Shown: positions 1 to 63,820 of the stretch, one piece after another
How the letters are laid out: each line of letters begins with the position of its first letter
Position numbering within the stretch: position 1 is the first letter of the stretch
Source: Coemansia sp. RSA 922
Taxonomy: Eukaryota; Kickxellomycota; Kickxellomycetes; Kickxellales; Kickxellaceae
Direction: 5' to 3'
DNA: 63,820 nucleotides
Assembly (NCBI GenBank): GCA_027577415.1
Contig: JANBQS010000018.1
Coordinates: forward strand, 1 to 63,820
Notes under the pieces: generated by a model
The model's database searches: none
Told to the model about the DNA's origin: nothing
Seen by the model: the letters and a program-made list of their open reading frames with translations, nothing else
Made by a program: the position numbers and the translations under genes

Positions 1-39
1 CGTAGCCAGGATGACTACATGGTATTAGCGTACTACTAG
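1..39 (+). CDS. 3' end of a DM9/DUF3421 protein (partial, cut by window edge)
   Basis: The first 39 bases read in frame as the last twelve codons RSQDDYMVLAYY and a TAG stop. The same twelve residues end the complete DM9-repeat gene on the minus strand at 62452..62919. The window therefore opens inside a second copy of that gene. It converges on the MAT2B-like gene with 17 bp between stop codons, as the right-hand copy converges on a MAT2B fragment. Only the tail is visible, so intactness of the rest cannot be judged. Confidence 0.75.
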   Translation, partial: RSQDDYMVLAYY

Positions 40-56
40 AATAAACTACTATGTGT

Positions 57-965
57 TCACTTTTGCTTAATGTAGTCAGTCCACCACTGCTCAAATGGCA
101 CGTACGCGACGTTGACACCAATCTCTTCCAATGCCTCTGTTGACAGCTGTGTGTTGTCTGGACGTGAGGCTGCCATTTGCTCAGAATCAGGTTTCTCAGT
201 GACAGGCACCAAGTTCTGCATATTGTCTTCCACGCCAAGTAGATGGGCAAACACGCGGCACATATCGTACTTTGTCATCTTCTCTGCTGCCGAAAAGTGG
301 AATATGCCAGCGACGCCCTCGCCCACAGCTCCAACGCTGATATCGCTCAGATCGACAAGCACCCGCGCCACGTCCTCAGTACACGTAGGGAACCGAGCTT
401 GCCAGGCGTCCATCTGCACGCCAGCCCCGCTCTTAACAACATCGACGAGCACATTGACAGCACTCTCCGCCGCATACTCCGTCGGCCCATAGAGCACTGG
501 CACGCGTAAGATAGCTGCCTCGGGGTTAGCCTTCTGCACCGCCCGTTCTCCGGCCAACTTTGTGCGCCCGTAAAAATTCAGAGGATTAGGCTCATCACCG
601 ACCTCATACGGTGGCGAAGTACCATCGAATACGTAGTCTGTGGAGATGTATACAAAGAATGTTCCATGGTCCTGAGCGATCTGAGCCAAAAGTCCTGGTA
701 CTACGGCGTTGAGCTGCTCGGTCGCAGACTGGTTCTTCTCGGCAACGTCTGGACGCTTCTCAGCTGCGCAGTGGATGATGGCTTGTGGCTGCTCGGCAGT
801 GAAGAACTCTTCTACTGCTGAGGTATCATTCAGATCAAGTTTGACGAGCTTTGGCGGCTGTGCTCGGGTTAGCGCTGTGCCTACCACTGTGTGTCCGCGT
901 CGCTCGGCTTCAAGAACCACTTGCCGTCCCAACAGTCCCGAAGCTCCAGTTACGACGACCTTCAT
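57..965 (-). CDS. MAT2B-like / RmlD-type NAD(P)-dependent reductase (methionine adenosyltransferase beta-subunit family)
   Basis: This is a short-chain dehydrogenase-like protein of about 302 aa. The N-terminal strand and Rossmann motif MKVVVTGASGLLG is followed by the family signature ISTDYVFDG, the catalytic-type YGRTK (YxxxK) and a conserved LRVPVLYGP segment. These features match the RmlD substrate-binding family. In eukaryotes that family includes MAT2B, the regulatory subunit that binds and modulates S-adenosylmethionine synthetase. The frame is open for seven further codons upstream (to 986), but I chose the internal ATG at 965 because it begins directly with the first beta strand of the nucleotide-binding fold. 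The gene is divergent to PPM1, a SAM-dependent methyltransferase, across a 245 bp shared promoter, a suggestive but unproven SAM connection. A diverged copy of the last ~55 codons lies at 62266..62434. An RmlD-like enzyme with another sugar-nucleotide role cannot be excluded. Confidence 0.8.
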   Translation of the reverse strand: MKVVVTGASGLLGRQVVLEAERRGHTVVGTALTRAQPPKLVKLDLNDTSAVEEFFTAEQPQAIIHCAAEKRPDVAEKNQSATEQLNAVVPGLLAQIAQDHGTFFVYISTDYVFDGTSPPYEVGDEPNPLNFYGRTKLAGERAVQKANPEAAILRVPVLYGPTEYAAESAVNVLVDVVKSGAGVQMDAWQARFPTCTEDVARVLVDLSDISVGAVGEGVAGIFHFSAAEKMTKYDMCRVFAHLLGVEDNMQNLVPVTEKPDSEQMAASRPDNTQLSTEALEEIGVNVAYVPFEQWWTDYIKQK

Positions 966-1210
966 TTCTAGGAAATATATGAGCAAAAAAAAAACAACAA
1001 CTGGTAAATAAATTTGTTGAGATAAGAGGTGAGAGCCGTCAGCCTAAACAGCCTTTGTCCTGTCCCCTCTACCCCTAATCCGCCATTGAACCGAACCGAT
1101 GTGTTCTCTCGTGTACAAACTTGGCCCCTCATTACTTTCTTTTTTTTTTTTTTTTCCTCTCCTTGAAAATAATGTGTTACCTTTAACTTGTCTTTTATTT
1201 TTTTTCCCTC
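966..1210. promoter_or_regulatory. Shared divergent promoter MAT2B-like / PPM1
   Basis: These 245 bp separate two head-to-head genes. They carry an A-rich run near 987-997 on the MAT2B-like side and T-rich tracts (1139-1156 and around 1190-1205) directly before the PPM1 start, typical fungal leader composition. I see no clear TATA box on either side. Confidence 0.45.
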
Positions 1211-2212
1211 ATGGATCCAAGTCGCTTTACAGAGAGTCAAAAGGCCGGTGGTGCTAGTAACGCCGACCATGCTGTCCAGGGGACTAGCAACGACGCCGCT
1301 GTCAGCCGCGAGTCAGCGGCGCGCCTAGGCTACATAGTCGACCCATTTATCCAACACTTTGTTAAACCCGCTCAGCGCCGCGCCCCACTAATAAACCGCG
1401 GTACATTTTGCCGATTCCACGGCGTGCAAAACACCCTATGTCAATTTGTCCAAGCACTAGGAGCAACTACTCAAGCATCAGGGCAAATCGTAGTCCTAGG
1501 TGCCGGCTTTGATACCTCGTATTTCATCTTGGAAAAGGAAGGAATGAGTGTCGGCAAATACTTTGAAATCGATTTTGCTGAAATAACTGCTAAAAAGGCT
1601 GCTACCATATATCGACACTCGGGTCTTAAATCTTTGTTGCCCAAAGATACGGAGGTCGCGTTGGGTGGCTCTGAATTACATTCGTCGAGGTATTCGCTTT
1701 TATCGGGCGATTTGCGTCAGTTCCAAACACATCTGGTCCCCAAGCTTGTTGAGCGTGGGTTTGACCTCAATGAGCCTACGCTTTTCCTCAGCGAGTGCGT
1801 ACTTATTTACCTTGACCCCGAACACTCAGACAGTATTATTGACTGGATTACGCAGTCGGTTCCAAATGCCGCAATACTGACTTATGAGCAGATCAGACCT
1901 GACGACCGGTTCGGCCAGATGATGATCGATAACTTGAGAGCTCGACAGCTCGAGCTACGTGGTCTACATGCATATCCGACGCTGGAGAGTACTAGTCAGC
2001 GCTTCCTGTCTCGTGGCTGGCACTCGTCAACAGCAGTGGATTTGGCTGAATACCATGACCGTTGTATAGATGATGGTGAGCGTGTGAGATTGGCCAAGCT
2101 CGAGTTTTTGGATGAGTGGGAGGAGTTTACACTTTTGGCTCAGCACTACGCCTTTACATTTGCCTATTCTAAGGATTCCGACCCATTCCAAATGCTTTGT
2201 CCATTGAAATAG
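1211..2212 (+). CDS. PPM1: Leucine carboxyl methyltransferase 1 (PP2A methyltransferase)
   Basis: The 333 aa product belongs to the LCMT1/Ppm1 family, which transfers a methyl group from S-adenosylmethionine to the C-terminal leucine of the PP2A catalytic subunit and so controls holoenzyme assembly. Visible hallmarks in order are the early conserved segment RLGYIVDPFIQHFV, the RG-containing stretch INRGTFCR, the SAM-binding motif VVLGAGFDTSYF, the acidic KYFEIDFAEIT that contacts the ligand, FLSECVLIYLDP and the C-terminal TYEQIRPDDRFGQMM. Length matches the family (about 310-350 aa). The coding sequence is uninterrupted. It starts at the first ATG after a T-rich leader. The first ~35 residues are low-complexity and not conserved. 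Confidence 0.92.
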   Translation: MDPSRFTESQKAGGASNADHAVQGTSNDAAVSRESAARLGYIVDPFIQHFVKPAQRRAPLINRGTFCRFHGVQNTLCQFVQALGATTQASGQIVVLGAGFDTSYFILEKEGMSVGKYFEIDFAEITAKKAATIYRHSGLKSLLPKDTEVALGGSELHSSRYSLLSGDLRQFQTHLVPKLVERGFDLNEPTLFLSECVLIYLDPEHSDSIIDWITQSVPNAAILTYEQIRPDDRFGQMMIDNLRARQLELRGLHAYPTLESTSQRFLSRGWHSSTAVDLAEYHDRCIDDGERVRLAKLEFLDEWEEFTLLAQHYAFTFAYSKDSDPFQMLCPLK

Positions 2213-2721
2213 ATCCAGATCTCTTAATGCTTTTTTCCCCCACGATTTCACTAACTGTTATGTGTGTCATGTATGTCAAGCTACAGAGTACCCAAAGTGT
2301 GGCAATATATACTACTATCAAGTGCCTGGCAATGTTTTAGAGCAAGACGCGACAAGTAATACTAAAACCAATTTACAAGCATGTCTAGAGGCGGTTGCAT
2401 GGGATTAATTCCTTTGATTTTCAAAGCAATCACCAAAGCAATTTATGTTAAAGTCTGCCAACACGTGGAGCGCGCGACTTTCTTTGTTCAAAGGGGGATG
2501 TTATTTTGGGCTATAGTGCTAGAGCAGGCATGTACGTCATCGGTTGGAAGGGAGAGAGTGTCCAGCTTGCTTTCTCTCTATTTTTTCCTGCTCCTCTTGA
2601 CTTTGTGCTCTGCTATAAAAAATACACTTGGGCGGGGTTTTTTGCATTTCTCTCTTTCTCCTCTCCATATTCTCTTTTCTTTACTACTTTTTTTGTCACC
2701 CTAAGAGCACTACTACATATA
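2213..2721 (+). promoter_or_regulatory. Intergenic region and promoter of the small orphan gene at 2722
   Basis: The last half carries a TATA box (TATAAAA, 2614-2620) 101 bp before the ATG, followed by a long pyrimidine-rich leader. Further upstream are a TACGTCA word at 2533-2539 and a CAAAGGGGG stretch near 2492, reminiscent of CRE-like and stress-response elements. A TACGTCA/TGACGTA word also occurs upstream of related small genes at 24.5 and 51.6 kb. Confidence 0.5.
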
Positions 2722-3108
2722 ATGTCTGATCCTTTAGCTTCAGTAACGCATATAGTAAATGACGAAAGCAGGGACAGATTCGTTGAAGGCAATGCAAAGA
2801 GTTTGATTGTAGGCTACTGTGATATTAAGTACATGTCAGTTCTGTATAAATATCTCAAACCTCTATTGCCAGAGCATAGAATTGCCATTAGAGATATTTT
2901 TACTTTAAACACCCATGGCGATGGTGGTGCACTTGAAAACGCTACTATAGTGTACGCATTCTATAAAGGCAGCATGGAGGCTGAGGCTCCTGATGTGTCT
3001 CGTGGGCATTTAGAGTGGGTCAAGGATTATGCATGGCAAGAGTATTCAGGGGGTCAAAAAGCTGAAGATGAAAGTCTAGCGTGCCTTGCCAAAGGTTTAG
3101 GCATATAG
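2722..3108 (+). CDS. Small orphan protein (128 aa), divergent member of the multicopy small-protein family
   Basis: I do not recognise this protein. The frame is open further upstream, but the ATG at 2722 follows the TATA box and leader and gives MSDPLASVTHIVND, which lines up with the starts of related genes. The next gene (3709..4110) is a paralogue. They share the pattern SLIVGYCDIKY / SVVAGYYTENY, then YLKPLLPE / YLKPQLPE, then IRDI / VRDV, a short HG-containing turn, and a strand before a final helix. This alternation of hydrophobic strands and helices resembles a thioredoxin-like fold, but the CxxC site is absent. There is no signal peptide or membrane segment, so a cytosolic location is likely. 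Kinship to the seven clear members at 21-24, 37 and 51-54 kb is inferred from size, pattern and promoter type rather than from strong identity. Confidence 0.6.
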   Translation: MSDPLASVTHIVNDESRDRFVEGNAKSLIVGYCDIKYMSVLYKYLKPLLPEHRIAIRDIFTLNTHGDGGALENATIVYAFYKGSMEAEAPDVSRGHLEWVKDYAWQEYSGGQKAEDESLACLAKGLGI

Positions 3109-3708
3109 CAGTGTGTCATTCTAGACATGGTTTCATTGGTATACTCCTACCATATCCAAGTGCAGAGCTCTCTCTACGCTCAAGGTATCATGGCTACACT
3201 AGACTACTTCAAGCAACATTAACAGGACTATATCTTTTCTAATAATGCAAATAAATTGGTTTATTTCTCTGCTTGGAAGTAGTCAACCTTAATGCCATTG
3301 AGTGTTCATTGCATCCCCAAAGTAAAAGTTTCGTGGACGTCGAGTGAAATCAGCTATATTTTTTATTTTCCCTAACCAACTACAACACATGGTATCCTTG
3401 CATGGTTGCTGTCGTGCCTCAAGTCTGTACTCCCAACCTTTTTACCATTATATTCTTTGTTCATGAGCTAAATTCGGATTTTACAACAAGACATGCACTT
3501 ACTGCGGTATCCGTTGGGGGAGGAGAGAATGGCAGTTGTGCTTTCCAAAAAGGGAATTCCCGCTTTCTCTCACAATTTCTATTCTTCGAGCTTCAACCAC
3601 GATTTTCTCTATAAAAGCTTGAACTCTTGGTGTGCTCTTTTTCCTCTCTGCATGCTCTTTTTATATTTTATAAAAACTATATTCTCTAACTAAATACATT
3701 GCTACCTA
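3109..3708 (+). promoter_or_regulatory. Intergenic region and TATA promoter of the small orphan gene at 3709
   Basis: A TATA box (TATAAAAG, 3610-3617) lies 91 bp before the ATG and is followed by a pyrimidine-rich leader, the same layout as the gene just upstream. Nothing coding is evident in the ~250 bp after the preceding stop codon. Confidence 0.45.
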
Positions 3709-4110
3709 ATGAGTACTTGCGACCTTTTTCCACGTCTAGCAAACGACAATGACCTAGACATGTTCCTCAAGGAAGACAAATGTAGCGTAGTAGCTGGCTA
3801 CTATACTGAAAATTACATGGCTTTTCTATACAACTATCTCAAACCTCAGTTGCCAGAGGGGATTGCGTTTGATGTCAGAGATGTTGGTAAATTTAACCCC
3901 CACGGCGAAGCTGGCACGCCTGAAACCAGTAGTCGATTTGCTGTTGTTTTCTCATCATACGAAGGCAAGGAGCAAGTTGATTTTCCTCCTTGGCTCAAGG
4001 ATAAAATAAACACCGCCCAGAGCGAAGCACGAAAAGTATATGAGGAGCTCGAGGTTATAGAGAATAAAAATCTAGAAAGCCTTACCAGCATATTCCGCAC
4101 AATGTGTTGA
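3709..4110 (+). CDS. Small orphan protein (133 aa), paralogue of the 2722 gene
   Basis: I do not recognise the product. It is a tandem paralogue of the preceding gene. It has MSTCDLFPRLANDNDLDMFL, then SVVAGYYTENYMAFLYNYL, PQLPEGIAFDVRDVGKFN, a glycine-rich turn and the strand RFAVVFSSYEGKEQ, ending in a charged helix. The order strand-helix-strand-turn-strand-helix would suit a thioredoxin-like fold lacking redox cysteines (inference). There is no signal peptide, and the ORF is complete and uninterrupted. The pair sits between PPM1 and the fatty acid synthase, which are unrelated conserved genes, so it looks like an accessory insertion. Function is unknown. Confidence 0.6.
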   Translation: MSTCDLFPRLANDNDLDMFLKEDKCSVVAGYYTENYMAFLYNYLKPQLPEGIAFDVRDVGKFNPHGEAGTPETSSRFAVVFSSYEGKEQVDFPPWLKDKINTAQSEARKVYEELEVIENKNLESLTSIFRTMC

Positions 4111-4941
4111 GATTGGGCAGGGCGAACCCCTGCCATACCCAAGAGCAGCACGTCCTATGTGCTCAAGCGTCCTGGATGCACTAGGTTACTCAAGCAGATA
4201 AAATACAAAAAAAACTGCCTCTTTTGCTAGTAGTAAATATATATATATATATATATGTTTGTCTATTTAGCACGGATATTCTACGTATTTTACTAGTCAA
4301 CGTGAGGGTGGGTGCTTATATAGAGAACGCAAGCAGTTTATATAGTTTGGTGGTGACTAGTCAATGTATCCAGTCAAGTATCTGCTGTACCAATTCTTGG
4401 ATTGTCGCAAGATAAGTTGCAGCTGAGTGCCTGGAACAACAAGAAAAATAAATAAATAAATCGATTGCGGTTGCAAAGGCCGTGTGAGTGTGGCTTGATT
4501 ATAGCCTTACTGAATTGGATGCACCACCTCGACACAAGCTGCTATTTTCGGTATGCCACAGGTTGCATGTACGCTCAATATGTACTAGTCATTTGAGTTG
4601 TCATTGTCTGCGGCAGCATTGCGGCTCACTTTTGGTAGTATTGTTCGCAGAATATCAAGCTGAGGCAACAATGTCCTAATTTGCTTCACACGCGCCACAC
4701 TTTTGGGACCAGACGGTGGCTGCCATTCTCACCATGAACGCACTCATATTGAACAAAACAAACCTCTATAATTGTGCACCACAAAGTAAGAGCTGAGTAA
4801 TATAGGCGGCAATCTCCCTGCCAAAAAAAAGCCAGCATTACCAACAACCTCATATTTTAGCTCAATACCTACTAGTTCTTCACATACCTGCTCTATATCA
4901 GATAGCTTATTATACCTTGCCTTATTATCTTGCGGTAGCCG
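4111..4941. other. Intergenic region upstream of the fatty acid synthase, with an (AT)10 microsatellite
   Basis: No convincing gene is present. It contains an (AT)10 tract at 4237-4256 and A-rich runs. The last ~150 bp before the ATG at 4942 are AT-rich and presumably hold the fatty acid synthase promoter. No consensus TATA box is obvious. Confidence 0.4.
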
Positions 4942-7900
4942 ATGACTACCCTTGAACAGATCCAGCTTGAGTGCGGCTCAGCCGTAGCTACGTTTGGCGT
5001 GACCTCCTCATCTGCGTCTTCTATTCGGGAGCTTGCCCAAGCCTTCAGCACCAATCCAACCGAGTCTCTCAGCTCTATTGAGCTCCATGCCGCCTTTATC
5101 CAGCACTGCGTCAAGTTTGGTTGTGCCAAGGTTGTGCTTTGTGTCTTTGATGCCTTTTGCCAGATCTACGGCACCACTACCAGCGACATTCATGTTGTTG
5201 TCCAAACCCCGGGACTCGATGAAGATGCCGTTCGACGTGTGCTCAGGGGCTACTTTTCAGCTTGGCCAATCGCCGCTCGTCTTGGCGTTCCGTCAACAAC
5301 TAGGCCCACTACTTCACCTCCGGCGCTATTTGCCACTGATTCTCTTGGACTCATGGCCATGTTTGGAGGTCAGCGGGGTACAAGCGGCTATTTGGACGAG
5401 GCCGAGTGGCTATTCGACGTTTACCGTCCGCTGTTGATAGATTTTGTGTCTCGCATGTCCTCTTTTCTACATCGCGAGTCGCAGGACAAGCGTATCAGCC
5501 ACGTCTACTCCAAGGGTCTTGACGTGCTTCGTTGGCTGACCACATCTAGTGCAATGCCCGACGAACAGTACTTGTTGTCGATTCCTGTCTGCCTGCCGCT
5601 TGTCGGCCTTATCCAACTGATGCAAGTCATGGTTTTGTACAAGACCCTTGGGATCTCACCTGGTGATTTGGTTAAGCGCTTCAAAGGTATGTTACTCTCG
5701 ACATGCTCAATTGGCGATATGTTGACTGCCCCAATGAAATTGACTAACACTAAACACCAATATCCGTTTTTTTAATCTGTAGTCGCTGTTGGCCACAGCC
5801 AGGGCATTGGCATTGCCGCTGCTTTCTCTGCCCTAACGGATGAGCAGTCGTTCTACACTGTCGGCGAGAGGATTCTCGGTATTCATTTGCTGGCGGGTGC
5901 CTTCCCGCAGATCAAATTTCCTTGCTACAAGGCCCTGACCACGTTGACTGAGGACGCTAAGCCAAGACCTATGGTGTCGGTTCAAGGAGTCACCAAGCCA
6001 GTTCTGGATGAGCTTATTTCAAAGTTCAACAGCCGCCAGCCGTCAGTCGCTGAGTACGCATTCTTAGCTGTGGCCAATGCGGTGGACCAGTTTATCGTGG
6101 CTAGCGAGCTCTCATCTGCGGTCAAATTTGTCGCCTTTTTGCGCAGCGAATCGGCAGACCCAGACCAAGACCAGTCGCGTATTCCCTTTCCCAAGCGCAA
6201 GCCAGTGGTTGCGGTTCAGTATACAACTATTTCGGCGCCGTACCATTGCCCTCTGCTCGAGCCGGCGGCTGACGAGGCATATGCTATGGCAGTGGAGAAG
6301 GAGTGGGTACTCCACGCCAGCGACATGCAGATTTCAGTCCGTGCTAGCGACGATGGTCACGATATCCGTTCAGAGACCAATCTGACCCAGTACCTGTTTA
6401 GCGCCATCTGCGTGCTGCCTGTCGACTGGCCGCAAACTACTCAGTACCCTGGTATTACGCACATTGTTGACTTTGGGCCAGGTGGTCTCAGCGGCTTTGG
6501 CTTGCTTGCTTACAAGAACATCGAGGGCATGGGGGTTCCTGTCATCTGCGCTGGCGCTTTGGTCTCTCGCAGCTCCAAGCCGTACCTGGGCTCCAAGGCC
6601 GATTTGTACCAGACGAAACTAGCTAGCATCACGACTGTCTCCAACTGGTTGGCAGAATTTGGTCCCAAGTTAGTCCGTAATGCCCCTGATGGTCAGCTCC
6701 ACATTGACACACTAATGTCTCGCGTACTGGGAGCGCCGACTGTCATGATTGCTGGTATGTCACCTACAACAACCAACGAGAACTTTGTCGCTGCCATCAA
6801 CAACGCTGGATACCATGCGGAACTGGGGTGCGGTGGCATATTTACTGAGAGCGACATGGAGCGTAAGATCGACAACCTCGTAAATTTGGTCAAGCCCGGA
6901 CAAGGCATTACGCTCAACTGCATCTACATTGACCAGCGCCAGTGGATCTTCCAGTTTCCTGCCTTGCTGCGCTTGCGCGCCAAGGGCGTGCCCATTGCTG
7001 GCCTATGCATTGGCGGCGGTGTCCCATCTCTCGACAGCGCCACAAGTATTATCGATTCACTGCGCTCAGTTGGCGTTCGTCATGTTGCCTTCAAGCCCAG
7101 TACTGCCGGAGCCATTCGAGATGTCGTCAATATTTCCAGGGTACACGCCGACTTCCCCGTTGTGCTGCAGTGGACGGGCGGCAGATCTGGTGGCCACCAC
7201 TCGTTTGAGGACTTTCACCAGCCGATTCTTGAGACCTACGCCGCCATCCGCACTTGCCGCAATGTTGTGCTTATTGCCGGCTCTGGGTTCGGCAATGCGG
7301 AGGGCTCGCTGCCGTACCTTACTGGCGACTGGAGTGTTGAATTTGGCCGCGCTCCAATGCCATTCGACGGTATTTTGCTTGGGTCGCGAGTAATGGTCGC
7401 CAAGGAGGCCGGTACGTCGCTGGCGGCAAAGGAGCTAATAGTCGCTGCATCTGGCTTGAGCGACGCCGAGTGGCACAAGACATATGATGGACCCAGCGGT
7501 GGTGTCATGACCCTTACTAGCGAGTACGGCGAGCTCAACCACATTTTAGCCAATAGGGCGATATTGCTGGGTTTAGACCTGAGATCCACTGTATTCAGCC
7601 AGCCTCGCGAGAAACACGCTGCGCTGCTGTTGGCCCGCAAGGACGAGATCATCGCTCGTCTCAACAGCGACTACTTTAGGCCCTGGTTTGGTCGCAAGGC
7701 TGACGGTCGTGTAGCAGATCTGGAGGAGATGACATATGCCGAGGTCATTAGCCGCCTGGTTGAGCTTATGTACGTCAAGCACCAACAGCGCTGGATCCAC
7801 GAATCATACCGCCAAGCTGTGCTTGACTTTGTTGCCCGCGCCGAGTGTCGTCTTGGTACGGACTTGCCCGAGATGTCGTTTGTGCCTGAGCTTCAAGATG

Positions 7901-10900
7901 TACTGCCGGCCGAGCTAGCACAGTCCTTTACAGATAAATATCCGGTCGCCGAGTCCCAATTGTTGCACTCCGAGGACATTCAGTTCTTTGTCGGTATCTG
8001 CAAGCGTCGTGGCCAGAAGCCAGTTCCTTTCATTGTCATCCTTGACGCAGACTTCGCTGGCATGTTTCATAAAGACAGCCTCTGGCAGTCTGAAGACTTG
8101 GACGCTGTAGTCGAGCAAGACCCACAGCGTGTTGTAATCCAACAGGGTCCAGTTGCTGCCCGCTACTCTACTATTGTCAACGAGCCGGTGAAGGACATTC
8201 TGGACGGCGTATACCATGGCCACATTGCCGCGCTGCTTGGTCGCGACTACGGTGGCGATGCTGTAAATGTCCCAGTTGTCGAGTGTATTGGCGCCCAACC
8301 AGTAGCTGTGATATTACCCGCAAGTGTCACTGTGCAAGAAACTGACTCAAAGCGCACGTATCAGTTGCCTAACGATCAGGACCAGCTCCCAGATCTCGGC
8401 TTGTGGCTCGATGCTCTTGCTGGCCCGACTAACAGCTGGATGCGCGCCTTGCTGACTGCGCCGGTGATTGTCAATGGCTCTATCTATGTCGACAACTTTA
8501 TCCCGCGTGTTTTGCGACCCCGTCCTGGTCATGTAGTCACTGTACTCGCAGACAAACGGCAACCACAGTCACTGGAAGTTGTGGATAGCAGCGGTATTCT
8601 TGCGGTAAGGATTGAACGCCATTTTGACAGCAGCATCGAGTTGAACGTCTACCATCGTCTACCATTGGGAACAACTTCTCTGTGTCGCATGTTTGCCTAT
8701 CAGCCACAACAGCCTCTGACGCCCATCCACTTCATCCTCGAGGGCCATGCCGCACGTATGCGCAAGTTACACATGGAGTTGTTGGTTGACAATGCCGACG
8801 TGCCTACTGAGTGTTCGGAGATATCGGGTACAGACTGCAAGCTCCGTAGTGACGGATTTGTTATAACCAGGGAGCACGTACGCGCATTCTGCCTGAACGT
8901 CGGTAACAAATCCAAGCACTACTGCCGGGAGACCAATGGCAAGCTGCTTGCACCTATGGACTTTTTGATCGTGTCCACAACGCCCAACCTTACTCGGATG
9001 TTGCATTCAAAGACCGTTACCAATGACTTGTTTAAGATCTTGCATCTGAGCAACAAATATTGGATTGTGGACGGCGCACCGATGCTTAGAGTCGGGGAGA
9101 GCGTCAGCAGCGAGTTGGTTGTAGGCGGGCTAGTCAATACTCCTATCGGGCGGAAGGTCCGCCTATTTATCAAGCTATACCGCTGCGGTCAAAATATTGC
9201 CACTATGGAGTCGGTGTTCTTGTATCGGGACGACTTTATCGACATTGACAGGACCTTTGATCACGTACTGGATCAGCGGTTTATCATTCGGTTGGCTACC
9301 ACGGAGGACGTTGCCGCGCTTGATGCCAAGGAGTGGTTTGTCTACTGCGAGAATGTTTCGGCTAGCGTGTCGCCTGGGTCTGACATTAAGTTCTGCCTAG
9401 ACTCCAAGTATCGATTCATGAGCGAGAGCGTCTATTCCAGCGTTTTGACCACCGGTCGCGCCTTTATTAAATATCCTTCTGGTCGATTGGTGCATATTGC
9501 CAACATTTACTTTGAGTGCGGAGTATCAGCCAAGGACCCTGTCGTTGAGTACCTGCGCCGACACCAGAGCGCCCCAGAGGATCTGTTGTTTGACCACGAT
9601 GGCCACCCGTTGGTTTCTTTGGACCACGCACGACAGCCACAAGTTACGGTGTCTGATTCAAACTGCGAGTATGCCAGAGTATCAGCAGATGGTAATCCAA
9701 TCCACACAAACCCGTACATTGCCGATGTCGCGGGCTTGCCTGGTCCAATTACGCATGGGCTGTGGACCAGCGCATCGACTAGGGCGCTGGTTGAGTACTA
9801 CGCTGCTGACGATGAGCCCGAGCGCATTCGCATGTATCAGACAAACTTTGTTGGAATGGTGTTGCCCAAAGACCAGCTACGTACCGAACTGTTCCATGTT
9901 GGCATGAAGGGCGGACGCATGTTGGTCAGGGGCGTTACGTCTAAGGTCGGTGGCGGTCCAGTTCTCGAGTGTACCGCCGAGATTGAGCAGCCGGCTACGG
10001 CCTATGTCTTTACTGGCCAGGGCTCGCAAGAGGTCGGCATGGGCATGGAGCTCTACAATCAGTCGGCTGCTGCTCGCGATGTCTGGGACCGTGCAGACCG
10101 GCACATGGTTGCCAAGTTCGGTGTCTCATTGCTTAAGATTGTTCGAACCAACCCCAAGGAGCTGACGGTGTACTTTGACAGCGAGATTGGCGAAGAGATC
10201 CAGCGCAACTACATGTCCCTCACCAGGAGGTGCAATAGCGACAGTGGAGCTAAGGGTAAAGTCGCCCCACTGTTTCCCGAGGTTACTCTGAGTTCGTCGA
10301 GCTACACGCACCGATCGCCTACCGGCCTGCTCAACTCGACGCAGTTCACGCAAGTTGTCTTGGTTACGTTTGCCATGGCGGCGGTGGCTGATATGCGTGC
10401 CAACATGCTCGTTCAAAAAGATGCCGTATTTGCCGGACACTCGCTAGGCGAATATGCCGCACTAGCTTCAATAAGTGGCATATGCACGCCCGAGAGTATT
10501 TTGGACCTTGTCTTTTTCCGTGGCATGCTCATGCAGTCAGCAGTCGAGCGCGATGACCAGGGTCGTTCACTGTATGGCATGGTCGCTGTGGATCCGTTAC
10601 GCGTGGGTCGTGGCATTGACGACCATGTGCTAACTATGGTGATTGCCGTCATATGTGAGCACAGCAAGGGACTATTGGAGATCGTCAACTACAACGTACG
10701 CGGCTCTCAGTATGTTGTCGCTGGAACACTGCATCAGTTGGCGGTGTTGCGCCTGGTTCTCGATGGCGTTGCTAGTCTTGGCGTGCCTACTGACAACGAC
10801 TGGCAGGCGCATATTTCTCAAATCGTCTGTGATGTCTTGGCTAAGCCCGTCGACAGCCAGCCTGTACGTGGTCGTGCGACTATCCCGCTGCCTGGAATCG

Positions 10901-13900
10901 ACGTGCCATTCCACTCCAGCCAGCTACTTCCCGGTGTCGATGAGTTCCGTTCACATCTTCAAGAGATGGTCCAGCAAGATAATATCAACTATTCTGCGCT
11001 GCATCTTCGCTACATCCCCAACTTGACCGCAGTGCCGTTTGAAGTGTCGCGAGAGTACTTTGGCCTGGTTCACAGCATTACGGATTCGCCTGTAGCTGCT
11101 ACTGTGTTAGGCACATGGACTGCTGCCGCTATGGACAATGACGACGACATTGCAAGGCTGGCAGTGGCGTTGCTGGTTGAGCTCCTGGCTTACCAGTTCG
11201 CTTCGCCCGTCCAGTGGATTGGCACTCAGGACGTTTTGCTTGGCAAACTTGACGTGCGCCGCTTGGTCGAGATTGGTGCAAGCCCTGTTCTCAGTGGTAT
11301 GGCTGTCAAGACGCTGAAGAGCAAAGAGTTTGCTGGCAATAATGTGGATGTGTTGCACGTCGAGCGCGATAGAGATGCAATCTACTACACTCAGCAGCGC
11401 CAGGAGGTTGTCGAGCCGACTTCCAGCGTATTACCAGCAGAGTCTAAGCAGCCTACTTTGCCTGCGACGACAGTTGAAGTCGAGTCCATTGCAACCGTTG
11501 TACAGCCATCTGGCACCATAGCACCACTTGTCGACGTTCCGCTCCGGGCCTTAGATATCGTACATGCCGTGGTTGCTCACAAGCTAAAACGCTCTCTTGC
11601 TGACGTATCTACGGCAAAGTCGATCAAGAGTCTCGTCGGCGGCAAGTCGACGCTGCAAAATGAAATTGTTGGCGACCTGCACAAGGAGTTTGGCAGCAAG
11701 GTTCCGGACAAGGCCGAGGATCTCTCGTTGCAAGACCTAGCCACTGCCATCGGCACATTTGGTGGTAGTTTGGGCAAGCATACTCAGGCGCAACTGGCCC
11801 GACTGTTTGGCAACAAGATGCCAGGCGGGTTTTTGCTGTCGTCTGCACGGAGCACTTTGCAGTCGGCGTATGGGCTGGGCCCACAGCGTCAAGATGCTAT
11901 GTTGCTCGTAGCACTGACGATGGAGCCCTCCAACCGACTGTCTAGCGATGCTGAGGCCAAGTCATGGCTTGACTCGGTTGCTCAGGCGTACGCTGCCAAA
12001 GCCGGTATCTCCTACGCCTCTGCTAATTCGGGCAGTTTCAGTGGTCAGTCTGGCGTACCCACCATTAGCAGCGCTGAAATGAAGAGGATGCAGCAGAAGC
12101 AGCATGAGCACGTCCGTCAGCAGATTCAGGTCCTGGCACGCTACGCTGGAATGGACTTGCGCGAGGGAGCTCGTTTGGCCGAGGACGAGCAAGCCAAGGC
12201 GACTATGATGCAGACCAAGCTCGACAGTATTTCGTCAGAATTTGGCGATGAACTCATTGACGGTGCGCAGCCGCTATTCGACGCACGCAAGGCTCGCCGC
12301 TTTGATTCAAGTTGGAACTGGGTGCGGCAGGAGGCGTATGAGCTGATCCAACAAGCTATTGCTAGTTGCGTTGCTGGCTCCACCAATGCATCAGCAGCTG
12401 TCGACGACGCTAGCCTTCAGCGGTTGAAGAATCGATCCAGCCCAGGATTGCTTCAGATGCTTGCTGGGTCGCTGTCTATCTTGCAGGCCGCCGACGATGA
12501 TTCACTAGAGCCGGTAATTAGGCTCGTGTCGGAACTGCGCGATGCCTGTACTAATTCTCTAACGCAGCCGCCAGTCTATCGCGAGTTATCCTCGCCTACT
12601 GCCCCGCAAGTCGACATTGGTGCCAATGGTACTGTGACGTACTCCGAAGTACCACGCCCAGACGAGCTCTCTTTTGTGGACTTTGTTCAGCACATGCGCC
12701 AGCCAACAGCCCAAGATATGCCGCCGTTTATCCACCTCAAGAAGCAATCGGCTGGCAGTGCTTGGTCTTACTGCTCAGAGCTGTCGACAATGTACTACGA
12801 GGGCTTGAGCGATATTTGTGGTAGTGGGCTGTCGTTTGCCGGCAAGACTGCGCTTGTCACTGGCTGCGGACGAGGCTCCATTGGCGCCGATATCGTCTGT
12901 GGCTTGCTTAGCGGCGGCGCCAAGGTCATTGCTACGACATCCTCTTATAGCCGCAAGACTACGCTGTTCTTCGAGGACATGTATCGCACTCACGGCGCCC
13001 GTGGCTCGGAGCTAATCGTTGTTCCATTCAACCAGGGCTCGACTGGCGACATCAAGCGGCTGATTGACTACATCTACAACGATTCAGGCGTTGCCAAGGG
13101 CTTGGGCTGGGACCTCGACTATGTCTTCCCATTTGCCGCCGTATCGGACATTGGCAGCTTTGCGACTAATTTGGGCTCACACTCGGAGTTTGCTCAGCGT
13201 GTCCTGCTCACTAACGTAATACGCTTGCTGGGCAGCATCAAGGATACCAAGGAGCGGCTCGGCTACAACACTAGATCGTCGCTGGTAGTTCTCCCGCTAT
13301 CGCCCAATCACGGCAACTTTGGCGGTGACGGGCTCTACGGCGAGTGCAAAATTGGTTTGGAGACCGCGTTCAACCGGTGGAAGTCCGAGTCATGGAGGAA
13401 CTATTTGTCTATCGCCGGAGCAGTTATTGGGTGGACGCGTGGCACTAGTCTAATGTCTAATAACAACGCGGTTGCTCAAGAGATCGAGCGATTTGGCGTG
13501 CGCACGTTCTCGACTCGCGAGATGGCGTTCAACATCTTGGGTCTTGTCCATCCGCGTATCCGCCGCCTTGCTTGCCGTCAGCCGATCTGGGCAGACCTTA
13601 ACGGCGGAATGGGTGGCATAAGTGACTTTGGCGATGTTGTCAGCAAAGCGCGTGTGGATATACAGCGCACGAGTAATACACTTCAAGTTATTGAGCGTGA
13701 AACTGCTCTTGACTACGCCGCTCAGCGCACACAGGCATCCGTGTTGCCAATCTTGACACAAGGTCCTTCTCCGTTGGCCAAGCACAAGCACCGCTTCCCG
13801 ACGCCTCGCCACTACGTCCAGTTGCAGCACTTACGGCACTTGCAGGACATGGTCAACTTGGACAAGGTCGTTGTCGTCACTGGCTATGGCGAAGTTGGTC

Positions 13901-16020
13901 CGCACGGTAATGCTGAGACGCGCTGGGAGATGGAGGCCTATGGCGAGTTCTCGCTCGAAGGATGTATTGAGTTGGCATGGATCATGGGCCTGATTAAGCA
14001 CGTCAATGGCACGCTCAAGTCGACTGGCGCCATGTACGTCGGTTGGGTCGACGCCAAGACCGAAGAGCCCATTCGCGATATCGACGTGAAGCCGCGCTAC
14101 GAGGAGTATATTCTGGCGCACACTGGCATTCGCTTGATTGAGCCCGAGATGGTGCACGGCTACAATCCGAACAGGCGCCAACTATTGCGAGAGATCCAGA
14201 TTGTACACGATATGGAGCCATTCGACGCCACCGCCGATGAGGCAGCGACGTTCAAGGCTCAGAATGGCAGCAAAGTCGACATCTGGAAAACTGCCAGTGG
14301 GGATTTGTGGTCGGTCAAGTTCCTCAAGGGTGCGCTGATATGCCTGCCAATGGCGCTGAGAGGGAACCGACTAGTCGCTGCGCTTTTGCCAACGGGTTGG
14401 AGTCCAGCTATCTACGGTATTCCCGACGACGCCATCAAGCAAGTGGATCGAGTCACTTGCCATGCGCTGGTGGCTACAGTCGAGGCACTCATCAGATCTG
14501 GCATCACCGATCCCTATGAGCTATACCAGTATTTCCATATCTCTGAAGTTGGAAACACGACTGGCTCGGGTTTAGGCGGTAGTCGTGCACTTCAAGATAT
14601 CTTCAAGAACCGCCACTTGGACAAAGAGGTTAAGAATGATGCGCTTCAAGAGACGTTTATCTCGACTATACAAGCGTGGGTCAATATGCTGCTTATGTCG
14701 AGCTCCGGTCCAGTCAAGCCTGCGGTCGGCGCCTGTGCTACCTCAGTTCTCTCTATTGACACTGCAATCGAGACTATCCAGTCGGGAAAGGCCAAGGTAA
14801 TGATTGCTGGTAGTGTCGACGACTTTGCTGAGGAGTCTAGTGTCGAGTTTGCCAACATGGGTGCGACCAGCAATTCGGTCGAGGAGTTTGCTCAGGGCCG
14901 CACTCCATCAGAGATGTGCCGGCCGTGTACGTCGACGCGCAACGGGTTCATGGAGGGCCAGGGTGCAGGTATTATGACGCTCATGTCAGCGTCGGCAGCG
15001 ATCGAGTTTGGAGCGCCGATCTACGGCATTATTGCCATGTCCGGTACGGCCACTGACAAGCAAGGTCAGTCAGTACCAGCGCCGGGTAAGGGAGTGTTGA
15101 CGTCTGCACGCGAATCATGCGACAACAGCCCACCATCGCGCTTGCTGAACTTTGACTATCGCCGCCGTCAGTTGCAGCGCCAATTGTCTGCGCTAGAGGC
15201 GTGGAAGCAGGAGGAACTAGCTGACTTGGCAGACATGGTAGAAAGACCAACTGATTCGGTCGAGCTTTCAACAATGCGCTACGCGGGAGAGGTAGAAAAG
15301 AGCTACCAGCGCCAGCGCCGTAGTCTACAAGACACCTGGGGCAACGAGTTTTGGAAGAGTGACCCCGAGTTTTCTCCACTACGCGGCAGCTTGGCGGTCT
15401 GGGGCTTGACAGCTGACGATATTGGACTGGCTTCGTTCCACGGCACATCGACGGTAGCCAATGACAAGAACGAGTCGGATGTACTTAACATTCAGCTCAA
15501 GCACTTGGGTCGTACTCCAGGTCACGTCGTGCCAGTTGTGTGCCAGAAGTGGCTGACTGGCCACCCGAAGGGCCCGGCGGCATCGTTTATGCTTAACGGC
15601 GTAATGCAAAGTCTGCGTACGGGATTGATACCAGGCAATCGAAACGCGGACAACATCGGCGAAGAGTTAGAGTCTTTTGACTATACGCTCTACTTGTCAA
15701 AGTCGATTCAGACATCGGGCATCAAGGCGGGTCTGATCAAGTCGTTTGGATTTGGACAAGTCGGCGGCGAGTTACTGGTTGTGCATCCCGACTACCTGTT
15801 AGCCACGCTTACTCAAGAGCAGCTCGGCAAGTACAACGCCAAGCTCCAGCAGCGCAGCGCCAAATCCGAACGCTACTGGCAAGACACTTTGGTTGGCAAC
15901 CATCCATTTGTGCAAGTCAAGAGCCATCCTCCATTTACTGTTGAACAAGAGAAGAGCGTGTATCTCGACCCACTAGCCCGCGCCAAGTACGACTCGGCCT
16001 CAGGCGAGTACAAATTCTAA
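4942..16020 (+). CDS. Type I fatty acid synthase, fused beta-alpha single polypeptide (join 4942..5686, 5783..16020)
   Basis: After removing one intron the frame encodes about 3660 aa with the full fungal FAS order. Acetyltransferase: GHSQG, Ser254. Enoyl reductase: GCGGIFTESD and GRSGGHHSFEDFHQPI. Hot-dog dehydratase: ITHGLWTSAS. Malonyl/palmitoyl transferase: GHSLGEYAALAS, Ser1802. The alpha-type start, VELLAYQFASPVQWI, begins near residue 2046. It is followed by an acidic/Pro-Thr linker, acyl carrier protein (LVGGKST, Ser2204), ketoreductase (KTALVTGCGRGSIGADI) and ketosynthase (GACATS, Cys3233; His3468 in FHGTS; His3509 in LTGHPKG). In most fungi the two halves are separate genes, FAS1 and FAS2. 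Here the chain runs through the beta/alpha junction (~nt 11125-11170) without a break. The protein stops ~427 residues after the active Cys, just after VYLDPLARAKYD, whereas yeast Fas2 carries ~150 more residues forming the phosphopantetheinyl transferase. That domain is therefore absent and the carrier must be activated in trans. The start is the first ATG, giving an acetyltransferase N-terminus of normal length. It would make long-chain acyl-CoA in the cytosol. Confidence 0.95.
5687..5782 (+). other. Intron of the fatty acid synthase gene (phase 1, 96 bp)
   Basis: The donor GTATGT follows AAAG, and the acceptor is TTTTTTTAATCTGTAG. A possible branch site ACTAACAC lies about 30 bp before the acceptor. 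Joining gives the codon order K-V-A-V-G-H-S-Q-G and restores the conserved acetyltransferase nucleophile motif. Without splicing the first exon runs to a stop at 5775. Confidence 0.9.
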
Positions 16021-17733
16021 ATATTTCTATCATATCCTGATTGAGCAGTGTTTTATTTTGTCACAATATCCATTTTCTTCTGAATATGCAAGTAGCACAT
16101 AATGTTTGGCGATTAAGTAATCATTGAGCTTAAAGCCTATCAAGATTAAACGTAGGACTTTAGTGGCTGACAGATGTAGAGGCTGCCTTTCTCCTTTTGG
16201 ATAGATTCGGTTCTCGTACTCACTGACAATGCGCTAATAAATTAGTGCATCTGAGTACATGCATGGAGCACTTTTTTTTGAGATTGTTTACAAGCGCAGA
16301 CCAAGCGCACTGAGGTAAAAAAAAATAGGTGGCTGACTAGTAGCCCTAATTAGGCGAAGCAGCTCGGGAATCCATGTGCAACAATCTGGGATCCTGAAAA
16401 AAGGGCGTTGGAGCTTTCTTTACGGAATATGAATATACTTGCAACAGCTTAAAAGGTTTGTTGTCAAAAATGAATCATGCATGTGCGTAGTCTCTATCTC
16501 AAATAGGTATTATTGGTATTTGCCCGAGGGTGTTGGCAAATTGACGCTGGCAGCATTTAGAATATGCAGCATCTTTAAATGAGGCAGTTGTTTATCTATA
16601 TTGCTAGTATGTGTAATATAAGCACTGTTCTAGAAGTATCCAAGTAGGTGGAGCATGTTAGTAAAAAAAATAAAATAAAAGCGTGGCTGACGCAGGTCTC
16701 GATTCGTACACTATCCAAAGCGGGAGCAGTATGCTTGTACTGTTGCAAGCTCGGTGACCAAGACCATGTTGTCAAAGATCAGCATGAACCTATAAAAATA
16801 GAAGCGGATTTCTAGAATCGACAGTATCTGGCTGTAGGCCATCTACAAGGGTTCATGGTTTGTCAAACCACATGGTAATGTGGAGAGGCGCCTCGCATTA
16901 GGATCTGCAAACTATACCCGTCGCCTGCACAACAAATTACCTTTGTTGTGACCAAGAAAAAAAGCTGATTTAGCTTATTGCTTGGCAAGGGGAAAAAAAA
17001 AAAAGATAGATGTCGATTTTACTTGTGCTCACAAATAAACCTAGACAATGAAGATTTGTACACTCTTTGGATGAGTGAATGGAAAAAAAAGGTATACGCA
17101 CTCTTTTCCTTACGTACATTGAGTGCCTTGTGTATTTGTTATTCAGGGAGGGGCAACGCACAAGCCATTATTAGCATACACACCCAACCCTCGGCAGGCA
17201 GGGCAGACGGGCAAGCCTCCAAGAAAGATGAAAACAATGCGATTTTTTGTCGAAGCGCCATTCTGGCTTTCGGCTTTTTGGGTGCAAAAAAAAAAATGGG
17301 GCGCAAGAAGGACGGCTGTTGGACACGCTCTTTCGAGAAGAGGGGCAGGAAAAAAAGGCCATTCAGAGCTGGCAGCCTCCCTCCTCCTCCTCCCATCTCA
17401 CGCCTCTCTTCGGGAGCGCCTACGTGGAAGACAGCGCGGGGTGGTGGGGGGCGATGAGGCAATGTAGTGTGGGCAAAGAAAAGAAAGCTCGGCATATTTC
17501 TGGTGAACAGTTCTGAGCTCCATGTATATATAAGGAAGCTAAACGTTTCTAGTTGTGTGATAATATTCATTTCTAGATTCTCTTTTTTTGCTATCATGAA
17601 CTATGTTACATTCCTTCTTTTCTTTTTTGCTATTTAATTCAACCACCATCCTCCTGCTTTTTTCTATATCTATTTTTTTTGCTGTTGTATATTATTCATT
17701 GCCTATTTATCTGTATCCCTTCTTTACTTTGCT
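16021..17733. other. 1.7 kb intergenic region between fatty acid synthase and esterase
   Basis: No gene is strongly supported. The left part is AT-rich with several A/T homopolymers. A 43-codon minus-strand ORF (16711..16842, starting MAYSQILSILEIRFYFY) is hydrophobic and could be a small protein or an exon, but I cannot support it further. A short inverted repeat GGTTTGTCAAACC lies at 16857-16869. The right end holds the esterase promoter: TATATATAA at about 17525-17533, then a ~200 bp T-rich leader. Confidence 0.4.
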
Positions 17734-18969
17734 ATGTTTGACTACGGACTGCCATACTCTGACCCCGCCTTTTCAGGGATCTCTCTGCTTGGCTCAGTGA
17801 GAAAGTTTAGCACTCGGTGCCGCGTACAACTTGTCACAGCCGCTCCCGGCGTCACTGCTGTTGATTCGAATCTTGGTGAGAACATCCGCACATTGCTCGA
17901 CGCACATTGTCCCTCGCTCACTGACGCCAAGCAAGCATGCATGAAGCCCACGCCTTTTCTGCGTGGCGGCATGTTACAGTCACTCTACAGCACGATGAAA
18001 GCGCTGAAACGTGACAAGTATTCGGACATTAGCTACGACCGGGAAACAAAGGTTCTGAGCGATGGCGGCACAGTTTCCCTTGACTGGTACCCAGCACGCG
18101 GCCCGGACAGTGCCGATGCACGGCCAATTGCTATTGTCATGGCGGGTTTGGGCGGCTCGTCGTACGAATACCACGTTCGGTGTCTTGCCAAGACACTGGG
18201 AAGGGATGGCGCCGGGTACCGTGTTGCCGTGATGAACCACCGCGGCATGGGTCGCACGCCGCTGACATCTCCAAAGATCTACAATGCCTCTGATACGGAC
18301 GACTACCGCGACATTGTCGAGTACATTCGCATCAGCAACCCGAATGCGCCGCTACTCGGCGTTGGATTCTCACTCGGCGCCAATGTATTGACAAAATACT
18401 TGGGCGAGCAAGGAGCCGAGTCGCCACTGTCTGCCGCTATTGCCATTTGCTGTCCATTTGACATGTCGCTTACTGGGCGCTCGCTTGATGCGGACACATT
18501 TCTGAACAACAAGCTGTTCCAGCCTCATTTGGTGGCTACCATCAAGCGATTCTTCCGGCGCAACAGCGAGGTCCTTCAGAATAGCCCGACAGACTACGAC
18601 TGGGATGCTATTATGAAGGCTACTCGTATGTCGCAGATTGACACACTAGTGACTGCTCGCGACTCTGGACAGCGGGACTGCTGGGAGCACTATCGGGCAG
18701 CTTCTAGCACGCCGTACGTCGATGGTATTCGGACGCCCTACCTGGCCATTAACTCTATGGACGACCCAGTTACTCGGTACGAGGGCATTCCGCAGGCCAA
18801 GTTTAAGAGCAATCCATACATAGCACTTGCTCTTCTCAAGCACGGCGGCCATTTGGGGTTCTTTTGTGGTCTGAGACCCAAGATTTGGTACATGACACCA
18901 GTGACCGAGTTCTTTGACGCTATATTGAAGCACCAGTCCAAAGCACCACAATTGGCCCTATCGTTTTAG
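17734..18969 (+). CDS. Alpha/beta-hydrolase of the EHT1/EEB1 - YheT - ABHD1/3 family (probable acyltransferase/esterase)
   Basis: The 411 aa protein has the layout of the fungal medium-chain fatty acid ethyl ester synthase/esterase family (yeast Eht1, Eeb1, YMR210W; bacterial YheT). A conserved N-terminal half includes the oxyanion segment AIVMAGLGGSSYEYHVR, then VMNHRGMGRTPLTSPKIYN, the nucleophile elbow GVGFSLGAN (Ser213), an acid in INSMDDPVT (Asp343 or Asp344) and the histidine in LLKHGGHLGF (His373). The family hydrolyses acyl esters or transfers medium-chain acyl groups to alcohols. Placement next to the fatty acid synthase is suggestive of lipid metabolism but is not proof of a link. 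The ATG at 17734 follows a TATA box and a long T-rich leader. The first ~30 residues are poorly conserved, so a slightly later start is possible. No membrane segment is evident. Confidence 0.88.
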   Translation: MFDYGLPYSDPAFSGISLLGSVRKFSTRCRVQLVTAAPGVTAVDSNLGENIRTLLDAHCPSLTDAKQACMKPTPFLRGGMLQSLYSTMKALKRDKYSDISYDRETKVLSDGGTVSLDWYPARGPDSADARPIAIVMAGLGGSSYEYHVRCLAKTLGRDGAGYRVAVMNHRGMGRTPLTSPKIYNASDTDDYRDIVEYIRISNPNAPLLGVGFSLGANVLTKYLGEQGAESPLSAAIAICCPFDMSLTGRSLDADTFLNNKLFQPHLVATIKRFFRRNSEVLQNSPTDYDWDAIMKATRMSQIDTLVTARDSGQRDCWEHYRAASSTPYVDGIRTPYLAINSMDDPVTRYEGIPQAKFKSNPYIALALLKHGGHLGFFCGLRPKIWYMTPVTEFFDAILKHQSKAPQLALSF

Positions 18970-19111
18970 TCTTTTGTGGGATGTCGTTCCATCCATAACT
19001 CGTCTCGATCAGCTTGTTAGCGACGATCAGTCTGTTTACTTTGAGTTTTATTTTTATTAGTTGCCATTGTTTTATATACATTATTTCTCCACATCTCTTC
19101 CAATTGCCACC

Positions 19112-20893
19112 ATGTCTACACTGTCGCCGCTCCAGAGCCTTCCGATCCACGTCGCCCAGATGATAGCCGATCATGTCGTGGGTAGCAGCCGCTTGCGTCT
19201 CGATAACGTCACTGTCGGCACCGAGTGATATGGCATGCTACTTTTGCCGCTACTTGGAGTCTGTCACAACCTTCGTGCTGCTGCGACCTCGCTCCTCTGT
19301 AAAAAAATTAACGATAAAACTTTCGCCCACTTCAGACGAAGTCAGCCACCACCTTTCGCAGTTGCCAGCTCGCCTCAACAAAACTGACTTCCCGGTGCAC
19401 CTACATGTGCAAGAGCTTGAGTTTGAGGTGGATATGCTAGATGTATGTCAAGGAGCTGTGCTGGAAGAGCTGATACGTATGAACCTGTTAGGCGTTACAT
19501 ATCCAGTGGCTCATAAGCTCAGCGTTAAAGTATCGTCGTTGTCCACAAAGGCGCATGGGGTGGACAAGGTGACTGATCCAGAGTATTTCGAGAAAGTCAT
19601 CAGCTTGTTTGTTGAGCGACTTAAAGACATGGTGCCTATGGTGAAAAAGTTTGCGTCACGTTGGCCTCCAGCCCGGACCAGAGACCTCTAATCGCCGATT
19701 CGTATCTCGGCAACTTTGTTAAGCAACTATTCCGGCTATCGGACGACGTTTCCTACAATGTCTCTGGCACGACAATGTCATTGGAGTATCAGCCGACTGC
19801 GATCCGCCATCTGGTTCACATGGATGCGTACGGGTGCGACAAAAGCCAGCTTATGATGAATCTAGCGCGACTCAACGCGGCGACAATGGAGTTCCTGACT
19901 ATTGGTTTTTGGTTTCTCGACGACATATCGCCTCTATTTCAGAACGCCGATGGTAGCTATGTGCAGTACCCTAGCTTACACACGCTGATGCTGGCAAGCA
20001 ATCCAGATATTACAGTACCGCTGCGACCAGTTCATCCCGGAGCTGTACCATTCCCTGCTCTTCGGCGCTTGACCATGTGCTCTGGTTACTTTGGCGATGA
20101 CACGCCATTCAGGGGCAACGCTGATACGCTCGAACTGTTGGACTTGCATCTGAGTCCTGAGGCATTTAAGGTGCTAAAGACGCACAAGATATTTACGCCC
20201 GTCAGCCATCAACAGCTGCGCCGCGTCAAGCTTGGACAAATTACGAGGCGCGAGCAGAATCTATTCCGCACTGACACTGAGTTTGTGCGGTTTGTGACGA
20301 ACATCGGCCCTAATGCGGTAGAGCGCGTCATAAATAACTCACTGCGTGCTCCCATTCTGCAGTCTATCGTTCCGGTGCTAAGCGACCATACCTGTATTCA
20401 GACTCTGGACCTACCTTTTACTAAGCTTGAGCTCTGGGACGTCCTCGCGCTGGTCAAGGCACTGCCTCTTCTGTCGAACCTAAAGTCAGAAGTCCCAGCC
20501 ATTGGCAAGCTGCCCAAAGGCGTATCTGAAGAAACACTTCCGTCATACGTACGCGAAACCTATTCACCGGTGGGTGTGCAGTTTCGCCGCTGGCGCCTCG
20601 TGGCTAGCGCTAGTGTCAACATGGATCAGGTTGTCATGTGTATTTTGCTAGTGGCTCTGGCGTGTCCTAACTTTGACTATGCAGCTGTGCCGCATCAAAA
20701 CCGCGAAGTGCTCATGGCGCACATAAAGGTGATGATTGAAGAGGATGGGTTTAGACAACGCGCACCACGTCTGAGGCGTCTCCTCTTTGGTGGATGGAAT
20801 AACGAGTTTCCCGACGTTGAGGCAGCTCATGCTAGGAGTGACGAGGCGCGAATGGCGGCAATAACCACAGCGATGGCCAATTACCGAGTCTAG
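19112..20893 (+). pseudogene. F-box-like/leucine-rich family gene, broken (one nonsense codon, two frameshifts)
   Basis: This is homologous to the intact gene at 60464..62254. It starts MSTLSPLQSLPIHVAQMIADHV, matching the F-box-like N-terminus of the family, but a TGA interrupts the segment just before YGMLLLPLLGVCHNLRAAA. The frame then shifts around 19,320-19,340, where VHLHVQELEFEVDM continues, and again around 19,650 after DMVPMVKKF. The remainder, an uninterrupted 410-codon frame ending at 20893, carries the family motifs FRGNADTLELL, IFTPVSHQQLRRVK, LALACPNFDYAAV and APRLRRLLFGG. The 5' part has therefore decayed while the 3' part is intact. Sequencing errors could explain single shifts, but three lesions make loss of function likely. 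The C-terminal ORF could still be expressed from an internal start. Confidence 0.8.
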
Positions 20894-21041
20894 CTATATG
20901 TCGAGGCATTTTTGCAAATTTATTCATTTAGGATTTATTTCTATAAGCTCTGAAAATGTATGAAATACTAGTTCATAAAACATCTTAATGAGGTTGCACT
21001 GGATATTGCGCACTGCAGTGCAAGGACTACTAAGTCGTATT

Positions 21042-21452
21042 TCAACGTATATCTTTAATTCCAAAAAAGAATACACCATTACGTATTTTCTCAGTCTCAA
21101 CTATTACTTTCTGTATAGTTGTAAATTGCGAAGCAAAAGCATTACAGTAATTCTCTACTTCACCATCAGTAGGACTACTTGTTTCTCCTGGGGCACGATA
21201 GGTAAAAAACATGCAACTTGCATTGTACTCGCCCAGACTATCCTGGATAAAATCTGGATTACCAGTGACTCTGATTACTACTATTTTATCCTCTCTTGTA
21301 TTAAATCTCTCGGCAAAGTAGCAGAGTTCTTTAACTTTTTTTTCATCACTTCCAAAAATCGCGACACCAAACTTTGCGTTATTACTTATCAAAAGTGCAT
21401 CTAAAGCAGCCCGATCTGTAACATCGTTAATATGGTGTATGGTTTCAGGCAT
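21042..21452 (-). CDS. Small orphan family protein P1 (136 aa)
   Basis: No known family is recognised. The protein starts MPETIHHINDVTDRAALDAL. The core strand KFGVAIFGSDEKK leads into helix VKELCYFAERF, strand KIVVIRVTG, helix FIQDSLGEYNA and strand SCMFFTYRAPGE, then a C-terminal helix. This beta-alpha-beta-alpha-beta order is like thioredoxin, but the CxxC position reads SDEKK. There is no signal peptide or membrane segment. The paralogue at 52288..52698 is near-identical from the middle of the protein to its end but differs heavily in the first ~50 residues. A TATA box (21574-21581, minus strand) lies 121 bp before the ATG inside the promoter block shared by the whole family. It is the first of three same-strand members here (P1, P2, P3). 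Confidence 0.75.
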   Translation of the reverse strand: MPETIHHINDVTDRAALDALLISNNAKFGVAIFGSDEKKVKELCYFAERFNTREDKIVVIRVTGNPDFIQDSLGEYNASCMFFTYRAPGETSSPTDGEVENYCNAFASQFTTIQKVIVETEKIRNGVFFFGIKDIR

Positions 21453-21544
21453 TGTACTGTTGAAATGGCTAGTGAGTAGTATCCAAAAAAGTGCTATAAA
21501 CTAATAGAGAATGGTGAGTGAGTATGGTGAGTATGGTGAGTAAA

Positions 21545-21610
21545 AATGTGCAGAGGTGGGCAGAAAAGTGTCGCTTTTATACGTCTCCCTGGTTTGCCCC
21601 AGCAAAGCAG
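21545..21610 (-). promoter_or_regulatory. Core promoter block of P1, typical of the small-gene family
   Basis: Read on the minus strand, the block is CCAGGGAGACGTATAAAAGC followed by a C-rich leader that ends CACATTTTT. Versions of this block precede the genes starting at 22951, 24239, 37111, 51407, 52698 and 54187, always with 113-121 bp between TATA and ATG. The leader also conserves a GGATACTACTCAC word roughly 10-30 bp before the start codon in several copies. Confidence 0.7.
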
Positions 21611-22555
21611 TGTTTGAAGACTTTGAAAATAATGCGCTTTCCTTGCTTGCCTTTAAACAATTAGCAGCCTAAGCATTGCGTCAGAGCTAAAAATAGATGC
21701 TAGAAAAGGTGGGAAGCGTGTGAAGTCAGCTATTGCTTGTGAAAAAGGGTCCACCAATCAGAATCCATTTGGACGCATGAGGGGCGGCCAACAAAGCCCA
21801 TCCATGAGAGTTTACCATTTTTGGGGAGCCACTGCAAAGAACGCTTTGAAGGCGTGTAGAAAGAGAAGAGCAAAAACGTGTCCAAACAATGACCACATTG
21901 GTGCTTTGTAAGTTTGAGACTTCTTTGAGCAACGCTGGGCCCCTTTGAAAAAAAGCCAAGGCCGCTGCCCACGTTTTCAACAGGGAATCCTACACTTTTG
22001 GCCAAGAAAGAGTGAATGCTAACACCCTGTCTCCATCCACATTGGTATTTGAGTAAACGCCATTATTATTATTATTTTGCAAACTTGGCTGCTACGCAAA
22101 GATTGATGACTAGATCGATGGTGGTTAGCTTCGGGCGAGAGCTGGTCACAAACTGCCAGAAAAGTACATGTAACGCACAGTTCTATATCTAGTCCTGGTC
22201 TACAGTATGCCAGGTGCAGAATTTACAGAGGTCAAATCCACAGCAACATTATCACCCATGTTGATTACCTGAAAACACGACTTGAACTACTGTGTATGGC
22301 CTTCTTTGCACTCTGGTTTACTAGGGAATCATTTGTTTTCATCCTGTGTAGATAGCTGGAAAATGCAATAATAGTATAACTGCACAATAGCAAGATATAA
22401 TCTGGTGTGTACAGTTTATTTCTAAAAGCACAGCAACGTATGGATTCAAGTTCGTAAACTGACCAGTAAAATATTATCTTGACCGCAAGCACTGCTGCGT
22501 AGGAGCTAGAGCATTGGAGTCAACTCGTGTTGCCAATCTGTTGTCCCATCTGACA

Positions 22556-22951
22556 TTAAGCAGTTTTGCTAAATCTTACATACTCTACTTGTCCCCGCAG
22601 AAGACTCTTTTCAACATTATTTTCTGATATTTTCTCATAGAATGCTACCATTTTGTCACTGTATTGCGCATAGCTGGAGTGGTCATTATCTACAGTGCAA
22701 AACCTGATCATCTCTTCTTTCTCATTTAGCTGGTCTTCGACAAATGACTTGGTTTTGTCTGTACGGTGCACCCACACAATAGTGACATACGGTTTGTCAA
22801 TTTTCAAAGCCCACTTGAGCATATCGCCTGCTCGAGATTCATTTTCTCCATATATAGCCACTACAAAATGGTAGTGTGTCCAGACTGATAAAATACTTTG
22901 CAAAAGTGTTCTGCTTGTAAATTCTACATTCTCCTCCGTGAATTTGGGCAT
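22556..22951 (-). CDS. Small orphan family protein P2 (131 aa)
   Basis: The function is unrecognised. The open frame extends upstream to 23116, but the ATG at 22951 (MPKFTEENVEF) sits at the position conserved across the family, 118 bp after the TATA box at 23070-23077. The core is HFVVAIYGENES, helix AGDMLKWALK, strand YVTIVWVHRTD, helix KSFVEDQL, and the C-terminal strand QVEYVRFSKTA. A close paralogue (about a dozen differences over 131 residues) lies at 53792..54187. It shares the hydrophobic strand + G, helix, strand, helix layout with P1 and P3 but little direct identity. There is no CxxC motif, signal peptide or membrane segment. Confidence 0.72.
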   Translation of the reverse strand: MPKFTEENVEFTSRTLLQSILSVWTHYHFVVAIYGENESRAGDMLKWALKIDKPYVTIVWVHRTDKTKSFVEDQLNEKEEMIRFCTVDNDHSSYAQYSDKMVAFYEKISENNVEKSLLRGQVEYVRFSKTA

Positions 22952-23345
22952 CTTGCTATTTAGAAAGGCTATAAAATAATATCCAAAAAAGTGATAAATA
23001 GTATTGGAATAAGGTGTGTAACAATAAAGAAAAGAAAAGGGGCGTGCTTGGGTGGGTAGGAATGGACTCCTTTTATATATATTTATCTCTTCGGCTACTC
23101 CAACAAAGCTTACCAAGAGAGATTCCTGTCCACCAAAGACGCTGTATTTCTCTAGAATTCTTCACAGAATAATATTCAGAAAAACTTTTCAGAAAATTGT
23201 GTATGCTTGATTGCCTTTGAGCTAAGAGCGGCAAAAGAGCTTCATGTTAGCAAGCCGGAAATAGATACAGGCAGAGCAGAAAAAAGTGCGTTGATTCGAA
23301 TCCAATAGGTGCACCTAACCCACTCTAATGGACACCAGAATATCT

Positions 23346-23840
23346 TACTAACCTATTCACAAAACAACAATACAACTGGGCCACTCAAAAGAGTAATTTT
23401 TATCGACAGTCTGGCTGTCTGACTTGCTGATAGTGTAAGGTCCGTTACCATCAGCCTCAGTACTAGCCAAAGCTCCACACTTGGCAGCGTCTGTTTCTTA
23501 TCCTTCTTGATAAACTGTTCAAGATATTGTACGATGCCTCTTGGGTATTTTTATCCTGTCAAGTAGTGTGAGACAGGGGCATATTTACACTTCTATTTGC
23601 AGTTTTTTGTTTGCATATTTTCGGATACGCCGTCTCAGTGATTCTTCAACCTAAGCCAGCGACACGGCTAACGTTGTAACATCTTCCTCTGTCAACCATC
23701 GATCTTGTTGGCTTTTTTCTGTTATGAAATATATTTCTAAAATTTCTAAAAATTTTGAAATACCAGTTTGTAAAATGACTAGAGGGTACACATGACAATG
23801 TGCACTGCGGCACAAGGGCTATTCAGTTGTATAGTTGCTA
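23346..23840. other. Spacer between P2 and P3, with coding-like debris on the minus strand
   Basis: No intact gene is present. On the minus strand between roughly 23700 and 23360 short stretches look coding (for example WLTEEDVTTLAVSLA and then VEESLRRRIRKYANKK) but are broken by stops and frame changes, so this is probably a decayed gene of unknown family. The last ~80 bp resemble the 3' flank of P1 (TGCACTGC followed by AAGGGCTA), marking the start of the P3 unit. Confidence 0.35.
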
Positions 23841-24239
23841 TTATTTATTGATAGCAAGCGAAGTTCCATAGTTAGCCAATGTAGCTGACCAACCATTCTT
23901 CTGGTAAGTTTCAGATGCTTCCAAGATCGATAAACACGCCTTGGGTAACCCTTCCCACTTGTCAAAAATAGCTTGTGTGGTGTTAAGGGGAAAAAAGATA
24001 CACATTGCGCTATATCCAGCCAGCATTTCCTTAGCAAATGGTGTTTCACTGGCGTCTCTTAAAACAATAAATTCATCCTTTTTATCCTCCTTATATTGAC
24101 AAACTGCATAGAAGAGCTCAGTTGCCTCCGCTCCATCTCCAAAAACTGCCGCACCCAATATACAGTTATTATCCTGCATAATTCTATGATAATCCGCGTC
24201 ATCATTAAAAACTTGAGTCCTTCCCTTAATTATCGTCAT
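23841..24239 (-). CDS. Small orphan family protein P3 (132 aa)
   Basis: The function is unrecognised. The start MTIIKGRTQVFNDDADYHRI is at the family position, 114 bp after the TATA box (24354-24361). Core elements are NCILGAAVFGDGAE, helix ATELFYAVCQY, strand DEFIVLRDAS, helix FAKEMLAGYSA and strand MCIFFPLN, which align in layout with P1 (VAIFG ... VIRV ... LGEYNA ... CMFFTY). Its upstream 0.9 kb is clearly homologous to the region upstream of the gene ending at 50994, yet the two proteins share little identity. There is no CxxC, signal peptide or membrane segment. It is divergent to CHL1. Confidence 0.72.
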   Translation of the reverse strand: MTIIKGRTQVFNDDADYHRIMQDNNCILGAAVFGDGAEATELFYAVCQYKEDKKDEFIVLRDASETPFAKEMLAGYSAMCIFFPLNTTQAIFDKWEGLPKACLSILEASETYQKNGWSATLANYGTSLAINK

Positions 24240-25136
24240 GTTGCAGTTAAATCACAAGGAAGTAGTATCTAAGAAAATGTGCTTCAAAACTAATTGAGAA
24301 TGGTGTGAGAATATGAAGAAGAAAAATGTGTTGAGGAGGACAGGAAGGGTCGCCTTTTATAGGTCTCCCCGGTTTGCTCCATCGAAGCTTTCAGAAGGAA
24401 ATTCCTGTCCACCTTGGATGCCAAATTCTTCTTCTCTCCCCAACAAAAATTGGCAAACACGCAGTTTTGAAACTTTTAAAAATTGCACTTCTAATGACGT
24501 ATCCTTGAACCTTTGAACAAAGAAAAGCAATACCACTGAGGCTTTGAAGCTTTGAAAAATCGCACATCCAATGACGTACAATTCAGCCTTTGAACAAAAG
24601 GCAGCGAAAGCTTGCTGCTTGAAGACTGTAAAATAAATTGCACATCTTTTGTTGTGCTTTTGAGGCTACGTCATTTTTATAGTGGAAATCGCTCAAGAAG
24701 GACTCTTTGAAAACATGTACAAGAGAATGGCAAAACCGTTTCCAATAGAATGGCCACGATGATGCTTTGCAAGTTTGCGACTTTTTTTGAGAAAAGCTGA
24801 GCCCCTTTGAAAACAGCCATGGCTGCCGCCCACATTTTCAACAGAGGATTGATGGTGGTCAATATCAAGGAAAAAGTGTATCATGAATGCCCAGGCAGTT
24901 ACATACACCCTGCAGTTCTAAGTCTAATCATTGCATACACGGTGCATATGTAGTTCCATGTAGTTCCATGGAGGTCCACATGTCTCCCCAAAACCGGTAG
25001 AGTCCACTGTGGTAAATTGGAAGCTCAGAGCCGCTTTATTTTGCCCTTCACATGAAAAGGTTTACCAATTGCAGAGTATAGCCCATTGGCCGACATTTGA
25101 TTAGTATGTGATCCTCATGGATATAGTCTTGTTTTA
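24240..25136. repeat. P3 upstream cassette, homologous to 51408..52180
   Basis: This is the leader, TATA block and ~750 bp of distal upstream sequence of P3. The same sequence with scattered changes lies upstream of the gene starting at 51407. The left copy has an extra ~120 bp because a unit containing a TTTGAA word, TGACGTA and CCTTTGAAC is present twice in tandem (TGACGTA at 24495-24501 and 24572-24578) and once on the right (51623-51629). A TACGTCA word is at 24667-24673. Homology ends near the GGATATAGTCT word at about 25120. Confidence 0.75.
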
Positions 25137-25305
25137 CATTAGTGGGTTATACTCAACTAGCCCTTTTTCATGCCATCTAGATCCATAATTTGTCATCACA
25201 TGATGAATTTACTTGCTTTGCTAAGAATGCGAACGAGGAGGAGTTTTTTTTTCTTGCCTTTTCGACAATTCTATTGCATGCCCTAGATATTTTTTTGTTG
25301 TTCAT

Positions 25306-28029
25306 ATGGTCACTCGGGTTTTAGACGAGACTACGCCGGCGGAATGCTTGCCAACTCCGCAAACAGCCAGTGAGTTTTTGTTTCCCATAGCGACGCCCTA
25401 TTCTATCCAATTGGATTTCATGCAGCGACTATTTGAGACTATTGAGAAGCGTGAGTTTGCTATTTTCGAGAGTCCAACGGGTACAGGAAAGTCGCTCAGT
25501 ATTATTTGCGGTGCATTGACTTGGCTCAAACACGATGGCGAGCGCAAAGCCCGAGTAGCACCCATTGCTGCGGACATTACTCTGACGACGACTGCGGATG
25601 ACCAGCGACCAGATTGGGTAGTCGCGTATGAAAAGAAACAGAAAATGGACGCCAGTAATGCGGTTGGTTTAGACTCGGATGATGCACAGCAAAAGTACTC
25701 GCGATGGGTGGCCAATACTCGGCGGAGGGAAGCAGCAGATCGTAAGAAAAGGATGATGGCTAGCCGACGAGCAGCGCCGACAGACATGAGCAAGAAGCGC
25801 AAGACTGAAGAAGACGGCAATGACAGCGATGACGAGATGATGGTCGTTGAAGCGTACTACAGCGGCGACGAAGAGGACACACAGCAGAAATCCGGCAGCA
25901 AGCTTGACGACGATGGCGAAGTGCAGTACTCGACAGCAGTACGCAAACTACTGGAGCGACGTGCTGGCAACCGACCACTCTACGATAGCAGCGATGACGA
26001 CAATAGCGACAACGATAACTCTGGCGATTCAGCAGTACCTCCTAAGGAGCCCAGCGTAACCAAGATTATCTATGCGTCGCGGACTCACTCTCAGCTCCAG
26101 CAGTTTATCAACGAAATCAAGCGCACGCAGTTTGCCTCCAAAGATAAAGTCAAGTGCGTGACACTGGGGTCGCGGATGCAGCTTTGTGTGAATGACCGGG
26201 CTCGGCAAGGCGCACAGTCTGTTCATGCCATCAACGAGCGCTGCTTAGAGATGCAGACGGCTGGGAGTAAAAAGAGCGCGCGATGCGGCTACCTGCCACT
26301 GCAGCATACACCGATGCTGGACTTTAAGGACGCGACTGGGTCGACTATCATGGACATTGAGGAGCTCGCTATGGAGGGTCGGCGGCGCTGTACGTGTCCT
26401 TACTACGGAGCTCGGGCGTCCATTAATGGCGCACAGGTAGTCGCGCTGCCCTACAACACGTTATTGTCGAGGTCGGCGCGCCAGGCTATGGGCATTTCTT
26501 TGACTGGCAACGTAGTCATTATCGACGAGGCGCATAACTTGGTCGACACTATTCTGGCTATTCACTCGATTGCCTTGGACTGGCGTACTGTGAGGGCGCT
26601 ACTGGAAATGGTGCAGATGTACTTTACCAAGTACTGGCGTCGACTCAAGGGCAGCAACGTCACGTACATACGGCAGACCATCGCTCTACTCAAAGCATTA
26701 AATAAGTTTATGCAGAGTACTACGACGGATAGTAATACCCGGGTCGTATCGGTCAATGAGTTTTTGACTTTGGCGCATGCCGACCATATAAACGTCTACA
26801 AGATCGATCGGTATTTACGAGAGAGCAAGTTGGGACGTAAGCTCAATATGTTTTCTGACCGACTGGGACAAAATGGCTCAGCTGTCACGACTAAGCGACC
26901 GACGACTGCTGTGCGTGAGACTGTGGCTGGACCGGCGCCTGCGACGGCAGTGGCTGCGTTTGAGGCGTTTATGGAGTGCTTAGGCAAACCCGATCGCACT
27001 GGCTCTCGCCTAGTTATACGAACCATTCCCTCTAAGGGCAGTGGAACCGAGGTAGAGCTAAAGTATCTGCAGTTGGACCCATCCGAGGCGTTTGGCGAGA
27101 TCTGCGCTGAAGCACGTGCCGTAGTTTTGGCCGGAGGCACTATGAAGCCAGCCAACGACGTCGTCGAGCAGTTGCTTCCCAGAAGGGACGAGCCGCAACC
27201 GACCCTGGACTCTAAATTGGACCCTGCCAACGCTCGATTATTTGCTTGGAGTCACGTAGTGGACCGATCTCACATATGCTCCGTTGTTGTTGGTAGTGGT
27301 CCGACAGGCACTCCTCTGCGGTTTGCGCATGGGGACCAGGGCGACGCTACGAAACTGCGCGAGGCCGGGCTGGCATTGGCGGCACTGTGCCAAGTGATCC
27401 CAGGCGGCGTTGTAGCGTTCTTCCCGTCCTATGCATTACTTGACCGCATGTACCGCAATTGGACTACTGCGGGCATTGTTGACCGCATTGCTAAGCGCAA
27501 ACCTGTATTTGTCGAGTCTTCTACATCCTCGGGCGATGTGTTGGAGCTGTATTCGGCACGTATCAAGGCAGCGGAATCGACTGGTGCGCTACTACTTAGC
27601 GTTGTTGGAGGTCGTTTGAGCGAGGGCATTAACTTTAGCGATGACTTGGGGCGTGCTGTAGTCATGGTCGGAGTACCGTTTCCTAGCCTTGCATCACCGG
27701 AACTCGCCGAGCGACTGGCATACTATGAGGGCATAGGTGGGGCGCAGTCTACGACTAGTGGTGTTATTGGGAGCATGGGTCCGAGAGCCAAAGAGTTGTA
27801 CGAGTCGCTGTGTATGAGAGCTGTTAACCAGTCTATTGGCCGTGCTATACGCCATCGCAAGGACTATGCTGCTATTGTGTTTTTGGATGCGAGGTATGCG
27901 GAGCAGCGTATTTCTCGCAAGCTACCTAATTGGATTGCTGGATCATCTGCATCTAATGTTTCTGCTTTTGGACCAGCACTGGCTCAAGTGTCTTTGTTCT
28001 TTAAGCAAGATTTTGACATAGTCACCTAA
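25306..28029 (+). CDS. CHL1: CHL1/DDX11-type Fe-S DNA helicase
   Basis: The 907 aa protein is a superfamily 2 XPD-like helicase. The Q-motif region PIATPYSIQLDFMQ precedes Walker A (ESPTGTGKS, residues 55-63). An acidic insertion separates it from motif Ia (IIYASRTHSQL). Candidate 4Fe-4S cysteines are Cys294, Cys313, Cys327 and Cys362/364. They are followed by ALPYNTLLS, the DEAH box (IIDEAHNL, 407-410), and C-terminal motifs SVVGGRLSEGINFSDDLGR and QSIGRAIRHRKDYAAIVFLD. The serine-rich acidic insertion between Walker A and motif Ia and the overall length fit CHL1/DDX11 (a 5'-3' helicase for sister-chromatid cohesion and replication) better than XPD, RTEL1 or FANCJ. The gene is intronless. 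A decayed copy of its last codons and 3' flank sits at about 49350..49600, just before a TDP1 gene. Confidence 0.93.
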   Translation: MVTRVLDETTPAECLPTPQTASEFLFPIATPYSIQLDFMQRLFETIEKREFAIFESPTGTGKSLSIICGALTWLKHDGERKARVAPIAADITLTTTADDQRPDWVVAYEKKQKMDASNAVGLDSDDAQQKYSRWVANTRRREAADRKKRMMASRRAAPTDMSKKRKTEEDGNDSDDEMMVVEAYYSGDEEDTQQKSGSKLDDDGEVQYSTAVRKLLERRAGNRPLYDSSDDDNSDNDNSGDSAVPPKEPSVTKIIYASRTHSQLQQFINEIKRTQFASKDKVKCVTLGSRMQLCVNDRARQGAQSVHAINERCLEMQTAGSKKSARCGYLPLQHTPMLDFKDATGSTIMDIEELAMEGRRRCTCPYYGARASINGAQVVALPYNTLLSRSARQAMGISLTGNVVIIDEAHNLVDTILAIHSIALDWRTVRALLEMVQMYFTKYWRRLKGSNVTYIRQTIALLKALNKFMQSTTTDSNTRVVSVNEFLTLAHADHINVYKIDRYLRESKLGRKLNMFSDRLGQNGSAVTTKRPTTAVRETVAGPAPATAVAAFEAFMECLGKPDRTGSRLVIRTIPSKGSGTEVELKYLQLDPSEAFGEICAEARAVVLAGGTMKPANDVVEQLLPRRDEPQPTLDSKLDPANARLFAWSHVVDRSHICSVVVGSGPTGTPLRFAHGDQGDATKLREAGLALAALCQVIPGGVVAFFPSYALLDRMYRNWTTAGIVDRIAKRKPVFVESSTSSGDVLELYSARIKAAESTGALLLSVVGGRLSEGINFSDDLGRAVVMVGVPFPSLASPELAERLAYYEGIGGAQSTTSGVIGSMGPRAKELYESLCMRAVNQSIGRAIRHRKDYAAIVFLDARYAEQRISRKLPNWIAGSSASNVSAFGPALAQVSLFFKQDFDIVT

Positions 28030-28196
28030 TTTCCCCCCCATATGTACAAGCTTCAAAGGTTTGATTGATGCGCCGTTGATCGTAGTGGAAGAGATCAAGT
28101 CAAAGTAAAATGTCAGATATTGCCGCTGAGCGCCGAAATCGTACAGGGCTGTCTGCAAACATATCCAAATAATACATGACTTCTTGTTCACCTAAT

Positions 28197-28882
28197 TCAA
28201 GCCTCGTTAGCACAGGAAACTTTGGCTTGTTCGTCGTTGTCAACAAACATGTCATCATCGTCGCTAACTAGTGGATGACCAATGACAATGTGGACAGTGC
28301 GATAGAACAGTGGCAACGCAACCACACGCCACTCTCCGTTAATGGCGGCTACTCACTGAAGGCAGTGCAAGTGCATTAGCAGTTGGTTGGACAAGCAGTC
28401 TGAACCCGAAATTGGCGATAGATAGTCAAACACCGACTGCAGAATATTGTTGTTACTCGAATCTGTAGCCGGAATATCGCTACTTTATAAAACGAGCTCA
28501 GGCACCTGCTATCTGCGCTCTAACGTGGCCTGTCTCCCCTGTAGTCGTATCGGCTCTTTTTGTTTCCACTCCAGCTCCTGCTCTTGCATACGCTGTCGCT
28601 CTGCAGCTTCTATTTTCTCTTTCTCTTTTTGTATTCGCCTTAGTTTAGCATCCTGCTTCTTTTACTCCTTGAGCATCCAGATCCACTGTTGGCACAGCTG
28701 AAGAGCTTTTTTTTGGTCTTCATCTTGTCCCACCGCTGCAGCCACTGTTGAATATCCTCGGGTGACTATAGACTCTTTCACTGCCTTTTCAGCCGATTCT
28801 TCCTGTTATTTAGTCTCTATCTCTCTTGGGTCAAGTCCAGCTGTTGTGGCGGCGGCGGCTGCTGGTCGTTAGGCAAGTCCAT
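28197..28882 (-). pseudogene. F-box-like protein pseudogene
   Basis: On the minus strand an ATG at 28882 starts MDLPNDQQPPPPQQLDLTQ and then hits a TAG. After a frameshift it continues through ALQLCQQWIWMLKE and a highly charged coiled-coil stretch (KLRRIQKEKEKIEAAERQ) interrupted by another stop. Further on it reads NNILQSVFDYLSPI ... WRVVALPLFYRTVHIVIG, which resembles the N-terminal F-box-like module common in fungal proteins, again with stops. The reading ends at a TGA at 28197. At least four nonsense codons and one frameshift rule out a functional product. The identification as F-box-like rests on the last segment and is tentative. Confidence 0.55.
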
Positions 28883-29754
28883 GATTTTTAAATAGGGAAA
28901 AAAGAGCGCAATATATAATAAAATTTGAATTAGTGAGAGAGCAAGAATGAGAACACTTCGACTTGTAAACACCAAAACCACGTTTGCTGATATGGTTTAC
29001 AGATTTAGACAGAATCGACGTGTGACGTCACTAGTTTATCCAGCCCCGTCAATAAAATAAAATAGCCAACACGCCTTAAGTGTGGGTGCAAGGGATATAA
29101 AAGTCAACAGCAATTTGCCTAGCAATTTCTAAAAAGATAACAATAGCACACGGCTTGAGGATAAAGGAAACTTGGCCCTTTTTTGAGTGGAAAGGTTTAC
29201 ATTTGTTTCCAATGACTCTCAGGGCAAGCTATTTATTAGGGTTTGTAGCGGGATGATTGTCTGGTAAATCGTAACTCTATTTACATTAAAGGATATGGCC
29301 AACTCTATTTCTCTATTCAAAGTGAAAAATACGACTTTACGGTTTAGACAGCTCCTCAACCCCATGTTTTTTTAGGAGTATGGAGCCGACTGAGAGAGAC
29401 ATCCACATGACTACCAAAGTTCCGCCAAGAAGATTCTACCGCCCATTGTTCCCAAGAGGCAGGGTTTCATTTTGTTCCGTTGTCTGTCCCCCTCACGCAT
29501 GGCTATTGCTAAGCCACCCTTGCCCCAACCGGCATCTCCATGCGTGATCTGCACACAAAACCGCTACCCGTCATACTCATGACGCAATGTGAGAGATACC
29601 TTTCTTCCATCGTGTTATGGCGCCACAGTGGCACCAGCAGAAGCAGGGGTATTTAGACATGAGCTGTGCCTTCTCTTTTTTTTTGCCATTCTTTTTTTTT
29701 TTTACCTCTTCACTCTTCGTTTGCATATCTCATTTTTCTATTGATAATACCAAA
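28883..29754. promoter_or_regulatory. Intergenic region with a full CRE-type palindrome
   Basis: No gene is evident. A complete TGACGTCA palindrome lies at 29023-29030, on the upstream side of the minus-strand pseudogene. The right end is the leader of the gene at 29755: a GGTATTTAGA word near 29648 and very T-rich tracts (29679-29706). Confidence 0.4.
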
Positions 29755-30936
29755 ATGGACATCACCTTTCTTCTATCCTTCTCTATTTGGTTTGTTGTTT
29801 TCTTCTTTGTGGAGGTTGCCAAACTTCTCTTCAAGCTTCTTTTCACACAGTGTGCGTATGTTCTTCGCCCAGGAATACACTTTATTTCACGCTGCGTTAG
29901 GTCAGTTTGGCTCTTTGTTTACTTGAACCTCATTGCGTGCGAGTTTAGATGCAAGTGCTGCTGGCGTCCGATCGACAACGCCATCAAACGGGATGAGTCG
30001 CTCGTCAGTGATGCAACACGCAGGGCGCAGGAAGATGACTTCTGGCGGCAGAGAGTGGAATCCGGCTATTGGCGGCCTAGGGGTAAAGGACTAGGTCAAG
30101 TCAATAACAGCGCGTGGACAACGTCTGGCTGGCGAAGCCTCAGGCGCAGAAGCTTTACCTCGCAGGACAAGATGGAAAACCCCTTCCGCAAGTACTGCGC
30201 AAATATCAGGCAGCCCGACCAAGCAAGCGACTCTCGTGGCGCCAAACATCAGCACCAACTGCCCGCCGATCACTTTTTCGCCTCAGCTTCAGCGCGAGCC
30301 AGACATTTCAACTGGAAGACCAGTGACAGCAGCGGCTACAGCGACATCTACAAGCATCAAGCCCCTCCCGCGCCTGTGATAGACGGAAGGATCAATATGT
30401 ACGACGTGGCGAACGCCAGCGCTGAACCCAACTCGCATGGCACAGTGCACTATCTCGCCAAGAATGACGTCGGCGACAGCATCTACGCCCCGTATTTCAA
30501 GGCAATAATCGACAGGCACACGACTGACGTTAGCCCCTATCGACCAAGGTGTGCTCCCCTTGTGCTGCGCCAAACGTTTTCCTCCGCTTATGATCCGCAG
30601 CTCGACTACATCTTCTGCGACGAAGAAGGCGCACGCCCAGCGAATTGGATCATCCGGGAGACTATGGACCAGCGAGATGCCCGGACTCGCATGCCCTATA
30701 CCGAGGTCAGGCAAGACAACGAACGCGCATGGCTCACTGCTCAGTTTCTCGCTGGCGGCAATAATGCCACAAGCGCTGGCAGCAATCCCCCTCCCAGTGT
30801 TGAGGTTAAAAGTGTCGCCGAGGAGAACGCCTCGGCCGCATTCCTCGCTCGGCAACAATCCAAGGCAGAGTCCATTGCTCGCAGTCAGCGCCGCAGCTGC
30901 CAACGGTCATCCCGGCTCTCCAAGAGTGCATTTTAG
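29755..30936 (+). CDS. Orphan membrane-anchored protein (393 aa)
   Basis: I do not recognise this protein. The frame is open from 29617, but the upstream part encodes a phenylalanine-rich run from the T-rich leader. The ATG at 29755 in AAAATGG context is preferred. The N-terminus (MDITFLLSFSIWFVVFFFVEV...) is strongly hydrophobic for ~60 residues with one or two possible membrane spans. It is followed by a cysteine cluster (CEFRCKCCW) and a long hydrophilic region rich in Arg, Ser, Asn and Asp. Short ordered-looking segments are HFNWKTSDSSGYSDIY, YAPYFKAIIDRH and PANWIIRETMDQRDARTR. The C-terminal 60 residues are Ser/Arg/Ala-rich. A 204-codon frame on the opposite strand (30289..30903) is a shadow. 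It may be a lineage-specific membrane protein. Confidence 0.6.
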   Translation: MDITFLLSFSIWFVVFFFVEVAKLLFKLLFTQCAYVLRPGIHFISRCVRSVWLFVYLNLIACEFRCKCCWRPIDNAIKRDESLVSDATRRAQEDDFWRQRVESGYWRPRGKGLGQVNNSAWTTSGWRSLRRRSFTSQDKMENPFRKYCANIRQPDQASDSRGAKHQHQLPADHFFASASARARHFNWKTSDSSGYSDIYKHQAPPAPVIDGRINMYDVANASAEPNSHGTVHYLAKNDVGDSIYAPYFKAIIDRHTTDVSPYRPRCAPLVLRQTFSSAYDPQLDYIFCDEEGARPANWIIRETMDQRDARTRMPYTEVRQDNERAWLTAQFLAGGNNATSAGSNPPPSVEVKSVAEENASAAFLARQQSKAESIARSQRRSCQRSSRLSKSAF

Positions 30937-32098
30937 CCAGCGCACAGCCTCGATGGCGAGAAGCCGGTCTTCCTGCGCGCTATTGGAAACAAAAAGAACA
31001 CTTCTTATCGGACCAAACAAGATTGCTGCCGAGAGCTAGTATCCTACCGGTCAGGGTGCTACAGGGAGGACGACACATTCGACTTTACTCACCCTCTGCT
31101 ATCGAAAGCTCGGCGCGCAAGCAAGAAAATTCACCTTCACTCACTTTTTTATTAGTACTTTTTTTTCTGTAGTTTCAACAAGCTCAATCATACCTATACA
31201 CAGACGGCACAAAAGTAAGCCGAAGAGAGTTGAATTTGTTGACGAGCAAAATAAATTAACAAAAATAAAATAAAATTGAGAACTAGAATAAGTTTTATTC
31301 ATGCGAAACTTTTTGTGTACTATTTGGGATCGAATGAGATCAAAGCAGAGCTTTTTGATCCCAGTCGTCTCGCCTGGTTCTCATATTCAAGAGTATTGCT
31401 AACCAACAGCCGATCCACCGAGCAGCTTTAATGTGTTCATAGGGATTTTGCATTATCCACGACCTGGGATCCGCAAGAGCGAGTATAATGACACCACTAC
31501 TAAGCCTACCCCTCGCCAATTATCCACCAGCTACATGTTTTTCAGTTGACACTCCGAAAATAAAAGTGAGGAAATAAAATACCAACTCGCAGATAATATC
31601 ATTGATCTGTCCCAGCAGACCAAGCTGAGGCAGCCTTGTCTAGCTCAAATTGCATTCAACGGCGTAAAGCAATTGGTGGTTTCTTGTCTACCGCCTACTC
31701 GCACACTTCACACGCTAAATAAAAAAGGTAGAGTTGACAAGAGTTGGAATTGTTTGCATCTTCTGGCACGGCCGAGCAAGCAACCTCTCCAATGGATACG
31801 CCCATGCTCTTTAGAGGCATGAATCCACCTTCTAGCGTAGATCATATACAGCGCAAGCAGCCACTGACACGCCTTCACACACAAACATACACACAAGCCC
31901 CCGAAGAAGACTTGGTTGGCGACAAAAGGCTGCTTTGAAATTTAAAAGAATCCTATTGACGGCATGTTGCTTTGAGGAAAGGTCTTTGAGCAAAAGTCCT
32001 TTGCGCATGAAATTTTATCTGCATCGCTGACAAGCCGTCAAATAATTGTAGACGGCTTTCACTCCACAATTATTTTATTTGTACTCCAATTTCTACAA
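30937..32098. other. Intergenic region before insulysin
   Basis: I see no supported gene. The sequence has A/T-rich runs around 31240-31290, and the last ~60 bp form the AT-rich leader of the insulysin gene (TTATTTTATTTG just before the ATG). Confidence 0.35.
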
Positions 32099-35000
32099 AT
32101 GCTACGACCACTACATTATGCTCTACTTGCCGTGATTTGCACTGTAAGCTATTTTCTGGCGCGCACTGGCCAAGAAAATGGCCCAACGTCTCTGCCTCCT
32201 CCAATGGAAGCCTTCAACAACTACCAGCCCGCCGACTGGGAAACCAACTTTGAATCCAAGCTAACTGTCGAGTCGTCATTGCCGTACAAAGCGTACACTG
32301 GTCACATCGAAAAGTCGGGCAATGACAAAAACCAGTACAGGCTTATTCGTCTACCAAACAACCTCACTGCGCTGTGTGTCCAAGACGTAGATGCCAAGGA
32401 AGCAGCCGCTTCACTTAGCGTTAATATTGGCTCAAGCGCTAACCCAGTTGAGCTCCAAGGTCTGGCACATTTCCTGGAGCATATGCTGTTTCTGGTAAGT
32501 AATGTCTATTAATTGCAAAGTATAAAAAATAGGTATGGGAAGTACTAACCAAACATTATCATTAATGGTCAAATACTATGTAGGGTACTGAAAAGTATCC
32601 CATGGAGGGAGATTACAAAGTATATCTTGCACGAAACTCTGGAAAGTGCAATGCTTATACTTCCTTTACTGAAACCAACTACTACTTCTCCTTATTCAAT
32701 GATGCTTTGGAAGGTGCTCTTGACCGGCTTGCGCAGTTCTTCATCTCACCACTATTTAATGCTGATTGTGTAGACCGCGAGCTAAAGGCAGTGGACTCTG
32801 AGTACAAGGGAAATTTGCAATCTGACTCTCGCCGCATCTATCAGCTTGTTGCTAGAACTTCTAATCCCGCCCACCCATTCTCTTGGTTCCCTACAGGGAA
32901 CACAGGGACACTAAAGGGCGCTGCCGAGGAACTGGGCTTGGACTTGCGCGACGAGCTGATAAAGTTCTACCACAAGTACTACTCGGCAGATATTATGCGT
33001 TTAGTGGTGGTTGGCAACCACAGCTTGGATATGCTATCTGAGTGGGTTACGTCAAAATTCTCTGACGTTAAAAGCAAGGGAAATACTAAACCAAAGTTTA
33101 CTTTCCACCCCATTGGTAAGGCTGAGCTAAGGAAAGTTATTCACTACAAAACCGTTCATGAAAAATATGAACTCAAGCTGCAGTTTTCTCTTCCTGAACT
33201 AAAGTCGACATATGGAGAAAAGCCATTTGCTTATATCAACACCCTACTAAATCACAAGGAGCCAGGATCAATTTACTCAGTGTTGCGCAAGAATAGTTGG
33301 GCCACTGCTATTTCCGCTCACTCTAGTGGCATGTATTATGATGGCTTTGGCACCTATGATATTAGTGTTGCCGCCACACCCGAAGGACTGGAGAACTACG
33401 AAGCCATTGTGAGCATCATATTTGGGTACATTAACATGCTAGTTGAGAGCGGTCCTCAAGAGTGGTATTACCAAGAGCTGGCGCTTGTTAGCAAAGCCGA
33501 GTTTGATTTCAAGGAAAAAGAAGATGCAGAGACCTACGCTCGTACTCTTTCAAGCAGAGGGCACAATCAGTATGTCCCACCACACCAAATACTGTCGCAC
33601 AACTATTTATCTAGCGGATATGATGCCGACCTCATTTCCAAGTGCCTAAGCTACCTCAACCCTGGTAACTACCGCCTGTTTATTGGTGCGCAGGAGCACA
33701 AGGCAGTGGAGTGCAAGCTTGAGGAAAAGTACTACAACATTCTCCACCATGTTGCCGACATGCCGTCACATATGACTTCTGATGTAAAGTGTAGCCCAAG
33801 CGTTGCAAATATGCTACACTTGCCTGGCCGCAATGCATATCTGCCAGAAAGTTTGTCGGTTACCAAGCCAGTCACTCCTGTAGATAAACCAGCGATGGAG
33901 CCTGTGCTTCTCAAGAAGAACGACAGGTTTGAAGTTTGGTTCAAGCAAGACGACCAGTTCTTTACACCTCATGGGCATATTGGCCTAACCATCAGCTCCG
34001 AATATATGAATAATTCTCCTCTCAACCACTTGCTGTCGACTCTACTTTGCAAGCTAGTATCAGCCGAACTACAAGAGCAGCTGTTTGGCGCTTTGAGGGC
34101 CAACAGTAACTTTTATTTGACTCTAAGGGAAGGCTCAATCAATGTTGATGTATCTGGGTTTAGTAGTGGGCTGCCTCTTTTGCTAAAGACAATACTGCAA
34201 AAGATAAAGACCTTTAAAGTTGATACCCAACAGTTCTCCATTTACCGGGATGAGATTGAACGGATGGTTCAGAGCCAAAGACTGGACAATCCTATATCAC
34301 TAATTTACCGGCAACTAGACGCTGTCAATATGGTTCCTGCATTTGACCAAGACATGCTGGAAGAAGCACTAAAGGATATAACTCTAGATGGGCTTCAGAA
34401 ACATATTGAGCTGCTTTTTAGCAAAGCCTATGTGAAGATGCTCGTGTCAGGAAACTATAACCAGTCAGTGGCACTCGATACTAGCAATCAGGTACTTGAC
34501 ATCTTGCAGCCTCAGCCTGTTTCAAGATCCTCAACTAATGCTCGTCGCATACTTGATATTGAACCAGGATATTATACCCAGATTGTGTCAATTAGCGACC
34601 AGAAGTGCTTGAGCAGTGCTGTGATATGCACGTTCTACTGCGGATCTGTATATGATACTCAAGATAAAGTTACGCTTCAAGTATTAAAATACTTGGTTCA
34701 CAGAGCATACTTTGCGCAGTTGAGGACTTCCGAGCAGCTAGCTTACAAAGTTGGAGCAATATTGGATTCCTACAAGGAAGGGAGAGATATGCTTTTGTTT
34801 GCATTGGAGGGTGAGAGCAATCCGATATATGTAACTCAGCGTATTAACGAATTCCTTCGCCAATATCGGCAGAAATTGCAGGAGTTGACAGCAGGTGAGT
34901 TTGAATCGTCAATTCAGTCACTGATCAGCCTGAAACAAGAAAAACCAAAGTCGATTGACGACGAGTTTAGCCGGCTGTGGACCCACATTAAGTCGGACAA

Positions 35001-35661
35001 GTACAAGTTTGACGCGTTGGATAAGGATGTCGAGCATCTCAAGCTGCTGAGCAAGGACGACTTACTTGCATTCTGGGACAAGTATGTAAACGAAGACACT
35101 GCACAAGGCTACACACGACTTGACATGCAAATGTCATCTGCCAAGATCTGGCAGCCAACAGCTGAAGAGTTTGAAATGTACCCGAGTACAATTCTTGCCC
35201 TGTACGGATCCTTGCGCTCTGAAGGTCACACGGGCCTAAGCATTGCGGATGTCCAATCCTTTGTATCATCGGCGGATGCATCAAGCAGTATTGAGTCGCT
35301 ACTTGCCGAACTAAGCGAGCTTTATCTAAGCAAGCAGACACCATCAGTGTCCAATGAGACAGCTGAAGCATTAGATACCACTGTTGTCAGTGTAGAAGCC
35401 CCTGGAATTGTACTTAAGAGTTCGTCAAAGATTGCAACTGCCTTGAAAATGGCGATTAGCAGCGCTAACGAGGCACCCAAATTTGCCACGCTCAGCAAGA
35501 CAAACTTTGCCAACATTAAAATGAAGCAATCGCCAGAGGGAATTTGGCTTATTAACGACTATAAGCGATTCCAGCATACACAGGCACTCCATGGTATATC
35601 AGTTCCCTTGCGCAAGCTGGTTCCACTCATCGCAGAGTCAGCTCTGGCGGATAACAATTAG
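32099..35661 (+). CDS. Insulysin-type M16 zinc metalloprotease (join 32099..32494, 32584..35661)
   Basis: After splicing a GTAAGT...TAG intron (32495-32583, phase 0) the product is about 1157 aa. It carries the inverted zinc motif HFLEH (His124, Glu127, His128) and the distal Glu205 in AVDSEYKGN, followed by insulysin hallmarks: GALDRLAQFFISPLFN, NPAHPFSWFPTGNTGTL and, in the C-terminal half, LRTSEQLAYKVGAI. This is the insulin-degrading enzyme/Ste23/Axl1 family, which forms a closed chamber and cleaves short peptides. In yeast it processes the a-factor pheromone. The N-terminus PLHYALLAVICTVSYFLA looks like a signal anchor, unlike the mainly cytosolic family members, hinting at secretory-pathway or surface display. 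The intron splits HFLEHMLFL from GTEKYP exactly, and joining restores the family sequence. Confidence 0.92.
32495..32583 (+). other. Intron of the insulysin gene (89 bp, phase 0)
   Basis: The donor GTAAGT and acceptor ATGTAG flank an AT-rich 89 bp insert containing CTAACC (about 33-38 bp before the acceptor) as a possible branch site. Removal joins MLFL to GTEKYP, the conserved insulysin sequence. Confidence 0.88.
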
Positions 35662-35963
35662 CACTCGAATTAGTTTTTTAGTCTAAGTTGTTGATTTGCG
35701 TAGTTTATTTTACCATCCATTGTATTAGTAATATGATACTCAATTATTTACTTAAGAAATGTGTAGACAGCTTTGGTTTTGCCCTCTGTCAACCAGCAAG
35801 CGGCGCAAACGAGGTGCATACTTTCTGTATGTCGTTGTATCAATGGCCTTTTTTTAATAGCTATGTAAATGGTTCACGCTGTTTCTAAACGAATATAGCA
35901 ACATAGTCAAAAGTGGAGCAGGCTAAGGCAAGTAGCAAAAACGGTGTGCTGTGTTTAGTTAAA

Positions 35964-36496
35964 GTCATTCAGCAGCTCTACAACTTGAAACCATCTGGTA
36001 AGAGCATTGATCCAGATACTCGACTTTAATGTGTGGGCTTGTCGTTGTGTCGATTTGATTACTGCTGGCTACGCAAGTTTTATTTATGTGCACACGGCAT
36101 AACTCCTTGCTCAATAAACGAATAAGTCATTTACTATAGCATGCCTAATGATATAGTAGACGTAGTGTTTATGAGGAATGCGATTTTTCGCGAGATGCCT
36201 TGGTCCGTATTGAACCTCCTCGTAGGGACATGTTGGTGCATGTCAAGGCTATGGTGGAGCTATTCAGTGTGAATCAGGATACAGGGTGGGTGTATATTGG
36301 CTCTCATAATTGTATAAAGGCTGTGTGTGGTACTTTGAATGGAGATGAGCCGCCATATTTCAACAACTACAAACTAGGCATTGTATTATCTGGGGCATGG
36401 CTCAACAAGGCGGAGGACACCAAGTGCATACAAGTTATGTGGAAAGAAAAGCCGTTGGGTCTGCCACTTAAAATAGTTTGGAGGTCGCATTTTTGA
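35964..36496 (+). pseudogene. TDP1-like gene relic (C-terminal part)
   Basis: This aligns with nucleotides ~50236-50850 of the intact TDP1 gene. Shared words include GATCCGGATACTCGACT (with one change), GCTGGCTACGC, ATGCCTTGGTCCGTATTG and the second catalytic segment. The N-terminal half is missing, in-frame stops are present (for example after GATACTCGACTT), and ~110 bp are deleted between GTAGACG and the GTGTTTATGAGGAATGCG segment. The last stretch (36200..36496) is still open but has lost the SHNFTKAAWG signature (SHNCIKAVCG). It is followed by the small gene P4 in the same convergent arrangement as TDP1 and its neighbour at 49.6-51.4 kb. Confidence 0.85.
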
Positions 36497-36679
36497 GATG
36501 ACAAGTCCTACTTTGGTACCTACTAGCAGTGTACTTGCATTTTGTTGGTTGAGTATATTTGATTTATTTCTAATGGTGCTGAATAGCACGAAACTTTGGT
36601 TTATATAATAACCAGAAAGAAAATTTACTTGCCAGTGTGCACTGCAATATATGGCCCACTAAGTCCTATTTCTGCTGAT

Positions 36680-37111
36680 TTAATAATAAAAAGTATTGCG
36701 GTCACCATTGGCATCAACATTAGCAGTACCGGCTGTATTTGTAGTAGGGTTAAGTGGAAAGTTACGTCTTTGAACGTTACGATCTAAGCTACAGTCAAAA
36801 TTTAGAATGAGAGCTTGATCATCAAGTGATAGATTGTAAAAACTATCAGCAAAAGCCATCCATCCTGCGCTGTATATACCCAGCCACTCTTTAGAATAAC
36901 TGGTAGTGTTTTTGACTCGAATTACTAACACACTATTTATAAACTTTCCATTTTTGCTTAATCCCTCAGCAATTTCATACATTGCCTGAGCTATTTGCTG
37001 ATCAGCTTTGCCAAAGATTGCAATGGCAAACTTTCTATTGGCAGCTTTAAGTGCTGCAATTAAATCATCCCTACTGTTAGCCTCTATGGTATTAAACTCG
37101 ATTGATGACAT
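36680..37111 (-). CDS. Small orphan family protein P4 (143 aa)
   Basis: The function is unrecognised. MSSIEFNTIEANSRDDLI begins at the family start position, 119 bp after the TATA box (37231-37238). The core matches the family pattern: KFAIAIFGKADQQ, helix AQAMYEIAEG, strand SVLVIRVKN, helix SKEWLGIYSAG and strand WMAFAD. The C-terminal ~50 residues are Asn/Asp-rich and unlike the other members, so this copy differs mainly after the core. Its leader (GGTGAGTAGTATCTA on the plus strand) and TATA block are clearly those of P1 and P3. There is no CxxC, signal peptide or membrane segment. It lies 183 bp from a TDP1 relic. Confidence 0.72.
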   Translation of the reverse strand: MSSIEFNTIEANSRDDLIAALKAANRKFAIAIFGKADQQIAQAMYEIAEGLSKNGKFINSVLVIRVKNTTSYSKEWLGIYSAGWMAFADSFYNLSLDDQALILNFDCSLDRNVQRRNFPLNPTTNTAGTANVDANGDRNTFYY

Positions 37112-37640
37112 TGTACTGTTAAAGCGTCTGGTGAGTAGTATCTAGGTACGCTCCTACGAATAAAACTAATGGAGAAATGTGAGTAGAGAATATGAGGAAA
37201 TTTGTGTGGAGGTGGCCAAGAAAGTGTTTCCTTTTATATGTCTCCCTGGTTTGCTGCAAGGAATATTTGTGAGAGAAATTTCAGTCCTCCCAGAATGCCA
37301 AATCCCCCTCCCAAAAATAGCAATTTCAGAAACACTACTCGGACACCGGAAATGAGTATTTGTCTTGATTGATTGCCTTTGAACAAAGAGCAACAAACAC
37401 ACGCTGTTTGGTGACTGTAAAATAAATTGTATTTCCAAAAACATACTATGGAGGCTTCGTCATTATTGGAAACATTCAAAAGTACTCTTTGAAACACCAG
37501 AAAGGGAAAGAGCAAAAAAGCGTCCAAACAAAGGCCATGGGGATGCTTTGAAGGTTTCCATTTCATTGAGCAATGCTGGGCCACTTTATTTTTGGCCAAG
37601 AAAGAGTGAATGCTAATGTCTTGTCTCCATCCTCAGCCAC
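37112..37640 (-). promoter_or_regulatory. P4 leader, TATA promoter block and upstream cassette remnant
   Basis: The TATA block (TATAAAAG, 37231-37238) is embedded in CCAGGGAGACATATAAAAGG, nearly the same as P1 and P3. Upstream, words such as GCCTTTGAACAAAGAGCAGC, GGTGACTGTAAAATAAATTG and CTTTGAA match the distal cassette upstream of P3 (24590-24720). The cassette fades by about 37640. Confidence 0.6.
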
Positions 37641-38175
37641 AAGTGAGTAAATGCTAAGTGCAAATTTTTAGGTGAGTACCCTGCCAAATAGTGAGGGCAG
37701 TCATTCACAGGGAAAAGTGAATCACAAATAGTCAGACAAGTACAAGCACCGTGAAGTTCAATGTCTAGTCATTGCTTACAGAATGCAGATATAATTCCAT
37801 GCAGGCCTACTGGCTTCCACAAAAGCCTGCACTACACCTGGCCGGATCTGTTAGCGAGTAGAATATATGAGCGAATATAATTGACTAAATAGGCAGATAT
37901 GAGTAGTAGCGAACTGAAGAGCCCCTTTCTCTACCTTGCGGACAAGTAGGCCAAATATACCGACCCACTCAGCAATCACCACGGCCAGCTTTGGTTACAG
38001 CTCTGCGTGTCTCAACAGGCTTGTGAGCCGATTAGGCTGATTCTAATCTATTTACTGCTTTCGCCATATTCTACAACATTCCCCTCTTGATGCCCATTAC
38101 TCTTTTCTCATCTTTTTGTTTCCGCAACTTTTCAATATTTATTTTATCTCGACTCAGACAAAAAAGAGCAACATC

Positions 38176-39931
38176 ATGGACAACCTCTCAGCTTTTCAGT
38201 TTCTCCCGTATCACGCCGTCAAGATGATAGCTGACCACGTTGCGGGGAGCATTCGCCTAAAGTTTGACAACGGATATTCGAAGGAAGACAAGTCCAGCGA
38301 ACGTCTGCTGCCCTTACTCTGGGTATGCCACCACTTCCGCGCCTTTGTACTTCATGGCTTCTGCAAAAAGTACGAGATGACCTTGAGCCATGATCAGGAC
38401 AGATTTGGAACCCGGCTTTATTCATGGCCGAGACTCTGCCATAGTATCGGATATCCTACACTCGGTTCGAGTTGGACATTGGGTCTGTGTTCTCGGGCAA
38501 GGCGCTACAGCTGTTGTCTCATGCTTCCTATGAGGGCTGTTCTTTTCCGCAGGTTCACAAGCTTGTTTTTGACCCTACCTTCTATGGCGAGAGTTTCTTT
38601 AGGTCTGTCGAAGCTGACGACTCTGATTCTGACTATGACTCTGATTTGATGACAACGACGAGTCTACTTTATGGAACCGCAACATCTACACTCCAGATTC
38701 TGCTGCTAATATGGCAGCGTTTGCTCAGCGAGTCAAGCAAATGGTGCCTATGGTCAGCAAAATCGATGTGACGCCCGTCGGTGACGCTGAGAAACTATTT
38801 GAGAGTGGTAATATCACCATAATCGACCCGTGTAAGCAGCTCTTTGGGATCGTTGAGAAGCACACTGTGATCACGCGTGGCAGTGGCCCGATGGTTTTGC
38901 ATATGGATACAAAACCAATCCGGGACCTAGTTTGTATCGAGTACTTTATGGACAGATACTGTACCAACGTGATGTTGCTGATAACTCGCAACGCGCGGAC
39001 TTTGCAGCATCTTGACATCAATATTAGCAATGCAGACACGACTGGCTTGGTAAGAGGTGCTCGCAGCGGCGGCTATCTGAAATACCCACAGATGCACACG
39101 TTGAAAATATTTTCGATCTACGACCTAGTACCATCGCAAAAGGCCGTCTTTCGCAACATAGTGCCATTTCCTCGACTTGTGCGAATGAGCGTGAGTCCAT
39201 ATCCATATGCGGACGACGTACTTTTCAGGGGCAACGCCGGCACATTGGAGTATCTCGAGGTGGCCCTAGTTTTAGAGACCGTTTCCATGTTCAGGAAGTA
39301 CAGAGTATTTACGCCTACCAGTTATCTGAATCTCCAATGCGTCAAAATGCATGGGACTCCAGCTCGGTTTCCAAACCCGTTTGCAACTGCCGCCAAGTAC
39401 ATGCAGTTTGTTTTGACTATTGCACCTGGTGCATCGGTGCGACTGATACCAGATCTGACCAAATATCTCGAATGTCATACTCCGGCGCTCTCAATACTTA
39501 AAGACCATGGCTGTATTCAGATATTGTCTTTGCCTGATACCTGCTTATCACTCTGGGAGGCATTTTCTTTAATCAAGTCACTCCCGCTACTCTCAGATCT
39601 GTATACCTCACCTTCGACTATTGGCGAGCTTCCACAAGGCATCAGCATGGCTATACTTCCCGAGTATATTCGTATGGCATTTGCCCCCATGGGTAAGCAA
39701 TTCCGGTGCTGGCATGTCAATCCAGAAAAGTGTACGGATATAAACTATGCTGACGTGGCCACCTGCATGCTACTGCTGGCACTGGCCTGCCCGAACTTTG
39801 ACTACGCGGCTGTAGATTATTACAATCGGAAGAAGTTTATGAGGATTCTAGAGGAGAAAATCGCCGAGCCTGAATTCAGCCAAGACGCGCCACGCCTGAG
39901 ACGCCTGCTAGTTGATGAGGGGAAAGTTTGA
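38176..39931 (+). pseudogene. F-box-like/leucine-rich family gene, broken by two frameshifts
   Basis: This paralogue of 60464..62254 starts MDNLSAFQFLPYHAVKMIADHV and continues LLPLLWVCHHFRAFVL, then loses frame near 38459. The frame carrying FELDIGSVFSGKALQLLSH follows, and near 38645 it shifts again into the frame that runs uninterrupted to 39931. That last frame contains MAAFAQRVKQMVPMVSKI and the family motifs LFRGNAGTLEYLEV, VFTPTSYLNLQCVKM, ALACPNFDYAAV and APRLRRLLV. Like the copy at 19112..20893, the N-terminal third is damaged and ~400 C-terminal codons are intact. The lesion sites differ between the copies, so they decayed independently, unless one or both shifts are sequence errors. 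Confidence 0.75.
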
Positions 39932-41107
39932 TGGGCCAGCGGTTCCATTGCTTTATTATTGTTAAATATCTCTTTTGGATCTCGGTACCATTGTCATATG
40001 TCTTGACTCGGCTCAGTCGTTCCCACGGTTCACTGATTTGTTTGGCACTTTGGATATAGTGCGTGTTTGACCGGTTAACATCTTTCTTCTCTTCTTTAAC
40101 CTTTCCAATATTTAATTTATTGACACAAGATTTTATAAGCTACGCTAGTTCACTCCGCTCTAAAATCTAATAATTATAATAAACATACCAACTTGTGCTC
40201 TAAAGGTCTCGCCCATGTACCAGCCATTGATTTGATTTCGAGGACTGCAAGAGATCCATGATCGGAGGTCTAATTAGAAAAACTCAAGCAATGTGTTTCG
40301 TTGTTCTTCTGTCTTGTGCTCTCTTTACTGTTTGTTCATTGCTATTTTCTGTGTACTTCAATTTTCGGACTTTTTTCCTCGGAGAACTACTCGGTTATCC
40401 ACTGCCCATAGGGCAGTTGCCACTTGAAGTCGACACCCGCCACTTCAAAGTCATCCACCTCTTAGTCCCTCCACCTAGAGGCCATAGCCCAACCACATGC
40501 GCGCTTATTAAGCCAAAGTCATTGTATTCGAGTTCTATACGGATGCAAGCTATGTAATCAAACTCCGAGATTGACCTGGAGCCCTCATCCACAAGCATAC
40601 ATTTCTGACATGCATCTGATTAAGGAGGGAGATACTTGATTCATTGTGCACTTATATAACACCCTCAGCGCGTCTACCATTGTCTGTATCCCTATTTACT
40701 GGCACTATTTCGGTTTCTTCCACAACGTGTCCCCCATTTCTACCAACTATTCACAATCACCAGCGTACACTTGCAGCCAAATTGGTGGCGCTTGATGTGA
40801 GGAGCTATCGATTCTATGGGGTTGTGCAGGTATCCGTTGTCTGTCTCTGTACAACCCCTTTTTCAACGACGAAAGCGCTTGCTGGATTATATTTGGCGCT
40901 CTCTCCCTTTTCTCCCAAGTATTTTTTTGCAAGTTCTACCTTTTTTCATATCCAACAGGTCAGTTTTTTTTGCTCAACTAACGTTTCGCTCAACTTGAAA
41001 TATCTATAGCTTAAGAGAAGGCATAGCAGCAACGTTTTTTCTCTTTACTCGTCTTTTTTTCGTACTTCTTGTTTATCTCTGATCTTCCACTGTTCGTTCT
41101 ATAACCA
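39932..41107. other. Intergenic region, possibly holding decayed sequence
   Basis: No gene can be supported. A 99-codon plus-strand frame (40258..40557) and an overlapping minus-strand frame show no family resemblance. The right end is a long pyrimidine-rich leader with TATATAA near 40654, preceding the ATG at 41108. Confidence 0.35.
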
Positions 41108-41548
41108 ATGGAGAGCACTCAATTAGATTGTGGTGACGTATCTAGGATCTCAGCGCCTAGTCAGGTACAGCAACTAGAAGCGTCGCTACTGGTAGCTAGT
41201 CAAATGTTGAGCAAAAAGTGCCAAAAAATCATCAAAGAACGGGGCATGAAAGTTCTACTAGCACACGCGATTATTGAATAGGGTGAAAGATCTACGAACA
41301 AGCTTGCTTGCTTGCTCGAGTGCCACTGACTACCCTTCTGTCCCCGCCCCAGAGAAGCCACAAAAGCGGTTCCCAGCATTGTGCAATATGATTAAGGAAT
41401 TCCTGTCTTTGCTGTGGGGATTCTCTGAGCAATAGCTCAAATGGGCAGCAGCAGCGATTAACGAGTTCACTAGAACATATAACACACAACCCCACAAGAT
41501 GGAGAAAATGACTCTTAGTCTTCTATTAACCAAACTAACTATTAAATA
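41108..41548 (+). pseudogene. Decayed orphan gene with an intact leader
   Basis: A well-formed T/C-rich leader precedes an ATG whose frame (MESTQLDCGDVSRISAPSQV...) stops after 57 codons at 41281. A shifted frame directly continues as KDLRTSLLACSSATDYPSVP... up to a TAG after LLWGFSEQ. Beyond that the same frame is open to a TAA at 41548. One frameshift and one nonsense codon suggest a recently lost gene. I recognise no family. It may instead be a genuine 57 aa ORF followed by chance frames. Confidence 0.4.
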
Positions 41549-42445
41549 ATTAATACTCTGCTTTTGTTTTCACTCGAAAATTTTATACTTCTAATTTTCC
41601 CTTGACTAACTTTGAATTTCTTACAAGTGACCTCTATTTTTATACCCCCACCTATGCAAGAACGACGCGAAACATGAAAAAAAAACCTGGTTGTGAAGTA
41701 GTTGCTGCTACCGGTAGATTATATCAATTTTTATTTCGCTCTATTCGCCAGCTGGCTTCTTCAGCAAGCTGTCTGGCCATGTTCTTTTGCTCTCCCAATT
41801 CATCAAGCAAAAAGGAACAGGAGACAGTGCACCACTCTACTGTTGCAGTTGTACCATGGAAAAACTGCCCGTCTGCATGTCAAATCATGGACCGACTATT
41901 ATTTTTGGCAACGCTTAACCTATGCAGTGTGTCAGGACTGGCGACTATTACACAAGGGCCTAATACGGCGTGCGCTCCGCTTGCGCAACTAGCATATCTT
42001 GGCGCGAGTACAATAAAGTAGATAAATATCAGGATTATTGACGAAGAGGATTGGAGCACATAATTTTACAACTCTGGCGGTCTATAACAGTTTGAAAAAG
42101 TTGAGCATACTGCTCGTTGCACCCAATACACCCTTATTTTCTCCTATGATTCCTAATCAGGTCTCTCTCACTTGTTAGAATGATAGTACCATGCCAACTG
42201 TTAAGATACTATCACTGAATAAAAACTGAACTACACTCTGTGCGAAGTATCGCTCATTGAGCGGCAAATTTAGACAGATATATAGTAGATGAAGGTGGTG
42301 GCAAGGAAGACTCTAGTGGTGATGAGGCCGAAAAAGTGGCAGTAGTTGTTGTATAAATCGCCGTATGTTGTCAACTTCAAATAAGCAGTTCTCGCCAGTG
42401 AGCAACGACTCAAAGCGGAGGCTGAATATTTAGTACTTGAATCAT
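41549..42445. other. AT-rich region without a supported gene
   Basis: Two overlapping plus-strand frames (41602..42020 and 41702..41992) exist but neither shows known motifs, and each could be chance. Nothing else is visible. Confidence 0.3.
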
Positions 42446-42855
42446 GTTTGTCAATCCTTTTTGCGCGGTAATCCCTGTACCGACTTTGTGATATCAATCA
42501 GAGCAATGATGATAGCATATTTTTTTTTACTAACAGGCGATAAACTTGTCAGATACAAAAAGAATTGAAAGATTTGGCGCGGAACACAAATGACTTAGAG
42601 AAAAAGCTAAAAATAATAATTTTTTAAATTTTTACAAAAATGACAAACAAGCTTGGTTGCTACCTACCGGCATCGAACCCCATCCACCAGGGTAAGGGGT
42701 AGTGGCACTTCCAAGCCATTGCAACAACGTGTATGTACGAATTGGCACGTACCTTGCTACCCACGATGACTCAGCAGCTAGTGGCATCAAGCAGCTTGCC
42801 TATTTATGCTACAACCCTAAAAACCGGCTTACGTCATCAGCCAATTGTAACAAAT
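42446..42855. repeat. Dispersed repeat, left half of a copy split by a LINE (partner 47744..48165)
   Basis: GCGCGGTAATCCCTGTACC and the following ~400 bp match 47760 onward, with many substitutions and small indels. On the minus strand (about 42720 to 42661) it carries a tRNA-like B-box, GGTTCGATGCC, preceded by a possible A-box TGGCTTGGAAG. The partner has GGATCGATGTCC at the same place. This could be a tRNA-derived short interspersed element, though a tRNA cloverleaf is not convincing. Confidence 0.6.
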
Positions 42856-42993
42856 AAGATTTTATTCCCTTGTGCGGCCCTCAAGGTCCGGTTAGAAGGG
42901 GCGCCCACGTTGTCCCTTTTCTAGCTATTATTCCATCGCTTGAATGTTGCACCAAAATAAGTATAAAAAAGGCTAATTATAAAAAAAAAAAAA

Positions 42994-44990
42994 CAGCAGA
43001 AGGCCTATGACCAAGTGGATTGGGAGTATCTGGACCAATGTATGTCTAACTACGGAATTGGAGAAAGTTACCATCGTCTAGCATTCTCGATATACAAGGG
43101 TAGCACGGCTGACATGAGGTTAGGCTCCTGGACAGTGACAGGTATTTGGACCTGTCAAGGCCCTCGGCAGGGTGACCCACTTCCGCTGTTGCTCTACAAC
43201 CACATCACCAAGCCCACTTTATGCTACCTCCACAAGTACTTGACGGACATCAAACTGCCTGGATACACTCTCCGTGCCATTGCCTTTGCCAACGATATCA
43301 CTGACGCACGATCCTCTGAGGACAATTTGATAGCACTCCGCAACGCAATAGAGCTACACAGCCACGCCTCGAACGCCAAATTAAATGACGATAAAACGGA
43401 GACCTGCGTATTGGTAACATAACTCCTGCGCCGTCTGGTATCCCAATTCTCACAGATTGCGCCGTTATCAGGTACTTGGGAATCTATTTTTCCAAGGACG
43501 GCATCACCACAGGGCACATGGAGGGCCAGTATGACGTCATCATCTTGCCTAAGAAAGCATGGCGGCCCCGGATTCCTACTCCTTATGAAGCAAACAAAAG
43601 CCATCCTTACTCAGTTCATGGCAAACATGTTCCGCCAGAAGGATCCTCACTGGTCGGCAGCTACAGCTCAATGGGTCTTCGACCAACAGCTAGGCCAAAA
43701 AACATGACCTCTTCTAATCTTCTCGATTTCGCACAACCCAAGCAAACCCCGAAAGGGCTACCTGCGCACTGGGACCGAGTCCTATGCGGCTAGTTCGCCT
43801 TCAAGGGCAAGAGAATCTAACGAGACCTTTAACAGCTTTGTCAAGTCACTACTTGGCTTACCTTTTGACCACCCGGCAGTGTATCTCCTTGTCGAGATAT
43901 CAGCGGTGATTCGGAAGAAGCTGCAGGCGAACACACGCTTCACTCTGAGTGGCATTTTTGAGCAATACAGGCCAACTGGTGCAGCAATATCACAAAACAG
44001 CCATCTTCTGCAGCCGTACATTCTGGCCTTTGGCCAGCTCCGAATCAGGCCCCCACCATCATGTCGTTCGCAAACTGCTTAGCTACTCCCTCGACCCTGA
44101 CGGATGTGCTGTGTGGGCTCACGCTCAACCAAGTGGCGTTCCCCTATAAGTATATACACCACTACTTGGGCGATTGACGGCGTCTTCCACGGAGGTTGTG
44201 CCAATAAGACTGGATGGGTAGTAATAAATAAAACTTAATATTTAAGTAGTGAGGACAGGAACGGATATCACGAGGCTATCCAAGGCACGCTGGATTCAGC
44301 TGACGAAAATACACACCTCTTTCTCGCCATTATGGCTAATAATAAATGCCGCAGTTCAGACTACCGCGAAACTGACACACTTCATTCCTGGCCTCGAGCC
44401 TGTCTGCAAGTATTGCAGTGCTATTACTCGATTCAAAATCGCAAGCGATGAAGCCGAGGAGAGAGAGCTAGAATGACATGCATTACTTTTAGTTTGTCTC
44501 CGCGTCCAAACTTTCTGGCTTCGGGTGTAGCACTTATTGCAAGTTTTACATGTAGATACAGATGTGCCCACTTTTCAGATCGACCTACACATGGTCGCCA
44601 CAGGTTTTGGTTTATAGAATGTCAAATTGCCAAATGCAGATGCCCTACATGGGTTGGCGGTTTGGGAGATACTCCACTCCTCCGCAGAACTATCCCTAGA
44701 CGGCCTTAAGTACTCTGGCAAGGCCATGTTTATCCGGTGGAATTCGACGCTCATGCTATGCACCACTAAATACCTACTCTTTTACGCAAACCAAGGCTGA
44801 CCACTCCTTTTTATGCTCACTGGTTGGCAGTGGTACCACTTCGATCTGGGTGAAAAAGGGCTCAGCGGGAAGATATCATTCCAAAACTCGCCAAACATAC
44901 TGGACAGCCGCACCGACTACACACTCAACTACTCGCAAACGCCACGAGACGATGACACCTCAACCTCCAATTTCTATTTTCTGCTCTCCT
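42994..44990 (+). mobile_element. Degenerate non-LTR (LINE) retrotransposon fragment
   Basis: From 42994 the frame reads QQKAYDQVDWEYLDQCM and continues to the reverse-transcriptase core QGPRQGDPLPLLLYNHI and AIAFANDITDARS, the counterparts of the LINE motifs (G)xRQGDPLSPLLF and [FY]ADD. The catalytic YADD-type motif reads FAND, so one metal-binding Asp is lost. Near 43415 the frame shifts and resumes as RYLGIYFSKDG, followed by further broken segments (MANMFRQKDPHW, ARESNETFNSFVKSLLGLP) and a late cysteine-bearing stretch PVCKYC. Multiple stops and shifts and the missing 5' end (no endonuclease domain) mark it as dead. It interrupts the dispersed repeat flanking it on both sides (42446..42855 and 45108..45420). 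Confidence 0.82.
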
Positions 44991-45107
44991 AGCTCTCAGG
45001 ATGCACAGAGAGTAAACTGACTATATTTGGACTGGATAGTTTATTGTGCTTCCTTTTGTTATATTCTAAATAAACTCAGAATTTAAAGGTTACGCCAATA
45101 ATAGGCC

Positions 45108-45420
45108 AATAATTAAAAGGCTGCAAATAGCGGCAACGCTGTCAATGGCTCCCAGCTGGTAATATCACTTTAATACTTATAACAGCGAGCTCTTCAAAAT
45201 AATTTATTTATCGTAACGTCAATAGCAATATCTCTCGTCATTTACAGTAACATTGGCAGTCAGCTTTGCTCAGTAACATGTCAACCAGCCGAGGCTTGAC
45301 TATGTGCTGCAACCTCATAGAATATCCACTCACTAAAATTGTAAAGCCAGGCAGTTGTGTAAAAGCGTCCCAACATACACACACGCTTTCTCTCACCTTC
45401 ACAAAAATCAAGGAAGCCAC
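45108..45420. repeat. Dispersed repeat, right half of the split copy (partner 48165..48425)
   Basis: Shared words with 48165-48425 include AAAAGGCTGCAAATAGCGGC / AAAAGGCTACAAACAGCGGT, CAGTAACAT and GTAAAGCCAGGCA followed by ACATACACACAC. In the partner this half joins the left half directly, so the intervening 42.86-45.1 kb is an insertion. Confidence 0.6.
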
Positions 45421-45781
45421 CGCTCCTGTTTCCACATAATTCCCTTTTGTGAAACTGGTGGAGCTACATTGCATGTCTGCCATTGTCCTTTTTCCCAACC
45501 TCGGTATAAATTGTCTATTTTTTGCCCACTGAGAACAGCCGCCCTCACTCGCTTAGCAGACCCTGGTTTTTTGGAGTATAAGCAGACTACCTTGAGCTCT
45601 TTTCTTTTATTTTCTCTTCTCCTCGCCTGTTCATCTTTTTTCTTCTCGCTTTTTTTGAGCTTTTACCCTCTCCCAGCCTGGTGTTTTAAAGCAAACTTCA
45701 ATAAAGCCAGCACTTCTTTTCTTTCTGTTTTTCATATTTGCTCGATTACTGAGATATTTTGTCTTTTCGTAGTAGTCATAA
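45421..45781 (+). promoter_or_regulatory. Promoter and leader of the 548-aa orphan gene
   Basis: A TATA-like GGTATAAATTG lies at about 45502-45512, followed by a ~250 bp T/C-rich leader up to the ATG at 45782. Confidence 0.4.
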
Positions 45782-47428
45782 ATGGAGCCGGCGGACCGTA
45801 GTGATACTACAACCGGCCAGGTCAAACAACCGGCCACACCACCTCAGGACACGCACGCCTTGCTTCATGGCTTGGATTCACCTGACGCGACTACTGCGGA
45901 TAGTCTATTGTCCATTGTTGCTGGTGCCAGAGTTGGTCCAGTTGTTCTGCCCCGCGCTACTGGCAACAATGCTTTCCCAGCTAGCTTTTGTGAAGTCCCT
46001 AAGACCACGGTGCTCACTGTCGCCTACAATGCCGCCTCTGCCGTTATCGGCTCGGCAACCAGCTCTAACACTGTCCTGGCAGTTGCAGCCAGCACTGCCA
46101 GCGGCTCGACTGTTGCGCCAGCTATGGACACTCAAGCCACTTCTTTCAGGCCTGAGGGAAAATTTTCACTCAACTTGCCCCTCATAGCTGCAGCCAACTT
46201 TGACTCTTACCCTGCATCCTCCTGTCGCAGTACTTACTCTAACACTGCCCCAGTCGACCACGGTGCCTACCATGCTTTATTTTCTCGCCGTATTTACTCC
46301 AACGTCACCCGGCCCAGGTTCCGCTTTGTTCCATACGTCCATCCGCATGCTATTAACGTCAACGCCACCCCAGCCAACCTCGCTGCCGGCCCTACTGACC
46401 AAGCTCGCGACACCCACTCCGACGCTGGCCCATCTGGCTCCAGCGCCACACCGCCGTCGCCCGAGCACCAGAGTGAAAACTCGCAGGAAGGCAGTGCAAG
46501 TGAGCAGCCGTCAGATAGTAAAAGCGAAGAGGACGTGTCCCACGTGGGTCTGAACAGCTCAGCGATTATTATTCGTGATAGCTCAGGCGACGTGACGTTG
46601 GGTGAGTTTACAAAGCTTTTCGAACCGTTCATCTCTATCAGTTTGGATATGATTGTCGCCGTCTACTTGCAGCTAGTCGGGCGCAAACTGGCGGACTCTG
46701 CAGTTAGACTTCGTCAACTTAGCCGACAGCTAAAGACAATCAAAAGGTTCGAGATCTGGACACATGATATCGATGACGTAAAAGGTCTATTTTTGATTCG
46801 CAGTGGGCCGATGTATCAGCAGATGAGGCAAAAATTTAGTCAACGTCTGAGAATAGCAGAGGAAGCACAGGCTGGGGTGGTTCCAGCTCCAGTATTCTAC
46901 TTCCACTTGGTGACCATTGGGTGCGTCCACGCAAGACAGTTGGCCGATAGTGTTCTTACAAAGCAGTTGTCCGACGTTGTTCTTCCAGACATGTTCGAAA
47001 CAGTCGCCGGCTGTGAGCTGAGCTCTCGGTGGGTTATCTCAGAAGTTGGGCCAATGGAATTTCCGGGAAACAAATATTGCAGGTTGGCTCAGGGATGGTT
47101 GATGCGCATCTGCGAGAACATCGCCGAAGGAGATCGCATGGAGGACTTGCTCGATATTGCAGATGAATATTATGCAATGTATAAGAAGATGGGTCGTAAA
47201 ATGGGGAACAAGGGCGCCGTTTTCGATCCCGATGGCCGCATTGGCCAAAGGATGCTAAATGAGAACAATTACCTGATCAAACTGGTCCTTGGCCTACGCG
47301 GCAAGGACTTTCTTGAACTTCTCAAGTTTCTTCCTTGTATGGCTGACGGAATACTTGGTGAAAGTAAGCAAGACTACTTAAAGCGAGCTTCACGTTATGC
47401 GCAGACTAGGTTGGAACAGGACATTTAA
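45782..47428 (+). CDS. Orphan protein (548 aa) with disordered N-terminus and helical C-terminus
   Basis: No family is recognised. The first ~260 residues are Ala/Ser/Thr/Pro-rich low-complexity sequence, ending in an acidic Ser/Glu tract (SEEDVSHVGL preceded by SEHQ-type repeats). The rest looks globular and mainly helical: TLGEFTKLFEPFISISLDMI, AVRLRQLSRQLKTIKRFEIW, FYFHLVTIGCVHARQLADS, CRLAQGWLMRICENIAEGDR and NNYLIKLVLGLRGKDFLELL. There is no signal peptide, membrane span or zinc motif. The gene is intact and intronless, flanked by repeats and by a possible truncated relative at 48811. It may be lineage-specific, or a captured mobile-element gene. Confidence 0.6.
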   Translation: MEPADRSDTTTGQVKQPATPPQDTHALLHGLDSPDATTADSLLSIVAGARVGPVVLPRATGNNAFPASFCEVPKTTVLTVAYNAASAVIGSATSSNTVLAVAASTASGSTVAPAMDTQATSFRPEGKFSLNLPLIAAANFDSYPASSCRSTYSNTAPVDHGAYHALFSRRIYSNVTRPRFRFVPYVHPHAINVNATPANLAAGPTDQARDTHSDAGPSGSSATPPSPEHQSENSQEGSASEQPSDSKSEEDVSHVGLNSSAIIIRDSSGDVTLGEFTKLFEPFISISLDMIVAVYLQLVGRKLADSAVRLRQLSRQLKTIKRFEIWTHDIDDVKGLFLIRSGPMYQQMRQKFSQRLRIAEEAQAGVVPAPVFYFHLVTIGCVHARQLADSVLTKQLSDVVLPDMFETVAGCELSSRWVISEVGPMEFPGNKYCRLAQGWLMRICENIAEGDRMEDLLDIADEYYAMYKKMGRKMGNKGAVFDPDGRIGQRMLNENNYLIKLVLGLRGKDFLELLKFLPCMADGILGESKQDYLKRASRYAQTRLEQDI

Positions 47429-47743
47429 CTACTCTTTAACCATTAGTTGTTTACGAAAACATTATGAAGCTTTTTTACTTTATTGCTCTAGTTAAATGAA
47501 CAACATATGCGCTGGATTTGATAGTGTTCAAAAGACAGCGGCACTCGGATATCTCAATAGTTGGTAGACATGTGAACTAAGGCGACAGAAATATATTTTT
47601 AGAGTATAGCAAGGTCTAAGAAATTGGTAGCTAAAGTTCCCGCAGCCCCAGGTACTTTGTTGTTTTTATTTGTTGCCTTTTTTACGCCAAGGAATCAGGT
47701 ATGGCACTATGGGGTAATACAATGTGTGTCCCTATCATTAGAT
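47429..47743. other. 3' region of the orphan gene, nothing recognised
   Basis: AT-rich sequence without a supported gene, ending where the dispersed repeat begins. Confidence 0.3.
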
Positions 47744-48425
47744 TTGCCAATACGTTTTGCACGGTAATCCCTGTATCCACTTTATGATATCTATCAGAGT
47801 TACGATTATAGCATATTATTGTTAGGCTGTTGGCGTAGTAATTTGTTTTTAGCAACAGACGATAGGCTTGCTAGGTACAAAAAAAGAAATATTTGGTGCC
47901 GAACACGAATGAATTAGAGAAAAAGCTGAAAAATATAACTTTTACAAAAAAAAAACAAACAGGTTTGGTTGCCCCCGATGGACATCGATCCCCAACCAAC
48001 GGAGTTCGTGGTAGTGGCGCAACCCAAGCATATCGAAGTTAATCAATTCTACGTGCATATTGACAAGTCACCCGGCTACCCTGTTGTCTCGGCAGCCTCT
48101 TGAGCTCAGAAACTTTGCCTATTTATGTTACATTACAACAAGTCAGCTTATGTAATTGCTGGCTGTAAAAAGGCTACAAACAGCGGTGGCATTACTTTAA
48201 TATTAGAAAGACCGAGTGTTGTATAAACCTACCTGTACCATGAAGCCGACGGCAATCTCATATTATTTTCAGTAACATCAGTAGTTGGCCTCGCCCAGAA
48301 ATTACCTACCAACCAGGTCACAACAATATATTGCAATATCATAGAAGAGCCTCTAGCTAGCAACGTAAAGCCAGGCAACGGTGTATAAGTGCCCCGACAT
48401 ACACACACCCTCTCTCTTTTAGGTA
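47744..48425. repeat. Dispersed repeat, uninterrupted copy
   Basis: This ~680 bp unit corresponds to 42446..42855 plus 45108..45420 joined without the LINE. It contains the tRNA-like B-box region (minus strand, ~48020 to 47960), an A-rich tract at 47946-47956 and the AAGCCAGGCAACGGTG/ACATACACACAC end. It shows the empty-site state of the insertion. Confidence 0.6.
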
Positions 48426-48810
48426 ATTTCCAAGCCTATTTTACAAAAGCAGCAGAGTGTGACTAAATGGCCGCTCCAATCTCGGAAATATGTTGTCTTT
48501 TTTTGTTCTCTGCTCTTCCTGCTTTTACTCACATGCCACCTTTCAGTGCAAGAAAAAATCGTATTGGATACAGCGATCCTGCATGGCAAGCAAGAGCAGC
48601 TTGGAGCACACCTCCCAAGATACACGCACCCATCCCAAGCTCTCTTCCTCTTCGGTTAATATTTTCTCTTCTAAGTCCAATTTACCTTTTATTGCTTTTA
48701 CCAACCAATGTGCTTTTTATCTGAATGCCAACAAGTCATGCTTCTCATTTCACTCCGCAACCTCCACCACTGGACTATCGCTGAGGCTATTTTTTTCTTT
48801 CTTGTTTTTA

Positions 48811-48894
48811 ATGTCTGAAACGGAGCCTATTGACAATAGTACAAACACGCCCACTAACATTGAGCAAACGGACCATTCACAAGTCATTGAATAA
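48811..48894 (+). other. 27-codon ORF after a gene-like leader
   Basis: An ATG after a long T/C-rich leader opens MSETEPIDNSTNTPTNIEQ and stops after 27 codons. The composition resembles the start of the 548 aa orphan (MEPADRSDTTTG...). Both follow a copy of the same dispersed repeat at similar distance. It may be the remnant of a paralogue, or a chance ORF. Confidence 0.3.
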
Positions 48895-49349
48895 TGTGGC
48901 AAGTACACACGACGACTCAAATAGGGTAGTGCGGATAGATTTTTCTGCAGGGCGGCAGTAGACAGAAACCTAGCATCAGCAGGATCCCGAGTGTGAATGT
49001 TGCCAGTATGTACTTATTTGGTCATAGAATGAAAGACCAGGTGGATTCACTGACTACGTCATTGCTCGAGTGGTCCAATGCCAGAATATTTTACTGGATT
49101 ATTGGTCGTGGCATTGCAAAATCAGGAAGGACTATGCCGACATGGCATTGACTGACGGACAAGCGGAGTGAGCACACAATATGATGCCTGTCAACAACTT
49201 TGAATGCTTAACTCTGCGCGCATATGCTACGACGTTTGACGCCTTGGATGTGGTGTTCGACTGGCGCTCTCTTCCGTCACAAGACCATGTCACTAATGAA
49301 GCATTTTCTGGTGCCAAGGAAGCAGTGCTGTAAACAACCTAATATTGTG
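48895..49349. other. Region with coding-like debris upstream of the CHL1 relic
   Basis: A short frame (MPVNNFECLTLRAYATTFDA..., about 49182-49333) and an adjacent one (49000-49146) look coding by composition but are short and without known motifs. I see no intact gene. Confidence 0.3.
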
Positions 49350-49600
49350 CTTTTGAATTTTGATGTATGCGCAGTCACGTATTGCTAGTGAACTGTCCGC
49401 TTCGTTTTTTGAATCCTCTGCACCCAACGCCTCTGCTTTTGGTCCGGCGCTAGCCCAATTCTCTTTACTTTTTATAGCAATACTTTTCATAGTCACATAT
49501 TCCCCATATGTATTAGCTTCAAAGGTTTGCCAATAAGTTTCACAGGTGTACTGGCGATAATTTACTATGTCACTACTCTTTGACTTGACTTGCTTTTTTA
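49350..49600 (+). pseudogene. Relic of the CHL1 3' end and its downstream flank
   Basis: A shifted reading gives YAQSRIASELSASFFESSAP then NASAFGPALAQFSLLF, aligning with the CHL1 tail YAEQRISRKLPNW...SASNVSAFGPALAQVSLFF. Homology continues past the stop into CHL1's 3' flank (ATATGTATTAGCTTCAAAGG versus ATATGTACAAGCTTCAAAGG at 28040). Only the last ~45 codons remain and the original stop context is lost. It directly precedes TDP1 at 49607. Confidence 0.85.
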
Positions 49601-49606
49601 TGTCTT

Positions 49607-50878
49607 ATGTCTGGTGACTTGGTATACCCTGACGGAGCAGTTCGAACTACGCCACTGCTTGGCATACCTGGCAGCAACGATTCGGTTACTCTGGCCGATC
49701 TTCTCAACGCCGGCCATTTAGAGCACGCTGTATTGACGACATTTGTTGTTGACGAACCCTGGCTTCTTTCACACTTTAATCTGACGACGGCATTGACATT
49801 GGTTGCCAATGCGCAAGCGGACTCTGACGCGAGAACCCAACGCTCCGGCGATATCATCCGTGTGCAGCCGGAGTTCCCCAAACCACATGTCCAAATCGTG
49901 CACTCGAAGCTGCTCCTACTTTTCTACGCTCACTCTATGCGATTAGTCGTGTGTACTGGCAACCTAGTCGAAGACGACTGGACTATTATGCACAACTGCG
50001 TGTATGTCCATGACTTCCCCATGGACGACACGCGAGTTTTTCCAGCAAATGAGTTCAGTCTGGCATTGGCATACTCGCTTTTGGATCTCAGTATACCAGT
50101 TGACCTTGTTGCAAGACTGAACCATGTCGATTTCGCTGGAGCCACAGACGTACATATCATAACGTCAGTGCCAACTGGTGATGATAGACAAAACGCATAT
50201 ATGAATGAGTACGGGATGCTGCGTTTAGCCAAAGTCATCAACCAACTCCATGGCTCAAAACCAACCAGCGAAAGCTTTGATCCGGATACTCGACTATACT
50301 GCGTGGGCTCGTCATTGGGTCGATTGGATTACCGCTGGCTACGCGAGTTTTATTTATGCGCACATGGCCTAACTCCTCGCTCAATGCGCAAATACGTCTT
50401 TGACTACAGCACACCCAATAATATGGTAGACGTTGGTATTGCCTTCCACACCCAGGCTCAAGTCGAAGCATGTCGGTACGGCGATAAGTGTGCCCAACAC
50501 ATCATGACTAAACGCAGTGTATTCAAGGAACGCGATTTCCCGCGAGATGCCTTGGTCCGTATTGAGCCTCTTCATAGGGACACGTTGGTGCATGTCAAAG
50601 CTATGGTCGCACGAGTCGGTGTGAATCAGGATAAAGGGTGGGTGTATATTGGCTCTCATAATTTTACAAAGGCTGCGTGGGGTACTTTGCATGGAGATGA
50701 GCCGCCATATTTCAACAACTATGAATTTGGCGTCGTACTGTCTGGAGTACAGTTCGACAAGGTGGATGGGGATAAGGGTGTACAAGCTGTGTGGAAAGAA
50801 GAGCCGTTGGAGCTGCCGTTTAAGATTGTTTGGAAGCCTTATTTTCGAGATGACGAGCCTTACTTTGGTACCTTCTAA
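49607..50878 (+). CDS. Tyrosyl-DNA phosphodiesterase family protein (423 aa)
   Basis: The protein carries both HKD-type catalytic segments of the TDP1 family. The first is IVHSKLLLLFYAHSMRLVVC (HxK) followed by TGNLVEDDW. The second is LVHVKAMVARV (HxK) followed by YIGSHNFTKAAWG. TDP1 removes topoisomerase-I peptides and other 3' adducts from DNA. This copy begins at the conserved core (MSGDLVYPDGAVRTTPLLGI) and lacks the ~80-residue acidic N-terminal extension of the paralogue at 55718..57238; I see no better upstream start. No frameshift is present. A CHL1 relic lies just upstream and a small orphan gene converges 115 bp downstream. The same pair (TDP1 relic plus small gene) occurs at 36-37 kb, so the module has been duplicated. 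Confidence 0.88.
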   Translation: MSGDLVYPDGAVRTTPLLGIPGSNDSVTLADLLNAGHLEHAVLTTFVVDEPWLLSHFNLTTALTLVANAQADSDARTQRSGDIIRVQPEFPKPHVQIVHSKLLLLFYAHSMRLVVCTGNLVEDDWTIMHNCVYVHDFPMDDTRVFPANEFSLALAYSLLDLSIPVDLVARLNHVDFAGATDVHIITSVPTGDDRQNAYMNEYGMLRLAKVINQLHGSKPTSESFDPDTRLYCVGSSLGRLDYRWLREFYLCAHGLTPRSMRKYVFDYSTPNNMVDVGIAFHTQAQVEACRYGDKCAQHIMTKRSVFKERDFPRDALVRIEPLHRDTLVHVKAMVARVGVNQDKGWVYIGSHNFTKAAWGTLHGDEPPYFNNYEFGVVLSGVQFDKVDGDKGVQAVWKEEPLELPFKIVWKPYFRDDEPYFGTF

Positions 50879-50993
50879 CAATGTACTTGCGTTGAGCTTG
50901 TCGAGTTATTTTGATTTATTTATAAACGTGTTGAAAAACATGAAACCCTGGATCATAAAATAAAGTAGTGTAACCAATATTTAAATCTTTATA

Positions 50994-51407
50994 TCACTCC
51001 AGACCAATATAGAGGTCATCGAAATTATGCCTAAACTTATATTTGCATTCATAGCCCTGGCCGTTTAAGCTGGCAATAAGAGTATCGCGGATTTCCAACA
51101 GCCTCACTTTATCATCCTCTAATGGTTCCATAAACCTGCTTAGAGAGATGGCACACCTCGCACGATATGTACTTAGATAATCTTTAGCAGTGCCTGATTT
51201 GCTAGGGACTTTAATAATTAACACACTCATATCTTTGCCATATATATTATTCGCAGTAGCAAGCATAGCCTTGAAAGGACACCTACCATTTACTATATCA
51301 TCGTCATTTCCAAATACCACGATGGCACACTCAGCATTCCTTTTTTGAGCTTCTCTCCTGTAATCATTATAGTCATCAGTTTCACGTTCAAACGTAATTT
51401 CGGGCAT
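50994..51407 (-). CDS. Small orphan family protein (137 aa), P3-promoter copy
   Basis: The function is unrecognised. The frame is open to 51440, but the ATG at 51407 (MPEITFERETDDYNDYRR) aligns with the family start site and is 113 bp from the TATA-like box (CATAAAAAG, 51521-51529). The core has the family layout: CAIVVFGNDDD, helix PFKAMLATANN, strand MSVLIIKVPS, helix AKDYLSTYRA and strand RCAISLSRF. The sequence is far from P3 (23841..24239) although the ~0.8 kb upstream regions of the two are homologous. There is no CxxC, signal peptide or membrane segment. It converges on TDP1. Confidence 0.72.
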   Translation of the reverse strand: MPEITFERETDDYNDYRREAQKRNAECAIVVFGNDDDIVNGRCPFKAMLATANNIYGKDMSVLIIKVPSKSGTAKDYLSTYRARCAISLSRFMEPLEDDKVRLLEIRDTLIASLNGQGYECKYKFRHNFDDLYIGLE

Positions 51408-52180
51408 TTTCACGTTATAAAGGTGGTGAATGGTATCCAAGAAAGGTTTTAAATAAACTAATAAAAAATGTGGGCAGAGAATAAGACAAAAAATGTGCGG
51501 AGGAGGGCAGGAAAGGGATGCTTTTTATGCGTCTCTCTGGCTCCTCCAACGAAGCTTTCAGAAGGAAATTCCTGTCCACCATGGATGCCAATTCTTCATC
51601 CCAAAAACAGTTGAACCTCCAATGACGTACATTTCAGCCTTTGAACAAAAGGCAGCAAAAGCTTGCTGCTTGAAGACTGTAAAATAAATTGCACATCTTT
51701 TGTCGTGCTTTTGAGACTACGTCATTTTTATATTGGCAATCGCTCAAAAAGGCCTCTTTGAAACCATGTAAAAGAAAATGGCAAAACCGTTTCCAATAGA
51801 AAGGCCACGGTGGTGCTTTACAAGTTTGAGACTTCTTTGCGCAAAGCTGGACCCCTTTGAAAAAAAGCCTTGGCCCCTGCCCACATTTTCAACAGAAGAT
51901 TGATGGTTGTCAATATCAAGGAAAAAGTGTATCACGGATACCCAAGCAGTTACATACACTGTGCAGTTCTAAGTCTAATCATCGCCTACAAGGTGCATAT
52001 GTAGTTTCATGGAGGTCCTCGAGCTTCCCCAAAGCAGGTAGAGTCCACTGTGGTAAATTGGAAGCTCAGAGACGCTTTATTTTGCCCTTCACATGAAATG
52101 GTTTACCAATTGCAGAGTACAGCCCATTGGTCAACATTTGATTAATGTGTGATTCTCGTGGATATAGTCTGGTTTTATAA
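51408..52180. repeat. Upstream cassette, homologous to 24240..25136
   Basis: This has the same order of elements as upstream of P3: leader, TATA block, TTCAGAAGGAAATTCCTGTC, TGACGTA (51623-51629), TACGTCA (51718-51724) and long matching stretches to GGATATAGTCT near 52165. It lacks the ~120 bp tandem unit found in the left copy. Confidence 0.75.
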
Positions 52181-52287
52181 CTTATTACTAAATGTACTAC
52201 AAAGTAAGGTGTACTAGTTCATAAAACATCTTAATGAGGTTGCACTGGATATTGCGCACTGCAGTGCAAGGACTACTAAGTCGTATT

Positions 52288-52698
52288 TCAACGTATATCT
52301 TTAATTCCAAAAAAGAATACACCATTACGTACGTTACCAGTCTCAGCTATTACTTTCTGTGCAGTTGTAAATTGCGAAGCAAAAGCATTACAGTAATTCT
52401 CTACTTCACCATCAGTAGGACTACTTGTTTCTCCTGGGGCACGATAGGTAAAAAACATGCAATTTGCGCTGTACTGGCCCAGACTATCCTGGATAAACTC
52501 TGAACTACCAGTGACTCTGATTACTACTATTTTATCCTCTCTTGTATTAAATCTCTCGGCATAGTAGCAGAGGTCGTCAACTTTCCTTTTATCGTTTCCG
52601 AAAATTGCAACACCAAACTTTGCGCTATTACTTTTCAAAAGTGCATCTAAACCAGCCCGGTCTGTAACATTTTCAATATTGCATGTGATTGAGCTCAT
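52288..52698 (-). CDS. Small orphan family protein P1' (136 aa), paralogue of P1
   Basis: The function is unrecognised. From residue ~50 to the end it is nearly the same as P1 (NTREDKIVVIRVTG, CMFFTYRAPGETSS, NGVFFFGIKDIR). The first ~10 residues (MSSITCNIEN versus MPETIHHIND) and several positions around KFGVAIFGNDKRKVDDLCYY are changed. The start is at the family position, 115 bp after its TATA box (52814-52822). The conserved C-terminus and flanks against a variable N-terminal half suggest either selection on that half or gene conversion with another copy. There is no CxxC or signal peptide. Confidence 0.75.
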   Translation of the reverse strand: MSSITCNIENVTDRAGLDALLKSNSAKFGVAIFGNDKRKVDDLCYYAERFNTREDKIVVIRVTGSSEFIQDSLGQYSANCMFFTYRAPGETSSPTDGEVENYCNAFASQFTTAQKVIAETGNVRNGVFFFGIKDIR

Positions 52699-53791
52699 AT
52701 TACTGTTAATTCGGGTAATGCGTAGTATTCAAACAAAATGTGCTATAAACTATTAGAGAATGGTGTGTGAGTGGGGCAAATAAAAATGTGCAGAGGTGGG
52801 CAGAAAAGGGTCGCTTTTTATACGTCTCCCTGGCTTCCCCCAACAAAGCAGTGTTTGGAAGCTTTGAAAATAATGCGCTTTCCTTGCTTGCCTTTAAACT
52901 ATGAGCAGCCAAAGCACTGCGTCAGAGCTAAAAATAGATGCCAGAAAAGGTGGGAAACGTGTGAAGTCATCTATTGCTTGTGAAAAAGGGTCCACCAATC
53001 AGAATCCATTTGGACGCATGAGGGGCGGCCAACAAAGCCCATCCATGAGAGTTTACCATTTTTGGGGAGCCACTGCAAAGAACGCTTTGAAGGCGTGTAG
53101 AAAGAGAAGAGCAAAAACTTGTCCAAACAATGACCACATTGGTGCTTTGTAAGTTTGAGACTTCTTTGAGCAACGCTGGGCTCCTTTGAAAAAAGCCAAG
53201 GCCGCTGCCCACGTTTTCAACAGAGAATCCTCCACTTTTGGCCAAGAAAAAGTAAATGCTAATGCCTTGTCTCCATCCACATTGGTATTTGAGTAAATGC
53301 TATTTTTATTTTTTGCAAACTTGGCAACTACACAAAGATTGACTACTAGATTGATGGTGGTTAGCTTCAAGGGAGAGCTGGTCACAAACTGCCAGAAAAG
53401 TACATGTAACGCACAGTTCTATATCTAGTCCTGGTCTACAGTATGCCAGGTGCAGAATTTACAGAGGTCAAATCCACAGCAACATTATCACCCATGTTGA
53501 TTACCTGAAAACACGACTTGAACTACTGTGTATGGCCTTCTTTGCACTCTGGTTTACTAGGGAATCATTTGTTTTCATCCTGTGTAGATAGCTGGAAAAT
53601 GCAATAATAGTATAACTGCACAATAGCAAGATATAATCTGGTGTGTACAGTTTATTTCTAAAAGCACAGCAACGTATGGATTCAAGTTCGTAAACTGACC
53701 AGTAAAATATTATCTTGACAGCAAGCACTACTGCATTGGGGCTACAGCATTGGAGCCGACTCGTGTGGCCAGTCTGTCGTCCCATCTGACA

Positions 53792-54187
53792 TTATGCAGT
53801 TTTGCTAAATGATACATACTCTACTTGTCCCCGCAGAAGACTCTTTTCAACATTATTTTCTGACATTTTCTCATAGAATGCTACCATTTTGTCGTTGTAT
53901 TGCGCATAGCTGGAGTGGTCATCATCTACAGTGCAAAACCTGATCATCTCATCTTTCCCATTTAGCTGGTCTTCGACAAATGACTTGGTTTTGTCCGTAC
54001 GGTGCACCCACACAATAGTGACATACGGTTTGTCAATTTTCAAAGCCCACTTGAGCATATCGCCTGCTCGAGATTTCTTTTCTCCATATATAGCCACTAC
54101 AAAATGGTAGTGTGTCCAGACTGATAAAATACTTTGCAAAAGTGTCCTGCTTGTAAATTCTACATTCACCTCCGTGAATTCGGGCAT
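53792..54187 (-). CDS. Small orphan family protein P2' (131 aa), paralogue of P2
   Basis: The function is unrecognised. It differs from P2 (22556..22951) at about a dozen residues, for example MPEFTEVNVEF versus MPKFTEENVEF, and several of the changes alter charge. The core HFVVAIYGEKKS, helix AGDMLKWALK and strand YVTIVWVHRTD are retained, as is the C-terminal VEYVSFSKTA. The ATG is 117 bp after a TATA-like box (CATAAAAGG, 54305-54313). The ORF is intact. Confidence 0.72.
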   Translation of the reverse strand: MPEFTEVNVEFTSRTLLQSILSVWTHYHFVVAIYGEKKSRAGDMLKWALKIDKPYVTIVWVHRTDKTKSFVEDQLNGKDEMIRFCTVDDDHSSYAQYNDKMVAFYEKMSENNVEKSLLRGQVEYVSFSKTA

Positions 54188-54765
54188 CTTGCTATTTAAA
54201 AAGAGTATAAAGTAATATTCAAAAAGTTGATAAATATTATTGGAATAAGGTGTGTAAGAATAAAGAAAAGAAAAGGGGCGTGCTTGGGTGGGTAGGAATG
54301 GACGCCTTTTATGTCTCTTTGGCTAATCCAACAAAGCTTGCCGTGGGAGAGATTCCTGTCCACCAAAGACGCTATATTTCTCTAGAATTTCTCACAGAAT
54401 AATATTCAGAAACACCATTCAGAAAATTGTGTATGCTTGATTTCTTTTGAGCCAAGAGCAGCAAAAACGCTTCATGTTAGCAAGCCGGAAATAGATACTG
54501 GCAGAGCAGGAAAAAATGTGTTGATGTGAATCCAATAGATGCGCTCAACCTGCTTTAATGGATGTAAGAAGGCCACTTACTAGTTGGTCCATGAGAGCAT
54601 ATTATTTTTTTGGGCTCACTCAAAAGACTATCTCAAAACCCGACTGACTAAATGATTTTGCTGACAGAAAAAGTTCAGTCAACGTTGGCATTATCTCCAA
54701 CAGATATTGGAATGGTTTAATATATAACATAGAGCAAGAAAAAAAGAATATAAACACAAAGGTAT

Positions 54766-55197
54766 CTAGCTCGCATATTCTGTCACAGTTCGGGTGACAA
54801 CAAAGCATTTTTGTACTACCGAGTTTGAGCTGGAAGTTGAGCTGGAAGTTGAGCTGGAAGTTGATGTACTAGTCTCTGATGGCTCATACAAGGTAGTTGG
54901 GTCTGGCATCGTTACAATTACTATGCCATCGTCGGCTTCGGGCTGCGAAGAAGGTGGCGATGATGAAGGAGACAAAGAGTCCGTGGGTGATGATAGTGGT
55001 GGTAGTGCAATAGCTGCCATAATAGAACTAATGTCGCCGTAAGTGACACCCTCCTCTGGGTTATTGCTGGCTTTTGGTTTAATAGAAGAGCCTCGCTCCT
55101 CTACAGTGACAAATTCGAGTGGTTGCATACCAACAACCATCACCGCTATGGTCGAGAAAAGTACAGTAGTCGGGAGAAGGGTAGAGAGCAGCTTCAT
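54766..55197 (-). CDS. Small secreted Ser/Thr-rich protein (143 aa)
   Basis: The start MKLLSTLLPTTVLFSTIAVM is a typical signal peptide, possibly cleaved before the first polar stretch (FVTVEERG). Upstream codons to 55311 are translated leader and are excluded. The mature part is Pro/Ser-rich (ALPPLSSPTDSLSPSSSPPS), then acidic, then a run of STSS-type repeats encoded by tandem AGTTGAGCTGGA units (minus-strand sense TCCAGCTCAACT) near 54825-54865, ending CFVVTRTVTEYAS. The Ser/Thr-rich tract suggests O-glycosylation. A cell-wall or secreted role is plausible, but no known family or GPI signal is evident. It is divergent to the TDP1 gene at 55718. Confidence 0.65.
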   Translation of the reverse strand: MKLLSTLLPTTVLFSTIAVMVVGMQPLEFVTVEERGSSIKPKASNNPEEGVTYGDISSIMAAIALPPLSSPTDSLSPSSSPPSSQPEADDGIVIVTMPDPTTLYEPSETSTSTSSSTSSSTSSSNSVVQKCFVVTRTVTEYAS

Positions 55198-55717
55198 ATT
55201 TTGTGAAAGAGTCGCCAGAGTACAAAAATAGTAATAAAAATAAAGAAAAACCAAAATAGATGTGGAGTAGAAAGAAAAAAAATAGACCAGAGGCGTCTGT
55301 GAAAGTGGCACAGAAAGTGGTGGCTGCCTTTCTTCAACTGCACTAAGACGGCCTTTGTCAAGATTTTTTTCTACTTTGCGGAAAAGAAAACAAAAATCCC
55401 TTTTTTGAATGCTTCTTACGGCTCTTTTTTATTTTGTAAGCATTGAGAAGCCTTTTGCTCAAAGCCCAGCCAAAAGAAAAAAAAGCACATTCTTTTTATT
55501 GAAGAAAGCGGTCATTTGTGGATAGATCATGTCTGTTCAAACTCAATTTACCTAGAGTTGGTTTACTCAATCATCTTTATCTAGCCCACGCCACAGTCAA
55601 CTGACCCACAAACAGCTTGCAGAAACGCGCACATAGCACTTTTATCTCACACTTTCAAGAACAAAAAAATATATTTGCCTCATCTCTGCATTTATCTACG
55701 TTAGTCGCTATAATAAA
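55198..55717. promoter_or_regulatory. Divergent promoter region, secreted protein / TDP1 (55718)
   Basis: These ~520 bp are A-rich on the left and T-rich near 55375-55500. No clean TATA box is visible. AT-rich words TATTTTGTAAG and TATTTGCC lie within the 300 bp before the TDP1 ATG. No gene is seen. Confidence 0.4.
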
Positions 55718-57238
55718 ATGGCCAGTGACCAATCTGCTGCTGACGACAACATTGCGGCGCAACTACAAGAGTTTGATGAGATGATCAGTTCAGGTGCTAT
55801 TTGCATATCGTCGGACTCCGAATCGGATAAAGACGACGTGGTTCACATTGGACATGTAGACGTTATCTCTCTGCCTTCTTCTCCAGTTATTGATACTAAG
55901 CGCAAGCCCCAGGACTCGGACGATATGTCGCGCGAAACAGCTGTACGCCGAAGACTATCTACTCTGCCGTTTCCCGATGGTGTAGTCCGACTAACGCGTA
56001 TGATCGGCGAGAAGGAGAACCTGGCGGAGGCGGTGACACTGGCAGACATTGTGCAACGAGATAAACTTCGCAAAGCCCTACTCAGTACCTATGTACTAGA
56101 CTTGAACTGGCTTCTCCCGCACTTTGATTCGTCAACGAAACTGGTTATTGTAAAATCGTATAACCCAAACGTCGAACAGCGTGGAATATACCAGTCAGAA
56201 AGTGGACAAGTGACTTTGGTTAACCCCGAATTTGGCAAGCAAGGCTATCCGATTATGCATAGCAAGTTAATGCTTTTGTTTTACGACGACTATGTGCGAT
56301 TCGTTGCTTCATCGGCCAACTTATTTGACATTGACTGGACTTTGTTACAAAACATTGTCTTTATTCAGGATCTGCCCTATACACCAACTGTATCCGCGGC
56401 TACCGAGTTTGGCGATACATTAGCAGGGTCCTTGCGCGATATCAGTGTACCAGAAGCCGTCGTCCAGCAACTGCGTTATGTGGACTTTTCTCGCGTCAAG
56501 ATCCATATCGTGACATCTGTGCCTAGTGCAGCTGGGCGTAGCAAATTCCATGCCGACTCCTACGGTCTAAATCGATTATCAGTAGTGGCAAGAGCTATTC
56601 GCGATCCCGAATTAGACGATCGAGAGCTATACGATACCACGCTTTATTGCTATGGCTCGTCGATGGGCAGACTGACCAGCAGCTATTTGCGCAATTTTTA
56701 CGCTAGTGCACTGGGATCAACCCCAGCCATTATCCAACGCGACGGCGGACTATCATCGACCGACATAGAAAGGAATGTCAAGGTCGGATTCCACACACTC
56801 GCTCAAGGTCAAAAGAACGTAAATGGACCCTTGCCACAGCAATGCATCAAGTTTCAGACCGAGTTTTATTCGAATCCAGAGTTTCCCAAACGCGCACTGC
56901 ACAAGATCGAGTCAAAGGTAGCCAATACATTGGTACATGCCAAGGTCATACTAGCTAGATCGAACGCCACCAAAAATGGACAGCAAAAGGCTAAGGAGCG
57001 TGGATGGATGTATCTCGGTTCTCATAACTTTACTCCTGGCGCTTGGGGACATGTACGAGCTCCTGGCAAGCCTTGTCATGTCAACAATTACGAGTTTGGC
57101 GTAGTGCTACCCGATGTACATTTTGAGTCCATGTTTGGCCGCGATACCGTGACCTGGAACGGTACCAAAATACCGCTACCCTTTAGACTTGCTTGGTCCG
57201 AGTACGAACAAGACGAGATGCCCTTACTGTGTGGTTAA
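55718..57238 (+). CDS. Tyrosyl-DNA phosphodiesterase 1 family protein (506 aa)
   Basis: Both catalytic HKD segments are present. The first is PIMHSKLMLLFYDDYVRFVA followed by SSANLFDIDW. The second is LVHAKVILARS followed by GWMYLGSHNFTPGAWGHV. An ~80-residue N-terminal extension is acidic and Ser-rich (CISSDSESDKDDVVHIG, which looks like a SUMO-interacting motif next to acidic serines). A RKPQ/RRR basic patch could be a nuclear signal. The core then starts at LPFPDGVVRLTRM, the position where the shorter paralogue (49607..50878) begins. Length and architecture fit canonical Tdp1, so this is probably the housekeeping copy that repairs topoisomerase-DNA adducts, and the other a derived paralogue. 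It is a single-exon gene. Confidence 0.9.
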   Translation: MASDQSAADDNIAAQLQEFDEMISSGAICISSDSESDKDDVVHIGHVDVISLPSSPVIDTKRKPQDSDDMSRETAVRRRLSTLPFPDGVVRLTRMIGEKENLAEAVTLADIVQRDKLRKALLSTYVLDLNWLLPHFDSSTKLVIVKSYNPNVEQRGIYQSESGQVTLVNPEFGKQGYPIMHSKLMLLFYDDYVRFVASSANLFDIDWTLLQNIVFIQDLPYTPTVSAATEFGDTLAGSLRDISVPEAVVQQLRYVDFSRVKIHIVTSVPSAAGRSKFHADSYGLNRLSVVARAIRDPELDDRELYDTTLYCYGSSMGRLTSSYLRNFYASALGSTPAIIQRDGGLSSTDIERNVKVGFHTLAQGQKNVNGPLPQQCIKFQTEFYSNPEFPKRALHKIESKVANTLVHAKVILARSNATKNGQQKAKERGWMYLGSHNFTPGAWGHVRAPGKPCHVNNYEFGVVLPDVHFESMFGRDTVTWNGTKIPLPFRLAWSEYEQDEMPLLCG

Positions 57239-57379
57239 CAGGCACGTGACCGATATGTCTTGTACCCAAATATTGCAAATGGCTTACAAGTTAGACACTA
57301 GAAAAAATGCAGAGTTGGCAATGTAGGGGCGCATTAAGGCTAAATTGATATCTATACTAGTATTATTTTTTTTTTGAAC

Positions 57380-58318
57380 ATGTCTAACGCGTCGGCACGC
57401 GATCTGCTGCGGCGAGCACGCGAGCAAAAAAAGCAGCAGCAGCAGCAACAAAAAGTTCAATCTAATACCGATAACAATCGGCTAGCAGCTATATTGAGTG
57501 ATAGCAATGCGCGAGTAGACAGCAAGGGTAACCTATATTGCCTTGTTTGTAATGTTCAAGTCAAGCCAGCCGATACGAGTAGTTGGAAAATACACACAGC
57601 ATCGCGGCGACACCTACAGCACAAGCCGACCAAGCGTATTCACGATGATGGTATTTCAGATATTAGTAAGCTGAGTATAGAAACAGGCGAGACAGCAAAG
57701 CGGCAAAAACTAGATGATGATGGACCACAAGAGACCAATATTCTTGTTGGCTATGGAAGCGACAGCGAAGAATCGGAAAAGCAACAGGAAGACACAACGG
57801 AAGCTGATGGCGACGAGACTAGCGAGCTGCCAACAGGGGTTTTCGATGATGGAATTGAGCCAGATACACATGACGATTCCGATGATGGAGTACAGGCAGC
57901 CCTGCCCAGCGGGTTCTTTGACAACCCCGTCGAGCAAAAGGCAGCAGAGACCAGCGCTAATACCACAGCCGTTGTTGAGCAAGACACGATGCTGGACGAG
58001 CGACTAGCCGAATTCGAGTCTGATATCGCCGACTTAAAACCTACCACTGCCGCTCCACCAGACAATGAGGAAGATGCCGAGTCGGACCAGAACGAAGAGA
58101 CTGAGCTCGAGCATCAGAGCGAGATATGGAGACAACGCACAGACAAACTGCTCCATCTCCGATCGATAATTAAAGAAGGCATACGCGACATGGATATAAG
58201 CGAACTAGCTCCACCAGAGACCACTGACGCAAACATGGAAGAAGAAGACAACGATACTAGTAGCGACTCGGATGAGTACGCAGAGCTAATGAACTGGAGA
58301 TCAGGCAAAATCCAATAA
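57380..58318 (+). CDS. ZNF830/CCDC16-like zinc-finger protein (312 aa)
   Basis: The N-terminus SNASARDLLRRAREQKKQ with a Gln run is followed by one U1-type C2H2 finger: LYCLVCNVQV ... WKIHTASRRH (CxxC, then His-x5-His). A long acidic Glu/Asp/Ser-rich middle and a C-terminal helical SEIWRQRTDKLLHLRSIIKEG complete it. This order (ARELLR-type helix, finger after DSKGNLYC, acidic middle, C-terminal coiled coil) matches ZNF830/CCDC16, a nuclear factor tied to pre-mRNA splicing and genome stability. The middle has tandem similar words GVFDDGIEPDTHDD and GFFDNPVE (a G-[VF]-F-D repeat). The start is the ATG at 57380. It lies 141 bp after TDP1 on the same strand and converges on the SH3-EH gene with 46 bp between stops. 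Confidence 0.78.
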   Translation: MSNASARDLLRRAREQKKQQQQQQKVQSNTDNNRLAAILSDSNARVDSKGNLYCLVCNVQVKPADTSSWKIHTASRRHLQHKPTKRIHDDGISDISKLSIETGETAKRQKLDDDGPQETNILVGYGSDSEESEKQQEDTTEADGDETSELPTGVFDDGIEPDTHDDSDDGVQAALPSGFFDNPVEQKAAETSANTTAVVEQDTMLDERLAEFESDIADLKPTTAAPPDNEEDAESDQNEETELEHQSEIWRQRTDKLLHLRSIIKEGIRDMDISELAPPETTDANMEEEDNDTSSDSDEYAELMNWRSGKIQ

Positions 58319-58364
58319 ACAAAAGGGAGGGGATATACATATTTATAGAATAAAAAATTATGAA

Positions 58365-60161
58365 CTAGTCTGGATACGCTGAGCGCAAAAGGTCGACTGA
58401 GAGTATCTCTGGAATGGGCTCTTGGCGTAGTGCACAGTCAGTCAGATGCATGATAATGTAAAACTCGCCCGGCCCAAACTTTCCATTGAGGTTTCTGTCT
58501 GAGAGAGCCCAGATTCTGCGCAAGAGGTCGTCAGGCAGCCTGCACCTGATGACAACAGCGTGTACCTCGTCGGCGTTCAAAAAGCCCCGCTTGCCGTGCT
58601 GCTTATCCAGCCGCTTGAACAAGTGTGAGTACCGGGCAAGTGCGTCGGCGGGGATCGCATCGGACTTTGCCGACGAGCGGTGAATGGCAGTGGTTAGCGG
58701 AGATTGAAAGCCCCCACTGCCAGTAAACGATAGCGCCGGCGATAACAACGATGGGCTGTTGGAGCTGTTAGTAGTAGAGTCGGTTGGAGGCACGTATCCT
58801 GAGTGACTCGCGAATGACACAGACCGGCTTACTCCGGGCTGCTGCTTGGCTGGCTTTGGAGGGAGCACTGGCTGCCGCTGAGCCATGCCGGCAATAGAGA
58901 CAGTAGAGCGCGAAGGTGTGGCAGAGACCAGCGGACGAGTTCCCCTCACTTCGCGCGCAGCAGTCAGTGGAATACCTCCGCCTCCGCCATTGTGTGTGAT
59001 CGGCGGAGTGCTGCTATTGCTAGCGGGAGTGTGAGTCCGTGGGTCGAAATTGTCTTCAAAAGTCCGATGCGCAGCAGCACGAGCAGTGGTACCATTGCCG
59101 CCGCCATTGAGTTGGGCAATAAGCTGCCGGGGATTCGGCTGGATGGCGCTCTCGACCGGCGCAACAAGGGGCTCAGCAATAACGCGGCGAGATGGACTGT
59201 AAGGGAGTGTCGGCGGCGTGTTTTCCAGTGCGGGATTGCTGACAGGTATCTGGGCAGCTCTCTGCTGTTGAGCCAGTCTCTCTTGCGCGGCGCTGCGTGC
59301 GGAACTGAACGGCAGTACGGGCGCATCGTTTTCTGTCGATGGGTGGCTGTTTCTGAACTCCGACTGCGGATTGAAAGCAGGCTTTGGCTTTAGCGTCGGC
59401 TTGGGAGCAAGGGTCGGCACGGGTTTATGTGTAGTGGCCAATGTATCCGGCTTGGACATTATGACAGGCTTGGTGGCAACAGCTGGCTTGGACAGAATGA
59501 CTGGCTTTGCGGCGACTGGTGGTGGCGGCGGCGGTACTTCTTTGCTCCTAGCTGCAGATGCAGCGCCTATGCCAAACTTTGACTCCCACAGCTCAGCAGC
59601 CTCGCGCTCCTTTTGGCGGCGCAACTCCGGGTCACTACTGTCAATGTTGATGGGCTTTGGCGGAAGCACCGGCTGATGATTTTGATGTACAGAGGGCAGT
59701 GGCTCAGACTTTGGCTCTGACTTTGGCTTCATCACCGGCTTTGTTGTCGGCTTTGGTGCCAGCGGCCGAGCAGGGCGAGGTACCTGATTAAATAGGGGCT
59801 TTGTAGAAACTGGTGGAGCTGCCGCCTGTCGTCCAAGTGAAACTGCAGTAGGTGGTGGGGGTGGTGGCGGGCGTGGTCGTGTGGAACTATTGAGATCGCG
59901 GGAAAACTGCTCGAGCTTCAAAGTCGACGACAACAGACCTGAGCTTTGTAGTTTCTGAAGAAAGCGCATGTCGTCGCCAGTCTCAGGAACTAGCTCAGTA
60001 TAGACTACGGGGAATAATCCGCGGTCACCAGTGGTCTCAACGGTCCCAACTAGCCACCCGTCTTCAGAAGAGTCGGCGACAGCTCCAAGCCAGTCGTCGG
60101 CGTCAAACGTCACCTCGCCAGCGTTCTCGGCCACGCAGGCGTAGATTGCCCTAGCTCGCAT
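58365..60161 (-). CDS. SH3 - proline-rich - EH domain adaptor (598 aa)
   Basis: Residues 1-60 form an SH3 domain: RARAIYACVAENAGEVTFDA, EDGWLVGTVETTGDRGLFP, VVYTELV. A ~420-residue disordered middle is rich in Pro, with polyproline runs (RPRPPPPPPP, EVPPPPPPVAAK) and repeated AxKPxLKPK-like words that could bind other SH3 domains. The C-terminal ~100 residues form an EH domain: YSHLFKRLDKQHGKRGFLNA, the conserved LLRRIWALSDRN and the EF-loop-like NLNGKFGPGEFYIIMHLT. EH domains bind NPF motifs in endocytic proteins, so this is probably an adaptor at endocytic actin patches. SH3 first and EH last is the reverse of intersectin. The ORF is intact and intronless. The function is inferred from domains only. 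Confidence 0.85.
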   Translation of the reverse strand: MRARAIYACVAENAGEVTFDADDWLGAVADSSEDGWLVGTVETTGDRGLFPVVYTELVPETGDDMRFLQKLQSSGLLSSTLKLEQFSRDLNSSTRPRPPPPPPPTAVSLGRQAAAPPVSTKPLFNQVPRPARPLAPKPTTKPVMKPKSEPKSEPLPSVHQNHQPVLPPKPINIDSSDPELRRQKEREAAELWESKFGIGAASAARSKEVPPPPPPVAAKPVILSKPAVATKPVIMSKPDTLATTHKPVPTLAPKPTLKPKPAFNPQSEFRNSHPSTENDAPVLPFSSARSAAQERLAQQQRAAQIPVSNPALENTPPTLPYSPSRRVIAEPLVAPVESAIQPNPRQLIAQLNGGGNGTTARAAAHRTFEDNFDPRTHTPASNSSTPPITHNGGGGGIPLTAAREVRGTRPLVSATPSRSTVSIAGMAQRQPVLPPKPAKQQPGVSRSVSFASHSGYVPPTDSTTNSSNSPSLLSPALSFTGSGGFQSPLTTAIHRSSAKSDAIPADALARYSHLFKRLDKQHGKRGFLNADEVHAVVIRCRLPDDLLRRIWALSDRNLNGKFGPGEFYIIMHLTDCALRQEPIPEILSVDLLRSAYPD

Positions 60162-60463
60162 TAGAATAATAAAAAAGAATTAGGAGAGAAAAAATAAAAA
60201 TAAAAAAAAAGCCAACCAAATTTTACTCGAAAGGAGAAAGAAGAAGCAAAGTAACAACCGCCCTTCGGAAAAAAGGGGGTGAGAGGGGACGAGCTTTTTC
60301 GCCTGCCAGTCTGCAGGGAAGCGGGTGCCTATTTATAGACACGCCCAAAGTTCCCTAACTGATCCTCTGAAAGACAAGTTTGGATTAATTTTTTTAAGCA
60401 CACGTCACTTCTCTTCTTGTTGTCCTTACTTTTTCTTCTCTTGTGTCATTTCGCTCTCTTCAA
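60162..60463. promoter_or_regulatory. Divergent promoter region SH3-EH gene / F-box-like gene
   Basis: This 302 bp region contains AGGGGG/GAGGGG words (around 60274-60290, resembling stress-response elements), TATTTATAG at 60331-60339 as a TATA-like site for the plus-strand gene, and T-rich leader sequence before the ATG at 60464. Confidence 0.45.
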
Positions 60464-62254
60464 ATGCAACACCTTTCAACCTTTCAACTTCTCCCCGACC
60501 ACATCGTCCGGATGGTAGTGAACCATCTGATAGGCAGCAATAGACTATTGTATAGCGGCGTCACACCTGACAGCGAAGAGCACAAGCTGCTGTTAATGCC
60601 ACTGCTGTGGGTCAGCCAAAACTTTCGGATCATCGCCGCAGCGAGCTTTTACCGAGTCAGCACAGTGAAGATCTACGACAATGGCGCCGATCAGCGCTCC
60701 ACGCAGTACTCGTCGTCTCGTCGCCTTCAAGAATTCTATCGCTCCTCATACCATCTAGCTCGAGAGGTGGACATTATTCTGGAAAAGTCGAGTATATTCT
60801 CTGGCCAAGCGCTAGAGATCCTATCACGTACACCATTCGACGGTATCGGGTTCCAGGAGGCGCGCAAGCTCAAGTTCAGATTCTACTTACCGCACTGGAA
60901 AGAGAAAGAGTGGCACGATCTATATGCGAAGCTAGAAAATATGAGGAGCCGATTTGATACCATATCAGAGTACGATGACTGGCGGAAGAAGAAGGAGCAG
61001 AAACTAGAAGAAGAGCAGATAAACAAGGCTCCGGCGGTGACGTCCAACATCAATGCGTTCGTAAAGCGGATCAGGCAGATGGCACCAATGCTTCGTGAAG
61101 TCGAGGTGACGGGTAAACGTTTCGGGATGGAACGAGATACCGAAGCAAGGTTCTTTGATATCCTGCTGGCTCAGCTCCTTAGGCTTACTCCTCGTATCGT
61201 GTTCCGAACTCCCAGAGACGATGACCCTGTGGTTCTGTTGGTGCGCGGCATATCCAACCTAACCCACCTCGACATTGAATCTGATAAAATTGAACAGATT
61301 GCGCAGCTGGCACGGCGGAACGCGGCGACACTACAAAGTCTTGTCATCAAGACTAAAGGGTATGGACTCGCCTCTGAGCTTATCAAGGAGGCTGACAGCG
61401 GTTATGTTTGCTATTCTCGGTTGCGTGTCCTGAAACTGGAGCTCTACCCTGAATTCGAGCGGCACGAGTGTCCTGCTCTTTCCGGCGCAGTGCCATTCCC
61501 CAGTCTTCGGCTATTGAGACACACTGGATACTACCCGTTTAGCGATGACGTTCTATTCAGGGGAAACGCAGCTACGCTTGAGAGCCTGGTATTAAGAGCC
61601 CTACAGCAGCATATTGCTAAGCTTATCAAAAGTGGCATATTTACGCCGACCAGCCATCCGAAACTACAATACGTCAAAATCGCCTATACGGATGTGCGTG
61701 GATTGGGTCCGTTTGAGTCGTATACGGAATACCTGCAGATATTGCTAAGCGTTGGACCCAATGCTGCGGTGCGGAGTTTTCCTGGCAGTGGGGCGCTGTC
61801 CAACGTCTCCTATGACATTTCGCTATTCGATGACTATCCCAACATCCAGGTCCTTGATTTACCAGATATATCGATAGAGATCTGGGATGCTATTACACTT
61901 ATCCAGACGCTGCCACTACTTTCGGATCTGCACAGCAGGATGCCCCTGGCTATTCCGCCGATCGACGGTGTATTCATGCCTGAGCTTCCAGAATACCTGA
62001 TCTCGAAATACGCGCCCATGGGTCAGCGATTCCGGTGCTGGCATCTCAGCCATCGTAGTATTATCGTCTCTGAAGTGGTGATGCGTGCCTTGCTGTTGGC
62101 ATTGATATGTCCGAATTTCGACTACTGCGCCACGCCTACGAAGCAACGTAAGGAGTATATGTACGAATTCGAAAAGAACATCAATTTGCTCAGGTTCAAG
62201 CACCATGTACCTCGACTGCGGCGCTTACAGTTTGTTCAACACCAGGATAGGTGA
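60464..62254 (+). CDS. F-box-like/leucine-rich family protein, intact copy (596 aa)
   Basis: The start is the ATG at 60464; the frame is open a few codons upstream. The N-terminus FQLLPDHIVRMVVNHLIGSN followed by LLLMPLLWVSQNFRIIAA has the form of a divergent F-box module: a helix, then a conserved Trp region. The remaining ~500 residues contain leucine-rich, LRR-like units (LTHLDIESDKIEQIAQLARR, LFRGNAATLESLVL, IFTPTSHPKLQYVK), and close with LALICPNFDYCAT and VPRLRRLQF. F-box-LRR proteins recruit substrates to SCF ubiquitin ligases. Here that is an inference, because the F-box is only weakly recognisable. Two other copies in this window are frame-broken (19112..20893 and 38176..39931), making this the only complete one seen. 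Confidence 0.72.
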   Translation: MQHLSTFQLLPDHIVRMVVNHLIGSNRLLYSGVTPDSEEHKLLLMPLLWVSQNFRIIAAASFYRVSTVKIYDNGADQRSTQYSSSRRLQEFYRSSYHLAREVDIILEKSSIFSGQALEILSRTPFDGIGFQEARKLKFRFYLPHWKEKEWHDLYAKLENMRSRFDTISEYDDWRKKKEQKLEEEQINKAPAVTSNINAFVKRIRQMAPMLREVEVTGKRFGMERDTEARFFDILLAQLLRLTPRIVFRTPRDDDPVVLLVRGISNLTHLDIESDKIEQIAQLARRNAATLQSLVIKTKGYGLASELIKEADSGYVCYSRLRVLKLELYPEFERHECPALSGAVPFPSLRLLRHTGYYPFSDDVLFRGNAATLESLVLRALQQHIAKLIKSGIFTPTSHPKLQYVKIAYTDVRGLGPFESYTEYLQILLSVGPNAAVRSFPGSGALSNVSYDISLFDDYPNIQVLDLPDISIEIWDAITLIQTLPLLSDLHSRMPLAIPPIDGVFMPELPEYLISKYAPMGQRFRCWHLSHRSIIVSEVVMRALLLALICPNFDYCATPTKQRKEYMYEFEKNINLLRFKHHVPRLRRLQFVQHQDR

Positions 62255-62265
62255 CTTGATGTGTT

Positions 62266-62434
62266 CAATATGCAGAACTTGGAGCCCGTCACTGAGAAAC
62301 CCGATTCTGAGCAAGTGGCAGCCTCACGTCCAGACAACACGCAGCGGTCAACAGAGGCATTGGAAGAGATTGGGGTCAACGTCGCGTGCGTGCCATTTGA
62401 GCTGTGGTGGACCGACTACATTAAGCAAAAGTGA
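62266..62434 (+). pseudogene. 3' fragment of the MAT2B-like gene
   Basis: From MQNLEPVTEKPDSEQVAASR to WWTDYIKQK and TGA it copies the last ~55 codons of the gene at 57..965, in inverted orientation. Visible amino-acid changes (V to E, M to V, L to R, Y to C, Q to L) fall in otherwise conserved positions, as expected for a non-coding remnant. It begins abruptly 11 bp after the stop of the F-box-like gene. Confidence 0.85.
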
Positions 62435-62490
62435 ACACATAGTAGTTTATTCTAGTAGTACGCTAATACCATGTAGTCATCCTGGCTACG
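62266..62490. repeat. Inverted repeat of the first 225 bases of the window
   Basis: Bases 62266-62490 are the reverse complement of 1-225 without indels and with a modest number of substitutions. They span the MAT2B 3' end, the 17 bp convergent spacer and the DM9 tail, which is unchanged over its last 12 codons. The repeat presumably extends past the left window edge into the other DM9 copy. Confidence 0.85.
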
Positions 62491-62919
62491 CTCATTATCG
62501 CCATAAGTAAAGTTTATGCCATGGCTCAGGTGGTGGCCGGCTTTGCCCAGCTGCTGCGAGTTGCTAAAGTTGGCTTTTGCTATATACAGTGGCTGTCCGT
62601 CAGCCTCGTGCCCTCCTTCCACTAGGGCCGGTCCATGGTCATGCTTGGGTACAGGCCCCTTTTCCGCTATCCACTGTGCGCGATTAATATCCCCGCATAG
62701 TACAAAATACTCGTTGAGCTCTACTGTATGTCCAGCATACCCTGTGGCAAATCCGCCGTTGGCCAGGTGTGGCGCTGCCTTGCCTGGATGTAGTCCGCCC
62801 TTGAAAAACGCCCGCGCTATGTATAACGGTCTGCCGTCGCGCTCTACACCCTGCGCGATAGCATTGCTGGGAATCATCCCATTGCTGGACTTGACCCACT
62901 CAAATGCCTTGGTCACCAT
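62452..62919 (-). CDS. DM9-repeat (DUF3421) protein, 155 aa
   Basis: Two DM9-type repeats are visible. The first is WVKSSNGMIPSNAIAQG followed by GRPLYIARAFFKGGLHPGK and ELNEYFVLCG. The second is QWIAEKGPVPKHDHGPALVEG followed by DGQPLYIAKANFSNSQQLGK and DDYMVLAYY. The family is widespread in fungi and insects. Some animal members bind mannose-type glycans. The fungal function is unknown. There is no signal peptide, so it is probably cytosolic. Length fits a two-repeat unit. The tail of a second copy opens the window at 1..39. It is divergent to the MFS transporter. Confidence 0.85.
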   Translation of the reverse strand: MVTKAFEWVKSSNGMIPSNAIAQGVERDGRPLYIARAFFKGGLHPGKAAPHLANGGFATGYAGHTVELNEYFVLCGDINRAQWIAEKGPVPKHDHGPALVEGGHEADGQPLYIAKANFSNSQQLGKAGHHLSHGINFTYGDNERSQDDYMVLAYY

Positions 62920-63350
62920 TGTAATATGAAAGCTATCGAATATATGAGGACTTTGATAAATACGAAAGAAAGAGAAAGATGCGGGGAGGTTTTTTACCCC
63001 GCACTCTGCTCATCCACTTTCCCCAGCATGATGTGGATCATCAGACTACGTCACTCCTTTCTTTCTTTTTCCGATTCTCCCGAGTTGAACCGCTCTTTTT
63101 TTTGGTGCAACCATTCTTTTATGAGCTGAACCGCGAGCCGATGCGGAACTAATTAAATTAAAACTGTTGCAACCGGTGCATATCGGGAGGGTGGTGGCGT
63201 TCCTGGCTTTTTTGATTCTTCAAGGAATAGGTCAGCTGAGGCAGTCGCTTGCCTCCTTTCGCTTGACCGCAGCTACATCGACTATTTCTTTTCGCATCCT
63301 CCTTCAGTATCATGTATTCATAACTTTCACAACTCGCTCCTTACCCAGTG
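62920..63350. promoter_or_regulatory. Divergent promoter region DM9 / MFS transporter
   Basis: A TACGTCAC word at 63047-63054 is a CRE-like half-site; similar words occur upstream of several small orphan genes. T-rich leader sequence precedes the transporter ATG. No gene is supported; frames here are short. Confidence 0.4.
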
Positions 63351-63820
63351 ATGTCAGACAACGAGGCTCAGCCATTGCTTGCGGCTGATAGAGTAGAAGT
63401 GCATCACATCAACAAGCCTCTGTCGTTGAGCTCAAAGGACGAGCAGCATCTCCACTCATACACACGCAAGTGCGATCGTCGTTTACTGTTCTTTATCTGT
63501 ACTGGCTATGCCCTGGACTCTCTCAACAAGATGGCGCTATCTAATGCCAAGATAGCCGGACTCACTGCCGATTTAGATCTCCACGGATACGACATAAACT
63601 TGGCACTGGGTGTCTACTATTTTGGTAGTTTCATATTCCAACTGCCGTCTAACCTCGTACTAAAATCCGTCAAACCCGCCTACTGGCTCTGTGGCTCCAT
63701 GTTTGCCTGGTCTCTAGCCACTTTGCTTACAGCCTTTGTCGCTAATGCTCGGCAGTTGGCACTCTGTCGGTTTCTTTTCGGTGCTGTGCAGGCGGGGTAC
63801 TTGACTGGTAGTCTGTATTA
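63351..63820 (+). CDS. MFS transporter, anion:cation symporter (Dal5-like) family, 5' part
   Basis: The ATG at 63351 opens a frame that runs off the window end (156 codons visible). After a hydrophilic N-terminus it reads RKCDRRLLFFICTGYALDSL, NKMALSNAKIAGL, DLHGYDINLALGVYYFGSFI and QLPSNLVLKSVKPAYW, then a third hydrophobic segment and CRFLFGAVQAGYLTGSLY. The DRR-start, NAKIAGL, Y..Y.GSF...PSN and R(F/L)..G..(Q/E)AG motifs are those of the allantoate/vitamin/carboxylate permease family (Dal5, Tna1, Vht1, Fen2). The substrate cannot be predicted from this part. Confidence 0.85.
   Translation, partial: MSDNEAQPLLAADRVEVHHINKPLSLSSKDEQHLHSYTRKCDRRLLFFICTGYALDSLNKMALSNAKIAGLTADLDLHGYDINLALGVYYFGSFIFQLPSNLVLKSVKPAYWLCGSMFAWSLATLLTAFVANARQLALCRFLFGAVQAGYLTGSLY

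Follow-up and report, generated by a model that had tools for sequence, protein, structure and literature searches.

Small proteins with a conserved promoter and leader and fast-changing sequences form a dispersed family in the fungus Coemansia sp. RSA 922

A close described parallel among fungi is found in the msg genes of Pneumocystis, a dispersed multicopy family with a constant upstream region, variable ORFs and exchange near the ORF start; in the part of the published account used here, the UCS/CRJE serves family I and families II–VI have a promoter each (PMC5676039). According to the same portion of that source, msg genes code for surface proteins that carry a leader peptide, and family I is expressed from a single site (PMC5676039). 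The Coemansia family described below differs from them in having its own promoter for each copy and no apparent signal peptide, and the two are likened by description and not by sequence. A second parallel is offered by the wtf genes of Schizosaccharomyces, which, in the excerpts considered, are multicopy and fast-evolving, undergo gene conversion among copies and share a regulatory motif. There, the wtf drivers are described with several exons and two starts (antidote and poison), whereas the Coemansia ORFs are single open frames; again the comparison was made on descriptions, not on protein sequences. Finally, thioredoxins and the b domains of PDI proteins (ERp57, ERp27) may resemble the model predicted, at moderate confidence, for one Coemansia protein in the order of strands and helices, but no sequence similarity to them was found, the active-site CxxC is absent and the Coemansia proteins are free-standing and hypervariable.

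To our knowledge, little is known about non-self and anti-parasite systems in the Kickxellomycota, and our literature search on the subphylum or on allorecognition gave no match naming the subphylum among those listed. Among the papers listed on Coemansia genomes and family expansion and on orphan genes, none was about this family, as judged from titles and the beginnings of abstracts.

Members of the family and their control region

We have analyzed a contig stretch of 63,820 bp (the window). A sequence-only reading had proposed seven small ORFs on its minus strand, and position and strand were correct in all cases. They code for 136 aa (21042..21452, of the main family), 131 aa (22556..22951), 132 aa (23841..24239), 143 aa (36680..37111), 137 aa (50994..51407), 136 aa (52288..52698, the member whose fold was predicted) and 131 aa (53792..54187, like 22556 a member of the 22556 subfamily), and are named here by their first coordinate. 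Identity among the seven goes from 92% down to about 17–24%, as expected from their description as near-identical to barely alignable. They are members of a multigene family that extends beyond the window: a profile built from 18 of the sequences matched 32 dispersed loci in the fetched parts of the 20.4-Mb assembly. Besides the seven copies on the window contig, tandem copies appear on contigs C342, C741 and C165, and five loci are broken (C465a, C177a, C741a, C53 and C298b).

One member is identical to a protein of Coemansia sp. RSA 2531, and the same 18-sequence profile found two proteins in the protein database, both from that strain, which does not prove restriction to one lineage. As a single protein query, 52288 gave no relatives elsewhere at E ≤ 1. 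No Pfam family reached the cut-off, in keeping with the earlier statement that no known family was recognisable, and the Pfam matches of the 18 members at E ≤ 1 included no thioredoxin family. Against PDB sequences the family profile gave nothing significant, the only rows being two of ZIP2 (E 0.35 and 0.64).

All seven ORFs are preceded on the same strand by a promoter and a leader, located at 21453..21597 for 21042 (where the promoter comprises CCAGGGAGAC and TATAAAAG), 22952..23097 for 22556, 24240..24380 for 23841, 37112..37257 for 36680, 51408..51548 for 50994, 52699..52860 for 52288 and 54188..54330 for 53792. The TATA-like box is exactly TATAAAAG in four of the seven, TATAAAAA at 52288 and CATAAAA at 50994 and 53792. 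Counted from the start of the box, the distance to the ATG is 129, 126, 122, 127, 122, 124 and 126 bp in the order of the ORFs; once the 8-bp box is subtracted, the nearly constant spacing reported before is reproduced to within 1 bp, and it is due to common descent, not to independent coincidence. The leaders, said to be related throughout, do align over their whole length. Sharing of the 3' flank was also confirmed: in one close pair it amounts to 82% identity over 129 bp and in another to 92% over 130 bp, the likeness being weaker between other copies (for example, 66% for 23841 versus 52288), and AATAAA is found downstream of the ORF in many copies.

When the 162-bp promoter and leader of 52288 were used as query, 18 matches at 17 loci were obtained with E values from 2e-79 to 3e-9, which excludes a chance likeness. 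The match leads into a family ORF at 16 of these loci and runs off its contig at the other; wherever the downstream sequence was readable (16 of the 17), the full leader was found solely before family ORFs, and not before unrelated genes. The 14-bp core was discarded as a specific marker: allowing up to two mismatches it has 261 + 255 sites, against 391 + 372 for the reversed control (the core being rarer). Family ORFs follow four of its five exact sites and 11 of the 38 sites with one mismatch, counts for which the ORFs behind 30 of the 43 sites were inspected and three of the 11 (C342, C465 and C741) were matched by place; the fifth exact site (C638, L013) is upstream of a 138-aa ORF without a profile match. 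A single expression site of the msg type was not found in the window, where a TATA-like box precedes each of the seven ORFs. Judging from this arrangement, each copy appears to be its own transcription unit, with a promoter, a leader of ~120 bp and an ORF.

Two ORFs on the plus strand, 2722..3108 (128 aa) and 3709..4110 (133 aa), had been considered divergent relatives, with a stated TATA-to-ATG spacing. The spacing was confirmed (108 and 99 bp from the start of the box to the ATG) and the relationship was not: the profile-profile E value is 0.26, neither family finds the other at E ≤ 1 in reciprocal profile searches, and the CCAGGGAGAC block is absent from the DNA upstream of both. These comparisons suggest that they form a separate family, for which the protein database gives no relatives elsewhere and PDB, searched by sequence, no significant match; the predicted fold of 2722 (pLDDT 52.9) was set aside. 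The pair 2722/C485b differs by 37 nonsynonymous and 3 synonymous changes, an excess with a one-sided p of 0.011 that is not significant after correction because it is the strongest of nine pairs.

Duplicated blocks and the junction at the ORF start

The segment 20966..23332, containing 21042 and 22556, is 92% identical to 52212–54562, and the segment upstream of 23841 (24564..25136) is 88% identical to 51615–52177, upstream of 50994. Despite the latter identity, the ORFs 23841 and 50994 are barely alike. An abrupt change was found between 21042 and the copy C165a, in which the upstream DNA is 74–98% identical, the ORFs 42–53%, and identity collapses at codon 4. The break at +10 has a 2lnLR of 65.9, compared with 15.4 or less in 300 shuffles. 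Extreme protein evolution was rejected as the origin of this contrast, since synonymous sites have reached saturation in the two ORFs (pS 0.66), against a difference of 14–26% in the flank. Upstream likeness together with the collapse of ORFs whose synonymous sites are saturated indicates, at the level of these alignments, that promoter and ORF are re-paired through recombination in this pair. Besides, leaders and proteins give incompatible trees, with rejection in both directions (AU p 1e-11 and 4e-5). The initial picture of a conserved expression cassette with a variable product was right, and is sharpened by the conflicting trees and the abrupt break.

Predicted products

The model of 52288 appears to have, at moderate predicted confidence, the strand and helix order of thioredoxins, and the best rows of its structure search were thioredoxins and PDI b domains (ERp57, ERp27). 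Against a viral structure library the model gave nothing at E ≤ 0.001; about 24 of the 50 rows were named thioredoxin or alike. CxxC is absent from the active-site place and present in only one of 33 sequences, C61, within a CARC stretch before the fourth strand. The family fold is probably thioredoxin-like, lacking the redox CxxC pair, as far as the prediction goes. By hydropathy, none of the 33 sequences has a strongly hydrophobic stretch in its first 40 residues (15-residue maximum 1.57) or anywhere else (19-residue maximum 1.86), which agrees with the earlier remark that there is no secretion signal.

Rates of change and competing explanations

The reading that we prefer, and regard as an even call, is that of small intracellular proteins, duplicated in blocks, re-paired with their promoters and fast-changing, that take part in a conflict or recognition system. 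Copies have spread along with duplicated genome blocks, and their proteins diversify much faster than several neighbouring genes without losing the reading frame or a core of conserved sites. Through recombination in the homologous upstream DNA, promoter and leader have been re-paired with the ORF, with the junction at the ORF start in one pair. We infer that the products may act inside the cell against a parasite, a selfish element or non-self, and such a system would favour many co-regulated variants. An arms race or self-recognition, as suggested at the outset, gives the best fit among the classes considered, but the analysis found neither a partner nor a target, and the support for positive selection is weak. 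The plain M1a/M2a comparison gives p 3e-9, 2dL falls to 0 when multi-base codons are masked, and p is 0.019 when multi-base changes are modelled; we do not claim selection firmly because the signal depends on codons that changed at more than one base. In the sections of the literature considered, multi-base changes are under debate as a cause of spurious selection signals (PMC9500374, PMC6332903). A more specific version, in which a redox-inactive thioredoxin-like scaffold carries a repertoire for recognition or incompatibility in the cytosol, diversified by re-pairing of constant promoter and leader units with variable ORFs at the start codon and by fast change at a minority of sites, is offered tentatively and seems rather unlikely.

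The main rival, unlikely on balance but a serious contender, is that block duplication makes surplus, near-neutral copies that decay under relaxed constraint, their variation serving nothing. It is favored by the pooled dN, which is about equal to dS, and by an M0 omega of 0.91 (ten groups, 26 sequences) that is indistinguishable from 1 (p 0.37, or 0.08 with multi-base changes allowed), as well as by the five broken loci and by a TDP1-like neighbour gene that evolves loosely and carries stops. However, where 12.7 stop codons would be expected over ten pairs without constraint none was seen (among intact pairs only), and a class with omega near 0 takes 21–25% of the sites, so that codon-level constraint is present. 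Promoter, leader and often AATAAA are also retained. Furthermore, the family proteins change much faster than several neighbours in shared duplicated blocks: the methyltransferase of the C18/C485 block has no nonsynonymous change among 15 differences, ORF 4942 of the same block an omega of 0.13 and the helicase of the C18/C10 block 0.11–0.16. The 37 nonsynonymous and 3 synonymous changes of the second-family pair 2722/C485b also speak for the preferred reading.

Improbable is a selfish spore-killer or driver family, whose copies would persist by harming the offspring without them, in the manner of wtf in fission yeast. Its multicopy, fast-changing and recombining nature recalls wtf, including, in the excerpts mentioned, the common regulatory motif, but these single-exon ORFs showed neither a second start nor an arrangement of poison and antidote, and no strongly hydrophobic stretch. 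Still less probable is that two diverged haplotypes or mixed strains in the assembly account for a large part of what looks like a family and of the contrasts within it. Collinear contig pairs at 87–94% do exist, and the second-family pair C18/C485 is within one of them. As a whole explanation it was rejected, given the multiple copies on single contigs (seven in one case, in tandem on the three others) and the 23841/50994 contrast inside one contig; besides, one gene piece has copies on at least 11 further contigs of the assembly (39 of 62 candidates scored; 5 of 36 in the other gene-piece search, the window's own locus not being among the matches listed). Least probable, by a small margin, is a family coding for variable surface proteins or secreted antigen-like products of the msg kind. 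It would share with msg a common upstream region followed by variable ORFs, and a junction near the start codon such as that at the UCS/CRJE (PMC5676039, in the portion used), but this part of the sequence-only reading does not agree with the lack of a signal-like hydrophobic start in the 33 sequences and with one promoter, including its TATA box, for every copy.

Returning to the preferred reading of an intracellular conflict or recognition system, the combination of a constant control region, a fast-changing protein and occasional re-pairing is one often seen in biological conflict. Coemansia is free-living, and if the more specific version, the cytosolic repertoire, is true, this early-diverging fungus would have inside its cells an equivalent of the surface-antigen cassettes of parasites. 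Given its size, the transcription units of its copies, the internal controls offered by conserved neighbours and junctions that can be read, the family would make the driver of the diversification testable.

A family of small ORFs and its upstream region

The sequence-only reading had described seven minus-strand ORFs (21042, 22556, 23841, 36680, 50994, 52288 and 53792), and all of them were found at those positions and on that strand. The window takes up the entire contig C18 of a eukaryotic assembly, with 20.4 Mb in 960 contigs (C-numbers, with a and b for copies on one contig). We searched it by similarity with six of the main-family window ORFs, 3709 and C165a as queries, and a main-family profile was run over 567 ORF segments from the window and most of the other stretches retrieved. 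The profile matched 33 segments, i.e., 32 loci because C177a is split in two. The window holds seven of them; there are two apiece on C165, C177, C198, C342, C465, C514 and C741, and one apiece on C5, C10, C26, C53, C61, C66, C101, C170, C257, C293 and C595. This count is a lower bound, and 18 of the matched sequences were used to build the profile and match by construction. Of an additional copy at the end of C10, the first 30 codons alone are visible. A comparison of profiles linked the subfamily of 22556 and 53792 to the main family (probability 89, E 2e-6). In a family profile search, C165a was identical over 130 aa to the protein GGF41_000042 of Coemansia sp. RSA 2531, which places the source organism in Coemansia or very near it. 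The plus-strand ORFs 2722 and 3709, previously proposed as divergent relatives, belong to a separate set of seven loci (two each on C18, C485 and C298, one on C43), for which profile-profile comparison demonstrated no similarity to the main family. A C-terminal extension of ~60 residues is common to two members of this second family (L059 on C298 and L061 on C43) and absent from 2722 and 3709.

We aligned 35 upstream regions, from both families, two incomplete copies and a candidate on C638. In the main family these contain a TATA-like box and a block resembling CCAGGGAGAC, and their leaders are related as far as the ATG. The promoter and leader of 52288, used as a 162-bp query, gave 18 matches at 17 loci, C53 being counted as one despite a ~240-bp insert that splits its leader. 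A family ORF was located downstream of the leader at 16 of the 17 (including the interrupted C177a, the frame-shifted C741a and C53 and the contig-truncated C10b), and at the remaining one, C469, the sequence runs off the contig. Of 33 sequences, among them second-family copies and two broken ones, 19 had AATAAA within 200 bp past the stop.

Exchange of upstream regions and duplicated surroundings

C165a and 21042 are saturated at synonymous sites (pS 0.66), and their proteins agree at 22 of 124 aligned positions. Their upstream bins showed 83, 86, 74 and 83% identity and the last 60 bp 98%, the best break being 10 bases inside the ORF (interval +4 to +13). For C165a and 52288 the break was at -23 (-49 to +3), and for 23841 and 50994, both on one contig, at -47 (-75 to -21). 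When 36680 was compared with C514 or C170, high identity appeared only farther upstream and dropped before the ATG, so not every junction falls at the start codon. Leader and protein trees of 24 members reject one another, with leader and protein identity still correlated over 276 pairs (0.66). In other comparisons the coding sequence diverges about as fast as its flanks, and the simplest account is therefore that an upstream region was joined to another ORF by recombination.

Collinear segments surrounding the ORFs were found between C18:1256-5613 and C485 (94% and 91%), C342 and C741 (90% over 5 kb), C165 and C177 (88-89%), C198 and C465 (87%), C298 and C43 (88%) and, within the window, 20966-23332 and 52212-54562 (92%). 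Window pieces that we take from their sequence to be fatty-acid-synthase-like (5971-16020, an ORF of 3349 aa), helicase and insulysin-like (32099-35661) have long matches on five, seven and 11 other contigs, respectively, those of the last at 81-88% identity. The family thus sits in repeatedly duplicated blocks. Two tyrosyl-DNA phosphodiesterase genes (Pfam) are located at 49607-50878 and 55718-57238, and copies of the former, many containing stops, adjoin family ORFs on several contigs. The window also holds a DM9-repeat protein (62452-62919, Pfam) and a 126-aa ORF (43042-43422) that by eye resembles a piece of reverse transcriptase.

Some copies are broken. On C177 (L031) the family ORF starting at ~13308 is interrupted by ~160 bp beginning with TG and ending with CA, bordered on both sides by AGGTG and resembling a solo LTR. 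The leader insert of C53 (L069) lies at ~6250-6500; in addition, the usual start of this copy does not share the reading frame of its ORF. On C741 (L068, ~3342) the usual start and the ORF lie in different frames near a T run, either by a real change or by a sequencing error, indistinguishable here.

Rates of change and what they may mean

The family changes fast and retains its core. Omega (dN/dS) ranged from 0.27 to 3.9 over 28 pairs, and pooled pN and pS over nine pairs were 0.097 and 0.086 (p 0.38). In the C18/C485 block, 2722 accumulated 37 nonsynonymous and 3 synonymous differences, whereas a leucine carboxyl methyltransferase (Pfam) had 15 synonymous and none nonsynonymous over 318 codons (Fisher p 7e-11). 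In the same block omega was 0.13 for ORF 4942 and 0.27 for 3709, the sibling of 2722 (8 synonymous, 8 nonsynonymous). Other neighbors gave 0.11 and 0.16 (helicase, C18/C10), 0.18 (ORF 38176) and 0.29-0.63 (TDP1-like, mostly in stop-containing pieces).

The main rival to a conflict or recognition repertoire is that these are relaxed surplus copies. A codon model of ten groups (26 sequences, three groups being second family) gave an omega of 0.91, not different from 1. The plain model favored a site class with omega 7.7 (p 3e-9), robust to removal of any single group (p 4e-7 or lower). In these ten groups the class was gone once codons with several changed bases were masked; with multi-base changes modeled, its omega was 5.8 and it covered 6% of sites (p 0.019). 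Positive selection on the family is possible. Random substitution would be expected to produce 12.7 stops over ten pairs, with a probability of 2e-6 that all frames stay open, figures that overstate constraint because the pairs were picked as intact and five loci (C465a, C177a, C741a, C53 and C298b) are broken.

Many co-regulated-looking copies, a scaffold that is kept, fast change and recombination are the reasons why the family would fit a conflict or recognition repertoire. Its closest parallel, in mechanism and not in membership, is the msg system of Pneumocystis (PMC5676039).
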